From the NCBI GenBank assembly GCA_948567375.1, contig OX419760.1:12958001-13022000 (forward strand): a stretch of DNA of 64,000 bases. The letters run 5' to 3'. The stretch's first letter is position 1. Each line of letters opens with the position of its first letter. The DNA is from Lunularia cruciata. Taxonomy: Eukaryota > Streptophyta > Marchantiopsida > Lunulariales > Lunulariaceae. The notes beneath the pieces were generated by a model. That model saw only the letters and a program-made list of their open reading frames with translations, did not search any database and was not told where the DNA came from. The position numbers were made by a program, and so were the translations under genes. Of this stretch, positions 1 through 64,000 are shown piece after piece.

Positions 1-1170
1 CATAGTTCAGGATCCCCCGTTCTTCGAACGGCTTCTGCTCTCATGTCTGAATATATCATAGTTCACCGTGTTTAGATCTAGGAAAGGACAATCTATGGGT
101 GACGATGGCAGTACAAGCGCTACTTGTGGAGCCCAAGCTGATATACCAATCAGATATTGCTTTTGACATATTGGTCCCCTGTATGTGCATCTCCTGTATC
201 AAGCTCCTGCTTATGAAGGCGCGATTGGAGTTATTGGTATTGTCCCTTCACCAGATATTAGTTTCATGGAGGCGAAACTCAGTTGAACAGGAGGGGGGAA
301 CTACTAATTATAGTAGTTCCCCATCCTGTTTGTTGTATTATGTTGAGATGGCGGTTGTCCTGAAATGTTCTGTTAGTGCTGTGTAGGGAACTGGTGGTCG
401 CTGACAGATATCACTAGTGATTAAACGGCAATCGTCCAGTCCTACCAGTTTGATTTGAGCTTGGGACGGAAATCTTGTACCTTTGCTTATGTCATGATTT
501 TATCTGCCTCTATAAAATCCATGTTTTTTCAGTACTCAACATCCCGGTCAGCCGTCTTGGTTAATTCCACGAGAGCAAATGAAATATGCCATCTCTCCAG
601 AGATTCACATTCCGCTCGAAGCTCAGACCCTAAAATTTCTTTCGTATTCAGCTCTACTGGTAATGGGCTGTTTGACTGCACCTTACTCGAATTCGACCAG
701 CCAGGAACATTATAGCTTCATGCATCTTTCGATGAGATTTACACATGGAATTGCAAGTTAACGATGATTCAGCTTCTACGGTGCCGATTTATGGATGCTT
801 AATGTGGAAGGCTGTATGCTTACAGTTTGTGTTAAGAGTCGTAAGGAAAACAGGGGATTCTAATCATCTAATGGAGTTATGATTTGCTGCACGTTACTGG
901 ACAGTGCAATTGCTGGTGGTGGTTACAGCGGGAAAAATTTTCATTCAAAGAACAAGTGGTGAGCAAACCACAATATCACCGGTTATCATTACAGAAAATT
1001 TCATGCTTCTGGGTAATGAGCGAAATTATTATGTCGTGAGTATATGTAACGTAATTTTGACGCCGGCCTTGAAGCAAGCGGAGAGCATCATGAATGTGTC
1101 CATAGTGGTAGTTGCAGAAAAATTTACTATCATTTGGTGCAATTGCAGTCTTGCAATTCGGCTGTGCAAT
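1..1170. other. No supported gene; possible gene tail at the left edge
   Basis: The first frame is open from base 1 to a TAG near base 78, which could be the last codons of a gene entering from the left, but I recognise no family in it. The rest has only short, composition-like ORFs. Much of it may be 3' flank of that putative gene and of the minus-strand rhodanese gene, whose stop codon lies at 1171-1173. Confidence 0.2.
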
Positions 1171-2160
1171 TTATTCAATTACCACCTGAAGGTTTTTATT
1201 GAATGGAAGGTAAGGTAGCCAGGTGCCATTGGGGTGGACTCTGTTTGTAGCAGCTCCACTCCTCTCGTCCACAAAAGGCCCTCCTACGTGAGTCCAATCC
1301 ACAACACTCCCAGCATGATTTCGTACTCTGATTCCTGGATAGGTCAACATTAACTTCCTCAGGAACAGCCCGGATCTTCTGCCAATTGCACTTTGAAACA
1401 AGATTGGTGTCAGTAGGCTAGTACCCACAATTTGCAGAAGTAAAAGAGTGAATGATCGCCACATCTGTATATTCACCCTACTGGACTACACAGTGTGACA
1501 TGTAATAGAAGTTGCAGAAGGCTAAACCCTCCACAGGTATAGTAGATTGTTGGGAGCAAAAATCTGGAGAAGTTCTGGAGAGCTAACCAGTAAGCAACGA
1601 TTTGTTTGCATTTGAGGTTTTCAACATTGGCTTCGAAATCCGAGATGGTTATTGCTCCTTTGTAGATAGACACCTGTTCAACATGAAAACAATAAAATTA
1701 TATTTACATTCTTGACACTCGAGTTCCTCGGATTGCGCCGTGACAAACACCCTGCAAGTGAAATAACATGATAGAACAGAAAGCTGCTGACCTGACGCTC
1801 CTTCTCTGAGCGACAATCCACCAGAACGACGCTGTCTCCAACTGCATTACTGTTCACCAAATCGAGCAGCTCTTCGCCAGAGATGTCAGGAACTTCGGGA
1901 AAATATTGCTCTCGAAGTTGTTGGTATTCCAGTAAAGCTGCTTGTCGCTTTGCAGCATCCAATTGAACTGTTCGTGCTCCATGCTCCTCCACCTCATCCT
2001 TTGTGATCATTCCTGATGCCAGCCACATTGCTGATTGCTTCCCCTCACCATCTGAATCCAACTCGTGCGTGCTTACCTCGGCCATTTCTTCTTTGGCTGC
2101 TATGATCGATTGCACCATCTTCGTATCTCCAGGCAGCCCTTGCACAGTAGCTTGTCCCAT
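1171..2160 (-). CDS. Rhodanese-domain sulfurtransferase, three exons
   Basis: Minus-strand spliced gene. Exon 1 is 2160-1792 (123 codons), exon 2 is 1673-1588 (86 bp) and exon 3 is 1390-1171 (220 bp, ending TAA). Introns 1791-1674 and 1587-1391 begin GT and end AG, and the joined frame gives 224 residues. Residues about 92-123 hold a typical rhodanese start (DISGEELLDL, then VVLVDCRSEKERQ). Exon 2 continues with an acidic-basic segment ending KQIVAY. The codon for the expected catalytic cysteine is split by intron 2 (TG/T), giving the active-site loop CAIGRRSG at residues 152-159. The tail contains GSVVDWTHVGGP, as in plant single-domain rhodaneses. Family role: transfer of sulfane sulfur through a cysteine persulfide. 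An in-frame TAG directly precedes ATG 2160, so this is the start unless that AG is a splice acceptor for an upstream exon. No obvious transit peptide is seen. Confidence 0.85.
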
Positions 2161-3300
2161 CTAATACAAATCTTTCGTTCCAGCAGTTCGAAGTCAGCAC
2201 AGCTTGTCAATCTTGGCGATTCTGACCCACAAATTAACGCAGAATAAATGATTTCAATCGTTCTGCTTAGACTTAAGTCGCATTCTTCTTTGTGATTAAA
2301 CGTGGCGCTCCAAAAATTTGAAGTGAGCCGAACGAAGCTTCGGATGCCTGCAGAAATAAATCATGACAAGGGATGTGGCAATTGTATGATTTAAATGCAC
2401 AGCGGAGAATGGAGATGAATGAACAATGTGCATCTTTTGAAATTGCACCACAAGCAATCATTTACTCCTCTTTAACTGATGCTACCATTGCTGTTCTGTC
2501 TGAGCGCGTGGTTGCATGCGAGAATGCGTCCTAAATACACTGTCCAAGTTACGAATTTTGCGACCGTCCAAGATACTAGTATTGCGACAGATTCCAGATC
2601 ATGATCAACACGCACTCCACATCCCAAGTGCTTCGTGTTGTACAGTGTTGGTGAAGCAGCAGTCCCCACACCCAACAGTTTCCTGATTTCCCAATGCTAA
2701 ACTTGACGGTGGTTTGAACGGACTTCAATGCTCTTTATGAAAACCATTGCTGTGTTTGATGGATCTCTTGGTTCTTCCTACCGGACAAAAGAAAATAGTA
2801 CTCCCGAGGCGCCAAGTGCTTAAACGATATGTCCGAGTGCACGTGTATGCATATTGTCTTCAGCATAAACTGCTTAAGCATTATTCAAAGAAAGCAAAGG
2901 TTGACAGAATCCCACTTGTACATGATAGCATTCTGTCCTGAGTATACCTTGTCTATGTGATAAGTCGATTGCCAAAGCAAAGAAGAACCAATACATTGAT
3001 CGTCAAAGCAGCCAAAGATTTTCACTGTGATTACAGTCCATAGTCATACTAATCTTGCTAGCACACGATTCAAAGTCACCTGTCCCACAGGTTACCATGG
3101 ACTTCAAGAAACACGCATATGTAAAGACAACCCACCAGTAGACTTCCATCTGTGAAGGTAAAATCTCAACCCCAACTGCAAGAATCAGGTGTCGAAATTT
3201 TGTTTTTCGAAAAAATCGAAGCAGTACCTGTGAAATCCTAGGGGCGCCATGCAAAGCACGAAGCAATTATGTTCATCCGTCGCTCTTTCAGTGAAAGCCA
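2161..3300 (-). other. Upstream flank of the rhodanese gene; possible unrecognised exon
   Basis: No confident gene. Near 3085-3155, read on the minus strand, a pyrimidine-rich tract ending CACAG is followed by about 70 bases and then GGGACAG/GTGACT. This could be a small exon belonging to the 5' part of the rhodanese transcript. The protein it would encode is not recognisable. Confidence 0.2.
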
Positions 3301-3427
3301 AACCTGAAACTCATCCTAGCCAAGCGCAATCGTGTTGCAGCACTGAAATCTGAGTATCGCTCCAAGGGGAACTGCGCTCCAAGGTGAACTGCGCACAAGA
3401 TTGACCGACAGGGTCTGACTTGTCTGG

Positions 3428-3500
3428 TATATATAGGTCCTCACATCTGAACACTGTTGAATTTATCTACTCACAATAACCTCGAACCCTAAACCCACTT
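3428..3500 (+). promoter_or_regulatory. Candidate core promoter with TATA box and telo-box-like motif
   Basis: TATATATA at 3428-3435 is followed about 50 bases downstream by AACCCTAAACCC (3485-3496). That is the telomere-repeat-like telo-box known from plant promoters near transcription starts, often in translation and cell-cycle genes. A 22-codon ORF starts at the ATG near 3560, but no recognisable protein follows, so this may be a dead promoter or the start of a spliced or non-coding transcript. Confidence 0.3.
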
Positions 3501-5450
3501 AAGCTAAGCAACGGACAAATTCAAATACAAGCATATCTCGAACACGATTTCTCAGATTCCATGGTCAGTTGGCGTGACATGCACATGGATCAACCGACTA
3601 CAGATTTTGAACGTTACCTTCAACCATGATAGTAAAACCAGAACAGCAGTTTCGTTCGTAACATCAAGTCAAATTTGAAGTTGAAACCCCCACATTGATT
3701 TAAAGTTTTAATCTACAGAAGTCTTCACTCTCGACTTGTTGCGACATTCACGTCCAGTTTGCAAGACATATGCTCTTACTTGGTACGCCTGGTGATTAAA
3801 ACGCAATCAAAAGCGAGCGATAGCCGAGACTTACTACAATTTGCTGGTGATGTAGTCTTCAACCTTCAACCTGTTCCGGAGCCCCACGAACATGTCACGC
3901 AAAGCAGGTCGGGGGTTGCTTAACTCTACAACTAATCATGTTACGCAGATCTTGGATTTCGTAATTTGCAGAAGCAAATCGTGACAGAACTATCGACACT
4001 TGGAATTTTATGGATATCACCTGAAATCGAGACTTGATTTTGCAATTCCATAGATCGAAATATCCAGAACGGTAAGAGGAATTGGCAACTATGTAAGGAT
4101 TCAAGAGGTTACGGCTGAATCATGAGAATCAGTGCTAGAAGATACCAACCACATCAACTTTTTGTGTGTTACTCAGCAATGTGTTTGTCGTGCAAGATAA
4201 CCCATGCCTGACAACGACATGGATTGTTTTGTCTTGTCTTTGTCTTATATATTTAAGTTCTTTCCCTCGATTAAGCTGCAGCTACTGACTCATTTGGAGC
4301 TGCGAAGACGTGTAAGGATTAGAAAACTCCCGTAGCTCCACTGTCAACCTCACAGTCCCAGCTTACACAAGCAGGTTTTGGGCGATCATGAAATGACATG
4401 CAGATGACTAGCTATAGTGGCTGGGTGGTGGATTCTACGTCACTGTCATGGCAAAGTTCCAAACTTGAGCTTAATTCTTATAAGAAATATAGATGCTTAA
4501 GTCGCAGGTCAAGGATTCCCGTCACGAAGTAGCAAGGACGAGGTTTTCTTTTTATTATGGATTCTGAGAGATGACAATTTGGGTGTCCTCTTATGAAACC
4601 CGGATCGGTTGTTCAAAAGAAGCGTTGAAACATGTGAAAGTAAAGAATTTTGCTTCGAATGCTAGTGCAGTGTTTGTAGACAGCTCATCATTACAAGTTG
4701 GCTAAACATTTCCAATCTCGTAAAGATTCCTTGGATTTCGGCAAGTATAACCACTTCTCTTATGACTCCTGACCCACCTACTGCTGTACACCCCAAGTTC
4801 TCATCTCTACCAGTAGGACTGCTTTCACTTGACTCGTTACCAGCTTTCACGTACCATGTTTCCCGCGTGTATGTACGGAATCCAAAACGTGACACAAAGG
4901 GAAACTTTTTTCTGTAAGTGAATTGCTTTCCTATCAGAAGTGACGCGACATAAAAGGTGAATTACCTTTTCTACCTTTCTGTAAAACATGTGAATTACCT
5001 TTTCTGTTCTCCTTATCGATAGTATGGAGCTTAGCCCCATTTTACCCACTATGTCTTTTCCTTGTTCTTCTCATTTTTTTATTGTTTGCAGATTGCCTAA
5101 TAAAATACCGCTAAGTAAAAGAAGAAGAAGAATACAAACGCACCAAAAGAGAAAGAAGAGTCTAAAGCTATGGGAAAGGGGCAATAAGGCTAGAGAGCAA
5201 AGCCCAATGAAATAGTTGTGTAGAGAACTGTACACAAATCACACTAATAAAAGAACTATATGGGAACCTAAATCTCCGAGGGGAAGTCTGGTAACTGTGA
5301 GGGGAGTGCTGTAGATCGAACGGGAGTGCCCACTACTAATGCTCATCAATGAAGACTCAAAGCCTGTGATCTATGTAGACCGATAGAGACTCTCTGTCAT
5401 AAATAAGAGGTAAGCATGGCGGAACCAAAGTGCCTCTCCTATGTAGTGAA
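3501..5450. other. No gene recognised
   Basis: Only short ORFs in all frames, with no conserved motif. A second TATA-like string, TATATATTTAAG, lies near 4246. Bases 5026-5075 resemble a degraded piece of the Z short repeat (GCTTAGCCCCATTTTACC). Confidence 0.3.
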
Positions 5451-5459
5451 CCATGTGTT

Positions 5460-6112
5460 GCCTCTCAAAGGAGACCATCCAACTGATGATGAAGATGCCC
5501 AAAGATCTCCATTGCTAAGGGGACAAAGGTGTTAGAGGCAAGCCGTGGTGCATAGTGGTCCTCCTTCCCCTTAGTGGCGATGATCACTACAACTCCTGCC
5601 TAGATACTAGCTCGTGCCAAGGAGTCTGGTCAAAGTGGGTTCACCGTCACTACATCATACAACGTGCGTTTTCCATCCTTGAAAGTGACAATATTTGTCC
5701 ACACGCTCCAATGAGGTGGCCCTGGTAGTACCACCCATCGCTCAATCTGAACCTATGAGTGAGTAGATCATAGGATTTGGGCCATCACATCTCTAATATC
5801 ATCATAGACTCTAGTAGGTTCTCCTCCTATGGCACATCGTAAGATGTGGATGCCCTCAACATCAAATGTAGAACCACATGAGCACTAGTCTGGTATGCCC
5901 AAGGGTGTTGGATGTGGGAGACCTAGCCAAAGTCTAAGAGTTGTGATGAACTCCTCTGATGTGAACCAGAAGTCCTCAATCAAAGGGGAAGTATGAAGCC
6001 AAGCTCTGGCTCCCTTCTTGCCACAAGAGAATATCCTAGCTCTATCAATTAAAGGCACATCAATGAGGATGCAAGAAAGGATGTGAGTGTGCATCCGCTC
6101 ACTGAGCTCCAC
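5460..6112 (-). pseudogene. Decayed C-terminal part of a non-LTR-type reverse transcriptase ORF (tentative)
   Basis: Read on the minus strand from 6112 down, a broken frame gives RARIFSCGKKGARAWLHTSP, then TTLRLWLGLPHP, then IGGEPTRVYDDIRDVMAQIL, and finally NTFVPLAMEIFGHLHHQLD. This order matches, from memory, the region downstream of the RT domain in plant and algal non-LTR-type polyproteins (a cysteine/histidine patch followed by a FVPLxxEtfG block). Several in-frame stops interrupt it. It ends next to the minus-strand S-family LTR at 6168. The family assignment needs a profile search; the remnant is clearly not functional. Confidence 0.4.
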
Positions 6113-6167
6113 CTAAATCTTCATATAGTCAGGGGAAAAAAATGCACAAAGAGAGGAAGTGATGTAT

Positions 6168-6757
6168 TGTGAGCCGGCTTGTCTTTCACTCAGGATGAAC
6201 CTCTAATGACTATTAAGGTAGCGCACCATAGACTAAGAAGATAAGGAACCTCAACTTCATCACACTCCTCCAAGACTAGAACTCCAAGGCTCAAGACATT
6301 ACTCACTAGAGACTCAATGAGAGAGAGATAGTTGCAAATGAAAGGATGATGAGTACCTCCTCATCCCTAGTTTATATACTTGTGAAATATTTATGCACCA
6401 AAGTTACTAAGTATTGGAGTAACTCAAGTTACTAGACTAAAAGTCAAATAAAGTCTAAAGTCTAAAGCAATATCCATACTCTTGGGAATATTCCCCTAAG
6501 CATGTGGTCTTATCTTGACCCAACCACTAAGTCAAGAATTCCTTCACATGGGCTATCCTTGGACTATATAAGAATCTAAAGCAAAGGCTTGTGGGTCCAA
6601 GAGTTCTCAATTCTTTCTTCAAAGCCAAACACTTAGGAATAAGACCAAGTCAATACACTAGAATCCAAAATAGTGGTGCTTAGCTTTTCTGTTTCCTCTA
6701 AAGTAAGGACCCCTCTATCTTAACTATGACTAACTTTAGCTAATCATGACTAATGTA
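6168..6757 (-). mobile_element. S-family solo LTR, copy 1 (minus strand, 5'-truncated)
   Basis: The reverse complement aligns through its length with the complete 690 bp copies at 45042 and 59492. It includes the 3' terminus GCCGGCTCACA (here TGTGAGCCGGC at 6168). It lacks about the first 100 bases of the LTR, where similarity stops near 6757. It lies in inverted orientation to copy 2, 580 bases away. Confidence 0.8.
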
Positions 6758-7029
6758 ACACCATCATGTTTCTCTAGGCCTGCTTATAATAGGCTATCAA
6801 CTAAATTACCTAAATTAACTTAATATAGGCACCAGTTCAGAATTAATCTAAGCAATATACACATTTAATAAAGATTGAGGCCAATAAAAAAGAATTAGAA
6901 ATCCTTTTGGTGTAATAATATGTAATTAATAATAGATCTATAAATTGTAATACAAGATGCAAGGTTGCTCCCTAGTTATCATAATCCTCAAGTTAATCTA
7001 AAGTGCTTTGCTTGCAGCACACCTTCATG

Positions 7030-7310
7030 TCCAAAGTTTGAAAGACTTTTTCAAAGGTGATCACCTTTCTCCCACCTCAAAATGGAGAAGTCAAACTCCA
7101 TTGTACTTGTGCTTAAAAATATAGTTGCAATACCACCACAAAACTTGACCAAGTTTAGAAACCAAGCACCAAGTAAGGTCCATGCATTGTCAAGGGATTT
7201 CTTTTGGTTACAGCCATCAATGCCCTCTTGCAACATAGGCTCATTGTGGTAAGCTCTAAGAAAAGCTTTATGCTCATTGGCAATGATATCTATTTGTGTG
7301 GCTAAGTATC
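7030..7310 (-). pseudogene. Possible hAT transposase C-terminal fragment
   Basis: The minus-strand frame contains LGAWFLNLVKFCGGIAT followed by STSTMEFDFSILRWEKG. This loosely resembles the hAT dimerisation region, where a W-x-x-x-G...P-x-L-x-x-x-A block precedes S(S/A)xxER-(N/D)-(W/F)S. The match is by eye only. The fragment sits in the spacer between the two inverted S LTRs. Confidence 0.25.
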
Positions 7311-7334
7311 AACACTACAAGCAAAAGGTTTGTC

Positions 7335-7839
7335 TATTTTGGATTCTAGTGTATTAACTTGGTATTATTCCTAGGTGTTTGGCTTTGAGGAAAGAGTTGA
7401 GAATTCTTGGGCCCGCAAGCCTTTTTTTTTGGATTCTTCTATAGTCCAAAGATAGCCCATGTGAAGGAATCCTTGACTTAGTGGTTGGGTCAAGATAAGA
7501 TCACATGCTAGGGGAATATGCCCATGTGAATGGATATTCCTTTCTACTTTTTGACTTTACTTGAATTTTAGTCTAGTAACTTGAGTTACTACAATAATTA
7601 GTAACTTTGGTGCGTAACTATTTCACAAGTATATAAACAAGGGGTGAGGAGGTACTCATCATCCTTTCATTTGCAACTATCTTTCTCATTGAGTTCTCTA
7701 GTGAGAAATGTCTTGAGTCTTGGAGTGTTAGCCTTGGAGGAGTATGATGGAGTTGGGGTTTCTTGCCTTCTTAGTCCATGGTGTGGTACCATAATAGCCA
7801 TCAGAGGTTCATCCTGAGTGAGAGACAGGCCGGCTCACA
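7335..7839 (+). mobile_element. S-family solo LTR, copy 2 (5'-truncated)
   Basis: Aligns with the last 500 bases of the S LTR, from the CTATTTTGGATTCTAGTG block to the terminal GCCGGCTCACA ending at 7839. The first 190 bases are missing. Together with copy 1 it makes a long inverted repeat. Confidence 0.8.
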
Positions 7840-7869
7840 ACCTAGACTACATCCTCCATGTGGCCCAAG

Positions 7870-8150
7870 ATGTGTGTCATGTCATTTGTAGAGTTGTACC
7901 TAGATTGCTTAAACTATGGAGTAGCAATGTTGGTAGTCAGAGGTAATTTGGCAATTACTCATAGACTACTTGTTGATTGCTAGATTTCCAATTTGGCATA
8001 TTGACTACATGGTGGGGCCCGTTGTCACTTGCACCATTTGCACCGTCAAGTGTGCCATCGATGAGACCATTAGGGTTGGAGATCTAGGTCAAAATCAAAG
8101 GTATGCTTTGGAAGTGTAGCTCCAAAGAGCTCACTTCTCTGATGTTGAGC
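7870..8150 (+). repeat. LTR fragment of the element A family
   Basis: Similar along its length to the element A LTRs. Shared blocks include the TTGGCAATTACTCATAGACT type block, CATGGTGGGGCCC, GACCATTAGGGTT and GAGCTCACTTCT with GATGTTGAGC. It lacks about the first 90 bases of the LTR and stops after GATGTTGAGC. Confidence 0.65.
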
Positions 8151-8358
8151 TATAATATCAAGAGCTAGCCATATGATCTAGATGTGAAATTTGGTTTGGT
8201 AACATCTAGAATGATGTTATACATGATGGTCAAAATAGATCAGATATAAGTATCACCAAAAGAGTACTTCTACTAATAGAGCAAAAACCAAATGTTGAGT
8301 GTATAATCTATGTTTTCTATCTTCTCTTGTCCTCGGAGTATTACAATGGTATCAGAGC
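8151..8358 (+). mobile_element. End of a different LTR plus initiator-Met primer-binding site
   Basis: TGGTATCAGAGC at 8347-8358 is the standard primer-binding site complementary to the 3' end of plant initiator methionine tRNA, used by most copia and many chromovirus elements. The preceding 200 bases end in TATTACA, as expected for an LTR 3' end. They share blocks with 48590-48740, including CACCAAAAGAGTACTTC. This is the only clear sign of that element here. Confidence 0.6.
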
Positions 8359-9035
8359 GAGTATCTTAGTCCAAGAGAGTGGATCACTCCTCTTGGAAGA
8401 GCACAAACTACTGAAATTGAGTAATTTGAGGTGGAGAACATAAAGTAATTGCTAGACTTAGGAAGGACTTTAGAGAGCGGACGAGATGGATGCACCGGGA
8501 GGACAATTTCCAGCACCTAGCTTTCCATTCCCAAATCCATTCCACATCAAGGTTATGTATATTCAGCGTGAGCAAATGAGGGTATTGCTAGTTTATCACT
8601 TTGGCACAGAATTCATGGATAAGGTGATGAACTCACCAACCCTGGTGATTCTACCTGTGGTGATATATGACAGAGAGTGGGATTTGACAATCTACATTCT
8701 ATTACAATAATATGGATGTGAATGTCCCAAATCTTCTCACTTTCAACACTCAAGTAGAAATTCCTTATGTAGTAAGATAGAAAGTGATGCTTAGAGATTT
8801 TGTGGTTAGGAATTTTGGCGAGGAGTATTATCAACAAGTGATAGCTTTTGAGGTCCCAATGGTAGTTCTGATAGTTCATGCGCCTTCCAGAGTGATCATG
8901 TTGATTCTGTATTGAAGTAGACATTAGTAATTGAGTGTTGTAGGAACCATGGATCCGCAATTGCAAAAGCTGGTGCAAGGAATGCACGTGATGTTGAATG
9001 AAGTTTGAGAGATTAAGATGACCATGGAGACATTA
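8359..9035 (+). other. Leader and start of an unidentified retroelement ORF, decayed
   Basis: Directly behind the initiator-Met primer site. An ATG at 8486 opens a 74-residue frame beginning MDAPGGQFPAPSFPFPNPF, in the position of a gag start. It stops at 8710 and continues only as broken frames. I recognise no domain. The stretch ends where the element A LTR begins. Confidence 0.35.
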
Positions 9036-9479
9036 CATCTGGATTGCTCAAACACTAGAGTTGCAGTGATAGTAGTTAGAGATATTTTAGCAGCCACTCA
9101 TAGACTACTTTCCTATGATCAAATTTTGTGTTTGGGGTATTGACTTCATGGTGGGGCCCACCATCACTTTGCACCATTCACACCATTGGGTATGCCATCA
9201 GCGGGACTATTAGGGTTTTAGACCTAGCTCAACTCCATAGGTATACTTTCAAAGTGCAACTCCATAGAGCTCACTTCTTTGATGTTGAGCCTTTGAGTTC
9301 CTGGCTATGGTGGACAGAGGCCGACGAGTGTCATCTAGATTCTCTTAGCTAGAGTGGGTGTGGCTTGACTGTAATCAATGCCCAATTGTTGGTAGTTTAT
9401 AGAGTGACAGATCAAGTATTGATCTGAGTTAAGTTTATTCAAGTGGTGTAAATGAATTGATTACATCAAAGATGTGAGA
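9036..9479 (+). repeat. Element A 5' LTR (lacks its first ~110 bases)
   Basis: Aligns with the 3' LTR at 18381-18897 from the block CATCTGGATTGCT onward. Shared landmarks are CATGGTGGGGCCCACC, CACTTCTTTGATGTTGAGCC and GTAATCAATGC. It ends GATTGATTACA at 9479. The initial TGTGGACTTTAG part found in the 3' LTR is absent. No standard primer-binding site is obvious after 9479. Confidence 0.75.
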
Positions 9480-10920
9480 TCAAGGAGAAATCGGGTGCAG
9501 GGACTACAAAGAGTTGGTGGTTTCTCCAAGCTCAGTGGTTCATTGATAGCTCGATCCAAGTTCAATTTTCCCCTAGTGTGTAGAAGCTAGTTGATTGATG
9601 CAAATTTGGCAATGAGGTAGATTGTTTGCAAAAGTGTTGGCCAAATTTTGAGCAAAGAGAAGCAATTTTTGAGCAATGGTTGTGATTTTGAGCTAAGGAA
9701 GTGAAAGTAAGACCAACTTGTTACGAGTTGGGCTCAAAAAGTGAAATTGAAGGTGGAGTTGGGAACCTATCCTCATGAATTTGTGATTTGGAAAACCAGT
9801 CATTTCAATTTCTGAGTGGAGAGTTAGCAGAGGATTTGGCGTAAGCCAACTTTAGGGTTTACATCAGATTTTAGCTAGAGTTTATGTCAGATTTTGGTCA
9901 GATTTGGAGGAGTTTCAAAGTGGTAGATTTTTGGCCAGATTTGGAGGAGTTTTGCCAATTTAGAAGGGGTTCAAAGTGGCAAGAAGAAAGGCATCATTTG
10001 GCTGAATTTTGGCATTTTGAGGCTTAGGGCTATGAGATGCTACAAAGGGCCAACAAGCTAGCTTGTTGGCATGAGGCTAGCTAGTTTAGAGTAGATCTTG
10101 ATCATTGTTTGGCAAAATCTGCCCATCTTGCTAATTATGCACAACAGGGTCTGACTCCTAGATCCCTAGTTCCTAGACTGGTGCCCTAGCTAATTGATCC
10201 ACCCTCACTTGTTGTCCTAGTGACTGGCACACTATTATCTATACACTTATAGCTTTTGCTAAGAGAGGCAGCTTGATCCCATTCTTGGTAATCTTGGTAG
10301 CTTAGGACGTAGATATGAACTCCTATTATGTTAAATGCCAAATGGTAGCAAACTCAGTCTCTTGTTGCTTTATGAGATGTAGTTTTTGTTTAGATTTCTT
10401 GTGATTGGATCCCCTCCATTCTCTACTTCTTATTTGTGCACCATGTTTGTGTGAGGTGCCTTGAATTTAGAGTGTTGGTGCTTTGGTGTGCTCTTGGTCA
10501 TGAGGCTGGAGTGATGACCAGTCAGACTACCTTTGTTTCTCTCTGGTCAGGCAAGAAGTGATGACCTGCAGACCGTGAGAGTACATGTTGTGATGGCAGG
10601 TTACAGGTCACCCTTTCTCCTAATGTAGTTGTCTCAATTAGAGTTACATTAGTGGGTAGTGTTCTGTTGGTGTTGGCACTTGGTGATGCTTAGTTGGTGT
10701 TGGTTCTTGGTGGAGTACTTGCGGTTGTGGTTGGTGGTTTGTGGTTACTTTGTCATGACAGAGTTCTTTGGGGATTCCAAAGGAGATAGCCTTGCAATAT
10801 GTAGTGGGTTTACTCAGTGGCGCTTGGTATCAACATGTATCTTAGGTCCCAATGAGGGAGGAGATTGACTCTGAGTTGGATTTTGACATATGAGCTGATT
10901 CAATTGAGATTGTACTTGGC
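9480..10920 (+). other. Element A untranslated leader
   Basis: No ORF of substance. The stretch is collinear with 50495-51960 in element B; both contain the block CTTATTTGTGCACCATGTTT, at 10427 and 51533. This shows that it is part of the element and not host DNA. Confidence 0.6.
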
Positions 10921-12340
10921 ATGTCCGCACAGTTGTTACGGGACATGGACAAGATTTATGGAGCCTCCAAAGGCCCTAGGCATTACTTTGGTATAATGGG
11001 TACCATTGAGTTGGATGACTTCATCCAAGAATTTGATAGTTGGTGTGATTTGCAGCAGATACGGAACCTGACTTTGTTCACACCTTTCATGGCATGGAAG
11101 AGATTATTTCAGCACTTGGAAGGTCCATCAATGGACAACTATCATGAGTTCAAGAAAGCTCACTTGGAGGAGATTGAGTTATAGAGATAGTATTGATCTC
11201 TGAACTATGTCTCCATCACTTCAAGCTTGGTTGCCAGGGGTAGATCGGCTATATCCCACAAGTTCTAGCTGAAGTAGCATTGGTGGAGGTCATGGAGGTA
11301 CACTAGTTGGAGATAGTGCTACTAAGCGTAGAGCTACCGCTACAAGAGGTGGTGTAGTATCGGGGTTTAACCCATGGTGGAGTTCTTCTAGTGTTTGAGG
11401 CAAAACTACCACAGAGTGCAGACTGACAAGTTGAGGAGCTTGCATGAGGTCTCGTGGAAGGCTGGGGACAGCCTACGCAAGGCATACATTTGCATGAGGC
11501 GGTTGATGAGTTTCACTCAAGGAGTTACTGAGGCCCAAGCAGTCCAATTTTGGTATGTGATACTAGACAAGGAATTGCAAAGTAGAGTTCGTGATGTTAT
11601 GTTGTTATAGACTACTTTGCCTACTTTGGCGGTTGTCTTTGGTTTGGCTGAGCATATTGAGCTCAACATGGTGGAGGAGAGAGTGGTGACATTTGGATTT
11701 GGTAGGGAGATGTCATCTACAGTTGTGACTTCTTCTAGAGTGTAGCAGAGTGCACCATGCCTAGTTGGTTTTTGATGACAAGGTGGACAGCCCGGATCCT
11801 ATGGAGCGAGTGGAGGGCCTAGTGGAGCTAGACCCTTACCTTCATTTTTAGATCAATAGCAGCCAATGAGTGGTGGTGTTGCTTGTTGGACCTCACCATA
11901 GGAGAGAGTGTACTCAAGGCAGCAAAACTAATAACTCTGGTGCATCACAACCAACATAAAGACAATGTGAGCATTGTCAGAAATATAGTCACTTTAGTGA
12001 CCGATGCTTTGACCTACAATTGCAGTTACGGAGTGGTAAGGTTGCTATGGTAGGTAGTAGAGGAGCTCCAGTTCATGGAGGACAAGGTGGTAGAGGTGGT
12101 GGTAGAGAATCTACACCTAGTAGGGGTGCAGTACCTACCCTTACTTCTAATATAGCTATGGCTACTCGGATTGAGCAATTGGAGCAGAGATTGGCTAGTT
12201 TGGCCATTGTTCAGAGGAGATCAGATTTGAGTGCAAAGACTTCCACCTCATATGTTGGTGATAGAGATGCTTTGGACTTCATGTGCGGAGCAAGCCGGAT
12301 AGATGCATTTGCAATAGTGACTAGGAGTGTAGTATGTGCT
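10921..12340 (+). pseudogene. Element A gag, broken
   Basis: The first block (10921-11184) encodes 87 residues including GTIELDDFIQEFDSW, a gag capsid-like helix region. The second block (11395-11610) contains SFTQGVTEAQAVQFWYVILD and ELQSRVRDV. A CCHC zinc knuckle of exact spacing (C-x2-C-x4-H-x4-C: CEHCQKYSHFSDRC) is encoded at 11966-12007, in the frame of the following block (12020-12481). That block begins with an RG/GG-rich nucleic-acid-binding tail (GAPVHGGQGGRGGGR). Stops and frameshifts separate the blocks. The same three blocks occur in element B. Confidence 0.75.
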
Positions 12341-12869
12341 CTAGAGCCTAGAGGAGCATCAATGGAGTTGGACTATAAAGAGGAGAGGTTGGGAGACAAG
12401 TCAAACTTCCCCAGTCTTTCATGCTCTTTGAGGCCCTACAAACATCATCTATGGCTCTTAGATGTCCTAGTGCACGTGTAGTAGGTAGTGATGGGGTGCA
12501 TGATAGACTACTTGCTACTACACAAATATAGTCTACATGATGTTGGGAGTGGCTCAACTGATTATGCGCTATCTTTTATTTTCAACCAGTGACATGTGTA
12601 CATTGGGAGTTGACAAGCCCTAGAGTTTAGATTGGTTGCCATGTTTTGTGAGAGTAGGGATGATATGGTTCCTACTACTAGAGTAGAGGTGGTTGATAGT
12701 AGAGTTGACCTGGTTGAGGAGCATGGGATTTGCTCAGCGACCAATGGTTTATGGCAGGCAACAATGGCTAGATTGGAGGAGTTGCTACCTAGAACGGCCT
12801 TTGAGAGAGCGTAGTTCATACTTGGTGTTATCCTATTGGATAATTAGAGGGGGATTTTCCATTTGGTGG

Positions 12870-13190
12870 GACCTTTAGGGAAGGTTTATACACCACAGAG
12901 AGTCTTATTAGACTCTGGTGCACAACCTCTTATGTTGGGGAAGACTGCAATTATCGGTCTAGGGTTATGGAAGATCAATGTGGAGAGGTGTCCATTTCAG
13001 ATCCAAACATCTCTATGAGGTGGTTTGACATAGTACATCACATGTGGAGAGCTATTTGTTCAGATTTAGCTTGGTCATCCGATTGATAGCTTGGTGGTGA
13101 GAGCTCATGCTTTTATGACAATAGTTGAGTCATATGATGTGCTAGTCGGTGGAGTAGTGCTTGATCCCATGGGTTTCAATATTGACTATT
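12870..13190 (+). pseudogene. Element A retropepsin-like protease, broken
   Basis: The active-site motif VLLDSGAQPLML (catalytic Asp codon 12911-12913) is followed by GLGLWKINV and, after a stop, AHAFMTIVESYDVLVGGVVL. This is the usual second half of clan AA proteases (x-x-F-x-V-x-x-x-Y-D-x-L-x-G). One frame runs through with two internal stops. It lies between gag and the methyltransferase domain. Confidence 0.7.
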
Positions 13191-13498
13191 GAGAGGAGAC
13201 AACCTCCTATAGACCAGGTTGGCAGTCAAGTGAGGGATGAGTATGTCGCCTACCAATACGCTTCAGTAGTGGCAGTCTTGGCTCACTACAATCCGGGACC
13301 ATGACAACATCAGTTTCAGCTTTCAATGGTGCAGTTACTTGGCATGGTGACTTATTAGAGGGGAACGCCCATGCAAAGGATACTCCAATACCAAAGGAGA
13401 TCACTTGGATTTTGCGTACGAGTGGGATTGTTCCATCCAACTTGGATGTCCCACTGTGGAGTTCAAAAGAGACATTGCAATAACATGCAGATTAGTTA

Positions 13499-14575
13499 GT
13501 GCAACATGCTTGGAGTGGAGCCTTCATACCACTGGGAGATGAGTGTGAGGATGAGCCTCTAGAGTCAATTATCTTGACACCTATGGATACCACACTCATT
13601 GCTTTGCAATATCCAGTAGAGGAAGTATGTCTATTGGAGTTGTCTAGTGGGATTAGCACCGGACTAGCTATGGTCCTACAAGCATGTATACAAGTATAGA
13701 AGCACTTGTATGTGGAGAGAGATGAGACTACTAGGTGGGTCTCTCTACATCATGTGTCACACTTGGCTTATCATTATCTTGAGTTATTACCATTGTCAAT
13801 AGTCAAGGTTTACCAGAAGGCCTTACCAGCAGATATATACTCATTGGGGATGCATGATCTAGAGAGACATGGGCTTGTTCATTTGATGATTTTAGGATGG
13901 CCATGTCAAGGACATACATGTACTAGCTGGAGGTTTGGGTCTTCAAGATCCCTATTCTGGTGTGTTTTGGGAGATGTTATGGATACTGCAACATCTCCAA
14001 GTTCATCAGTTTGTTTCTCTAGCTTACATTTTGGAGAATGTCCCTTTGATGGATGATTCTCGCACCCGGGTGGTGTTGAGTATACATCATGTCCATTCTT
14101 GGATGGGACCTATTGTTTTGTTAGATGTAGCTAGAGTGAGATCACGGGCTGATGGGGATCATCATCTTCATCTTTGGTGGATGAACCTCTTACCTAGAGA
14201 GGTTTTATAGCATGCTTATGATGGGATTCAACAACTAGACCACATCATTGTTGATGACATCTTAGATATTGGGCGCCAGTCTTAGATAGTGGTAGTGGTT
14301 GATAGGTCACCTATGGCACTGGTGAACCTAGTTGGACAGCCTAGAGCCGCTTTTCCCATACTTATGAGTTTCTAGGCTCTCATGCTTTTCAAGAGGAAGA
14401 TCCTAGACTGGTTTGGGACTCATAGTTACAATAGTTGGTGGAGCCCAACACCAATGAGAGAAAGAAAGTGATGGGTTTTTGCACTGGTATTATGTTGTTC
14501 CAACAATGTCAAAGGCATCCAGGCATCAAGTGTTAGTTCAAGCTATGGACCTGAACTATTTGACCTAGATTGTGA
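13499..14575 (+). pseudogene. C5-cytosine DNA methyltransferase domain inside element A, broken
   Basis: Ordered C5-MTase motifs are readable. Motif I (AdoMet binding) is LLELSSGISTGLA at about 13631-13670. Motif IV is GWPCQGHT, with the catalytic Cys codon at 13904-13906. Motif VI is ILENVP, with ENV at 14034-14042. An R-x-R motif VIII-like segment, RVRSRADG, lies near 14133. A motif IX-X-like end contains VMGFCTGI near 14467 and VLVQAMDLNYLT near 14530-14565. Family role: transfer of a methyl group from AdoMet to C5 of cytosine through a covalent Cys intermediate. The domain lies between protease and RT. It is dead here: a TAG lies at 13697, the frame changes between 13909 and 13935, and there are stops near motif X. 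Element-borne DNMTs were reported, as I remember, in charophyte gypsy and dinoflagellate elements. Confidence 0.8.
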
Positions 14576-15285
14576 GCCTTGGCTTGGCAGAGTAGTGTAG
14601 GATGCACTTGATAGGCATTACCACTTAGACACTTGTGAGCCCTATGCCTATCAAGATGATTCAGGCACATGTTGGGGGCGATGGACCAAGTGGACAAGGT
14701 ACTCTTGGGACACAACCAGTGGCTACTTAGGAGAGTGGTCTACTTGGAGTCCATCCATGTGAGCATTTTCTACTTGGATTACACCCTTGGTCTACTTGGG
14801 ATGTAGCTAGAGGTCGTATGGAGCTTGCAGCCAAAGTAGAGAGATTTTTTCACACAAAGGTTAGGACCTCTAGTGCTTGGGAGCATGGCTCCCAAGAGCC
14901 CAATGTAGTAGCCAGTCAGCATGTCTTCCACTCCTACTACAATTGCAAAGGATACTTGGGAGCTAGATCTTGGACCCAAGCTTACAAGGGAGGAAAGATA
15001 GAGAGTTTGGAGGTACTTGAGGAGCTACACAAGTTATTTTGCCTTTAGTATGAAGGATTTGGGTGCTCTAAAAGGACTTGGTATTTGGATTGAGTTGACT
15101 AGCAATACACCAATTTTTTGACGTCTTTATCAATATAGTGATATGGAGAGGACATTGATTCAGAGTTGGAGTAGAGACCTTTATGAGGCTAGGTTGGTGG
15201 AGAGTTTACATGGAGAGTATGCATCAGTGACAGTGATGCCAGCCAAGAAGGATTATGCATGGAAACTACATAGATGGGCGGATGT
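14576..15285 (+). other. Element A linker between methyltransferase and RT
   Basis: Collinear polyprotein remnant with many stops. One 76-residue block starts at 14818 (MELAAKVERFFHTKV). No domain is recognised. In related polyproteins this would be the connector leading into the RT palm. Confidence 0.4.
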
Positions 15286-15835
15286 ATGGAGATTACGTCC
15301 TATCAACCAATAGTCTAGGGCTAATTGGTATGCCATGCCTATACCGGAGGAGGTCTTTGATGCAATTGGGCATGCAAAGGTCTTCAGTACTTTGGATCTT
15401 CGAGCAGGATATCATTAGTTGCTGATCAAGGAGGAAGATAAGTCCAAGACAATAGTTTGGGCTGTTGATCCTCATGGTAAGAATGTGTTATATCAATGGA
15501 GGTTCTTACCATTTGGGTTAAAGAACACTCTTGTTGAGTTCCAGAGGGTCATGGACATGATCTTAGCTAGATTGGATTTTGCTCAATGCTATATTGATGA
15601 CATTTTGGTTTATAGCTCTATGATGGAGGAGCATGAGAGACAATTGTTGGACGTGTTTGAGAGATTGAGATCTCATGGACTCAAATTACATCTTGTGAAG
15701 TGTAGGTTCCTCCATGAGCAGGTTGAGTATTTGGGTCACACTATCTACCTTGGAGGACTTGGTGTTCAGCAGACCAAGGTGGAGGCTATTGCACGCATTC
15801 TTGGCCTATAGATGTGAGCAGAGTGTGAGCATTCC
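15286..15835 (+). pseudogene. Element A reverse transcriptase, broken
   Basis: Reads WRLRPINQ, then AMPIPEEVFDAIGHAKVFST LDLRAGYH with a stop. A 130-residue open block follows (15419-15811) with FLPFGLKNTLVEFQRVMD, the catalytic YIDDILVY box, and HGLKLHLVKCRF and VEYLGHTI. These are RT motifs 3-7 of Ty3/gypsy in the right order. It is followed directly by RNase H. Confidence 0.85.
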
Positions 15836-15889
15836 TTGGGTTAGTGAACTTCTATTGCAGCTAAGTTAGAGGATTTAATGCCATTGTCA

Positions 15890-16410
15890 AGGCCTTGACA
15901 AAACTGACCAAGCTTACATTGGAGTGGTGTTGGGGAGATGAGCAGGAGAGAGCTTTTGTAGACCTCAAGGAAGAGGTTGACATCTGCTCCTATTTTGAGG
16001 AGACCAATCAGAGACTACCATTTTAGGTTCATTCTGATTGGAGTATGTTGGGACTTGGAGTAGTGCTCACCTATCATGATGATGAGGAGAAGGAGTTTGT
16101 GGTGGCCTATGCTAGTTGCTCCAACAATTCAGCAGAGGTGAAGTATAGTTCATATGAGAGAGAGAAAGTGCTTGGTAACAATTTGGGCAATGGCACATTA
16201 CCAATGTTACCTATTTGGTAACCTCTTTACTCTCATTAGTGATCATCAGCCACTAAAGTGGTTGATGGAGTCCGACAAGCATTCAAGGAAGCTTGCATGA
16301 TGGGCTCTGATTTTACCGAGTATGATTTCATGGTTATTTACAGACTTGGAGTGGTGAGCCGTGATGCAGATGGGTTGAGTAGAAACCCATGTCCTAGCAA
16401 GTAGGATCAG
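15890..16410 (+). pseudogene. Element A RNase H, broken
   Basis: The connection region ends ERAFVDLKEEV. HSDWSMLGLGVVLTY is the first catalytic Asp block, and AEVKYSSYEREKV holds the catalytic Glu. The end reads RDADGLSRNP, the typical A-D-x-L-S-R close of gypsy RNase H. At least three stops and one frame change are present. Confidence 0.75.
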
Positions 16411-16599
16411 ACTAGAGCACATTGGCATAGTGAGGTAGATGAGGAGATGGTGCCAAGTTGGCATGCGTCTACTTTTCTATGTATATTTTCTAAGACTTTG
16501 GTGGTATTGCTCTCAATGCATATAGAAGTTATTGAGGTCACAAATCCAGAGATTGGAGATAGTGGTATAGTTTAGCAAGACATTCATGATGATGTCTTA

Positions 16600-17480
16600 A
16601 TGATGGACTATCTTTGCATTGGTGTTGTAGGTAGCATAGTTGGGGCCAAGGAGAGAGACCATGTGTTTCAGCGAGGTAGGCGGTTCAGATTGGAGAGTAG
16701 ATACCTTTTGCGTGTATGGGAGGATGGTAGAGTGAGAGTAGTACCACTTCTATCTCAAAGACTACAATTGATCCGTCATGCTCATGAGGAGCTAGGGCAT
16801 TTTGGAGTAAACCATACATGTAGCTTGCTCCAGAGTCATTATTGGTGGCATGGTATGGAGATTGATGTACAATAATTTGTTGTTAGATGTGTGGTTTGGG
16901 ATCAAGTTAGAGCATCATTTAATGCTCCTATGCCACAATTGCACCCATTACCTATCATGGGATTGGGTTACCATTGGAGTCTGGACTTTTTTGGACCTTT
17001 ACCATTGACTGTGAGACATCATCGGTATATTTTGGTGATGGTAGAGCACTTCTCCAAGTGGATTGAGTTGGTGGCACTTCCGGACAAGTCCAATGAAAGG
17101 ATGGCTTATTCATTCCCAGATTGGGTTCTAGTCATTTTGGTGCACCAGCTGAGGTTTTGACTGATCAAGGTACATAGTTCTTGGGAGAGTTTCAAGTCTT
17201 ATGTAACAAGGCTTTGATTGATCATTGTACTACCTCCCAAGATCACCCTAAGGCAAATGGCTTAGCAGAGAGAGTGGTTCAGATGGTGAAGAGAGGATTG
17301 CAAAAGTATAGTTTGTAGAGAGGCTACTTGGGAGATTGAGATCTTCAGTTACCTTGGTTGGCCATGGGCTATCGGTTCAGTCAGCAAGCCTCCTTAGCAT
17401 CCTTCTCTCCTTACTTTCTACTCTATGGACAAGATCTAGATTTACCTGCAACCATTTGTTGAGATGCTATTATAGTTTTG
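16600..17480 (+). pseudogene. Element A integrase, broken
   Basis: The HHCC zinc region reads IRHAHEELGHFGVNHT, then HYWWHGM; the second Cys pair is partly lost (CVVW instead of CxxC). The DDE core follows: WSLDFFGPL near 16980, VLTDQGT near 17158 and ANGLAERVVQMVKRGL near 17250. LPWLAMGYRFS and SPYFLLYGQ complete the core end. Several stops interrupt the frame. Confidence 0.8.
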
Positions 17481-17559
17481 GACTTGGATGATCCAGATGT
17501 ATAGATGAGCACATGTTCTTAATGGGCAGAGATCTTTTGGAGAGTGATGCTAATGGCCT

Positions 17560-18030
17560 TTGAGAATTTGGTGATTTCTTAGAGATAGAGATAAAGATAC
17601 CTTATGCTATGCTACTATTCAAGGAGGAGGTTATAGACCCTTGATCCATCAATTTTATCCAAGGGGATATGTATATCTATAGCAGACAACACCGACAACA
17701 CTTGATGTTTCTACAAGGCCTACTATCTTGAGAGTGTGTGAGGTTTTGCCATCTAGAGCCCTTGTGTTGGAAGGATGTGATGGAGTTGTTTGAAAGGATC
17801 ATGTGCTCAATTGTATGTCATGCCACCTCCCAGACATTGATGGTACTATGGACCCAAGCTTGGCACTTGTATGTGCAGGCTTGAGGTGTATGTTATGTGG
17901 CTCTTCTGGTGGAGCTACTATTATGTTAGTGTGTGATAGCTATTTGAGAGGATGGCATGTGACATGTATGACTCCTCTCTTCATGGTGGTTCCTCAAGGA
18001 TAGTGGTTATGTCCTAGATGTACTTGACCT
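17560..18030 (+). pseudogene. PHD-type zinc finger at the C-terminus of element A pol, broken
   Basis: Directly after the integrase core a frame reads YRPLIHQFYPRGYVYL, then TLDVSTRPTILRVCEVLPS and ALVLEG (an SH3-like integrase C-terminal region). It then gives a C4HC3 array: CMLC (17887-17898), CDSY (17932-17943), GWHVTC and, after a stop, WLCPRC ending near 18027. Spacing is right for a PHD finger. The fourth ligand is Tyr here but Cys in the second copy (CDSC near 19420). PHD fingers read histone H3 tails, so a role in chromatin targeting of integration is inferred. TAG interrupts the finger before WLCPRC. Confidence 0.7.
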
Positions 18031-18307
18031 ATAGCTAGTTCATCCTTTATATGGTATAGATTGCAGATAAACGACTAATGATGGAGCTCGATAGCACCAG
18101 ACCTCTTGATCTTTGCCCATCATAGCTATTCGAGAGGATGGCATGTGATATGTATGACTCCTCTCTTCAAGGTGCTTTCTCAAGGATAGTGGTTATGTCC
18201 TAGATGTACTTGAATTATAGTTAGTTCATTTTTATATGGTATAGATTGCAGACATGCGACTAATGATGGGGCTCGAAAGCACCAAGCCTCTTGATCTTTG
18301 CCCATCA
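17936..18307 (+). repeat. Tandem 186 bp duplication of the PHD finger end
   Basis: Bases 17936-18121 and 18122-18307 are near-identical. Both contain GAGAGGATGGCATGTGA, CTCAAGGATAGTGGTTATG and CTCTTGATCTTTGCCCATCA. The duplication repeats the finger half from CDSY through WLCPRC and its downstream flank. It is absent from the copy at 19273-19660. Confidence 0.85.
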
Positions 18308-18364
18308 TAGGGTATACCATATACTTGGAGTAGATGGCTATTTGGAGTCAGAGGGACCTAACTC

Positions 18365-18897
18365 CCAGCTAGGGGGTAATTGTGGACTTTAGAGTCTATG
18401 TATGACTTATGTGTGAGTTATATGTCTATAGTGTATGAAGTTGACAGCGATGTATATATGCACCTCAATTGTCACGCCACTTGTAGTGTTTCATCTAGAT
18501 TGCTTGGACATTGGTGTTCCAATGATAGTAGTTAGAGGTATTTTAGCAATAACTCATAGATTACTTTCTAATGGTCAAATTTCATGTTTGGTGTACTGAC
18601 TTCATGGTGGGGCCCACCTTCACTTTGCACCATTCACACCATTGGATGTGTCGTCAATGGGACCATTAGGGTTTTAGACCTAGCTTGACTCTAGTGGTAT
18701 ACTTTTGAAGTGCAGCTCCAGAGAGCTCACTTCTTTGATGTTGAGCCTTTGAGTTCTTGGCTATGGTGGATAGAGCCCGGCGAGCATCACCTGGATTCTC
18801 TTAGCTAGAGTGCGTGTGGCTTGATTGTAATCAATGCACATTTTTTGGCAATTTATATAGTGATAAATCAAGTATTGATCTGAGTTGAGTTGATTAT
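18365..18897 (+). repeat. Element A polypurine tract and complete 3' LTR (517 bp)
   Basis: The purine-rich CTAGGGGGTAAT precedes the LTR start TGTGGACTTTAG at 18381. The LTR runs to 18897 (GAGTTGATTAT), where the next LTR copy begins at once with TGTGG. Length agrees with the second complete LTR at 19681-20195 (515 bp). Confidence 0.7.
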
Positions 18898-20300
18898 TGT
18901 GGCTTTTTAAGGTCTATGTATGACTTATGTGTGAGTTATATGTCTATAGTGTATGATGTTGACAACGATGTATGTTGTGTAGTGATGTATATACGCACAA
19001 CATTTGGATGTATGGGTGAGTGCATGTTCTTAATGTGTAGAGATCTTTTGGAAAGCGATGCCAATGACCTTTAAGAATTTAGCAATATCTTAGCATAGGG
19101 ATATCTTACGCTATTTGAGGAGGAGGTTATAGATCCTTGATATGCTGGTTTCATCCAAGTGATTATGGATATGTACAGTAAACAAAATCTATTATTCTTG
19201 ATATGCCTACTACTTGTATTATTTTGAGAGTGCATAAGATTTTGCTTCTCAAAGTACTCATGTTGGAAGGATATGATGTTGTTGTTTAGAAGGATCATGT
19301 TGCAATTCTACGTTATGCCACAAATGGACATAATGGACCCAAGCTTGGTAATTGGATGTGTAGGCTTGCAGTATATGCTATATGGTTCTACTAGTAGAGC
19401 TACTACTATGTTGGTGTGTGATAGTTGTTCAAGAGAATGGCATATGGTATGTTTTACTCCTCTCTTCACAATGGTTCCTCAAGGGCATTGTTATTTCCTT
19501 GATATACTTGATACCTTAGCTAGTTCACTCCTTATATAGAATAGATTGTAGATATGTGACTAATGATGGGGCTTGATAGCACTTGGCCTCTTGACCTTTG
19601 CCTACCATAAGGCATATCACGTACTTGGAATATAAAGCTTTTGGAGTATGAAGGACCTAATTGCCAACTAGGGGACCAATTGTTGCACTTTGGAGTTTAT
19701 GTGTAACTTCTTATATGAGTTGTGCTTCTATAAGGTATGATGTTTACAACAATGTATGTTGTGTAGCAATGTACATTTTCATGACAACTATCATGATAAT
19801 TGCAGTGCCTAATCAAGTTTGCTAGGACCATGGAGTGAGTATCTTTGCAGTCATAGTTTATCAATAGTTCTCATGAGTTACTTGGTGGCAATTATTTACT
19901 ATGTTAGGTTTTTTTATTGCACAATTAAAGGTACTATTTTCACCATCAATAGTATTAGATGTGTTGTTAGGGTTAGATTCCTTGGCTCCCCAAGGAGAGG
20001 TATAATTAAAGTGCAGCTCAAGAGAGCTCACTTCTTCTATGTTGAGCCTTTGAGCTCTTGTTTATGGTGGATATACGTTGGAAAGTGTAACTTAGATTCT
20101 CTAAGCTAGAGTGGCTATGGCTTGATGGTGTAATCAAAGCATGTTAATAAAGACTATTGAATATTGAGTTCTGACCATCTGATCATTTGATTAATTGTGG
20201 CACTTTGGAGTTTTTATGTGACTTATTATATGAGTTGTTTTTTATAATGTATAATGTTGATAGCAATATATGTTTCATAGTGATGTATGTTTGCACCACA
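18898..20300 (+). mobile_element. Tandem 1.3 kb LTR-PHD-LTR mini-unit plus a further LTR start
   Basis: 18898-19007 repeats the first 110 bases of the LTR. It joins directly to sequence matching element A from 17494 on (GAGTGCATGTTCTTAATG type block): integrase C-terminus, PHD finger at about 19360-19470, a polypurine-like tract (CTAGGGGACCAAT) and a complete LTR, 19681-20195. Another LTR start, 20196-20300, follows immediately and then breaks off. The unit lacks gag, protease, methyltransferase, RT, RNase H and the integrase core. Period between equivalent LTR starts is 1298-1300 bases. Confidence 0.7.
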
Positions 20301-23300
20301 ATATTCATCAAAGCACAAACACAAAGAACTTAGATCTTGACAATATAATTGAGAAAAGTGATGAGGAGCCAAAGTGCTCTTTCACTTATTCACCTTCCAT
20401 TCCAATTGAACATAAGGTACTTTGAATGATGAATTAAATAGTCTCAACATTTAGAAGTTACAAAACTATCAACTGCTAACACCCAAGATAGGCACCAAGA
20501 AATTTTGTCATCTAACTACTATTTTGGATTCTAAACTAATCTAAATTATTAGCTGCTCTAATGAATTCTTCCTTAACCTCTAATCATGTCATCCTTAGAC
20601 TCTCTCTTAGTTCTACAAACTTCCTCTCTATTCTAGCTCTAAGTCCTATTGCTTCTCTTTCTAATGTTTGATTGAGGAATGGTCAAGCTCTAGCTAAAGC
20701 TTTTGATGTAGAACCTGTAACTTTTGGATCTCATTGGCTAGAGTGAGCTCAATGAATCTCACTATAACTTCTTCCATTGTTGCACACACTCACCAAATTG
20801 TGTTTTGCTTCCTATGAAGCATACTTTATGGATAACTTCATGATCACTTCACCATCAAGTTGATCTTTGCCTTCCATCTCAACCTTTCCTCCCTTGTCCA
20901 TACTTGTTTCTCTTTGATACACCAAGGATGTCTCTTTGTATTGCACCTTTTGAGTTGTCATTTGATTGCAATTTGCAATAAATTGACTTATCATGGCTTA
21001 CAAATACTCAACCTTCAAACTAGTGTTGGTCTTTGCAAGATCTACTACTAATCAAAATTCTTCAAAGTTGCCTGTAAAGCCTCATTTCTTCTTCTTTTTT
21101 CTTCTCCATCTTTGCCTTCTTTGGAACCTCCTTCTTTGATACTTCTACTTGCTCTTGCAAGGCAATCTCCATCTCCCCTTGCTTGCATTGTTCTTTCTAA
21201 AGATGAAGGATTTCCTGCTTGTAAGATTCACTTCTTGCATTTTGTCTCTCTATCTATGTGACAATGGACTATATCATGGAGGCATATCCTTCGACCTCAT
21301 GTTGATCTTTGTTAACTTGGTAATATCATATGACTGAACCCAAAAACAACATTAAAATTTCTTCCATGTACTTTATCACCAATATGATTGTGATCAACTC
21401 ATTTGTGCTATATACAAGGATCTCCCTTTTTTGTCCTTGAGGTATCATTAGTTTGGTGAGTGCTTGGGATAGCAATGAAAGACAAACTTTTTTGTCATCA
21501 TCACATTCTCATCCCAATTGTTGGATTGGTAGCTTCATAAGTTCTTCAAGAGTGATAGTTTCTTCAGTTTGGACCTCCTCCTTGATCACATACTATGAAA
21601 ATCCTTATGTTTTATCTTTAGAAATCTCATATTCATTCTAACATGCTTTGTCCTTTTCATCATGTTATGTCTTTGTCTTGACCTCTTCTGATTTTGCATT
21701 TTGAATTGCTTCTACTTCATCTTTGGAAGATTTGACTTCCTACTTTACATGCTCATGCAAAAGAGATGTCTTTGATGTCTACTTTGTCCCAAACTTAAAC
21801 TTCCTCTTGTCCTTCTACACCAATGGCAAGAATTATTTGGTCTACAAAAAATTCATGCTCTTTTTGCATCTAACTCATCCTATTTGGATCTAATGCAAAA
21901 TATGACATTCTGACCTTATGGCATAGGAATTGCAACTTCTCTTCCTTTGTTAGTAAATTCATCTGAAAGCAAAAGTAAATAATAAATAGTCAAAGGTAAT
22001 GCAATCTTGGCCCCTAAAAACACTATACATTCTTTATACATATAAGTGGAAAATCTTCCTCCAATCTATACAAACTCCTTCAAACATGTGCTCAAAAAAG
22101 ACTACTTGGTTTGTTGAGAGGTATATAGTCCTATGAAGTCTACAAACTTTCATTAAAGCATCTACATACACATGATGCATGGGTCTTTATAATCTAACAC
22201 ATGACATCCATATGATTGGTGCTACTATGGGCAAAGTTGGTCATTAAACACTTCCACACCAACTCACTTGAGTGAGTTCCAAAACAAGTTTCAAGGGCGT
22301 AACCTCCTAAAGGTCTTGTGTCTGGTCCTAATATTTTCTTCCAATGCAATGTGGTCCAAATGCATAGATTGGCAAATGCAAACTGTCCAATTGTCCAAGT
22401 GAAAATTTTACAATGTTTGCTTCAAACTCTGGATTTCCGTGCACATGGGTCCTAAAATGTATTCCCAAGTCCATAGTAAGAAATTTAGAAGAAATTCTCT
22501 AATATTCCTTGGCTTAGTGGCCATATCCCAACAAATCTCTAAAGTGGTCTTCAAAGTTAGAGTGTTGCTAGAGCTAGAATAATTTACCCTTCTCACCATC
22601 TTGTCTTGTGAATTGTTTCCCACCCAAAAGCTACACACTTAATTTACTTATGAGCTAACAAGCTAACAAGCTAACTCTCAACCTTGATTTCCCTTGCAAA
22701 TAAATTCATCAATTAGAAAATCCTCTTTACATAATGGTTTTTGTATTCCCCATCATTGCTTCAACAATCTTCAATTGCTTAATATGCACACTTTCCTTAT
22801 ATGAGAACTTGAGTAGTAGGTGTTCAACTATTCTAGTGGTGGCAGAAACCAAACTTTGAAAGATCCATTTTGATTTTTCCTTCTTATTGCTAAGCAATTC
22901 TCTCTTCATATTTAGAAGGTCATGTCCACATTTGGAAGATAGTTCTCTCTTCAAAAGATCTTACTACTTTGTAAGCTGTACCTTCCTTCTTTGGAAGAAG
23001 GACCTCCTTCTAACATTCAAAGTATTCTATTCCCATCATCTTCTTCTGAATATTTTGGCAAAGTAAGGTATTTCCATTTACATAGGAGGAACTTGCTTCC
23101 TTTTTGTACAAAACATAAGAACAACATTCAAAAAATAAAAAATGCTATGTATCATACTTTTGAGCTAGGTTTATGTTGCTTTCTCCAAAGAGATGCACTT
23201 CTTCTCTTTTCATTTAATCCTTGTTTGTCCTATAGAACTTCTAGGTATCCTAAGATTGATCTGAACAACCTCATGCTCTTCCTCATCAATATTATAACAT

Positions 23301-23700
23301 TTGTCCAATTGAGATAGGCTTCTTATATCCTCCATGCCCTTCTTTGAGCTTTTTTTTTATCACAATAGTCCTTGAGAGACTTGGGCCTCCTTCTTTTCTA
23401 TCCATATTCATCATAAGTCATATCATATTTTTTGTATAACATGTGATTGTAATTTATATTGCACTAAATTGCAATGATGGAGCTAGTTTGGAAGATGTTA
23501 CCTATCTTGGTAACTTTTTTTTTATGTCAATAGAGCTTTGAATCATCAGCATCTAGCATCATCACTACTCCATTTTTTTCCATGTAGTAGCTTTATGTGG
23601 TGTAGGTGGTTTGGATGCTTTTATGGTAGCCTTCTTTGGTATAGGTGGTTTGGATGCCTTTATTTGTTGCTTGACTAATACTAAACATGTTTTTCTTTAA
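20301..23700. other. Unassigned decayed DNA, probably retroelement-derived
   Basis: Short broken frames only. Lysine- and glutamate-rich minus-strand blocks occur near 20812-20994 and 22727-22954. It lies downstream, on the minus strand, of the copia gag-protease remnant, so some of it may be decayed copia pol, but I could not find the RT or integrase motifs. Confidence 0.3.
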
Positions 23701-23719
23701 GTGCAAAACATAAAGAACT

Positions 23720-24560
23720 ATTTGATTACTCCTTCTTGTCTTCTTGTACCAATCTCACCAGAAATTGAAATACCTCCCACTCCAACTACCCAAACTTTAC
23801 AATAATTGGCAACATACATTAGTCAAGTCCCTTCTTTAATTCTTTTGAAATCTTGGAACCACTCTTGTCTATTGGTCATGAGCTTTGAAGCTCCTCTATC
23901 AACATACCTCTATCCCAAACACCTTTGTCAAGATGTTCATGAAAACTTGTTGCAGTGCTACAACTAGTAGTAAATGCAATGCTTTTTATTGTTAAAACAT
24001 TTGCTTAACTTCTAGGATTAGATGTATTGTGTTGATTTCTTCTTGGGAGGTTTTGCTGACCTTTCCATTTTCTTTCCTATTACTCCTTCTTTCTACACTT
24101 TTTATAGCTTGTTTTCTTCTTCACTTGAGAAATGCATGTCTTCTTTTGAGCCTCACCATTGTAGCTTCCTTCATTGTTCCTTCTATCAACAGCTAAAAAA
24201 GCTCTTTTTGTTAAGCCAACTTCTTTGTCTTCTTTGCACTTGTTCAAGGCTTCTTCCTTGAGTAGTAGTGCAATGAGTCTCTTGATAGTTTATTGCTCCT
24301 CAAGTACATTATCTCATGTTGCTATTATTTGGTGATAAGTTTATGGCAAAATACAAATAATCTTGATGATGAAAGAATAATCATGTATTTTTACACCAAA
24401 ATTACTTAATTGACTAGCAAGAGTTTTTACTTGGCTAATAAAACCGGCTATATTTTCTCTCAATTTTATCTATAATTGAAAGAATCTATATTGGAAAACA
24501 TGTTTCTTTTATGAAGCAAGTTCCTCATACAACATAATCAATTCCTCCAAATTTAGTTTG
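23720..24560 (-). pseudogene. Ty1/copia gag and protease remnant
   Basis: On the minus strand near 24470-24330 the frame reads LRENIAGFISQVKTLASQLS, then FGVKIHDYSFIIKIICILP, then TIKRLIALLLKEEALNK. This is the copia gag (UBN2-type) core. Further on, near 23905-23740, it reads YVDRGASKLMTNRQEWFQDF, matching the copia protease box (DSGAS-x-HMT), with the catalytic DSG changed to DRG. Stops occur throughout. Order gag then protease supports a minus-strand copia element. Confidence 0.65.
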
Positions 24561-25183
24561 TAGTTTTTTAAATTGATCATTATTTATAAATACTATCAGA
24601 GCTTCAAATATATAAATTTTTGTGGGATTGTTTTTCCTCTGTTAATCTATCTTTTCTCCATCTATAATGGCTTGACCTATATTCTATGTTCCATTTATAA
24701 CCCTTGTAAATTGAAGACCGGCATCATCAAGAAATTTCAAATCAGGAAATTATCTTCACTGAACTTATTAATGTGTGTTATATCTCTCACATTGATCTTT
24801 GTTCTCATTGTTAAAATATACTCTTAGAACCAGAAGATTTCTACTAGTCTCTTAATTTATTTGAATTTCATACTAAAAAAATCTTCATCACTCTTGACTA
24901 ATTTCTTGAAAGTATAGGTCCATAAGTCAAAGAAGTTGTTGATGTTTAAAAAAATTTGTGTTACAAATCTGGCCATCGATTGCAAAACACAAAGAGCACT
25001 ACAAAATACTTGCTATACTTTCTCTTATACAAATCTAATCACATGATATGAGGAATGGTTTACATAGAGACTACTTGTTTCTTGTCCTCCCTCAATGTTT
25101 CTTTACTATACCACTGACATATCAATGGGAATAAAACTCTTTTACAGTGAAAGGTAAAAGATAAATAAAAACAGGTGTGTATG

Positions 25184-25188
<5 letters not shown>

Positions 25189-25240
<52 letters not shown>
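25189..25240. repeat. AT dinucleotide microsatellite
   Basis: About 26 uninterrupted AT repeats, preceded by a short GTAT tract. Confidence 0.95.
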
Positions 25241-25242
<2 letters not shown>

Positions 25243-25602
25243 TCTAACTAGCACCACACCACCGTAGGATGCTTTGTGTAAACCTTAACTTCTATTTCTA
25301 TATGGTAGTAGGTTTACCAACCTCAATGCCACATGTACTACCATCTATATATTCTTTACATCTTAGACATAGTAACCTTGTACTTGGACATGAGGTCTTG
25401 TCATCTTAGACATTGCAAACAAATGTACAATATAAGAGGTAATTAACACATTTGAATTCACTAATGGTGAGTTTGGTCAATGAGTTTGGATGGATACCTT
25501 TGTGTAATTTGAGGAGATGGTTTACAACATGCATTTTAGATTGGCATGCCCAACGGTGAAGAGAGACACTTGACTATTTGGTATGTTTTCCATAGAAGTA
25601 TT

Positions 25603-25668
25603 GTGAAAAAAGGTAACCACATAGCAAACAAAAAGGATAGGAAGAAACCATCAAGCCATTGTCGTGGG
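25603..25668 (-). repeat. Z short repeat, degraded copy
   Basis: The reverse complement keeps GGCTTGATGGTTTCTTCC and a TATGTGGTTACC counterpart of CTACGCGGTCGCC. It is more diverged than the copies at 30-37 kb. Confidence 0.5.
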
Positions 25669-25669
25669 G

Positions 25670-26900
25670 ACTGTATAGTCTCGAGATTGCGCTGGGCACC
25701 TGGCTGCCTGCGCTTAGGCTTTTGGAGTGTTTTGTCCTTCTCATACCATCTATTATTAGTCCCGGCTCATTATCCTTGACCTCTTGTTTGGTCTATTATC
25801 CTCGGCTTTAATATGTTTTGGGTTTGGTGGGTTTTGCAGTTCTGGTCCAGACTGGTCTCCAAGAGAGAATGATCTGGTGGGGTTTTGTGGAGTTGTCCAC
25901 AAGTTATGCAGCTGGACTCAATCCCGAGCAATTAGTTAAATGTGTTGACCCATCTACATAATCTGGACTGAGTGTAAAAAAGTAAAATAATTAAAAAAAC
26001 ATTATTATTATTTTCTCTACCGCTGTTTGCACATCAAGTACACACACTCAATCACTAAGAATCTCATTTCCATCTCAATTCCAAGTCTTGCAGTTTATAA
26101 TCCTTTGAGCCATGACACACGGCTCCTAACCAAACAGTGACCAAACCGAAGCACACTGACTAGCCAAGCACATGAAGAAAGAAAAGGAATTGAGCGGGTC
26201 ATATTTCCTATTCCTTACAACTCGTCATCTCCTTGTTCTGTAGCATCTCCAATTTGTTGTTCTTTCCAAGTCTCCACTGTCCAATAGGTCCTTCCTCTGG
26301 ATTCTCCTTTCTCTTTGATATTCCGGTATGTTAGAGCTTCCCGAACGCTCTGCACTGCTCTTGCCATAGGACTCTACGCCTGGTAGAAGCTCCTAACAAA
26401 TCCCGTATTGAGTTTCTATATCCAGTCCTCGTATTATCCTGAGCTGAACATGACTTCTCTCTTCTTTTGTTCCTGCCCACCTTTCCTTTGCAAGCTAGTT
26501 TGGCCTTTCCTCTCTGCTCTTCGAGTAAGTTTCGGATGAAACCTTCAACTAGTAACAGATTCTCTGTCCAACCAACCTTTTGAATTTTTCTGTCCTCCAA
26601 AACCCTTCGAGATTTTTCTATTTCTGCCAAGCCCTTAGGGACACCTCTGTCCTGCTAACCTTTCTGCTGATTTTTGTTCTTTCGAGTACCTTCCGTGTTT
26701 TTCCCCTGCGATTTTTTTCTGTTCTTCTCGTTTTGAGACTACTTGTCCTCTTAGAAGATCCTTCTCTTGGTTTCTGCTTTTGATCCTGGCTAAACCCTCT
26801 CCATGCTTCACAGTCCTTTGTCTTGTCAATAGGAAGTTCTCCTCCTGAGCTTCTCACTGAACACTGCTCTCTCAATTCGTCAGCCAGATTCCCTTCCCCG
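25670..26900. other. No gene recognised
   Basis: Short frames on both strands without conserved motifs. The content becomes pyrimidine-rich on the plus strand towards 26500, leading into the repeat block. Confidence 0.3.
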
Positions 26901-28510
26901 GAACCCTGATCCTTCCTTTGTCATTGAACCTTACTGCCTTTTTTGCCAAATTCAAACCATTCTGCATTCTTGCTTCCCTGAGAAAACTCAACACAGTTCT
27001 CTAAAATTCCACACTGTTCTCTCAATTGTCAGCCAACTTCTCTTCCCGTGAATCCTACTTCTCCCTTTGAAAATGAAACTTGCTGCTTCTTTGCAAAACT
27101 CAAAAAAAATGCATTCTCTAAAATCCCACACTGTTCTCTCGATCATCAACCAACCTCCTTCTTGTGAACCCTACTCTTTCTGTGAACTCAAGACTTACTG
27201 CTTCCTCCCAACTTGAACCTTACTGCACTTTGTCAAACTCAAAATGCCTTCTCTAAGATCCCACACTGTTCTCTCAATTGTCAACCAACTTATCTTCACG
27301 TGAATCCTACTTCTCCCTTTGAAATTCAAACTTATTGCTTCTTTGAGAACTCAAAATGTATTGTCTTCTGCCTTCTGCCAACCTCAAATCATACTGCCTT
27401 CCCTGAAAACTCCTTTGATCACTCCTATCTCTCCTTCATCTCCTTCCTTTCATTTCCCTATCCTTCTTTTGATTTCTGGTCCTGTCTTTCTTTTCTGCCA
27501 ATTACCTCCGTTCGATTCTCAAAAAAATATCCTGTTCTCTCTTCCTGCAATTTTTCAGAAACCCCTGCCTTCTCTCGATTCTTTGCCTTTTCTTGTCTCC
27601 ACAATCCTTCACTTCTTTCTGTATTTTCTGTAATTCTCCTTCTTCCCTTTTTCTTTTTTTGACTCCACGATACTTCACTCCTTCCTGTCTCCACGATCCT
27701 TCACTCCCTCCTGTCTCCACGATCCTTCACTCCCTCCTCTCTAAACCTTTTGTTTATTCCCTTGTCATTCCAATTCCTTTTCTCCTTTTTGCATTTTGGA
27801 TCCCTCAAATCCATAGTCACCTATCTCCCTTCAACCTCTCTTTTCCTTGTTTTCACTCTCTTGATCCTTTCCTTACTGTCCTTCTTCTCCCGTCGATCCT
27901 TACTGCTCTCGGCCAAATTCTGAGAACCTCCTCTCATTTTTCCTTCACTCTGGCCCTAAAGAGCCTTCTTGACTACTCCTTCACAATCATTCCAATTCCT
28001 TTCAATTCACTTCCTTCCTGCCCACCTTCTGTCCTTTGCCAAAACTCGAAACCCTCTCACCTTTACCATTCAATCCTTTCCTTACTGTCCTTCTTCTCCC
28101 ATCGATCCTTACTGCTCTCTGCCAAATTCTGAGAACCTCCTCTCATTTTTCCTTCACTCTGTCCCTAAAGAGCCTTCTTGACTACTCCTTCACAATCATT
28201 CCAATTCCTTTCGATTCACTTCCTTCCTGCCCACCTTCTGTCCTTTGCCAAGACTCGAAACCCTCTCAGCTTTACCATTCAATCCTTTCCTTTTTTTTCT
28301 CGAAAATTCCCACAACCACTCCTTACCAAGCTCATTTGACATTTTCTCGAAAGCTCTCTGCTGTCCAGTCCTCATCTATCCCGAATTGTCATACCCTGTC
28401 AGCATGTGCCCTCCCGCAAGACTTTCACTGAAAAAAAACCCTCTACTGTCCAGCCCTCCTCTTCTCGAAATCCTGCAACCACTCCTTACCACTCTCATCT
28501 GACATTTTTC
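26900..28510. repeat. Pyrimidine-rich block of local tandem duplications
   Basis: Three nested families are visible. Near 26990-27360 a unit containing CCACACTGTTCTCTC recurs three or more times. Near 27676-27745 the string CCACGATCCTTCACTCC recurs with a 26 bp period. From 27865 a 209 bp unit repeats (27865-28073 and 28074-28290). A further pair containing CAACCACTCCTTACCA lies near 28313 and 28470. The strong C/T bias produces long frames on both strands; the 209 bp period is not a multiple of three, which argues against coding. Confidence 0.75.
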
Positions 28511-28559
28511 CCGATGACACCGTACAAGGAAGAGACAAAGAGGTAAAATAATGCTAGGC

Positions 28560-29072
28560 CCCAATAGCATAGATATGAGAGATCTGCCCTACAACACCTA
28601 AGATATCTAAGTTATGCAAGTCGTAAGATCCACAAACTATTTGAGCATCCAAAGAAGCATCACCTAGTGTCATTGCTCTCCTATGGATTTCACCAACCAA
28701 TGCTCTCTATAGAGCAATGGACACACATTGCCTAAAGTATGCTACAAAGTATGAGAGTGGGGGTGGTACCCCCTTACATCCAATATGATAAGCTCTCGTG
28801 CACTCCTTGAAAAATGTGTCAAACATTGTGTCCATCACTCCATATAACTCCAAGGCTAGAAGATCAAAGAGGTGACCTTGTTGCATACCCCTATACTTGG
28901 AGACCTTGTGTGCTGCTACTCCACCCACTGCGCATCCAAGGGGATGAGTAATTACTCCCTCCAAAATTGCATCACACAAAGGATCTGTAACCACAACATT
29001 TGTCACTATCACTTGCTTATCTTGGACCAAGTAAAATTCTACTCTGATACATGTTGTCTGCAAAGCATACAA
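28560..29072 (-). pseudogene. Second non-LTR-type fragment (same family as 5460-6112, tentative)
   Basis: A 121-residue minus-strand frame contains VIVTNVVVTDPLCDAILEGV, then LFDLLALELYGVMDTMFDTF, and then PPPLSYFVAYFRQCVSIAL. The middle block corresponds to NTFVPLAMEIFGHLH in the 5.5 kb copy. The last block resembles the PLS-x-x-x-x-F-x-R-x-VS-x-A-L-x-R motif that follows it in such proteins, as I remember them. No RT motifs are seen next to it. Confidence 0.4.
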
Positions 29073-30290
29073 GTGCTCCCTCCAAGCAAGGTATCCACTC
29101 TCTCATATGATAGCAAACACTATATCCTTGTTGGCATCATGGGTAGCTATCCTCTGTCCTCCAAAAGGACACCATGTCATATGGACCGTTGATGCATCTA
29201 GTGTAGAACCACACTCACAAGTGAGTGATGAAGATGCAGATGGGTCGACCAAACCTAAACAGAACCTCATCATTGTAGAGAAAGTAGTTGGTGCAAGTTA
29301 GAATGCCCTAATGCACGGTCTAGCTAGGATCCAAGAGCCTACACCCTTGTTGGAGCAAGAGCAAAGACATGTTGTAGTGGCTTGAGGAATGGACAGATCA
29401 ACTAAGAGAGAATATAGCATATACTGACATTGTTGCTCCATCAAGGAAGACTGCAAATCTTTGGTCCAATCTGATGGAAGTGAAGCAAAGGATAGAAGGT
29501 AGTCTCATACCCGTGGGGATAGATCATATCTCGTACGCCACATTAACATAAGGAGAGAAAAGTATCCTTCCTCTCCCTTGATTATAGATATCTCCAAAAT
29601 TGGCCTATCAACAACCATAAAATGTGCAAAAAGAGGGGTGCAGAGCAAACACAACTACCCAAAAATACTGTAAGTGATGTCTCCTCCATAGATAATAGAC
29701 TAACTCCATGTATGAAATCAATAGAGATGTTTACATGCTAAGTCCATTGTCACACACTTCTAATTCAAATGTCAAATTCTAATGTTCATGGTCCGTTAAT
29801 ATTACCAAAGACACGCCTAGTACTCACCCATAATACTCTTTTCAAAAGTATATTGTAGAAGTATTAAAGGTTCGAAAATGATTCCAAAGCCCTATACCCT
29901 CTTGGGATGGCTGAATTGCGCATGCGACAATTGAAAAACCGATCCCGAGGTATGTAGAGTCTATTAGACAGAGCATCTATAGCGTATGTGCATGTAGTAT
30001 ACTCTAAGTAGGGCAACGGGAAGTTCACAAACTTTGCTAGATGGGCCCTGGAATCCGTTGACGCATGTTTGTTGCTTGATCTGTATTGCTTCTTCTACCG
30101 GTACAGATTTGAGATCCAGATTCCCAACTAACCTGTCGACTTGATAAACGTTAATCGAGTCCACATGTAGTCCTTTGTTCGAGGTTTCAAATATTTACGA
30201 ATGATTTACATTAGCTGTAGACTTCCAAAGATCATCACGTTCATCTAAATACCGGAAGCTTTTGGGCGAAGAGGGGTTCTAACGGATGAG
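29073..30290. other. No gene recognised
   Basis: Only short frames. A charged plus-strand block near 29107-29301 (VSDEDADGSTKPKQN) and following broken frames resemble nothing I can name. Confidence 0.25.
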
Positions 30291-30393
30291 GAAGAAAGAA
30301 GGCGACCGCGTAGGAAAAACGAAGGATGGGAAGACCCCATCAAGCCGTACAAGGGAGAGAAATTTTTTTTTGGGAAAATGGGGCTAAGCCCCA
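30291..30393 (-). repeat. Z short repeat copy (minus strand)
   Basis: The reverse complement contains GGGGCTTAGCCCC, CTCTCCCTTGTACGGC, the hairpin GATGGGGTCTTCCCATC and CTACGCGGTCGCC. It is near-identical to the copy at 30973. Confidence 0.85.
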
Positions 30394-30539
30394 AAGGAAG
30401 GGACTGATAAAGATGTAGAGGCGGTCGGAGATGCAAAAAGGCCGGTATATGTTTTCAAATTACACACCCACCACCACCAAGGGAGCACACATGTCCTCTG
30501 TGAGAAAAGAGACGAGACACAGAAATAAGCGCAGAGGAA

Positions 30540-30752
30540 TTGATATCCCAACCTCAATCTTGGTTATTGCGAAACCATGGATGGAGCTTGCAGATGCGAG
30601 GCTTCTTGGGTATGCCTTTCATGGATATCCATACGAAAACCACCGGTGCTGTGCCAAAGTATTTGAGTGCAGGAATGCAAGGGCGGCTCGTCCCAGATTA
30701 CCCGACTGTTCAGAATGACTCAGGGAACTCAATCATGGTTCTCAAAAGTTGA
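30540..30752 (+). other. Orphan ORF fragment of unknown identity
   Basis: A 70-residue frame with a protein-like stretch (GMPFMDIHTKTTGAVPKYLS and LVPDYPTVQNDSGNS). I do not recognise it. It lies just before the broken NXPE duplicate and could be a captured exon. Confidence 0.25.
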
Positions 30753-30785
30753 ATGCTTGACTGGGGAACAGGCCGAGGGAAGATG

Positions 30786-31125
30786 ACGAGAGCAAGAAGC
30801 TGCAGCCTCTGAAGAACTTAACCCGCTGCAGTCCAGAGGATTTCAATCGTGCAACCTTGACGGGAAGATAGACCCGCAGAGAGTTTAATGATGTGCGACC
30901 CAGATCAAACAGTACAACTGTCTGCCAAAGGATCATTACGAGAATCGAGAAGGGAGGGGGCTTCGGCTCTGTTAACATGAGGCTTAGCCCCATGTTACCT
31001 TTTTTCTGTCTCTCCCTTGTACGGCTTGATGGGGTCTTCCCATCCTTCGCTTTTCCTACGCGGTCGCCTTTTTCTCTGTGGGATAGTTGGAAAGCAATGA
31101 TGGCAGAATTCTGCACATCGCACTA
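30786..31125 (+). pseudogene. Partial duplicate of the NXPE-like gene, interrupted by a Z repeat
   Basis: Matches the gene at about 33064-33290. Both share CTTAACCCGCTGCAG, GAGGATTTCAATCGTGCAACC, CTGTCTGCCAAAGGA or near variants, and the end CTTCGGCTCTGTT. Substitutions and frame changes destroy the frame. A 101 bp Z repeat is inserted at 30973. Downstream of it the match resumes with GATAGTTGGAAAGCAATGA. Confidence 0.8.
30973..31073 (+). mobile_element. Z short repeat inserted in the NXPE duplicate, with target duplication
   Basis: CTCTGT occurs on both sides (30967-30972 and 31074-31079), while the uninterrupted gene has it once. The element therefore starts near TAACATGAGGC and ends after GGTCGCCTTTTT. 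Its 5' end forms an 11-base inverted repeat (TAACATGAGGC with GCCCCATGTTA, one mismatch). It carries the conserved GATGGG-GTCTT-CCCATC hairpin. Confidence 0.75.
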
Positions 31126-31129
31126 GTCG

Positions 31130-31916
31130 GAGAAAGATCGCACAAGGATGTAGATTGCTTGACGGGGAATCCAGTCCTCAAACCAGAATGACCTCTAAGG
31201 AAATGATTGAATCACGATTTGATGACAACTGAAAACTCATCGCTTTGTTAAATTCCATTGCCTCAGTGACGCACAAATAGGTGACACGCTTCCGCCTATC
31301 CTGCGTGTTCCTTAGTTCGCGGATTGTGAATGTAAGTTGTAATTTACATTATTTAACAAAGATTATATCCATTTCGAAAATATTATTGATATGGTATATA
31401 ATGTCCTTCCTTCATCCCTTCCGTCTTCCCATTCTACGTGGTTGCCTCTCTACAATGTCCTCGATCAGTTGTTTCTAATACACGTGCAGCATGAGCATGC
31501 CTTTGCAAGTACACGACTTAAAATGATGGCACTTTGAGTGCAGAAGATGTGTGATTCACACGTTTTACCTTGAACAATGGGTCCAGAGTCCGACCCTTCC
31601 GCAACTGTTGTAAAATACTTTTGGCTTGAGATTTACTTTGAAGTTCCAGGTCTGGGTACGGACATGGTTTCTCTGTCCTTTCTATTAAAGGATGATCCTG
31701 TGCGTCTAAGACATTGTTTCCCTCATGCAGGGTGAGAGTCCTTGCTTATACATCCACCTTCAGATCTTTCCAGCTCCCACACTTCCAGTTTTGCACTGGA
31801 GTTTCCCAAAGGAAGGTGCAATCCATAGGAGAGTTGTCACGTTAGGTGATGTTTCTTTAGATGTTCCCGTTATGTGTAGACCCGTACTACTTGTATAGCT
31901 GGGATATTTTAAGTGC
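31130..31916. other. No gene recognised; possible Z remnant
   Basis: Only short frames. 31405-31450 (CCGTCTTCCCATTCTACGTG) resembles the 3' part of a Z repeat. Confidence 0.25.
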
Positions 31917-32040
31917 GTTAAGGTAGATTTCTCATACCAACTCTATTGGGGTTTAGCCCCATGTTACTTTTTTTTTCTTTCCCTTGTACGGGCTTGATGG
32001 GGTCTTCCCCTCTTTCATGTTTACTACGCAGTCGCTTTTA
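31917..32040 (+). repeat. Z short repeat copy (long form)
   Basis: Shares with 37106-37249 an extra upstream block (TTAAGGTAGATTTCTCATA, ACTCTATTGGGG). It then has the common part TTTAGCCCCATGTTAC, CCCTTGTACGGGCTTGATGG and a GCAGTCGC end. It lies about 270 bp upstream of the NXPE-like ATG. Confidence 0.8.
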
Positions 32041-32312
32041 TCAAGGAAGGTCGGGTTCAGAGAATCTATGCGGTTATGATGAAGTTGGTTTTCCAGCTCA
32101 AGTTCCCTGAGAAGTACTGCTATCGACTGTAGATGCTCAGAATATTGTCTATGTAATGTCAACTACTTTACTACTCTGCCTTCTATTTCACTCCATTTTA
32201 GCCCTTTAGATCGGAAGATCCACGCGTGACTGCCTGTTCCAGTGTTAGCTGTGCTTCTGGCTGAAGCTGATGACGGATAAAAGGCACCAATGTCCCTCTG
32301 ACAGAATAGAGC

Positions 32313-34091
32313 ATGATCTATAGAACGGACCTAGTGTCTACTGAGATGAAGAATTCTCCGAAATATGGCAGAAGATCCTCAACTCCGAAGTCGGGTCCAC
32401 AGAACTGCTGTTATAGGAGCAAGTTTGTGATCATCTTGGGTCTAGTATTGACAGTGGTGATCGTAGTGTTTTTGAACAAAGCATCATCGTATGCAGATGG
32501 AGGGCTGAAATCCTTAACAATCGCGAGTGAAAAGTCAGGCCAGACTTTGTCGAGGTTGAACTATACTAACATATTGGTGGAACTAGGAGAATCCACCAAT
32601 TACACAAGTACTTTACAGACTCTGCTACAATTTAATGGCACTCTAGCGTGCCACAATCTATCCACCAACTCCACTAGATTGGAGAACCTCCCTAAACCGG
32701 TGAAAGGGAGAGTAATGCTCAGAGCTAGCCACAGACACCTCCTAACTCTGGTGGCCTATGCCGTGGATGGCAAAAGGCGGTGCGCGGAGGGAGACTACTT
32801 CGAGGTGGACTTCCACAACGAGCACTATCGGTCGAGACTCCCAACAGTCGACTATGGAAATGGAACCTATGGGCTCGAGCTTCTCGTCCCGTCGCGTTGG
32901 GCCGGGGTTTTCAATCTAGAAGTTACCCTCTTGTTCACTAACTGGCATGGAATGGATTCACGCTGCAAGAGCTGTTCAGAGCCTCTTGTAGTTATAGAAC
33001 AGGAGCTCCACTTGTTTGTGCCATCGGATGATCACTTCTTTGCCTCCGAGCTTGACAAAGAGAGCAAGAAGCAGAAGCCTCTAACGAACTTAACCCGCTG
33101 CAGCCCAGAGGATTTCAATCGTGCAACCTGGTCCGGAAGATGGACCCGCAGCTGGTTCAACGATATCTGCCACCCAGATGAGGAGAAAAGGTACAAGTGT
33201 CTGCCAAAGGAGCATTACGAGTGCTAGGAGCCATGGTGCTTCGGCTCTGTTGGACAGCTGGAAAGCAATGGGTGGCAGTATTCTGCGCATTGCAGTTTCA
33301 AGATCTTCGAGCGGGATGAAGCTTGGAAGTGTCTAAATAGGAAGTGGTGGTTGATCTGGGGAGACTCCAACTTCCAGGATACTATCCGAAACATCGTGCT
33401 CTTTATTTTAGAGTGGAAGCTGCCAACCAAGAGGACCATCAACGAATACACTCTCGACCGCAATTACGAGAGAATGTTCATCAACCAACACAGTTTGGAG
33501 GAAGGGTTCAAAGTCAGCATGATTTTTAATGGTAACAACAATGAATTTGCCAATGGCGAGGGTCTTAACACTCTCAGGCACAAGGATCACCAAGAGAGAA
33601 TCAAATCCCATTTTGATGGACCAAATTGGGTGCCAGACACTATAATCATGAACTCAGGGTTGCATGATGGAGCCGGAGGTCGCAGCCTGAATTCCTATAT
33701 TGAAAGTGCGGACTTCACCGTGGACTGGTGGAAAAGCTTTTACAGGAATATCACGGTACGACGAAAGCCCAAACTCATTTGGCGCTCCACAGTGGCTCCA
33801 GCAGGTAGTGCAAGGCAAGCTCCAGGTAATCCCAATAAACTGGAGATGTTCAATCTGATCATGGTTGAAAAACTGCTTCAAGTTCGGGATGAACTGCCCG
33901 TCATATTTGTAGACACCTTTGATCTCACATTTCCTTGGCACTACACTCAAGAATATAGCGATGGAGGTCACTACGGCTGACCACCAGGGATGAGAGTGGG
34001 CTGGCCAGGAAGTCCTGCCAAGGCACATTATTATTTTGTGGATCTGATGAACGCCCACATTCTATATGTCCAGCGTAACAGTGCTCACTAG
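32313..34091 (+). pseudogene. NXPE/PC-esterase-like type II membrane protein, two in-frame stops
   Basis: One frame from ATG 32313 to TAG 34089-34091 spans 592 sense-length codons without introns. It is interrupted only by TAG at 33225-33227 and TGA at 33978-33980. Residues about 38-57 (FVIILGLVLTVVIVVFL) form a signal anchor after a basic N-terminus. A beta-sandwich-like region follows (GVFNLEVTLLFTNWHG). The esterase half starts with WWLIWGDSNFQD, a GDS nucleophile block, and ends with SDGGHYG, the D-x-x-H pair of the PC-esterase fold. Length fits NXPE proteins. Family members are Golgi or secretory glycan-modifying esterases or their relatives; the substrate here is unknown. Without readthrough the first stop removes the whole esterase domain and the second removes the last 37 codons, including none of the catalytic residues. 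It could be a fresh pseudogene or one allele. Confidence 0.75.
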
Positions 34092-34102
34092 CAAAGCTGA
34101 TG

Positions 34103-34625
34103 TCTAGATCGAATCCAATTGCAGCGGGAACTTATTTCATGTAGTATTCGTCGCTGTATCATGAACAAGCTGCAGGAGTCATGAAGGTCCCTTTGGAAAC
34201 ACTATTTTTCTGTCATCGTTGTTCGAAATGGATCTCTGAGATACGAACTTGCGTATGAAGATCGATAGTTTTTCAGATTAAAAGTTAGTTTATGGAGCAG
34301 CGTAATTGCATGAAGACTAGGAATAGTCTTGAACATCCTTCGGGGACTTAGCTGAAATCTAGATCGAATCTAATTGCAGCAGGAACTTATTTCATGTAGT
34401 ATTCGTTGCTGTATCATGAACAAGCTGCAGGAGTCATGAAGGTCATGAAGGTCATGAAGGTCCCTTTGGAAACACTATTTTTCTGTCATCGTTGTTCGAT
34501 ATGGATCTGTGAGATACGAACTTGCGTATGAAGATCGATATTTTTTCAGATTAAAAATTAGTTTATGGAGCAGCGTAATTGCATCAAGACTAGGAATAGT
34601 CTTGAACATCCTTCGGGAACTTCGC
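34103..34625 (+). repeat. Tandem duplication of about 255 bp downstream of the NXPE-like gene
   Basis: Unit 1 starts at TCTAGATCGAATCCAATTGC (34103) and unit 2 at 34358. They are near-identical to the CTTGAACATCCTTCGGG end. Unit 2 has three copies of the 9-mer CATGAAGGT where unit 1 has one. The duplication starts 12 bases after the final stop, so it lies in the 3' UTR or flank. Confidence 0.9.
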
Positions 34626-34639
34626 AATGGTTTCGAGAT

Positions 34640-37105
34640 GTAGGTAGTAGAACAAGGAGACGGAATCAGCCCCAAAATTTTAAGTAACAGGCCAACGTTT
34701 TAACCAGGTTCCGCAGTTAATAGCCTGTTTGAGCCAGCGCCAGACACACAAATATGAAAATCTAAATATATAAATATGAAATCTACAGATGAAGTCAATT
34801 TCACCGGATCAATGCATAATTTTGCACCTAATAAAATCTCAGTAAATTTTTTTTTTATTAACTGAGATTTTATGAGGTAATAAATAATTTTATTACGATA
34901 AAATATAATAAAATAAAACTATAAAAAATAAAAAATTATAATAAAATACAGATTATTTCTTATATCTTATTTACATATATAACTTTTTATTCTAAGTTTC
35001 ACCAATATAGTTAAACATAAAAATATAATTTGCAATAGAGTTAAATGATCATATTTATATAGTTAAATCTCTACATAAATGACGTTAACTACATCAAGGA
35101 AAATTGATCAAAGGATTCATTATCTTCCACTATTATCTAACTTATTCAATTCATCTACGCATCCTCTTGCTCCTTTTCTTCTCTGCTGCTTCTTGCTACT
35201 CCACTGTCCCTTCATCTTATCTTGTATGTGACGGTTGAAATTACCTTGCTCTTAGTCCACTACCTCTTCATCTTCATTTTATGTGCTGTGTGATACTTGA
35301 AACTGCATTTTCCTGATCCCATGCCTCCTCATTTTATTCGGGAGATGATGCTTGAAAGTCTCCAACTACTTTCTACTTCGATAGTATAATCTGTATAATA
35401 TTGGTGTTAGATACTTCGTCGCCAATAACCACTAGAATCATGGAAGATACATAGTAACAATGGGTATCTCTCCGTCCAAAGCTAGTGAAAACTGACAGTA
35501 AACTAAGGATATCAATAGAAGATGTCTACTATATATATATAACACATCTATAGCATCTAACTAATTCTAATACTCCTCCATCTCTACCAAACTAGATTAG
35601 AGAAAGTAAGATAGTCTCATTACCAAACCAAGTATCTAACATCCAATATTTTGACCTAGAAGCCAGAATGATAAGATAATGTATTAAACCCTATACCGCT
35701 TACACGCATTTACTATCAATCTATCACCTAGATGATTTAGCTTTTATGCAACAACTTATTTAATAAAAAAAAATCTATTGCCTATTTTATTGTCACAAAG
35801 TGAGTAGAAATTGTCCCTCGCTTGGTCAAGTATCCAATTATCATGTATTTTTATGGTTAATTTTTTATCCACCAAAGTGCTTGATATTGGGCTTATCCCT
35901 AAACATAAATATCAAGTTAAAAATAGATGGACCAATAAGGTAGACCAAAAAGAAGTGCATAAAATCTGCAACAATATACCAAATAACACAATTGCTACAA
36001 TGGATTTGCAATATCATTGACAACACAAAATTGCAAAGACGAGTAGAAGATGATAGATAGACGTCCAAAATTGTCTATCTTTTAAACTCAACACCATATC
36101 AAATATATCCGCTTTTCGTGAGAGGAGAACTATCTTTGTGTTTTCACCTTGCAGCAATAAAAGGTACACACCATGGCTAGAGTGTACTTGCAAGACAACA
36201 AATATATTTTTGCTCTAACCTACTCATAGATGAACCTACTCCTTACTCTAAGACTCCTTCAATAGACTGTCCACATTCCTCTTCTTCCAAACTTTGGTAT
36301 TTTCATACCAAAGAATAAAAGCCAGAGGAAATGAAGCACTTGCAAAATCAAGCTCTATTACTAGTTTCTCCACCTCCTCAATTGAAGCCTTTCCTTCAGG
36401 CCCTCTCTTCTAAGCATTAGGCTTTGTACTTGACAACTTCTTCTTGACATCTTTGTCCTCTTGCAAAATGGCAAATATATTGAATAGATCTCAATCTAAC
36501 TTGGTTCAAATAAAATATAAGCATAAACTAACTCAAATAAGAAGGAGACATTAACTTACCAATAATATTCAAAGAATATGACACTTCGATGGGGTTTTTC
36601 TTTTGTGCAATGAAGAGCTTCAATGCCTCCTCTCAATCACTAGCTAATAGTAAGTTGAATGGGTGCCTTATTACAATGCACAAGACCTTATGTCTTTGCC
36701 ACTTCCTGACCAAGGTCCAAGATTTAGTAACCATGTGCATTATTAGTACTTAATGTACTGCGAGACCTGATGCCTCCGTTTTCTCAACAAACAAATGATG
36801 GGTAGTTGTTGGTGATCCTGTACTATCCCTTTCTTGAACCATGATCCATTTCTAAATGATGATGCGTGAGTATCTATCCACCTGCTACTGTACCTACTGC
36901 CTGCTACTACTGTTACTACTGTACCTACTGCCTGCTACTGCTGCTTACTACTGTTACCTGCAGAGGTTGTGATATTATTTAATATTCATTTACCGGCTCT
37001 TGTGAGATACAATTATTGCTTGTAGGATAAGAATCAGAAGTCAAATGTTCAAAAACGGAAAAGCAGAGTATCTACCAGGGTATCTCAATCCTGCCTTGCT
37101 CTTTA
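34640..37105. other. AT-rich intergenic DNA; short CTACTG-type repeat
   Basis: No frame with a recognisable domain. 36880-36960 is a small imperfect repeat of ACTGCCTGCTACT-type triplets. The tract near 34830-35060 is strongly AT-rich. Confidence 0.4.
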
Positions 37106-37249
37106 GGTGCATTAGGGCAGATTCCTCATATAGACTCTATTGAGGTTTTGCCCCATTTTTACTTTCTTTTTTGCTGTTCTTTTCTCTCCCTTGTACTGCT
37201 TGATGGGGTCTTCCCATCCTTCGCTTTGTCTACGGGGTCACCCTTTTCC
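37106..37249 (+). repeat. Z short repeat copy (long form)
   Basis: Contains the upstream block ATTAGGGCAGATTCCTCATA shared with the 31917 copy, TTTTGCCCCATTTTTAC, CTCTCCCTTGTACTGCTTG, the hairpin GATGGGGTCTTCCCATC and CTACGGGGTCACC. Confidence 0.8.
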
Positions 37250-37354
37250 TTTGCTCTTTGGCAATAGACTTAATCTTTTACACTTCGATCTCGTCCTTCT
37301 CCCCAAATGTTGAAAATCTTTGCCGGACCTCCCATAGCTTGCCAGCCCAAAATT

Positions 37355-37450
37355 ATGACTTAGTTCCAATTTTACCTATTTTGTTTCACCCTTGTATGAG
37401 CTTGATGGGGTCTTCCCATCCTTGTGTTTTCTACGCGGTTGCACTTTCTT
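37355..37450 (+). repeat. Z short repeat copy (short form)
   Basis: Contains TTAGTTCCAATTTTACC, CACCCTTGTATGAGCTTGATG, the hairpin GATGGGGTCTTCCCATC and CTACGCGGTTGC. It lies 105 bp after the previous copy in the same orientation. Confidence 0.8.
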
Positions 37451-40400
37451 GACCAAAGTGATTTTTGGAAGATGTTGTCATCAATAATGATAATTTTCTC
37501 TAGAGTTTACATCGGCTTGACTTCAAGAGAACCCTTAGAAAAACTCTTGAGATCTTGCATCTGCTTATAGCCCTCCTCCAAAATGCTAGTGTCAACACTC
37601 AACCTTCTTTGGATGTGGCTTATTTGGAGCCAAAATTGCTATTGATATTATTGATCATACAAATTCCTACAACATCCTCCATAATTGAAATAAGAAACAT
37701 AATGCAAAAGAAGTACCAAAGCAACTATACTTGTTCAAAACCTTAGACTAGAGCGTGTGATACACTTCCAAAAAACAATGCATATGTTAACCGGGGTCTA
37801 AAATGTTGAAGTTATCCTTAAACTCAAGCTTCTCCTTGTTTCAACTACTAAAATAAAAACTATCATGGGAGTGAGAATTCTTTCAAAATCTTCTCCACCA
37901 AAAAAATCCAAAAGATCATCACTAACATAGTAAATTAAGACAGGATGTAATTAAACTCAATATGGCAATGTAGCCTCTTACCTATCCACATCTTGTGGAG
38001 TTTGACATTATCATGTCAATAATGATAGTGTTAGTCTACACAAGGCAGCTACTCTTTGTCATAGACTAAATCTAGGTTCTTGTTCACTAGTCCAATAACT
38101 AAGGTTCCACCTCATCTGACTCCTTAAAGGTACATGGAGCAAGGTATATGGTTTGGATATGAAATGCCTTTCATGACTCAAGAAGCTTCTCAAACTAGAC
38201 GGTTATGCTAAAGCCTTATCATCCCCTAAGGAAGAGTATGTTTCCTCTTTTGCCTTTGGCTCAACTATCTTCTTCCTCTTCTTCTTGCTTAATAGTATCT
38301 CCTCGTTGTTTTTTTCCTCCCCAGGTTGCTTCTATCTCTTCCTTAATAATCAAAATTTCTTCCTCAAACCTTGTGTGCCTCCTACTTGAATAAAATTTGG
38401 CCTTATTACTAGCACTCTCAACAACAATCTCATTTGGATGCCAATGATTGCACTCTTTGAAATCTTGGTAAGAAATGGATTACCCCGGTTGCCTCTTGGC
38501 AAGGAGCTTTGGCTTTAGAGGCAACTTGACAAACTCACTCTTTATAAAATAATAATCCAACTAGGCATGTAAGAATACATTCATGACATGAAATAAGGAT
38601 AAAAAGAGTAAGAACTTTAGTACTTTAAAAACATGCAGGTGTTTTGATAGTGGTAATGTATACTACTCATTTTGTGCCTACTGTTAGGTGGCAACCTATG
38701 CATAGAAAAAAAAAGCGAAAAAAAAGAGCACAAGTTGGTCATGAATTTTCAATTGACATTATACACACATCATGCATAATGGTGATATACTCACACCTAG
38801 CATTTAGCCATAGTGTCCAAAGGTGCAATATGCACACCTAGCATTTAGCCATAGTGTCCAAAGGTGCAATATGCACACCTAGCATTTAGCTTGAATAGTA
38901 TGTAGAAAAACATTTTTCATGCACAGAAATAGTAGTATGCATTATATACATAAATGCTTGGTGCATCTTTTTCTCATTTGGGCATTTTATACACAAAATA
39001 TAGGATGTTGTGTTTGTTTATGAAGAGAACTCTGTTTAATAGAGAAACGTATAAATGCATTTATTTTGTAAAATCCTAAGCAAACCTAGTATATGCTTAG
39101 TATGAGAAAATTACAATAAACTTAGCAAGAATCCTAATAAACTTTATTCTTGCAAATTTTGGTGGCAAAATCAAAACTCCATTGGTTCTTTTCAAGTGAG
39201 AAAAATGCAACCTTCTTCATCCTCATGCAAAATGGTGCAAGTGAGTCATCAGTGATGCAAAAAATAAGCAAGAAATGTTTTGAATATAGGACTAAATCAT
39301 GGTTGCTTTAAATATTAGGCCAATTGCAATCATTGGTTGCTCATATGAACTCTTATAAGTCCATGTGATTATTTTATGAAAACACTCTATGGATACCATT
39401 TAGTCTAATCTGATTGTTGAGTGTCAATTTTAAGATTACATTTCTAGTGTAAAATGGATAAATTGCATCCAAAATGGTGTTTTCTTTCACAACTTGGGAT
39501 AGAGTAAATAAATGGATGAAAGGACTAGACTATAAGGTTCTAGGAAGAAGATAGGAGAAACTATAATAGATTTGTGTTTTTGAAATTATAAAGAAACAAG
39601 TGTAGGGTCTAAATCTCATGGAAGCATAGCATGAAAGTGATGAAGAAACAAAAGAGAGCAAAACCAAACATCAAATAAGGAATACTTTTATTGCACCTCT
39701 TCCCTCCTTCCATAAGCCAAGATTCCTAAATCCCCACTTCTTCAAAAGATTATGGAGAATGATTGTAAATTCCTCCAAAAAAAATAATTTATACTTGAAA
39801 AGTTTCACATTTAAGGAGTCTAACTAGCAAACCATTGGTATCTCTCATAAATTTGTGGAAAATACTCAAAATTAGCAAATTAGATTATATCAATTATATA
39901 GATCAATTAGGATTAAAAAAATTCAATTTTGTGTTAAATAATCAAAATTAGCAAATTAGATTATCAAAATTGGAAAAATATATATGAATTAGGATAAGAT
40001 GTACAATGTTGATTCTAAAAATCTATACAAGGATATATAGTGTGCACTATTTATCTGAAAAGAATTTTAATTTCTTCAATATCATAGTGAAGTGCATTGT
40101 ATTTCTAATTCTTGATTGTTTTTCCATTACTTTTTTTTCCAAATTTCAATTTTCTTTTCAACATAGATGTAAAAAGATTGAAGCTAAGAGCCGGTTTAAA
40201 TTTTCTTATTAATTTTCTAATACTACATGCTCAGTTTAACCTTTCCTTTTTTTATACATAAAGAGCTGAAAATTTCTATTGACTACCCATTGTTCCAATT
40301 CTTGATTTTTTCTATCACTTTTTATTTAAATTCTTAGATTAAAACCATCTATTTTAGACACCATCGTTGATGATATATATTACTTAATATTCCATATTAA

Positions 40401-43120
40401 AATAATATTAATAGAGGTATATTTTTGGTTGCTAAACATGGCATTCAAATATAGAAAATATACTCTTCTTATTTTATGAATTTTGAATGCATAAGATCTA
40501 GGATTCTAGAGTTACTTGATATATGAGCTCCAAACCAAAATACAATGGGATTTACCTCACAAAATTGGGTCATGTTGTACTGATTTGATATAATAACAAT
40601 GAGTGATTATGGATGACAAGTGATAAGGACCTTTTTACCAAGCACCAAATACTAAGGAATCCAATTGGTGAACATGGACCAAGTTTTTTCTACAAGTTCT
40701 GTCATTAAAGAAAAAAAGAAAAAAGAAGAGGAAAATGGGATTTAGATGCTTTGCTTATGGAATAATTGGATGATGAGTTATCCAAGCATATATCACTATG
40801 CAGAAACATACCATAATGTTGGATTCTAGAAAAAAAGATAAATTTAGGTTATGTGTTTGAGTTGTACAATGATGACATCCAAGAGGAAGAAGAAGTCCTT
40901 AAGCTTTCTCCAATTTTGTTACAATATTTTTACAAAAAAAATAATGTCTACCACAATCTGCTCCTCTAACAATAAGTCAATGAGTTTGAGGTCAATAATG
41001 TGGCTATTACTACATTGCAAACTTGTGTAATCTTTGGTGGAATACATTTGCTTTGAAAGCTACCTACACAAGAGAAGATAAAAATCCTAATGCTCAGTCT
41101 CCACATGCCTTGATCCATAGACCAAATTATCCTTACTCAAAGACATATTAGGGATTGAAAGCTAAACACATACATGTTCATAAAGCCTTTATCTCTAAGC
41201 AAATTTCTTGTGATTCTATTAAAAATTTGAAATATGTCTTATTGTAAGAGTAATTATTCTTGTCCATTCTTTCCAAGCAACTCACCATTAAAATGAGAGT
41301 TGCATTTGCTAACCTATGAAGGTTGAAAGACAAGTGAATGGCGATTAACACTATATGGTGGTAGAGTTGTTTATAGAAAAGCATTCAAAAGAGTATATAT
41401 GCTGGGGATACTAGAATAACTCTGTGACTATATCTCAAAGATATCAATAATTGTTCCAAAGGATGCCAAGAAAGACCATCATTGCATCTAGTATTTTTAC
41501 TTTGAGAATGGCTAGTAAAATTCTTCAAAAGTTATTGTAAACTTCTACTCCAAGTAGAAAGTTTCAATCCACATAAAATTTTCATCAAGAAGGATGCATA
41601 TGAGTATCATAAAACCAATACAAGTAAAAGGGATCCAAACGAGGTGATCCAATTTAGAAGATTTTGTAAGCTGCGATAGACAAATTTTGTTAATGTCCAT
41701 ATCAAAATCCAATATATTATTTGTAAAGACTACGTAGAGCTAGAAGCTAAAAAAGACCATGCTATTCTTATTGTGTGAAATATTAAATGGTCTATATCAT
41801 ACATATTATTTGAAAAAATATTTATAGTTTATATTTATTCCATTATTTCTTTCTTAATTGTTAGATTAGTATTAAAATCTATTTTTTAGAATTATGTGTC
41901 TAGTTTCATAACTAGTCATATAAGTTGTGTTTGTAGATATATATAATATGTCTCCTTTCTTACACAAGTTGCAAATAGTAAGCTCTATATGCATTAAATG
42001 AAACAATGGAAGAAAGATATAAGTTTACTAAGCACTATTACAAATGTTAGAAATGCTTTGTTGAGGGTAATAAATGTCTAGGAATAGAAATAGAATGAAT
42101 TGAAATATTCTTCATAGATATTTTTCATGCAAAAACATTCATAAGAATTCTCAATCTTGAATCACACTCGTCAAGCAAGAACATTTTGCATGTTTAAGAT
42201 TATTAAAAGTAATGCAAACTTAACAAATCCTTGTTAGCAATTAATTATAATCTCAAAATAAACTTTGAAACAATTATTTTATAATTTTATTTAGATAAAA
42301 GAACAAGGAAATTACAAATTTAATCTTTGATCTTTTTTCTCCTTATTGTGAGGACTTTTAACAATTCACAACTTTTCTTCTTATTATTGATGTACTCATA
42401 ATCAAATTAATAAAATGAATTAGATAAGGTAAATATTTCACCTTACCTACTTTGATACTTCCTATAGAGTCCTTATATATAATATTACAAAGATTTACCA
42501 TAGATTTTAGCTAAATTTTGGTATATAAATATTGGAAACCCTAGAAGATATTCTAGAAAGTACTTATTTAGTTTTGAAAAGAGTAGAGCAAATGGACTAT
42601 TTGATAGTGCTTCTTCAAAAGGTACTTAGGAAACTTCTTGGATGTAATAAAATAAGGAAACTTCTTGAGGATTGAGGACCTTGACTAAGAGTAACTTGGC
42701 TAGGACATTAATGGCTACCTTTTTGTGGAAGTACGTGTAGTGGCTCACTTGTTCTCAAGAGTGCAATTTTGTTCCATTTTTCTACTTTTGTTAATGAAAA
42801 AGAAACAGATTTTTATGTCTAAGTAATAAACCACTCAATGTGGTATTATTTTAACTACATCCTAGTATACACCAAGGTACAAAGAGGCAGCATGAAGATC
42901 TTTGTTGCTATCAACCTTCAACTTGGAAGAGTCACCTTAAGGAGGAATTTTTCTATGTGCACTTTGAGGTTGATATCTTTATAATTACTTATTTGAATAG
43001 AATGATCTTTATGTTGTTATTAGTACCTTCACAAAGGGTTTTTTATTGACACCAAAATCACAGCATTTGGAGGTTTGTATCAAAAGTTATGACCATATGA
43101 AGTATCAACCATATGGATGT
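37451..43120. other. AT-rich intergenic DNA without recognisable genes
   Basis: Frames are short on both strands and none shows a known motif. It contains the 41 bp repeat listed separately. A TATA-like region near 42470-42540 has no clear ORF behind it. Confidence 0.35.
38792..38892. repeat. 41 bp tandem repeat, 2.4 copies
   Basis: CACACCTAGCATTTAGC begins at 38792, 38833 and 38874. The first two units are identical. Confidence 0.95.
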
Positions 43121-43129
43121 TGAGCTCAT

Positions 43130-43740
43130 ACCTTGTACTTCTTGTACCTTGTATTATCTCATACTCAGACCTACTACTCTTTATTTCTCATACATAACCT
43201 TGTTCTTAATTTATTGTATGTAACCTTGTATATTGTTTCTTGTGTGCAACCTTGTACTTTGTTTCTCATACATAACCTTGTATTTTTTCTCATAAATAAC
43301 CTTGTATTTTGTTTCTTGTGTGTAACCTTGTACTTTTTTTCTCATAAATAACCTTGTATTTTGTTTCTTGTTTGTAACCTTGTATTTTGTTTCTTGTGTG
43401 TAACCCTTGTACTTTGTTTCTTGTATGTAAGTTTGTACTTCTTTACTCATATATAACCTTGTACTTTTTTTCTCATACGTAACCTTGTATTTTTTTTTCT
43501 TATTTGTAACTTTGCACTTGATTCTTATTTGTAACCTTGTACTTTGTTCCTTGTACATAACCTCATACTTCATTTCTCATATGTTGTTTCCCATTTGTAA
43601 CCTTGTACTTTGTTTCTTGTACATAACATCATACTATTTGTCTCGTACTCAGACCTTGTACTATTTTTCTTGTACCTCAACACCTTGTGCTTGTTTTGTT
43701 TCTCATACCTTGTACTTTATACTTCATGTATCATATCTTG
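43130..43740. repeat. Minisatellite with CATAACCTTGTACTTTG-type units of about 30 bp
   Basis: Roughly 20 diverged units of the form (C/T)ATACATAACCTTGTA then TTTTGTTTCT recur. Unit lengths near 30-33 bases give continuous but repetitive frames on both strands, such as YKVTYEKKSTRL on the minus strand. These are repeat artefacts, not genes. Confidence 0.85.
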
Positions 43741-45041
43741 TACCAAATTTTCTTGCATACAAGAAAATTTCTATAGCTTCATACAAGATGAGCAACATCC
43801 AACTTCACCACAAATGACTAAGAGCCATTTCATAGATACAACAAGGTAGTTTTTATAGTTGTAATGTAGGACAATTGTATTGTACATATTTTATACATAG
43901 TAGTTAGATTATGGTACAAAGATATTATATTATTCTTATCACTTGACATAATAGCGGTAAATGCCAAGGGGATGGTCATTCCACATAGTCCATGCTTATT
44001 AAAGATTATGGTTAGGGTTAGATAAGTAGATAAGATGTGATTAGCGGCTTAGATGTAATAATGAATTCCTAGTACATTGTAACTACTAGATTTTTTTGGC
44101 AACTAAGTAGGATTTTATATAAGGCTTAGACCCAATATTCATAAGGTTCGTTTAGTACATCTTTTTCTTGTATTAAATGAGGCTTATACCATCAAGACTA
44201 TAAAGTTGGTGTTTATATTTCAGTCTACACTTTTTATGAGTAATTGCATGCTTGATTGAGTAGGAGTGAGGAAGCTTGATGCATGAGAAGAAGCACTAGA
44301 TTGAGGGCAATCATTCATGTGGAACTAAATTTTTCAACTCTAGGGGCTCTATAGAGGTCAAGAACAATATAGAGATAGGTTGCCACACATCTAGAGTATC
44401 ATAAAGTACCACTAATGTGCAAGATTCAGTAGCATAATCATTCAAGATTCTTGTGATGTTGTGCCTTTTGGGAATGGTGGAATTCTATGTCATAATTGTA
44501 GTCATTAGAGGTGACTGAACCCTTGGGAGATCTTACTCTCTTTTATTTTGCATGTTCTAAAGCACTATTTTTGAGATACCTTAATATTGTCAATTTTGTA
44601 CACCATGAACTTGTGATGTGAGTGAAAATCATAGTACTTATGATTGCTTTGATGATAGCTATCAGAAATTTGGCCAAGCAATAGAGAAGGTATAGAAATT
44701 CCAAGGTGAAGTGACCTTAACTACAAATGAATTAATGAACATCGCAATCAAGAATCCTCTAGATTAAATCTAGAGTGTGATTATTGGTGATTTTCTCTTT
44801 TTGTTATGCACTAGAGGTGGGGACTCTACCTTCTTTTGGGAGTGGTTCTTTCCAAGAGGTTTTATAGGCAAGAATAGACAACTTCTAATATTGTGACACT
44901 TTGTCTTCATTTTTAGTCATTTCCAACCTATATCCTCAAGAAAGCAACCTGTTCTTACCCATTATATTATTAGTACATCAACACTAAGTTACCATAGTAA
45001 GGTTCTACACAGCCTAAATATTAATAATGGGGCCTTGGTTC
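43741..45041. other. Unassigned DNA, possible LTR-like promoter near 44115
   Basis: TTTTATATAAGGCTTAGACC near 44112 followed by a short tract ending TATTTCAGTCTACA near 44229 looks like the end of a decayed LTR. No second copy is visible in the window. No coding region is recognised. Confidence 0.25.
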
Positions 45042-45731
45042 TGTAACACCCATTTGTGCATGTGTGTGCCATTATGATATTTAGTTTAGTGTTACAAGTA
45101 CTTGAGATATAGTATTTATATAGAGATAAGTGATGGTTCTACATAAGTTATGATTAGCTAAATTTATTCATAGTTAAGATAGAGAGAAATTTACTTTAGA
45201 GGAAGTGGAAAAGATGAGCACCACTATTTTGGATTCTAGTGTATTGACTTGGTATTATTCTTAGGTGTTTGGCTTTGAGGAAAGAGTTGAGAAATCCTGG
45301 ACCCACAAGCCTTTTTGCTTTGGATTCTTCTTTAGTCCAAGGATAGTCCATGTGAAGAAATCCTTGACTTAGTGGTTGGGTCAAGATAAGAACACATGCT
45401 TAGGTGAATATTCCCATGAGTATAGATGTTCCTTTAGATTTTTTGATTTTATTTGACTTTTAGCCTAGTAATTTGAGTTATTCCAATAATTAGTAACTTT
45501 GGTGTGTAACTATTTCACAAATATATGAACTAGGAGTGAGGATGTACTTATCATCCTTCCATTTGCAACTATCTTTCTCATTGAGTTCTCTAGTTTGCAA
45601 TGGTTTGAGTCTTGGATTGTTAGCCTTAGAGGAGTTTAACGGAGTTGGGGTTCCTTTCCTTCTCAGTCCATGGTGTACTATCATAATAGCAATCAGAGGT
45701 TCATCTTGAATGAAAGACATGCCGGCTCATA
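45042..45731 (+). mobile_element. S-family solo LTR, copy 3 (complete, 690 bp)
   Basis: Starts TGTAACACCCATTTGTGCAT and ends GCCGGCTCATA. It is flanked by the 4 bp duplication GTTC (45038-45041 and 45732-45735). No primer site or internal region adjoins it, so it is a solo LTR. Confidence 0.85.
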
Positions 45732-45735
45732 GTTC

Positions 45736-48589
45736 ATCTTTTGCTTTTGGGGCATAATTTCTTCTATTCACTATTTATTTCTTATGTTCTATCTTCTTTA
45801 CTTATTCTCTTGGATTATGGTGGGTTGGAGACTTCTCTATTAATTATGAGAAATATTTTTGATCCACTAAAATACCAAATGATGATCATCATATTTTATG
45901 TATTACGAGCCAACCAAGATATATTGCAAAATCTTGATGATGGCATCTAGTGGAGTAAGAACAACACAATTTTGGATTCTTGGCAAGAGCTCAATGAACC
46001 TAATATCTAGATTTTAAATTATCATTAAAACAAGAGCAACACAATACTGACTTGCAAAGCTAAAAATTTGGTTTGGTAAAGAGGCATGTAACTCAATTTT
46101 AAAAGAATTCCATGCAAATTATGACAACTCATGAAGGAGAAATATTAGATCATTTCATGCATAGGTTGTAGTCCCACACACAAATATAAAGGTGGAAATA
46201 ATCATGAGGAAGCTTAGGCAACTAGAAAAAGCCATGCAATTGGTTGAGAGATTTTAATACCTTTTCTCCTCAATAATTGTACATTCATAATACCAAATAG
46301 TCTCACAAAACTATTATACACAAAGGAATAAAGTGACCTCAAAGGAAAATAGATGCTTCTTAATATAAATTTCCTACCAATGTTATAAGGAAAGAGTATG
46401 TAAAGTTGGAGGACATTTCTATTGCAAAAAACAATGCCTTTTTTACTCTTAATCTAATACTTCTTAAGATAAAATAAGCATATATGGAGTCATTGGAATT
46501 ATGATTTACATCTTTGAATCATGTTCTAGGATTACATTGGATTGTATCAAAAGCAAAAATAATGCTAAGCTTGTCTTCCACCCAAGAGATACCTCTAATG
46601 AAAATTTTGTGTAAATCATATGCAAGAAAGAAGAACAAGTTGAAATCAAGCAATATCAAGGAAAAAATTTAAAAAGAAACCTCCTTCTCACTCTCCAAAT
46701 CTCTGATTCAATACTAAATCTCGATGATAAAACTCCTCAAATAATCCATAGTGAAGACTTCACAATATCAAGAAAGGTTCTTCTATTATATTTACAAAAG
46801 TGTTATATTGAGCTAGAGGTTCCTCCAAGATCAACATCATATTTATATCGTTGTCAAATAGAAAGTTTCAATCTTTACTTAGCAAATATAGGCATTACTT
46901 ACAAACCCTCATTCCTTTTATTCACTCCACATGCAAAGTTCAATAAGGAATGGGTGCCTTTTCCCTCCTAAGCCTTTCTAGATATACTTACCAAAGTTAC
47001 TATGGTGAATTTGTTGCTAACTTGCTAAAATCATTATCCACCTAAATTACTTAGGTAATGAATCTGATGTGACTAGGCCTTCACATAAGTTTTTTTAGCC
47101 TCATATGCCTCTTGAAATTACAATATACTCTAAGGTAAAGTCAGATCTACTTAACTTGACCTATTTCAATTACCAAATGTCACATAACTTGGTCAAGCCA
47201 ATAGGATTTTGACATCTCCTATATACTAAGTCAATTTGACCAAACAAAGTCCAAGATGGAAATCATACTCCTATATAAAATCCCCTACAAGTTTTTACTC
47301 TAATTTGAAATTCTCCTAAGAGATCTCATCCTATTGTATTTAATTTAAATTTTATTAAGTGGTCCCAAGGTATATAGAACAATTAAATGTTAGATCTCTT
47401 ATTTAGCAATACTAACTTAGTTAGAGATAATCAAACTTAGATATTACTAAAATTATCTAGCTATAAACAATTCATTATCACCAAAATATTATTAGAGACT
47501 AGTATGCAATGTAGTGTGTTATAAAACATCATTGTGCTCAAGTTAATTTTGTAAAATGACAAATCCAAGTAAATTTAGTAAGGCAAAGTTGTAAATGACC
47601 AAGGAGATAAATATGACAATGGATGATAAGAATGGAAGGTAACATTCAAAACCCTCAATTGAGTGGAACTTTGGTTTTGGTATTTAAGGGGAAGCTAAGT
47701 AAGAGATTCCATAGAAGCTTCCAAGGAAATTCTCTTCTAAAATCTACCTTTCTTGGAGTGCAAGCCAAGCTAGCCATCTACTTTGCATTCAAGTTAAGCT
47801 AGATGTTTACTTGGTGTACAAGCTACTCAAAGCTTTGGAAGTCATTGGAAGCTTCTTGCCAATAAGCTCCTAGATGCTTCTAGTACATTCAACCAAGAAG
47901 CTTCATAGATGCTTTTAGAACATTCTTAATATTCTTAGATTATGCTAGTTCTACTTGTTTTTGCTTAATTAATTGATTTGTGCTAGTTGATTTGTGCTTA
48001 CTTGTTAGCTCTTAATAACTCTTTTTCTGACTCCATATTGTTATATATTTTCCCCCACCACTAGTTGGTAATGGCATCATTACCATTAACTCTTTGAACA
48101 CTTATATGGTCATTTGTGTATTGTGGAGATGAGGAATAGGTTCCTACATGGTGTCATGAAGGAAATGTCGTTTCTAGAAAACCTTATACTGGATTTGTCA
48201 TTGGCAGCCATGTTGGATGGCTCTTTGGGCAAGAAGTCAATCAACTTCATATTATGATGGTTAATAGGGATTGGAGTAAGAAAGGAAAATGGGTTAGAAA
48301 CAAAGGGTTTCAATTTCAAAATATAGAAGACAAGGTGGATCCATATGGGACTACAAAGTGCAAATTTGTATGCAAAAAGAGAGATAATCTAAGTAATATC
48401 AAATAGACCTATCCAATTGCAAGTAAGTTTACAAACTTGGGTGTCAAGAAAGAGAAGAATTTTATTAGAGGAAAGCATGACCTTATTGCTTATTTGGAAA
48501 GTTAGATCGCAGCAATGTCTATAAGCATATTTCTTTTGCCAATTTTGAGCAATGACAAGATGAGACTTAGCTTGTTGTAAAGATGCAAA
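45736..48589. other. Decayed unassigned DNA, possibly retroelement-derived
   Basis: A frame at 45741-45950 (ANQDILQNLDDGI) followed by TILDSWQELNEPN has a faint copia gag flavour but no firm motif. A TATA-like TTTGGTATTTAAGGGG near 47686 may be an LTR promoter. Stops are frequent throughout. Confidence 0.25.
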
Positions 48590-48740
48590 TCATGTGGATG
48601 TAATACCAATAGCTAGACATATTGTCTAGAGGTGGAAATTGGCTTGGTAATATATAAAAGGATTTTATATATGATTTTCTAAGCAGATCAAATAGACATG
48701 TCACCAAAAGAGTACTTCCACTTATAGTGCAAAGGCCAAA
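48590..48740 (+). repeat. LTR fragment related to 8151-8290
   Basis: Shares ATGTCACCAAAAGAGTACTT (versus GTATCACCAAAAGAGTACTT) and adjacent blocks with the LTR ending at the initiator-Met primer site near 8347. No primer site follows here. Confidence 0.5.
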
Positions 48741-49214
48741 AATACCTTGAAAACTTCACAACCAATTTTGGAGACCTAAACGGATGAATTAGGCCTCAAA
48801 AAATTACATGTCCCCCCCTACAAAATAAAATGCATTTCCTTCTCCTCCTCTTGTTTGTCTTGTTGAGAGCTTTCCAACGGTATCTCACCCATGCTATTTT
48901 GCATTTCCTATAAGAAGATTCTCCAAAGATTCCCTTTGGTCAAACTTGTTTGACCAACCAGATAAGACAAGGATCAACATGTCACCAATCCATACAACTA
49001 ATCTAAGGGTTGAGCTTGTTGACATGTCACCAATCCAATATCTTATTCAAGGGTGGAGCTCCTTTTGAATGGATCCTCTTTGCTATATAATAAAAACAAG
49101 GTGCTCCTTTGGAGCATCAGAGTATTGAGGGATGAAGCCTTAAGTTTCTCTTGTGTTTCTTCTCTTGTCCATGGAATGTTTCAATTGGTAGCTCTCACAA
49201 GATTGGACAAACTC
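48741..49214. other. LTR-like stretch, unassigned
   Basis: CTATATAATAAAAACAAGG near 49082 is a good plant TATA box, in a stretch with repeated GACATGTCACCAATCC (48977 and 49020). It could be an LTR of the gypsy fragment beside it, but no partner copy is visible. Confidence 0.25.
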
Positions 49215-50035
49215 TCAAGCCTCTTGTGCTATATAGGGCCACCACCATTGATATTGTAGGGTACCCAAGGTATTGTCCACACTTATGTGACCAATGATTT
49301 GTAAGTCATGGGTATCTTGAAGCCGCATAAGTTGTAGATCTCTCTTGGTTGGAACATAAATCTGGTTCTCATAGAATAGAAGAAATTTGTTAAAGAAGAA
49401 AGTGTGGCATTCCTTGTAATGTGTTGCAAAATGACCTTGTACCAACTAAAAGAAGTAATCTTGTTGTGAAGCAATTCTAAATCTGATTTGGACTTTTGAA
49501 TCAACTAACCTCATAACAATTGCTATTGTTATGAGAGATTTCAAGAAGAGTCTTCAAATAAGGTCATCTTGATAGGGTATCAAGGATGATATGGAACTTA
49601 TTGGGTTTGTATTGAAGCTTGATGTGAAACAATTGTAGTTGTTTCTCCCGTCAATGATGTTGAGTCTTCATGTGCCCCAAATGTAAGGTTTGAAACAAAG
49701 GTTTATGATTGGTCTTCATGATCACTTTTTTCCACAAGAGATAATATCTCCATACCTTTGTGGTATAAACCATTGCTAATTTTTCTTGATCCCAAGCAAA
49801 GTAATTCATTTTGCAGTGTTTAGTGGGCAAGACACAAAGGCAATGGGATGTAATCCATATGGAAATTCTTATTCAATGTAGCTCCGATGGAGAATTTAAA
49901 AACATCAAAATAAATCACACATGGTATTTGAGGATCATATGGTTAGAGGAAGTGGTGTGAAGAAACCATATGCTTTAGTTTCTTGAATGCTTCTTTGTGC
50001 TTTAAGGAAGCATTAAAAGCTTGATGTCTTTCCCA
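49215..50035 (-). pseudogene. Gypsy RNase H and integrase zinc-binding fragment (minus strand)
   Basis: From 50030 down the minus strand reads CVIYFDVFKFSIGATL (first RNase H Asp block), then HPIAFVSCPLN, a W-x-Q-E-K-LAMVYTTKVWRYYL block and KTNHKPL. It continues to FHIILDTLSR and an integrase HHCC start, IYVPTKRDLQLM, DTHDLQIIGHISV and LQYQWWWPYI. Order and spacing are those of Ty3/gypsy pol. Many stops. The RT upstream is missing, cut off where element B begins. Confidence 0.7.
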
Positions 50036-50084
50036 AGAGATTGGGTGTCATAACATTTGTAGCACCAACACTTGTTTACTTTGG

Positions 50085-53000
50085 ATGCTAGAGTGATAAT
50101 CTTGGTGGTCAAAGTTATATTAGTAGTTGCTCAAAGACTACTTAGCAATTTTGTAAATTTTGTATTATGGCTATTGAATATATTTTAACTTGTACCATTC
50201 ATACCATGAGATGTGCCGTCAATGGCACTGTTAGAGTTGAGGATCTAGGTTGAATAGAGGGGTATACCTTCAAAGTGTAGCTCTAGAGAGCTCATTTCTT
50301 TGATGTTGAGCCTTCAAAGTGTCTGGCTATGGTAGGCAGAAGTTGGTGAACATCACTTTGAGTCTCTTAGCTAGAGTAGATGTGGTTTGACTATAATCAA
50401 TGCCCAATTTTTTATAGGTTGTTGAGTGGAGGATCAAGTTCAGATCAAATTTGAATGTGATTCAAGTGGAAGAGTGAACTGATTACACCAGAGAAGTGAG
50501 AGTCAAGAGGAAATCAGATGCAAGAATGGAGAGCATTGGTGGTATCTCCAAGCTTGGCAAATTGTTGTTACTTTTGATCACAATCTTGGATTTCCTTGAG
50601 ATGATCATATGAGGAATCATTATGTGATTTGCTATAGATTTGATAGTGAGGCAAATGATGTGCAAAAGCACTGCCAAAATTTGGTGAAGATTGAGGTCAA
50701 ATTGAGACTAGAAATTCAATTTTGTTGATCAATGAGACAGATCTGAGAGTGAGAGGTCAAATTCACAATTGAGACTAGTGATTTGCAAAATTGGAAGTGG
50801 ATACAAGAACCCATCCCCTCAAATCAGGGATTTGGAGGTCCTCATTTACTCAATTTGGCTTGATTTAATAGTGATAGTCAGTAAGTAGGATTTGGAGGTC
50901 AAGAAATAGTAGTGGAGTTCTAACAATTTGTTAGAGGTGCCTAGATTTAGAGGTTGAGTTGATGGAGGTCATCTAGAGTTTGAGGTTACCCAAGTTGAGT
51001 CAAATTTGGTGGTGGCTTGTCCTAGCTAATGCTCCAATTGGTAGAGGTTAACCTAATTTGGAGAGGGTTGATTTGGCAAGAAGAAGACCTCATTTGGCAT
51101 TAAGAGGTTTCAAGGCATTGGATTGTGGGCTAGAGAGGCTATGAAGGCCTAGAAAGGCCAGCAAGACAACTTGTTGGTGTAAGGCTAGCCAGATTAGGTG
51201 AGGTTTTGGTAGTTGTTTGGCAAAATTTGCTCACCTTTCAAGATTGTATGCAATAAGTAGATCCAAGATCTTTGGTTCCTAAACTAGTGCCTTAGCCAAT
51301 TAGTCCACCCTTAGTAGTTATCCTAGTGATTGGTGAGTTGATACATATACTCATGTAGCTTTAGCTAGGAAAGACCTTTTGATCACATCCTTGGTGAACT
51401 TGGTAGTGTAAGAATATATAGACATTCCTATTAGGTCAAATGCCAAATGGTGGTTGAGTTAGTCTGATTTTGATTCATGAGATGGAGGGTTATTGTTTCA
51501 ATTTCTTGTGATTGGACCTCCTCCATTCTTTGCTTCTTATTTGTGCACCATGTTTGTGTGTGGGGCCTTAATATTCAGATGTTGATACTCTAGTGTGCTC
51601 TTGGTAGTGAGGTTAGAGTGATGACCAATTAGACTGGCTATGTTTCTCTCTAGTGAAGTAGGAAATGATGGTATGCATATAGATCATGAGAGCATATGTC
51701 ATGATGGAAGGTTACAAGTTGCACTTTCTTCTTGTGTATTTATCATAGTTAGAGTTATATTAGTGGGTGGTTTTTTGTGGTAGTACTTGGTGGTTACACT
51801 TCCACATTAGGGTAGATTGTCATGATTGAGTTATTTAAGGATTCTATAGGATATTTTGCTACAATGCATAGTGAGTTTACATAGAGTGGTACTTGATATC
51901 AAGTCCCAATAATGGAAGAGATTGATTCCAATTTTGAGTTTGACACGGGAGTTGTTCAATTGAAAGTGCACTTGGTGTATCCATACTATTTTTGTAGGAT
52001 ATAGAAAAAATTTATTTGGACACCAAGTCTATTTTGGTATAATGTGTACTATTGAGTTGTATGACTTCATCTAAGAGTTTGATAGTTGGTATGATCTACA
52101 ATAGATGCGAAACCCAATTTTGTTCACACCCTTCATGGGATAGAAGAGATTGTTCCAACACTTGGAAGGTCCACTAATGGATGACTACCATGAGTTCAAG
52201 AGAGCATACTTGGAGGAGATTAAGCTATAGAGATAATATTGGTCTCCAAATTACATCTCTATCACTTTAAGCTCAATTTCTAGGGAGTAGATTGACAATA
52301 CTCACAAATTCTAGATCTAGTAGCATTGGTGTATCTAATAAAGGTGCACTAATTGGAGATAGTGCTACTACAAGTAGAGGTACTACTATAGGAAGTGGTT
52401 CAATATTTGGATTAAATCCTATGATATAGTTGTTCCAATGTTTGAGGTAGAACTACCAAGGAGTTTGGATTGACAAGCTTAGGAGCTTGCAAGAATTCCA
52501 ATGAAAGGCTGGAGAGAGCCTATGCAAGCAAGGCATACATTAGCATGAGACAATTGATCATTTTCACTCAAGGAGTTAATAAGGCCTAGGCAATCAAATT
52601 TTGGTATGGGATCTCAAACAAGGAGTTGCAATGGAGAGTCCGTGATGCTATGTTGTAACAGTTTACCTCATCTACTTTGGTGATGGTTTTTAGTTTGGCT
52701 AAGCTCATTAAGCTCAACATGGTGGAGAAGAGAGTGATATCTAGATTTGCTAAGAAGATCACATCCACAACTATTACTTCTTGTAGAATGTAGCAAAGTG
52801 CACCACACCGTGTTGGCCTTTAAGGGCATAATGGATAGCCTAAATCTTGTGGAGCAAGTGGAGCCTAGTGCAACTAGACCTTTACCTTCATTTTTGGGTT
52901 AGCAACAATTAGTGAGTGGAGGTGTTGCTTGTTGGACTTGTGGTGGACCTCACCACAAGAGAGAGTGCACTAAAGGCAATAAACATGATACCTCTAATAC

Positions 53001-53347
53001 ATCAAAGCCAACATAAAGACAATGTGACCATTGCTATAGATTTGGTCACTCTAGTGACCAATGCTTTGAACTTCACTTAGAATTATGGAGTTGTAAGGTT
53101 GCTATGGCAAGTGGTAGAGGAGCTCCAAATCATGGAGGACAAGGTGGTGGTAGAGGACTTACACTTGGTAGATGCCAATATTTACCCTTGCTTTTGATAA
53201 AGCCATGGCTAATGGATTGAAAATTAGAGCAAAGATTTGCTAGCATGGCCATAGCTCAAAGGAATCAAATTCAAGTGTTGATGTTTTGACCTCTTATGTT
53301 GGTGATAGAGATGTCTTGGACTTTATCTGTGGAGTAGCATAGGTAGA
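50085..53347 (+). mobile_element. Element B: second copy of the A family, split by element C
   Basis: LTR 50085-50494 (also lacking its first ~110 bases) ends GAACTGATTACA. Leader and gag are collinear with element A 9480-12300. Gag blocks include FTPFMG, RLFQHLEGPLMDDYHEFK and a CCHC knuckle CDHCYRFGHSSDQC near 53026-53067, followed by the G-rich tail GAPNHGGQGGGRGL. It breaks at 53347 where element C begins. The remainder, including any protease, methyltransferase and pol, should lie beyond 64000. Confidence 0.75.
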
Positions 53348-56300
53348 TGTGGTACCCACATTTTTGTTTTTTCTTAGTTTTGAAGAAGTGTATAGAAGAA
53401 GTTGAATTGTGCCTATATGGCACAAGAAGGAAAAGAAAGGTGTCCTCGGGTTGTAACCCAAGGTAAAATGACTTCATGTCAAAAGGCAAGGTACTCAAAA
53501 TTGCCCTGTTAGCATGCAACCCAAAGTAAGGAGACTTTGGCTTGGAGTGCTCAACTCAAGGCGTAGATAGTGTAACAACTTCCCTTTGGGGTGAGACATT
53601 CAAGAAGGTACCACTCACAAAAACACATGGTCATACGCGTGAGGGAAAATTGACAGTGATAGGAGCATGCAAGAGGTATGACTTCTCAGTAGAAACTCAA
53701 AGTGAAGAAGGATGGAGAAGGCGCATGACTATAAAATTTGGGCTAGAGACAAAGTGATGACAAGTAATTTTCTGTTGCCATTAAGAAGTCGTCCTACGGG
53801 AGATCGTGGGAAGGGCGATGTAGTCAAAGACACGCTGGTGTGCCGAGAGGAAGTCAGGAGAGTTAGTCCGGTAATTAGTAGGAAGAATAGCCCCAACCCA
53901 GAGTGGAAGAGAGAAAGATGGGAGGTGGGAAGAAGATTTCTGAATTTTTAGTGAGAAATCATGCAATTCAGAGGTTAGATGTGATCACAAGAATTGAAGT
54001 CTTGAGCAGGCTTTGGATCACATTATTGGCATAGAATTGGAATGCTTTCCAAGTTTTATGACTAAGATCATTGAGAGTAAGTGTCTAGATGGTCCCAAGG
54101 AAGAAGGGAAGAGAGGAAATCCAGCTTGATAGATAGAGTCGAATTGAAAATTAGTACTCAAAAGAAAGGTAGGCATAGAGCACGGTGCCACATTCTTGGA
54201 GAAGGGAGAAGTAGCTAAAGAAACCCAAGAAGTGAGAGATACCTTTTCTTTGAAGCGCACAAAGAATGGTTACAAAGTAGAGAGCTATAAAGATCCTATG
54301 AGGAGAGGTATTGTAAGTGCACTGATGGCAATCTTGAAGCCGGAGAGAACTACCTATGTGATGAAGCATCAAGCGATATTCTTCCACAAGATGTTTGCAG
54401 GAGAGCCAATCAATTGGGCAAAGTGTTTTCACCAATGAGCAAGACAGATGGTGTGGAATTTGCAAGACAAGTTGTCTCTACACTACATTGTGCCGTTTGC
54501 AACCCATTTCTATCTGGGGCTGAACTTGCTCAATGCGGTGGAGAGACACAAGATGGGTGTCACACTTCCATCCCAATTAAAGAAGAGATGTCGATGCAGA
54601 GGAGCAACATTACATCTTGCAAATCAAGAGCAACAATGAGTACTACGTGCAGACAGGGCAGAGCATGCAAGTGAAGGTAAACACTCCAAAATCAAAGAAG
54701 AGGAGTTGACAAGGAGAAGAAGAAGAAGTAGCGGCGGCAAGACCTCAGAAAGTTAGAAAGGTGAACCCGAGGAGAGATTTGGTGGTAATTGCATTGTCAG
54801 GCAAAGAGTCAAAAGGAGAGGCCAAGTGCAAGTCCGACGACTCGGAGAAGGAGGAAGAACCCAAGTTCACGCTGTAGAGTGGGGCACAAGTAGCAACAAC
54901 AATGATGGAATGAAGATGCAGTCGGTACCCAAAGAGGAGGAAGTAAAGATGGAGACGGAAGAAGGAGGTGACTTGAGAACCAAAGATGAGGTTCTAGAGC
55001 AAGAGGAGAAGAAGGTGACTATTCAGAGAGAAGTCCATTCCATAAAGAAGGCAAAGTATGAATTGGGGCTGAGGAAGGTAAGAGAAGTGGAGAGTGGAAG
55101 TTCAAGGAGCAAAGAATCCATTCCCATAAGGTGATTGCGGTTGAGAAGACGAGTATCAAGAGAAGAAGAGGCAAAGGAGGAGACAAGACACAAGTTGAGG
55201 TAATCCTGAGTGAAGGAGTGGAGTATTTACAGGAGATTGTGTGCCCATTGTTAGTAAAGTTGGAACACAAGAAGAAGGAAATGCAATCAAAGTGTTTGGA
55301 GGTGAAGACTGTATTGCAGGTGTTAGCAAGGTTAGAAGAAGAGGACTCGGAATTGAAGAAGAGTGTAATTCAAGGTGAGGAAGAGAGAGAAGCACTACGA
55401 GTAGATGCGGTAATACAAAATCAAGTGATTGAGAACTTGAAGAAGGAAGTGGGGAGTAAAGAGAGAAAAAAGAGCAGAATGATATAGGGAGAGAAAGGCA
55501 AGTAACGGAGAATGAGATCTTGAAACAATAGTTTGTGGATTTGCAACTTGAGATTATTCATGGTATGGCAAGGGTAGCAGAGAAGGAGCAAGAGCTCAAT
55601 AGGATGATGGAGAGTGTGGAGGAGAAGAAGAAACTCTTGTAAAGGGAGTTAACGGTGAGGTATAGAGAAGAAGAAAGCCCGAGAGAGTTACTTTGTAATC
55701 TGGAGGAGAAGATAGTGCAAAAGGAGAAGGAGAAGAAAACAATGAAAGCCAAGTTCAAGGCAGAATTGGCAATGTACAAAGAAGATTGACTTGCAGATTG
55801 AGAACATGAGAGAAGGATGAGACTTGAGCCATTGAAGGAGATTGTAACAAAGATGAACGCAATGTTGAGTACAAAAGCCAGCGTGTGAATTGAAGAGACG
55901 AGACTGCATGAGTTGAAGAAGTTGGTGCAGGAGACAAGGAGGAGAAATGCAAAGGATAAAGATTTGAATGCCTTGCTTATTAGTCTTAGAACTTGTGTTG
56001 ATAGGAAGATATTAGAAGTAGAAGATAATATCACAATTATATTAGATTTGGTGAAATTGGAGATAGATAAACTTCAGAAGGATGTGAGAGCTAAACCCGA
56101 AGTAGATGACATAGGAGTACAAATATCTTTGGAGTTACCATCGGAGATATTGGAGAAGAGTGGGTTGGAAGATAAGGAGTAAGATGGATTACCCACTAGT
56201 GTAATTGTAAATCAGCTTGAAAAAGTGTTAGAATTAGTGGAGGAATTAGGAATTGTGAAACCCAAGGATAGAGTGGTAAGTGAAGTTACTTCAGGATTGG

Positions 56301-57129
56301 AAGCCGAGGAAGAGGTAGACGTCGGATTGGAGTAGTAACAGATTTGAGATTTGAAGAGGTAGATATGAAGAAGTGGTTTGTCATTTTGGATCTGCAAGTT
56401 AGAAGAGTTGTTAGACACGGTATAGTTGTTAGTAATTGTTGATTGCATCACTATTTAAGAGTGACATTTGTAGTAAAATGTTGTTCAGTGCTTATAATTT
56501 CTGAGAATAGATAAAGCAAAGTGTTGTGAAGCAGTGCTTGTTGTTTGAGTTTTATTCTAAGAATCAAACTTGTGCTTGTGTTTGTGAGTGTTGGGAGAAT
56601 TTCAAAGTGAGAATCAATGTGCTTGTTGGATGTTGGATTCCGCAACCTTGATCTTTATGCTATGTGTTTGATCCTTAGTGAAGTGCAATCGGAGCAATGC
56701 CTTGACAGGTTTGAGAGGAATTGTAGTGTTGGTAGTATTCTGCATTTGTGAGTGCAACACAAAGTTGATGTGAAGCAATTTTGATCGAGGAAGTTGTGCC
56801 TTCAGTGGAAGTGTGGAACACAATTCTAAGGCAAAGTCATTTTGCAATGAAGTGCCATTTTTGGTAGAGCTTGAATCATCACAATCAAGATTTTTTGGAA
56901 AGATTTAATGGAGTTATGATTAAGGAGTGTTAATTTGTGATGAGACTCCGAGTCACTACTTGTTACTCTTTTCTGGGTGTAGTTGCCACCTGAGAGATTA
57001 AAGACAAAATCAAGAAGAACTACATTGTGACATTTGACTTTGTATTTGGACATTTCTGACCAGTATCTTTGGAGGAACAAACTTTACTTACCTGATTACC
57101 ACAAAAGTGATATTTGCCGAGTTGTCACA
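53348..57129 (+). repeat. Element C 5' LTR, about 3.78 kb
   Basis: Start is fixed by comparison with the 3' LTR start at 63946. The end is inferred from TTGTCACA at 57122-57129, seven bases before the primer-binding site. LTRs of this length are at the upper end for plants. Only the first 55 bases of the 3' LTR are visible, so the length depends on the primer-site call. Confidence 0.6.
54196..56182 (+). pseudogene. Broken coiled-coil ORF lying inside the element C LTR
   Basis: 54196-54645 is one frame with a single TGA at 54436. It contains MKHQAIFFHKMFAGEPINWA and LHYIVPFATHFYLGLNLL, similar in feel to the plant retrotransposon ORF called putative plant transposon protein (Transposase_32-like; unverified). 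54826-55134 and 55131-55487 then give a K/E-rich region, and 55490-56182 a long heptad-like segment (EKEQELNRMMESVEEKKKLL, LHELKKLVQETRRRN). Frame changes and about six stops break it. An upstream block at 53712-53951 may be its N-terminus. The continuity of biased, coiled-coil-like sequence over about 660 codons supports a former protein. Function unknown. Confidence 0.5.
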
Positions 57130-57136
57130 TGATTTT
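56183..57136 (+). other. Non-coding end of the element C LTR
   Basis: No plus-strand frame of note. A run of GTGCTTGTTG-type words near 56540-56640 and a TTGTCACA end are seen. This should include the promoter, R and U5, but I could not fix a TATA box with confidence. Confidence 0.3.
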
Positions 57137-57154
57137 TGGCGCCATTGCCGGGGA
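57137..57154 (+). other. Primer-binding site complementary to tRNA-Asp
   Basis: TGGCGCCATTGCCGGGGA differs at one base from TGGCGCCGTTGCCGGGGA, the primer site commonly seen in Athila/Tat-type plant gypsy elements and assigned to tRNA-Asp. It marks the start of reverse transcription and the end of the 5' LTR. Confidence 0.8.
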
Positions 57155-57189
57155 TACAAATCTTGAAAGTGGAAGAATACAAAGCCAAT

Positions 57190-58345
57190 CTTGGAATTAG
57201 GGTGTAAAACAATATGAATTTCTGCATTGAGAGAACAACAGGAAGAGAGAGTTTGAAGATGAATGTTGTAGCGTGAAGAAGAAGAGCGCCTAAAGATCCA
57301 ATCCACTTTTTTTGAAACCAAACGCAAGGCGTTGGACTTTCAACTTCTTCACAAAGTGCAAGAAGCACTGCAAAAACTTGACCAAAAGAAAAAGGAAGGT
57401 GGTTGGCAAGGCTACTTTGCATCTCCATCTTCCAAGAGGAAGAAAGAATTGAGCGAGCAGACATATTTGCTACGACCTAGTACACTGACTTCCCCTAAAG
57501 CTATAAAGGAAGTCGCTTTTCTAAAGAACTTTGTTTGAGAAAAAACAACACAAACACTAACGGAAGAAGAGTGTCAACACCTTCTACACACGATTCCCTG
57601 ATTGTCTCAAAGGAATTTTGAAGAACACTCCGAAGGTGTTGAACCTGATTCTTCCACTCGAGTTGAAGTTGACACACTCAGAGAAGAAATTGTCGAGTAA
57701 GATCCTACTCTGAACTTGACTAATTGGAACCCCTAGGCTGACAACACAACGTTGATACTAGCCAACCCCTCAATTCCATCAAGTTCAAACTTATCACAGT
57801 TGATTCCACCAATTCAAATGATGACTTCGTTGCCTGTCACCCAACACGCCTATCAAAAGTACAAGGGGACAAAACAAGACAAAGACTCCAAAGAATTCAT
57901 CAAAGAATTTGAAGTCATCTCCTTTGCCAACAAGCAACATAACTCGGCGGATCGACTGAGAATTTTCCCAAGTCTGCTCCTAAAGAAAGCTCGGAGCTGG
58001 TACACCCATGTAACCTAGAAGCGGTTTGTACCGGCGGATTGGGCAGACTTGAGAAACAATTTCTTGGAATGCTTCTGGGAAGTTGATTATAACACGAGTG
58101 TCTTTGCGGCACTGAATGATTTGGACAGAGGCAAGAAGGAGAAGTTGAGAGACTACTCTGAGTGGTTCATGGCGCTCTTGAACAGAGTTTTGAAGCAATC
58201 GAGTGTGGTGGGTTACTCTGATGCCCAAGCTATTACTTGGTTCCTGGGAGGAATTTCACTAGAGAATTGGATCTTTGCCAAGGAGAGGAATGTCACTTCC
58301 TTGGACAAAGTACTCACTACAAGGCGGCTCACTCTCACTCTACCG
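57190..58345 (+). pseudogene. Element C gag, N-terminal part and capsid, broken
   Basis: The N-terminal block (57332-57538) has LLHKVQEALQKLDQKKKEGG. The capsid block runs from 57752 in one frame with a single TAG at 58016. It reads EFIKEFEVISFANKQHN and LLKKARSWYTHV, then FLECFWEVDYNTSVFAAL and YSEWFMALLNRVLKQSS, a typical retrotransposon gag fold (Retrotrans_gag). A frame change near 58300-58345 leads into the nucleocapsid part. Confidence 0.75.
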
Positions 58346-59491
58346 GCAATCAAAGAAACTGGGAGAAGAAAGGCAAGAAGCCCAGAAGGAGAGCTTCTTG
58401 CAGTACATCCCCTTCTTCGGAAGAATCCTCCACGTCTTCAAGTTCTTCCTTGGAATTTGAAGAAGAATCAAAGCCAAGAAGAATATAAATACAAGGGAGT
58501 AAGAAACCAATGACACCCCCAGCAAAGAGTGTACATGAGGCTGATACCAAGCTAGATGCTCTCATAAAGGAGTTTTTGGATTTTAAGATCCAGATGACTG
58601 GAGCAAAGGACCGGAGGAAGCCTCCATCATTTGGCAGATCTAATGTATGATGCACTGCGTGTGGCAAGTCAGGCTATGCAAACACGGAATGCAATACTCA
58701 TAATGCATTCCCAGTGCAGCAGATTGATTGGGTTCCGAGATGGAACCAAGAAGAAGAAGAGGAGGTGGTGTACCAAACCCAAGAGGTACCGCCTTAGGCA
58801 AGCACATCGTATCAAGGTCTGAGGTACGGATCAGGGGAGTATAACCCCAATGCTCCTCCACAAAGACCACCAATGAGCAACCAAAACCGACCTCAGAATG
58901 TTGCACTTGGAGCATGTTACAATTGTGGCTCAATGGGACATTGATCTCCAAACTATCTGGAGCCAAGACGGAAAATTGGGTATGTTCCCCTTTGTGAGAA
59001 TTGTAAAGGATCAGGGGATGAGGGCAACCGATGCCCTCATCCCTTGAACCCAAAGCCGCCTGTAAAATATGTACAGACCCCGGCTGAGAGTGTTGCGCTT
59101 CAGGCAAAGGGTGATACCCTTGTAAATTATATAACACTTGAGGAGGAGAGACCTCAAGAAGGGAGCCCGGCCTCAACAAGAGAATGGCCAGACCTTGATA
59201 TTTTGAAGGTTGAGACGCGCGCTGGCAAGAAGAAGCATGATCCCAAGGAACTGAGTATGACCTTGTCATCCTCACAAAAGGCAAAGAGGCTGCGCCTAAA
59301 GTCAATCCTTTCTGCCAAGGAGGAAAAGATCCTCGCAAAATCCAAAGCTAAAGCCTTGCAGAAAGAGCTCAAGGAAGTGGTACTTAGAACCCAAGAACTG
59401 AGTTTGGAGGAGGCGACAAAGACTAAGCCTCCAATTTTTATGGCGGACATCCAATCCAAAGTAAAGGATCTAATCCAAGCCAAGGTGGGCC
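58346..59491 (+). pseudogene. Element C nucleocapsid and gag-pol linker, broken
   Basis: A Ser/Glu-rich stretch is followed by three cysteine clusters: CTACGKSGYANTEC near 58650 (His ligand replaced by Tyr), CYNCGSMGH near 58917 (last Cys replaced by Tyr) and CENCKGSGDEGNRC near 58998. A 150-residue open block (59044-59491) is Lys/Glu-rich and helical (AKALQKELKEVVLRTQELSL). The frame is cut at 59491 by the solo LTR and resumes at 60187. Confidence 0.65.
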
Positions 59492-60182
59492 TATAATACC
59501 CATTTGTGCATGTGTGTGGTATTGTGATATTTAGCTTGGTATTACAAGTACTTAAGAGATATTATTTATATAGAGATAAAGGATGGTTCTACATTAGTCA
59601 TGATTAGCTAGAGTTAGTCATAGCTAAGATAGAGGGAACCTTACTTTAGAGGAGGTGGAAAAGATGAGCACCACTATTTTGGATTTTAGTGTGTTGACTT
59701 GGTATTATTCCTAGGTGTTTGGCTTTGAGGAAAGAGTTGAGAACTCTTGGGCCCGCAAGCCTTTTTGTTTTGGATTCTTCTATAGTCCAAGGATAGCCCA
59801 TGTGAAGGAATCCTTGACTTAGTGGTTGGGTCAAGATAATATCACATGCTAGGAGAATATGCCTATGTGAATGGATAATCCTTTCTACTTTTTGACTTTA
59901 CTTGACTTTTAGCCTAGTAACTTGAGTTACTCCAATAATTAGTAACTTTGGTGCGTAACTATTTCACAAGTATATAAACAAGGGGTGAGGAAGTACTCAT
60001 CATCCTTTCATTTGCAACTATCTCTCTCTCATTGAGTTCTCTAGTGAGCAATGTTTTGAGTCTTGGAGTGTTAGCCTTGGAGGAGTATGATGGAGTTGGG
60101 GTTCCTTGCTTTCTTAGTCCATGGTGCGCTACCATAATAGCCATCAGAGGTTCATCTTGAGTGAGAGACAGGATGGCCCACA
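59492..60182 (+). mobile_element. S-family solo LTR, copy 4, inserted in element C gag-pol (691 bp)
   Basis: Starts TATAATACCCATTTGTGCAT (expected TGTAACACC, two transitions) and ends GATGGCCCACA. The 4 bp GGCC flanks it at 59488-59491 and 60183-60186. Length agrees with the complete copy at 45042. Removing the LTR and one GGCC brings 59488-59491 into frame with 60187 onward, so it inserted into an open frame. Confidence 0.9.
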
Positions 60183-60186
60183 GGCC

Positions 60187-61215
60187 AACCCAAGGAACCT
60201 TGGGTTAAGACCACTAGTACTCCCATCACCATCATGAAGCGTCCTGAAGTCAACTTTGAATGTGGAGAGACTTTGAATACAAAGCCAAAGGCAAAGACAA
60301 TGAAATTGGGAGGAGTACCCCAATACAATATTGTAGCAGATTTGGCAGCCACAACTACAAACGTCACATTTAAGCAATTGTGGGAAGACAGTAAGCAGTA
60401 CAAGAGGCAACTGAATTCTGCCCTCAAGATAGTAAGGGTGATGTCTATGAAAGACCTGTGCCCGCCATATATTGTATTGAACAAGAGGATCTGGGATCTC
60501 CCAAGGTTGATGCGGAGATTGCTGGGTGCATGATCACATTGATACCCATTGATTTGGGTTCCGATGTGAATGTCATGACCAAAGATGCTGCAAATCGACT
60601 GTGGTATCATAAGTTTGAGCCAACACCCCGAGTCTTGAAATTTGCAAACCAAACCAATAAGCGGCCATTAGGCATGTTGTCAAACATTACCACGATCATT
60701 GGAGGGGTGCACTTCAAGTTGAATTACATTGTGTTGCAACTAGTGACCAAAACTGGTTACACATTGTTGATCGGAAGACCCTAGTTGTATATTGCCCAAG
60801 TTGTGGTGGATTGGCACCAGTAGAAGCTGCGGTTCAAGGACATTTTGTCCAAAGATCAGAAGCTGGTGACTGTGAGTTGGACAAAGGTTCCCCATCTTGG
60901 GGAAACAAGTTTGTCAGAAGACGAGGAAAAATCTAAAGACACCTCTTCTTTGTCCTCAAAAGACTCCAAAGATGAAGTCCAAGTCAATTACTTGGAATGC
61001 TACGAGGTGGACGTAGAAGACAAAGACCCATATGACCTCACCTCGGGTGAACATGACTTGGAGGAAGGGGGTTTGATGGCAGCTAGGCTCAGATTAAGCC
61101 AAGTAAGCCATGTCAAAGGAGCCATCAACCCCGATGACTGTCAAGATGTTATCTTGACCGAAGGAAATTTTTTAAAGATAGTCACTTTGGAGGAGTTGGC
61201 AGGATATTTATAGAA
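60187..61215 (+). pseudogene. Element C protease region, broken
   Basis: The first block to 60533 is linker (GGVPQYNIVADLAATTTNVT). After a frame change the block from 60458 reads ITLIPIDLGSDVNVMTKDA, the Athila-type aspartic protease motif (DLG in place of DSG), then HFKLNYIVLQLVTKTGYTLL and LIGRP at the usual flap-to-end spacing. A TAG follows. The Asp/Glu/Ser-rich block 60845-61213 is the spacer before RT. Confidence 0.65.
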
Positions 61216-61319
61216 TTCCAGGATGTATTCGCCTTGTCTATTAATCAAATGCCAAGTATTCCATGAGAATTTGGAGAACATCGGATTGATCTGGTTGAAG
61301 GTGCAATTTTGGTTTGGTA

Positions 61320-62020
61320 GAGACAATACCGCTTGAACCCAAAGTACTCGCTTTTGGTGAAAGATGAAATTGACAAGTACTTGGGGGCCAAAATAATCTT
61401 TCCTGTCTTAAGCAGTGAATGGGTCTCACCCATTGTCATTGTCCCAAAGAAGAAAATGGGGAAGATCCGAGTGTGCCAAGATTTCCGCAAGTTAAATGCA
61501 GTCACAAGGAAGGATAATCATCCCTTGCCTTTTACTGATACAATTTTGGATCAAGTAGCTGGTCATCCTTGTTACAATTTTCTCGACAGGTTTTCAGGGT
61601 ACAATCAAGTATCCATCCGAGAAGAGGACAATGATAAAACCACATTCACTACCTATTGGGGCACTTTTGCTAACAATAAAATGCCCTTTGGGTTGTGTAA
61701 TGCTCCCGCTACTTTCCAGCGGATGATGAATTCAATCTTCAAGGATTTTCTGTGCAAATTTGTGGAAGTCTTCATTGATGATTTTTGTGTGTTTGGGCAA
61801 AGAGATGTACATTTGGATTACCTTTGCCAAACTTTTGAAAGGTGTCATTTTGCTGGTTTGTCATTACACCCAGAGAAATGCTTCTTTGCAATGAAGGAGG
61901 GAATTCTTTTGGGGCATCGGGTGTCAAGTCGATGTATTGAAGTCGATATCAAGAAGGTTAAACTAATCTCAGCTTTGGAATCTCCAAACAACATTTGGGA
62001 GCTGTGAGCCTTCTTGGGAC
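61320..62020 (+). pseudogene. Element C reverse transcriptase (nearly intact frame)
   Basis: A 224-residue uninterrupted block runs 61333-62007. It contains EWVSPIVIVPKKKMGKIRVC, DFRKLNAVTRKDNHPLPF, NFLDRFSGYNQVSI, MPFGLCNAPATFQRMM, the catalytic FIDDFCVFG, and LHPEKCFFAMKEGILLGHRV with VSSRCIEVD. All RT motifs of Ty3/gypsy are present. A TAG lies just upstream near 61318 and a TGA just downstream at 62005-62007, before the FLGHVGY connection. Confidence 0.9.
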
Positions 62021-62600
62021 ATGTTGGATACTAGAGACACTTTGTTTCAAACTATGCGGTGCTTGCTGCACCCCTTACAAAGCTTCTGAAGAAATCTACA
62101 GGCTACCTGTGGGAAGCAAATCAAGAAGAAGCTTTCCAGGTATTGAAGAAGAAATTGGTTGAAGCACCAGTCATGAGGGCTCCAAATTGAGATGCCTCTT
62201 TTCATGTATATGTGGATACTTTGTCCATGGAAATTGGAGTAGTCTTGAGTCAGAAGGACAACAAGAAGAAAGATTACCCCATCTATTACGCCAGCTGACA
62301 ACTTTCAATTTCAAAAACAAACTATTTGACGACTGAAAGAGAAGCACTCGGAATCGTGTATGCCTACAAGAAATTTTGCCACTACTTGTTAGGATATGAG
62401 TTTGTCTTCTATGTTGACCATTACGCATTGCAACATTTGGTCAAGAAGGCAGATTTGTCCGGGCAAATTGCAAGATGGATCTTGTTATTACAAGAATTTA
62501 CATTTACTGTACAAGTAAGGAAGGGAGCTTCACATTTGAATGCGGACTTCTTGTCCAGGTTGGAAACTCAAGACCAGGAATGGGAGATTGAAAATTGGTT
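62021..62600 (+). pseudogene. Element C RNase H, broken
   Basis: After the connection domain (AAPLTKLLKKSTGYLW, EEAFQVLKKKLVEAPVMRAP) come FHVYVDTLSMEIGVVLSQ, TTEREALGIVYAYKKFCHYL, VFYVDHYAL and HLNADFLSR. These are the RNase H catalytic D-E-D blocks in order. Stops lie at about 62188 and 62297; the part from 62326 to 62700 is open. Confidence 0.8.
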
Positions 62601-62779
62601 CCCTGATGAAGTACAATGCAAAGTACAAGGTATGCAACCAAATATCATTATATGCATACTCTCCAATGTCCTGAAGGGCTGGATCCAGAGCAGAGGATAG
62701 TCTTTCTCAGGAAAATGGAGTCGTATCAGCTGAAACACAACATTTTATTCAAGATGTGCAAAGATGAAGTACTTTGGTG

Positions 62780-63940
62780 ATGCTTGGAGTCATACGAAGT
62801 CGGAGGCATAATTGAGTCTTTACACTCCAAAGCATCAGGAGGACACTATGCCTTGAAGAATACTATAAAGAAGATTCTTTCTTTGGGGTATTGGTGGCCT
62901 ACAATGTACAAAGATACGCATGCCCATATCCAAAGCTATGATGCTTGTCAAAGGACAGGAAAGCCAACTGCTACTTCCCAATGGCCTTTGAGACCAATTT
63001 TATCATTGCCCCATTTGAGAAATGGGGAATTGATTTTGTGGGACCAATACAACCAATAACCTGAGTCACAAGAAAATGCTACATTTTGGTTTTCACTGAC
63101 TATGCTACCAAGATGGTCAAAGCTGAAGCAACTTGAAGAGATGATGCAAAAACAATGGCGGAATTTTTCTTTTGAAACATCATCTCCTGATACGGATGTC
63201 CTTTGGAAGTGGTCAGTGACAGAGGGACACATTTTTTGAACTCTGTGATGGAAGCATTAACCAAATACTTTCAAATTAAACATCAAAAAATGACTCCTTA
63301 TAATTCAAAAGCAAATGGCTTAATAGAAAAGGCAAATGGGTTACTCTGCAAAATTCTGAATAAGGTGACTATCAATTATGCCTATGACTAAGACACAAAG
63401 TTACCAGCCGTGTTGTGGGCATATCAAATGACAAAAAAGATCATAGCCAAGCAAACTCTATACATCTTGGCATATGGCTTGCACCCCATACTATCAATTG
63501 AATTTGAAGTCCTAACATATCGGATTCTCTATGAGGAATGATTGTCGGAAGAAGAAAGCCAAGATCTTTGGATCCATCAACTGATGTGGTTAGACAAGAA
63601 AAGAGACAATGCAATGCAAACCACAAAAGAAGTACAAGAACAAAGGAAAGTCAAGCACGATAAGCATATCAAGCCTATGATTGTTCACGAAGGAGATTTG
63701 GTGTTGTTATACAACAATCACCAAATACTTTTTCCAAGAAAACTGCATTTAAGATGGATAGGGCCTCATCGAGTTCTTCATCTTTATGACAATGGTTCCA
63801 TTCAATTTGCAGACTTGGAAGAGAAACCATTTGCCACTCGAGTGAATGGATGGAGAGTTTGGAGATATTGGACCATAGACTCAGAAGTCTCTAAGACATC
63901 CAAGGTCTATGTTCACAGGCATGCTCACATTTGAGGGAGG
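62780..63940 (+). pseudogene. Element C integrase, broken
   Basis: The zinc region reads SLHSKASGGHYALKNT, LGYWWPTM and YDACQRTGKP, with the first of the two cysteines changed to Tyr. The DDE core has WGIDFVGPIQP near 63030, VVSDRGTHFLNSV near 63211 and KANGLIEKANGLLCKILN near 63310. The C-terminal domain (63542-63934) is open for 130 residues with VHEGDLVLLYNN, LHLRWIGPHRVLHLYDNGSI and WRVWRYW, the usual gypsy GPY/F-like module. Five or more stops in the core. Confidence 0.8.
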
Positions 63941-64000
63941 GGGTATGTGGTACCCACATTTTTTCTTTTTCTTATTTTTGAAGAAGAAGTGTATAGAAGA
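63931..64000 (+). repeat. Element C polypurine tract and first 55 bases of its 3' LTR
   Basis: GAGGGAGGGGGTA is immediately followed by TGTGGTACCCACATTTTT at 63946. The rest of the LTR lies outside the window. Confidence 0.85.

What the first reader, a model, noticed from the sequence alone, without database searches (positions are those of the whole stretch)
13499..14575. Gypsy retrotransposon carrying a C5-cytosine DNA methyltransferase between protease and RT
Motif I, the PCQ catalytic motif, the ENV motif and motif IX-X-like ends occur in the right order inside the polyprotein of a Ty3/gypsy element. DNMT capture by retrotransposons is rare; as I remember it was reported for charophyte gypsy elements and dinoflagellate elements. 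Such a domain could let the element methylate its own cDNA or new copies. This copy is broken, but the family (elements A and B) suggests that active relatives may exist in the genome.
Basis: partly seen in the sequence, partly recalled or inferred. Interest (0 to 1): 0.88.

Follow-up and report, generated by a model that had tools for sequence, protein, structure and literature searches.

The report
Retrotransposon with methyltransferase and PHD finger
A decayed plant jumping gene carries its own DNA-methylating enzyme and, missed at first reading, a zinc finger of a kind that usually binds histones; relatives in mosses and liverworts carry the same enzyme, and one liverwort relative the same finger.

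Summary
Window 13574-14592 is a frameshifted, stop-ridden C5-cytosine methyltransferase (DNMT) domain between protease and RT of a Ty3/gypsy element (gag from 10945, integrase to about 17800). Pfam is undecided on this copy (PF00145, E 0.017), but 30 database proteins match at E 2.5e-16 to 1.5e-116; the 7 with an organism name are all bryophytes, several as gag-protease-DNMT or DNMT-RT-RNaseH models. By profile the domain is nearest to DNMT3; a bacterial or phage origin is not excluded. It recurs in a fragment at 19315-19485 and in one Marchantia gene model that also holds DNMT sequence. Element B (50.2-53.3 kb) shows LTR-like and gag sequence only. A DNMT-bearing gypsy element is published from the alga Klebsormidium; the land-plant family and the DNMT plus integrase-PHD pairing did not show in my paper searches. 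Inferred mechanism (about 0.35): the enzyme methylates new copies and the finger guides insertion by reading histone H3. This copy is inactive; relatives with intact DNMT motifs exist. The host genome could not be searched.

The parts
9033..9439 (+). part of the 5' LTR of element A (the LTR probably runs on to about 10820)
   Evidence: 85.5% identical over 407 bp to 18489-18895; outer limits inferred by eye
10825..10836 (+). primer-binding-site-like sequence
   Evidence: exact TGGTATCA found here; the initiator-Met consensus is recalled, and the site departs from it downstream
10945..12480 (+). gag with a zinc knuckle near 11963-12000
   Evidence: tblastn with Marchantia P0092: 10945-11892 at 49.7%, further piece from 11990; knuckle read by eye in the ORF 11960-12481, which has no Pfam match
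12626..13240 (+). aspartic protease region (LLDSGAQPLMLGK near 12905, by eye)
   Evidence: tblastn with P0093 and P0035 from 12626; P0035 has an Asp_protease_2 match below its cut-off
13574..14592 (+). C5-cytosine DNA methyltransferase domain, frameshifted and with stops
14957..15808 (+). reverse transcriptase
   Evidence: PF00078 E 1.8e-21 on 15419-15808; tblastn with P0093 from 14957
15805..16437 (+). RNase H
   Evidence: tblastn with P0093 and P0105
16651..17800 (+). integrase (zinc-binding, core, C-terminal part)
   Evidence: PF17921 E 5.2e-14; rve 21.3 bits, below its cut-off of 32.6; tblastn with P0101, P0105 and P0064
17827..18045 (+). PHD finger (with a short lead) at the C-terminus, behind the integrase; one zinc ligand replaced and one stop in this copy, by eye
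   Evidence: PF00628 E 1.1e-6, 29 bits, cut-off 24; 67% identical to the P0064 PHD stretch over 66 residues, 17827-18024
18489..18895 (+). part of the 3' LTR of element A, apparently cut off by the next fragment
19007..19485 (+). fragment of another copy: integrase C-terminal part and degenerate PHD finger
   Evidence: tblastn with P0064; PHD stretch 19315-19485 at 55%; 19007-19609 is 74% identical in DNA to 17496-18124
50190..53334 (+). element B: truncated relative with LTR-like and gag sequence, no DNMT
   Evidence: 51055-53334 is 72.7% identical in DNA to 9957-12290 and 50190-50554 74.1% to 9169-9532; gag pieces 52012-53250; no DNMT match there

Best explanation
Shown: element A is a decayed copy of a plant Ty3/gypsy family laid out gag - protease - DNMT - RT - RNase H - integrase - PHD finger. 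The DNMT is shared by moss and liverwort relatives; the PHD finger by the window copy, a second fragment in the window and one Marchantia gene model. By profile the DNMT is most like the DNMT3 class. Inferred (about 0.35): the DNMT, made as part of Pol, adds CG methylation de novo to the element's cDNA or to the fresh insertion, and the PHD finger on the integrase end ties the integration complex to nucleosomes by the histone H3 tail, as chromodomains do in chromoviruses (recalled). Together they would place new copies in, or turn them into, silent chromatin, where they do the host little harm. The confidence given is for identity and layout, not for the mechanism.
For: 30 relatives of the read-through domain at E 2.5e-16 or better, 22 of the 30 with a precomputed PF00145; the 7 with an organism name are bryophytes. 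Marchantia P0044 and P0093 hold DNMT, RT and RNase H in one model. Marchantia P0064 holds the tail of the protease region, part of the DNMT, the integrase end and a PHD finger (PF00628 4.4e-9) in one model. Family profile against solved structures: DNMT3A 5.7e-10, DNMT3B 7.2e-7, 4onj 'DNA methyltransferase' (recalled as tobacco DRM) 2.0e-4, tRNA C38 / DNMT2 type 0.006, HaeIII 0.077, HhaI 0.43, DRM2 0.55. Of 104 fetched proteins (P0031 left out) 78 match the DNMT model, 19 of the 78 span it, 8 of the 19 keep all five motif patterns; 7 of the proteins built the model, 5 of them among the 8. Solved PHD fingers nearest to that of P0064 include CHD4, PHF12, ubi-d4, ATXR5, KDM5, PHF21A and UHRF1 (60 of 76 matches shown); that many of these bind H3 unmethylated at K4 is recalled. 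CpG observed/expected is 0.19 in element A and 0.12 in the DNMT, against 0.33 in another gypsy region, 0.62 in a gene-like stretch and 0.31 in the window.
Against: No activity is tested. KnitGypsy-Dnmt3 showed no methylation in yeast, which its authors call inconclusive. Low CpG and TAG-rich stops can equally come from host silencing, and B, with no DNMT preserved, has lost even more CpG (0.04). The PHD evidence in relatives rests on one gene model (1 of 26 scanned with Pfam), a deletion derivative with no PF00145 match of its own; its DNMT part is known by blastp only. Only one host DNMT3 (human) was in the trees. 11 of the 19 model-spanning relatives lack at least one motif pattern, which may reflect decayed copies or pattern strictness.
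Confidence: 0.85

Rival explanations
1. The domain is a bacterial or phage-type C5 methyltransferase captured by the element, not a eukaryotic DNMT3.
For: Motif IV reads PCQ, where human DNMT3A has PCN; that PCQ is usual in bacterial enzymes is recalled. NCBIfam TIGR00675 (dcm) matches 7 of 7 relatives at 25-47 bits over roughly motifs IV-VI, below its cut-off of 100.65. Phage enzyme L001 scores 49.7 bits against 56.5 for DNMT3A. AU tests reject none of three alternative groupings (p 0.095, 0.143, 0.177).
Against: DNMT3A matches in three stretches, including the AHRxR...W-NL stretch and the C-terminal end, and outranks the bacterial enzymes among solved structures. The 28 phage enzymes were found through the shared pattern AGWPCQG, so the comparison favoured them.
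Confidence: 0.15
2. The DNMT is kept for something other than methylating DNA: RNA binding or methylation, or structure.
For: Motif wording departs from DNMT3A; the yeast test of the Klebsormidium enzyme gave no methylation.
Against: All five motif patterns are kept in 8 of 19 model-spanning relatives; DNMT2-type RNA enzymes score far lower (0.006) than DNMT3A.
Confidence: 0.25
3. The DNMT stretch is a chance fusion or later insertion into this one copy.
For: Only one copy in the window carries it.
Against: The gag/protease - DNMT or DNMT - RT order occurs in Marchantia, Sphagnum and Calypogeia proteins and in metagenome proteins.
Confidence: 0.01
4. The PHD finger is a zinc-binding extension of the integrase with no chromatin role.
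For: No binding test exists; only three instances were seen.
Against: It matches chromatin-reading PHD fingers, best whole-chain E 1.5e-14 for CHD4 with two fingers summed, and sits where chromoviruses carry a chromodomain (recalled).
Confidence: 0.25

Closest known systems
KnitGypsy-Dnmt3 of the charophyte Klebsormidium nitens (de Mendoza et al. 2018, PMC5890265; abstract, part 1 of 7 of the text, sections 9-11 and passages seen)
   Same: A Ty3/gypsy LTR element with a Dnmt3-related DNMT in the Pol reading frame.
   Different: Reported in an alga; a look-up of PHD, Marchantia, Physcomitrella, moss and liverwort in its main text found none. Its domain order is in a figure I could not see; no Klebsormidium protein was named among my hits, so common descent is untested.
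SymbioDIRS-Dnmt3 and SymbioLINE-Dnmt of dinoflagellates (same paper)
   Same: Retroelements that carry a C5 DNMT; the DIRS enzymes methylate CG de novo in yeast.
   Different: DIRS and LINE classes, different integration machinery, independent capture according to the authors.
Metagenome proteins P0104 and P0105 (unnamed organism)
   Same: RT and RNase H of gypsy type with a related DNMT (33-37% identity).
   Different: DNMT lies behind RNase H (before the integrase zinc-binding domain in P0105), not between protease and RT.
Chromoviruses (chromodomain-integrase Ty3/gypsy elements; recalled)
   Same: A histone-tail-reading type of module at the integrase C-terminus.
   Different: PHD finger instead of chromodomain; a DNMT besides.
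CR1-like non-LTR elements with PHD domain (Kapitonov and Jurka 2003; title seen only in a reference list)
   Same: A retroelement with a PHD domain.
   Different: Non-LTR class, so no retroviral-type integrase (recalled).

Membership tests
Ty3/gypsy LTR retrotransposon | gag, protease, RT, RNase H, integrase in that order | tested here: met
   Order on the + strand by Pfam and tblastn, with the DNMT between protease and RT.
Ty3/gypsy LTR retrotransposon | flanking LTRs, primer-binding site, target-site duplication | tested here: inconclusive
   Repeat pair 9033-9439 / 18489-18895 at 85.5% and a partial PBS at 10825; outer ends not fixed, target-site duplication not looked for.
C5-cytosine DNA methyltransferase (PF00145) | significant profile match | tested here: met
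   Not significant on this copy (E 0.017); above cut-off in relatives such as P0041 (1.5e-13) and P0028 (4.1e-9).
C5-cytosine DNA methyltransferase (PF00145) | motifs I, IV (PCQ), VI (ENV), VIII, X | tested here: met
   8 of 19 model-spanning relatives match all five patterns. In the window copy IV and VI are intact, I and VIII altered; X is altered and read in another frame.
DNMT3 class | closer to DNMT3 than to other classes | tested here: inconclusive
   Best class among solved structures; 56.5 bits against at most 49.7 for 28 phage enzymes; one host DNMT3 only in the trees, AU tests undecided.
KnitGypsy-Dnmt3 lineage | common descent of element and DNMT | not testable with these tools
   No Klebsormidium protein was named among the hits.
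PHD finger (PF00628) | C4HC3 zinc ligands and profile match | tested here: met
   Above cut-off (24) in window copy A (29 bits) and P0064 (36.7 bits); below it in the fragment at 19.4 kb (21.3 bits). Copy A has one ligand replaced, by eye.
PHD finger (PF00628) | histone H3 binding | not testable with these tools
   Inferred from the nearest solved fingers only.

The most novel reading that the evidence does not exclude
Land plants host an old family of retrotransposons that carry a writer-and-reader kit of their own: a DNMT3-like methylase in Pol and an H3-reading PHD finger on the integrase. The pairing would echo the DNMT3 plus ADD finger of animal DNMT3 (recalled), split over one polyprotein, and would let each new copy choose and mark its own silent chromatin.
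Probability: 0.3. Interest if true: 0.82.

Novelty: new variant of a known kind. Interest (0 to 1): 0.62.

Why it matters
In the paper I could read, DNMT capture by a gypsy element is described from one charophyte alga. Here the same kind of element appears in mosses and liverworts with a repeated place for the enzyme, and with a second chromatin module in the window copy and in a Marchantia model. Marchantia is a laboratory plant with good genetics (recalled), so the question why a transposon would carry the host's kind of silencing enzyme could be tested directly: which sites the element chooses, and whether its copies gain CG methylation without the host's enzymes.

Tried and rejected
Pfam on the window copy alone was not decisive. 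phmmer of the read-through domain against solved structures gave nothing; the family profile was needed. A scan of viral contigs returned 28 loci at 27-53% identity in the best segment; I used their methyltransferase ORFs as outgroup and did not examine these loci for retroelement genes. Rfam and tRNA scans of the window were empty. Pfam on five other open frames named only the RT at 61321-62004, so the host is not identified; 'land plant' is an inference from the relatives. Trees: retro-DNMTs plus P0103 form one side of a branch at 93/89 and 87/80, not strong; whether the protease-DNMT order is one clade is undecided (p 0.095). The RT of P0105 is 39% and 41% identical to those of P0093 and P0044 and 32% to the other gypsy RT of the window; but P0044 is itself 35% identical to that other RT, over a shorter stretch, so this is a hint, not proof, of common descent of the two DNMT-bearing element types. 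Considered and dropped: reading the CpG loss as proof of self-methylation (element B has lost more). Homology overlaps that, and both lists include the query.

Unreliable rows: the WINDOW_copy row and the window motif X test used a script file whose last piece was read in the wrong frame; another frame shows a motif-X-like end, so 'X False' should not be used. The 73 stops come from overlapping alignments, some in different frames, so part of them may be misplaced. Dropped before counts: P0031 (bacterial-type, E 0.53) from the 105 proteins.

Full report
What is there. DNMT domains from seven relatives, run by tblastn at E up to 10, give 28 pieces inside 13300-14900; the best query (E 1.65e-92) covers 13574-14592 in four pieces at 52-72% identity. 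The best of 23 pieces elsewhere has E 0.068; the reversed domains give none inside and 0.73 at best elsewhere. The domain is read in more than one frame; the pieces read between 13496 and 14600 hold 7 in-frame stops, all TAG. The PCQ and ENV motifs are intact; motifs I and VIII are altered. This copy cannot make an enzyme.

Is it a methyltransferase? The protein search settles it: 31 proteins at E up to 1, of which 30 lie between 2.5e-16 and 1.5e-116 at 47-61% identity; 22 of these 30 carry a precomputed PF00145. Seven of the 30 bear an organism name, and all seven are bryophytes: three Sphagnum, two Marchantia, one Riccia, one Calypogeia. A second and a third search, with relatives as queries, found longer ones (70 and 29 proteins, overlapping; only the 8000 candidates sharing most words were scored). 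Every organism name shown there is Marchantia, Sphagnum or Calypogeia; no Klebsormidium protein was named.

The element. Relatives placed on the window by tblastn give, in order on the + strand: gag 10945-12480, protease region from 12626, DNMT 13574-14592, RT 14957-15808, RNase H 15805-16437, integrase 16651-17800 (DNMT limits). Pfam confirms RT (1.8e-21) and the integrase zinc-binding domain (5.2e-14); the integrase core is below cut-off, and the gag ORF has no match. A repeat pair 9033-9439 / 18489-18895, 85.5% identical, fits LTRs 9456 bp apart, and a partial primer-binding site lies at 10825. The outer LTR ends were not fixed and no target-site duplication was looked for.

Behind the integrase, at 17827-18045, lies a PHD finger: PF00628, E 1.1e-6, 29 bits against a cut-off of 24. 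A fragment of another copy at 19007-19485 repeats integrase end and finger, degenerate. The Marchantia model P0064 (Mp_7g09570) contains the tail of the protease region, part of the DNMT (by blastp; no PF00145 match), the integrase end and the same finger (PF00628, 4.4e-9). It is a deletion derivative: it shows that the modules belong to one family rather than showing a complete element. Of 26 relatives scanned with Pfam (2, 10, 6, 8), 5 show RT or RNase H together with PF00145 (P0044, P0093, P0096, P0104, P0105) and 1 shows PHD (P0064); most of the others end within or shortly behind the DNMT, so they cannot tell about PHD.

Element B. The stretch 51055-53334 matches 9957-12290 at 72.7%; its only coding matches are to gag, and no DNMT match lies there. 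The window therefore holds one DNMT-bearing copy, not two.

Which methyltransferase? A profile of 19 relatives (A1) against solved structures ranks DNMT3A (5.7e-10), DNMT3B (7.2e-7), 4onj 'DNA methyltransferase' (recalled as tobacco DRM; 2.0e-4), a tRNA C38 / DNMT2-type enzyme (0.006), HaeIII (0.077), HhaI (0.43) and DRM2 (0.55). A profile of seven domains scores human DNMT3A at 56.5 bits over three stretches and the best of 28 phage enzymes at 49.7. This favours DNMT3, but by a small margin: motif IV is PCQ where DNMT3A has PCN, only one host DNMT3 was in the trees, and none of three AU tests excluded its alternative (p 0.095, 0.143, 0.177). Retro-DNMTs together with P0103 (no RT match) form one group at 93/89 or 87/80, not strongly supported; the window copy falls among the bryophyte-type elements at 98/99 and 99/99 (same calls, with the wrong-frame tail noted under Tried and rejected). 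Motif patterns: 78 of 104 fetched proteins match the domain profile (7 of them built it), 19 of the 78 span it, 8 of the 19 keep all five patterns.

A second architecture. P0104 and P0105, without organism names, carry the DNMT behind RNase H, in P0105 before the integrase zinc-binding domain, instead of between protease and RT. Their RT is 38-41% identical to that of the bryophyte relatives P0093 and P0044 and 30-32% to another gypsy RT in the window; P0044 itself is 35% identical to the latter over a shorter stretch. Either the domain moved within one lineage or it was captured more than once; this is open.

Decay. CpG observed/expected is 0.19 in element A, 0.12 in the DNMT, 0.04 in element B, 0.33 in another gypsy region, 0.62 in a gene-like stretch, 0.31 in the whole window. 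In the stretches of element A that align with relatives, 73 stops were counted: 44 TAG, 22 TGA, 7 TAA. This looks like the trace of heavy cytosine methylation (CG, and perhaps CHG) followed by deamination. It fits host silencing as well as self-methylation, and element B shows it more strongly without a preserved DNMT.

How it probably works. Inferred, about 0.35: de novo methylation of cDNA or of the new insertion by the Pol-borne enzyme, and choice of insertion site by the integrase PHD finger. Solved fingers nearest to that of P0064 include CHD4, PHF12, ubi-d4, ATXR5, KDM5, PHF21A and UHRF1; that several of these bind H3 unmethylated at K4 is recalled, not tested here.

What is known. PMC5890265 (abstract, part 1 of 7, sections 9, 10, 11 and passages seen) reports DNMTs in Symbiodinium DIRS and LINE elements and in a gypsy element of Klebsormidium, purifying selection on the latter, and de novo CG methylation by the DIRS enzymes in yeast; a look-up in its main text found no PHD, Marchantia, Physcomitrella, moss or liverwort. 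PMC12344493 (section 5 and passages seen) mentions retrotransposon DNMT3s as reported earlier for streptophytes and dinoflagellates, naming Copia and DIRS. Term look-ups (passages only) in PMC6317226, PMC10508981, PMC12885004 and PMC9985172 found no methyltransferase; PHD was asked in the first three and not found. In PMC7602945 and PMC3286476 (passages only) PHD finger occurs only as a host gene name; in PMC5408684 PHD occurs only in a reference title. PMC6453930 (passages only) showed nothing on transposon-borne DNMT under the terms asked. The listings of nine paper searches (in one search only 15 of 54 papers were listed) showed no title or abstract start that reports a land-plant DNMT-bearing gypsy family or DNMT with an integrase PHD finger. 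Most subscription journals are not in that library, so this is not proof of absence.

Limits. The host genome could not be searched, no structure was predicted (not accepted), and no DNA of relatives was at hand for Ka/Ks.

Noticed in passing
window 7875-8990: LTR-like stretch (75% to LTR sequence of element A) followed by TGGTATCAGAGC at 8347 and a gag-like start at about 8486 (by eye): perhaps remains of another LTR element that element A landed next to or in.
   Followed up: partly
window 58000-64000: A second, different gypsy element: RT 61321-62004 (PF00078 3.1e-24), RNase H and integrase matches to 63382, an ORF at 58019-58513 that looks gag-like by eye but has no Pfam match; less CpG-depleted (0.33) than elements A and B.
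   Followed up: partly
window 6161-7840, 45041-45738, 59491-60183: An inverted-repeat element (arms 87-93% complementary) with further copies in the window, perhaps foldback or MITE-like.
   Followed up: no
window 32310-33980: Two adjacent open frames of 305 and 250 aa with higher CpG (0.62), gene-like, with no Pfam match at E 0.01.
   Followed up: partly
P0103: A 943-aa protein without organism name, with a related DNMT and no RT match; it groups with the RT-RNaseH-DNMT proteins in the tree, perhaps a truncated or domesticated relative.
   Followed up: partly
P0104, P0105: Polyproteins with the DNMT behind RNase H instead of before RT: a second architecture of DNMT-bearing elements.
   Followed up: partly
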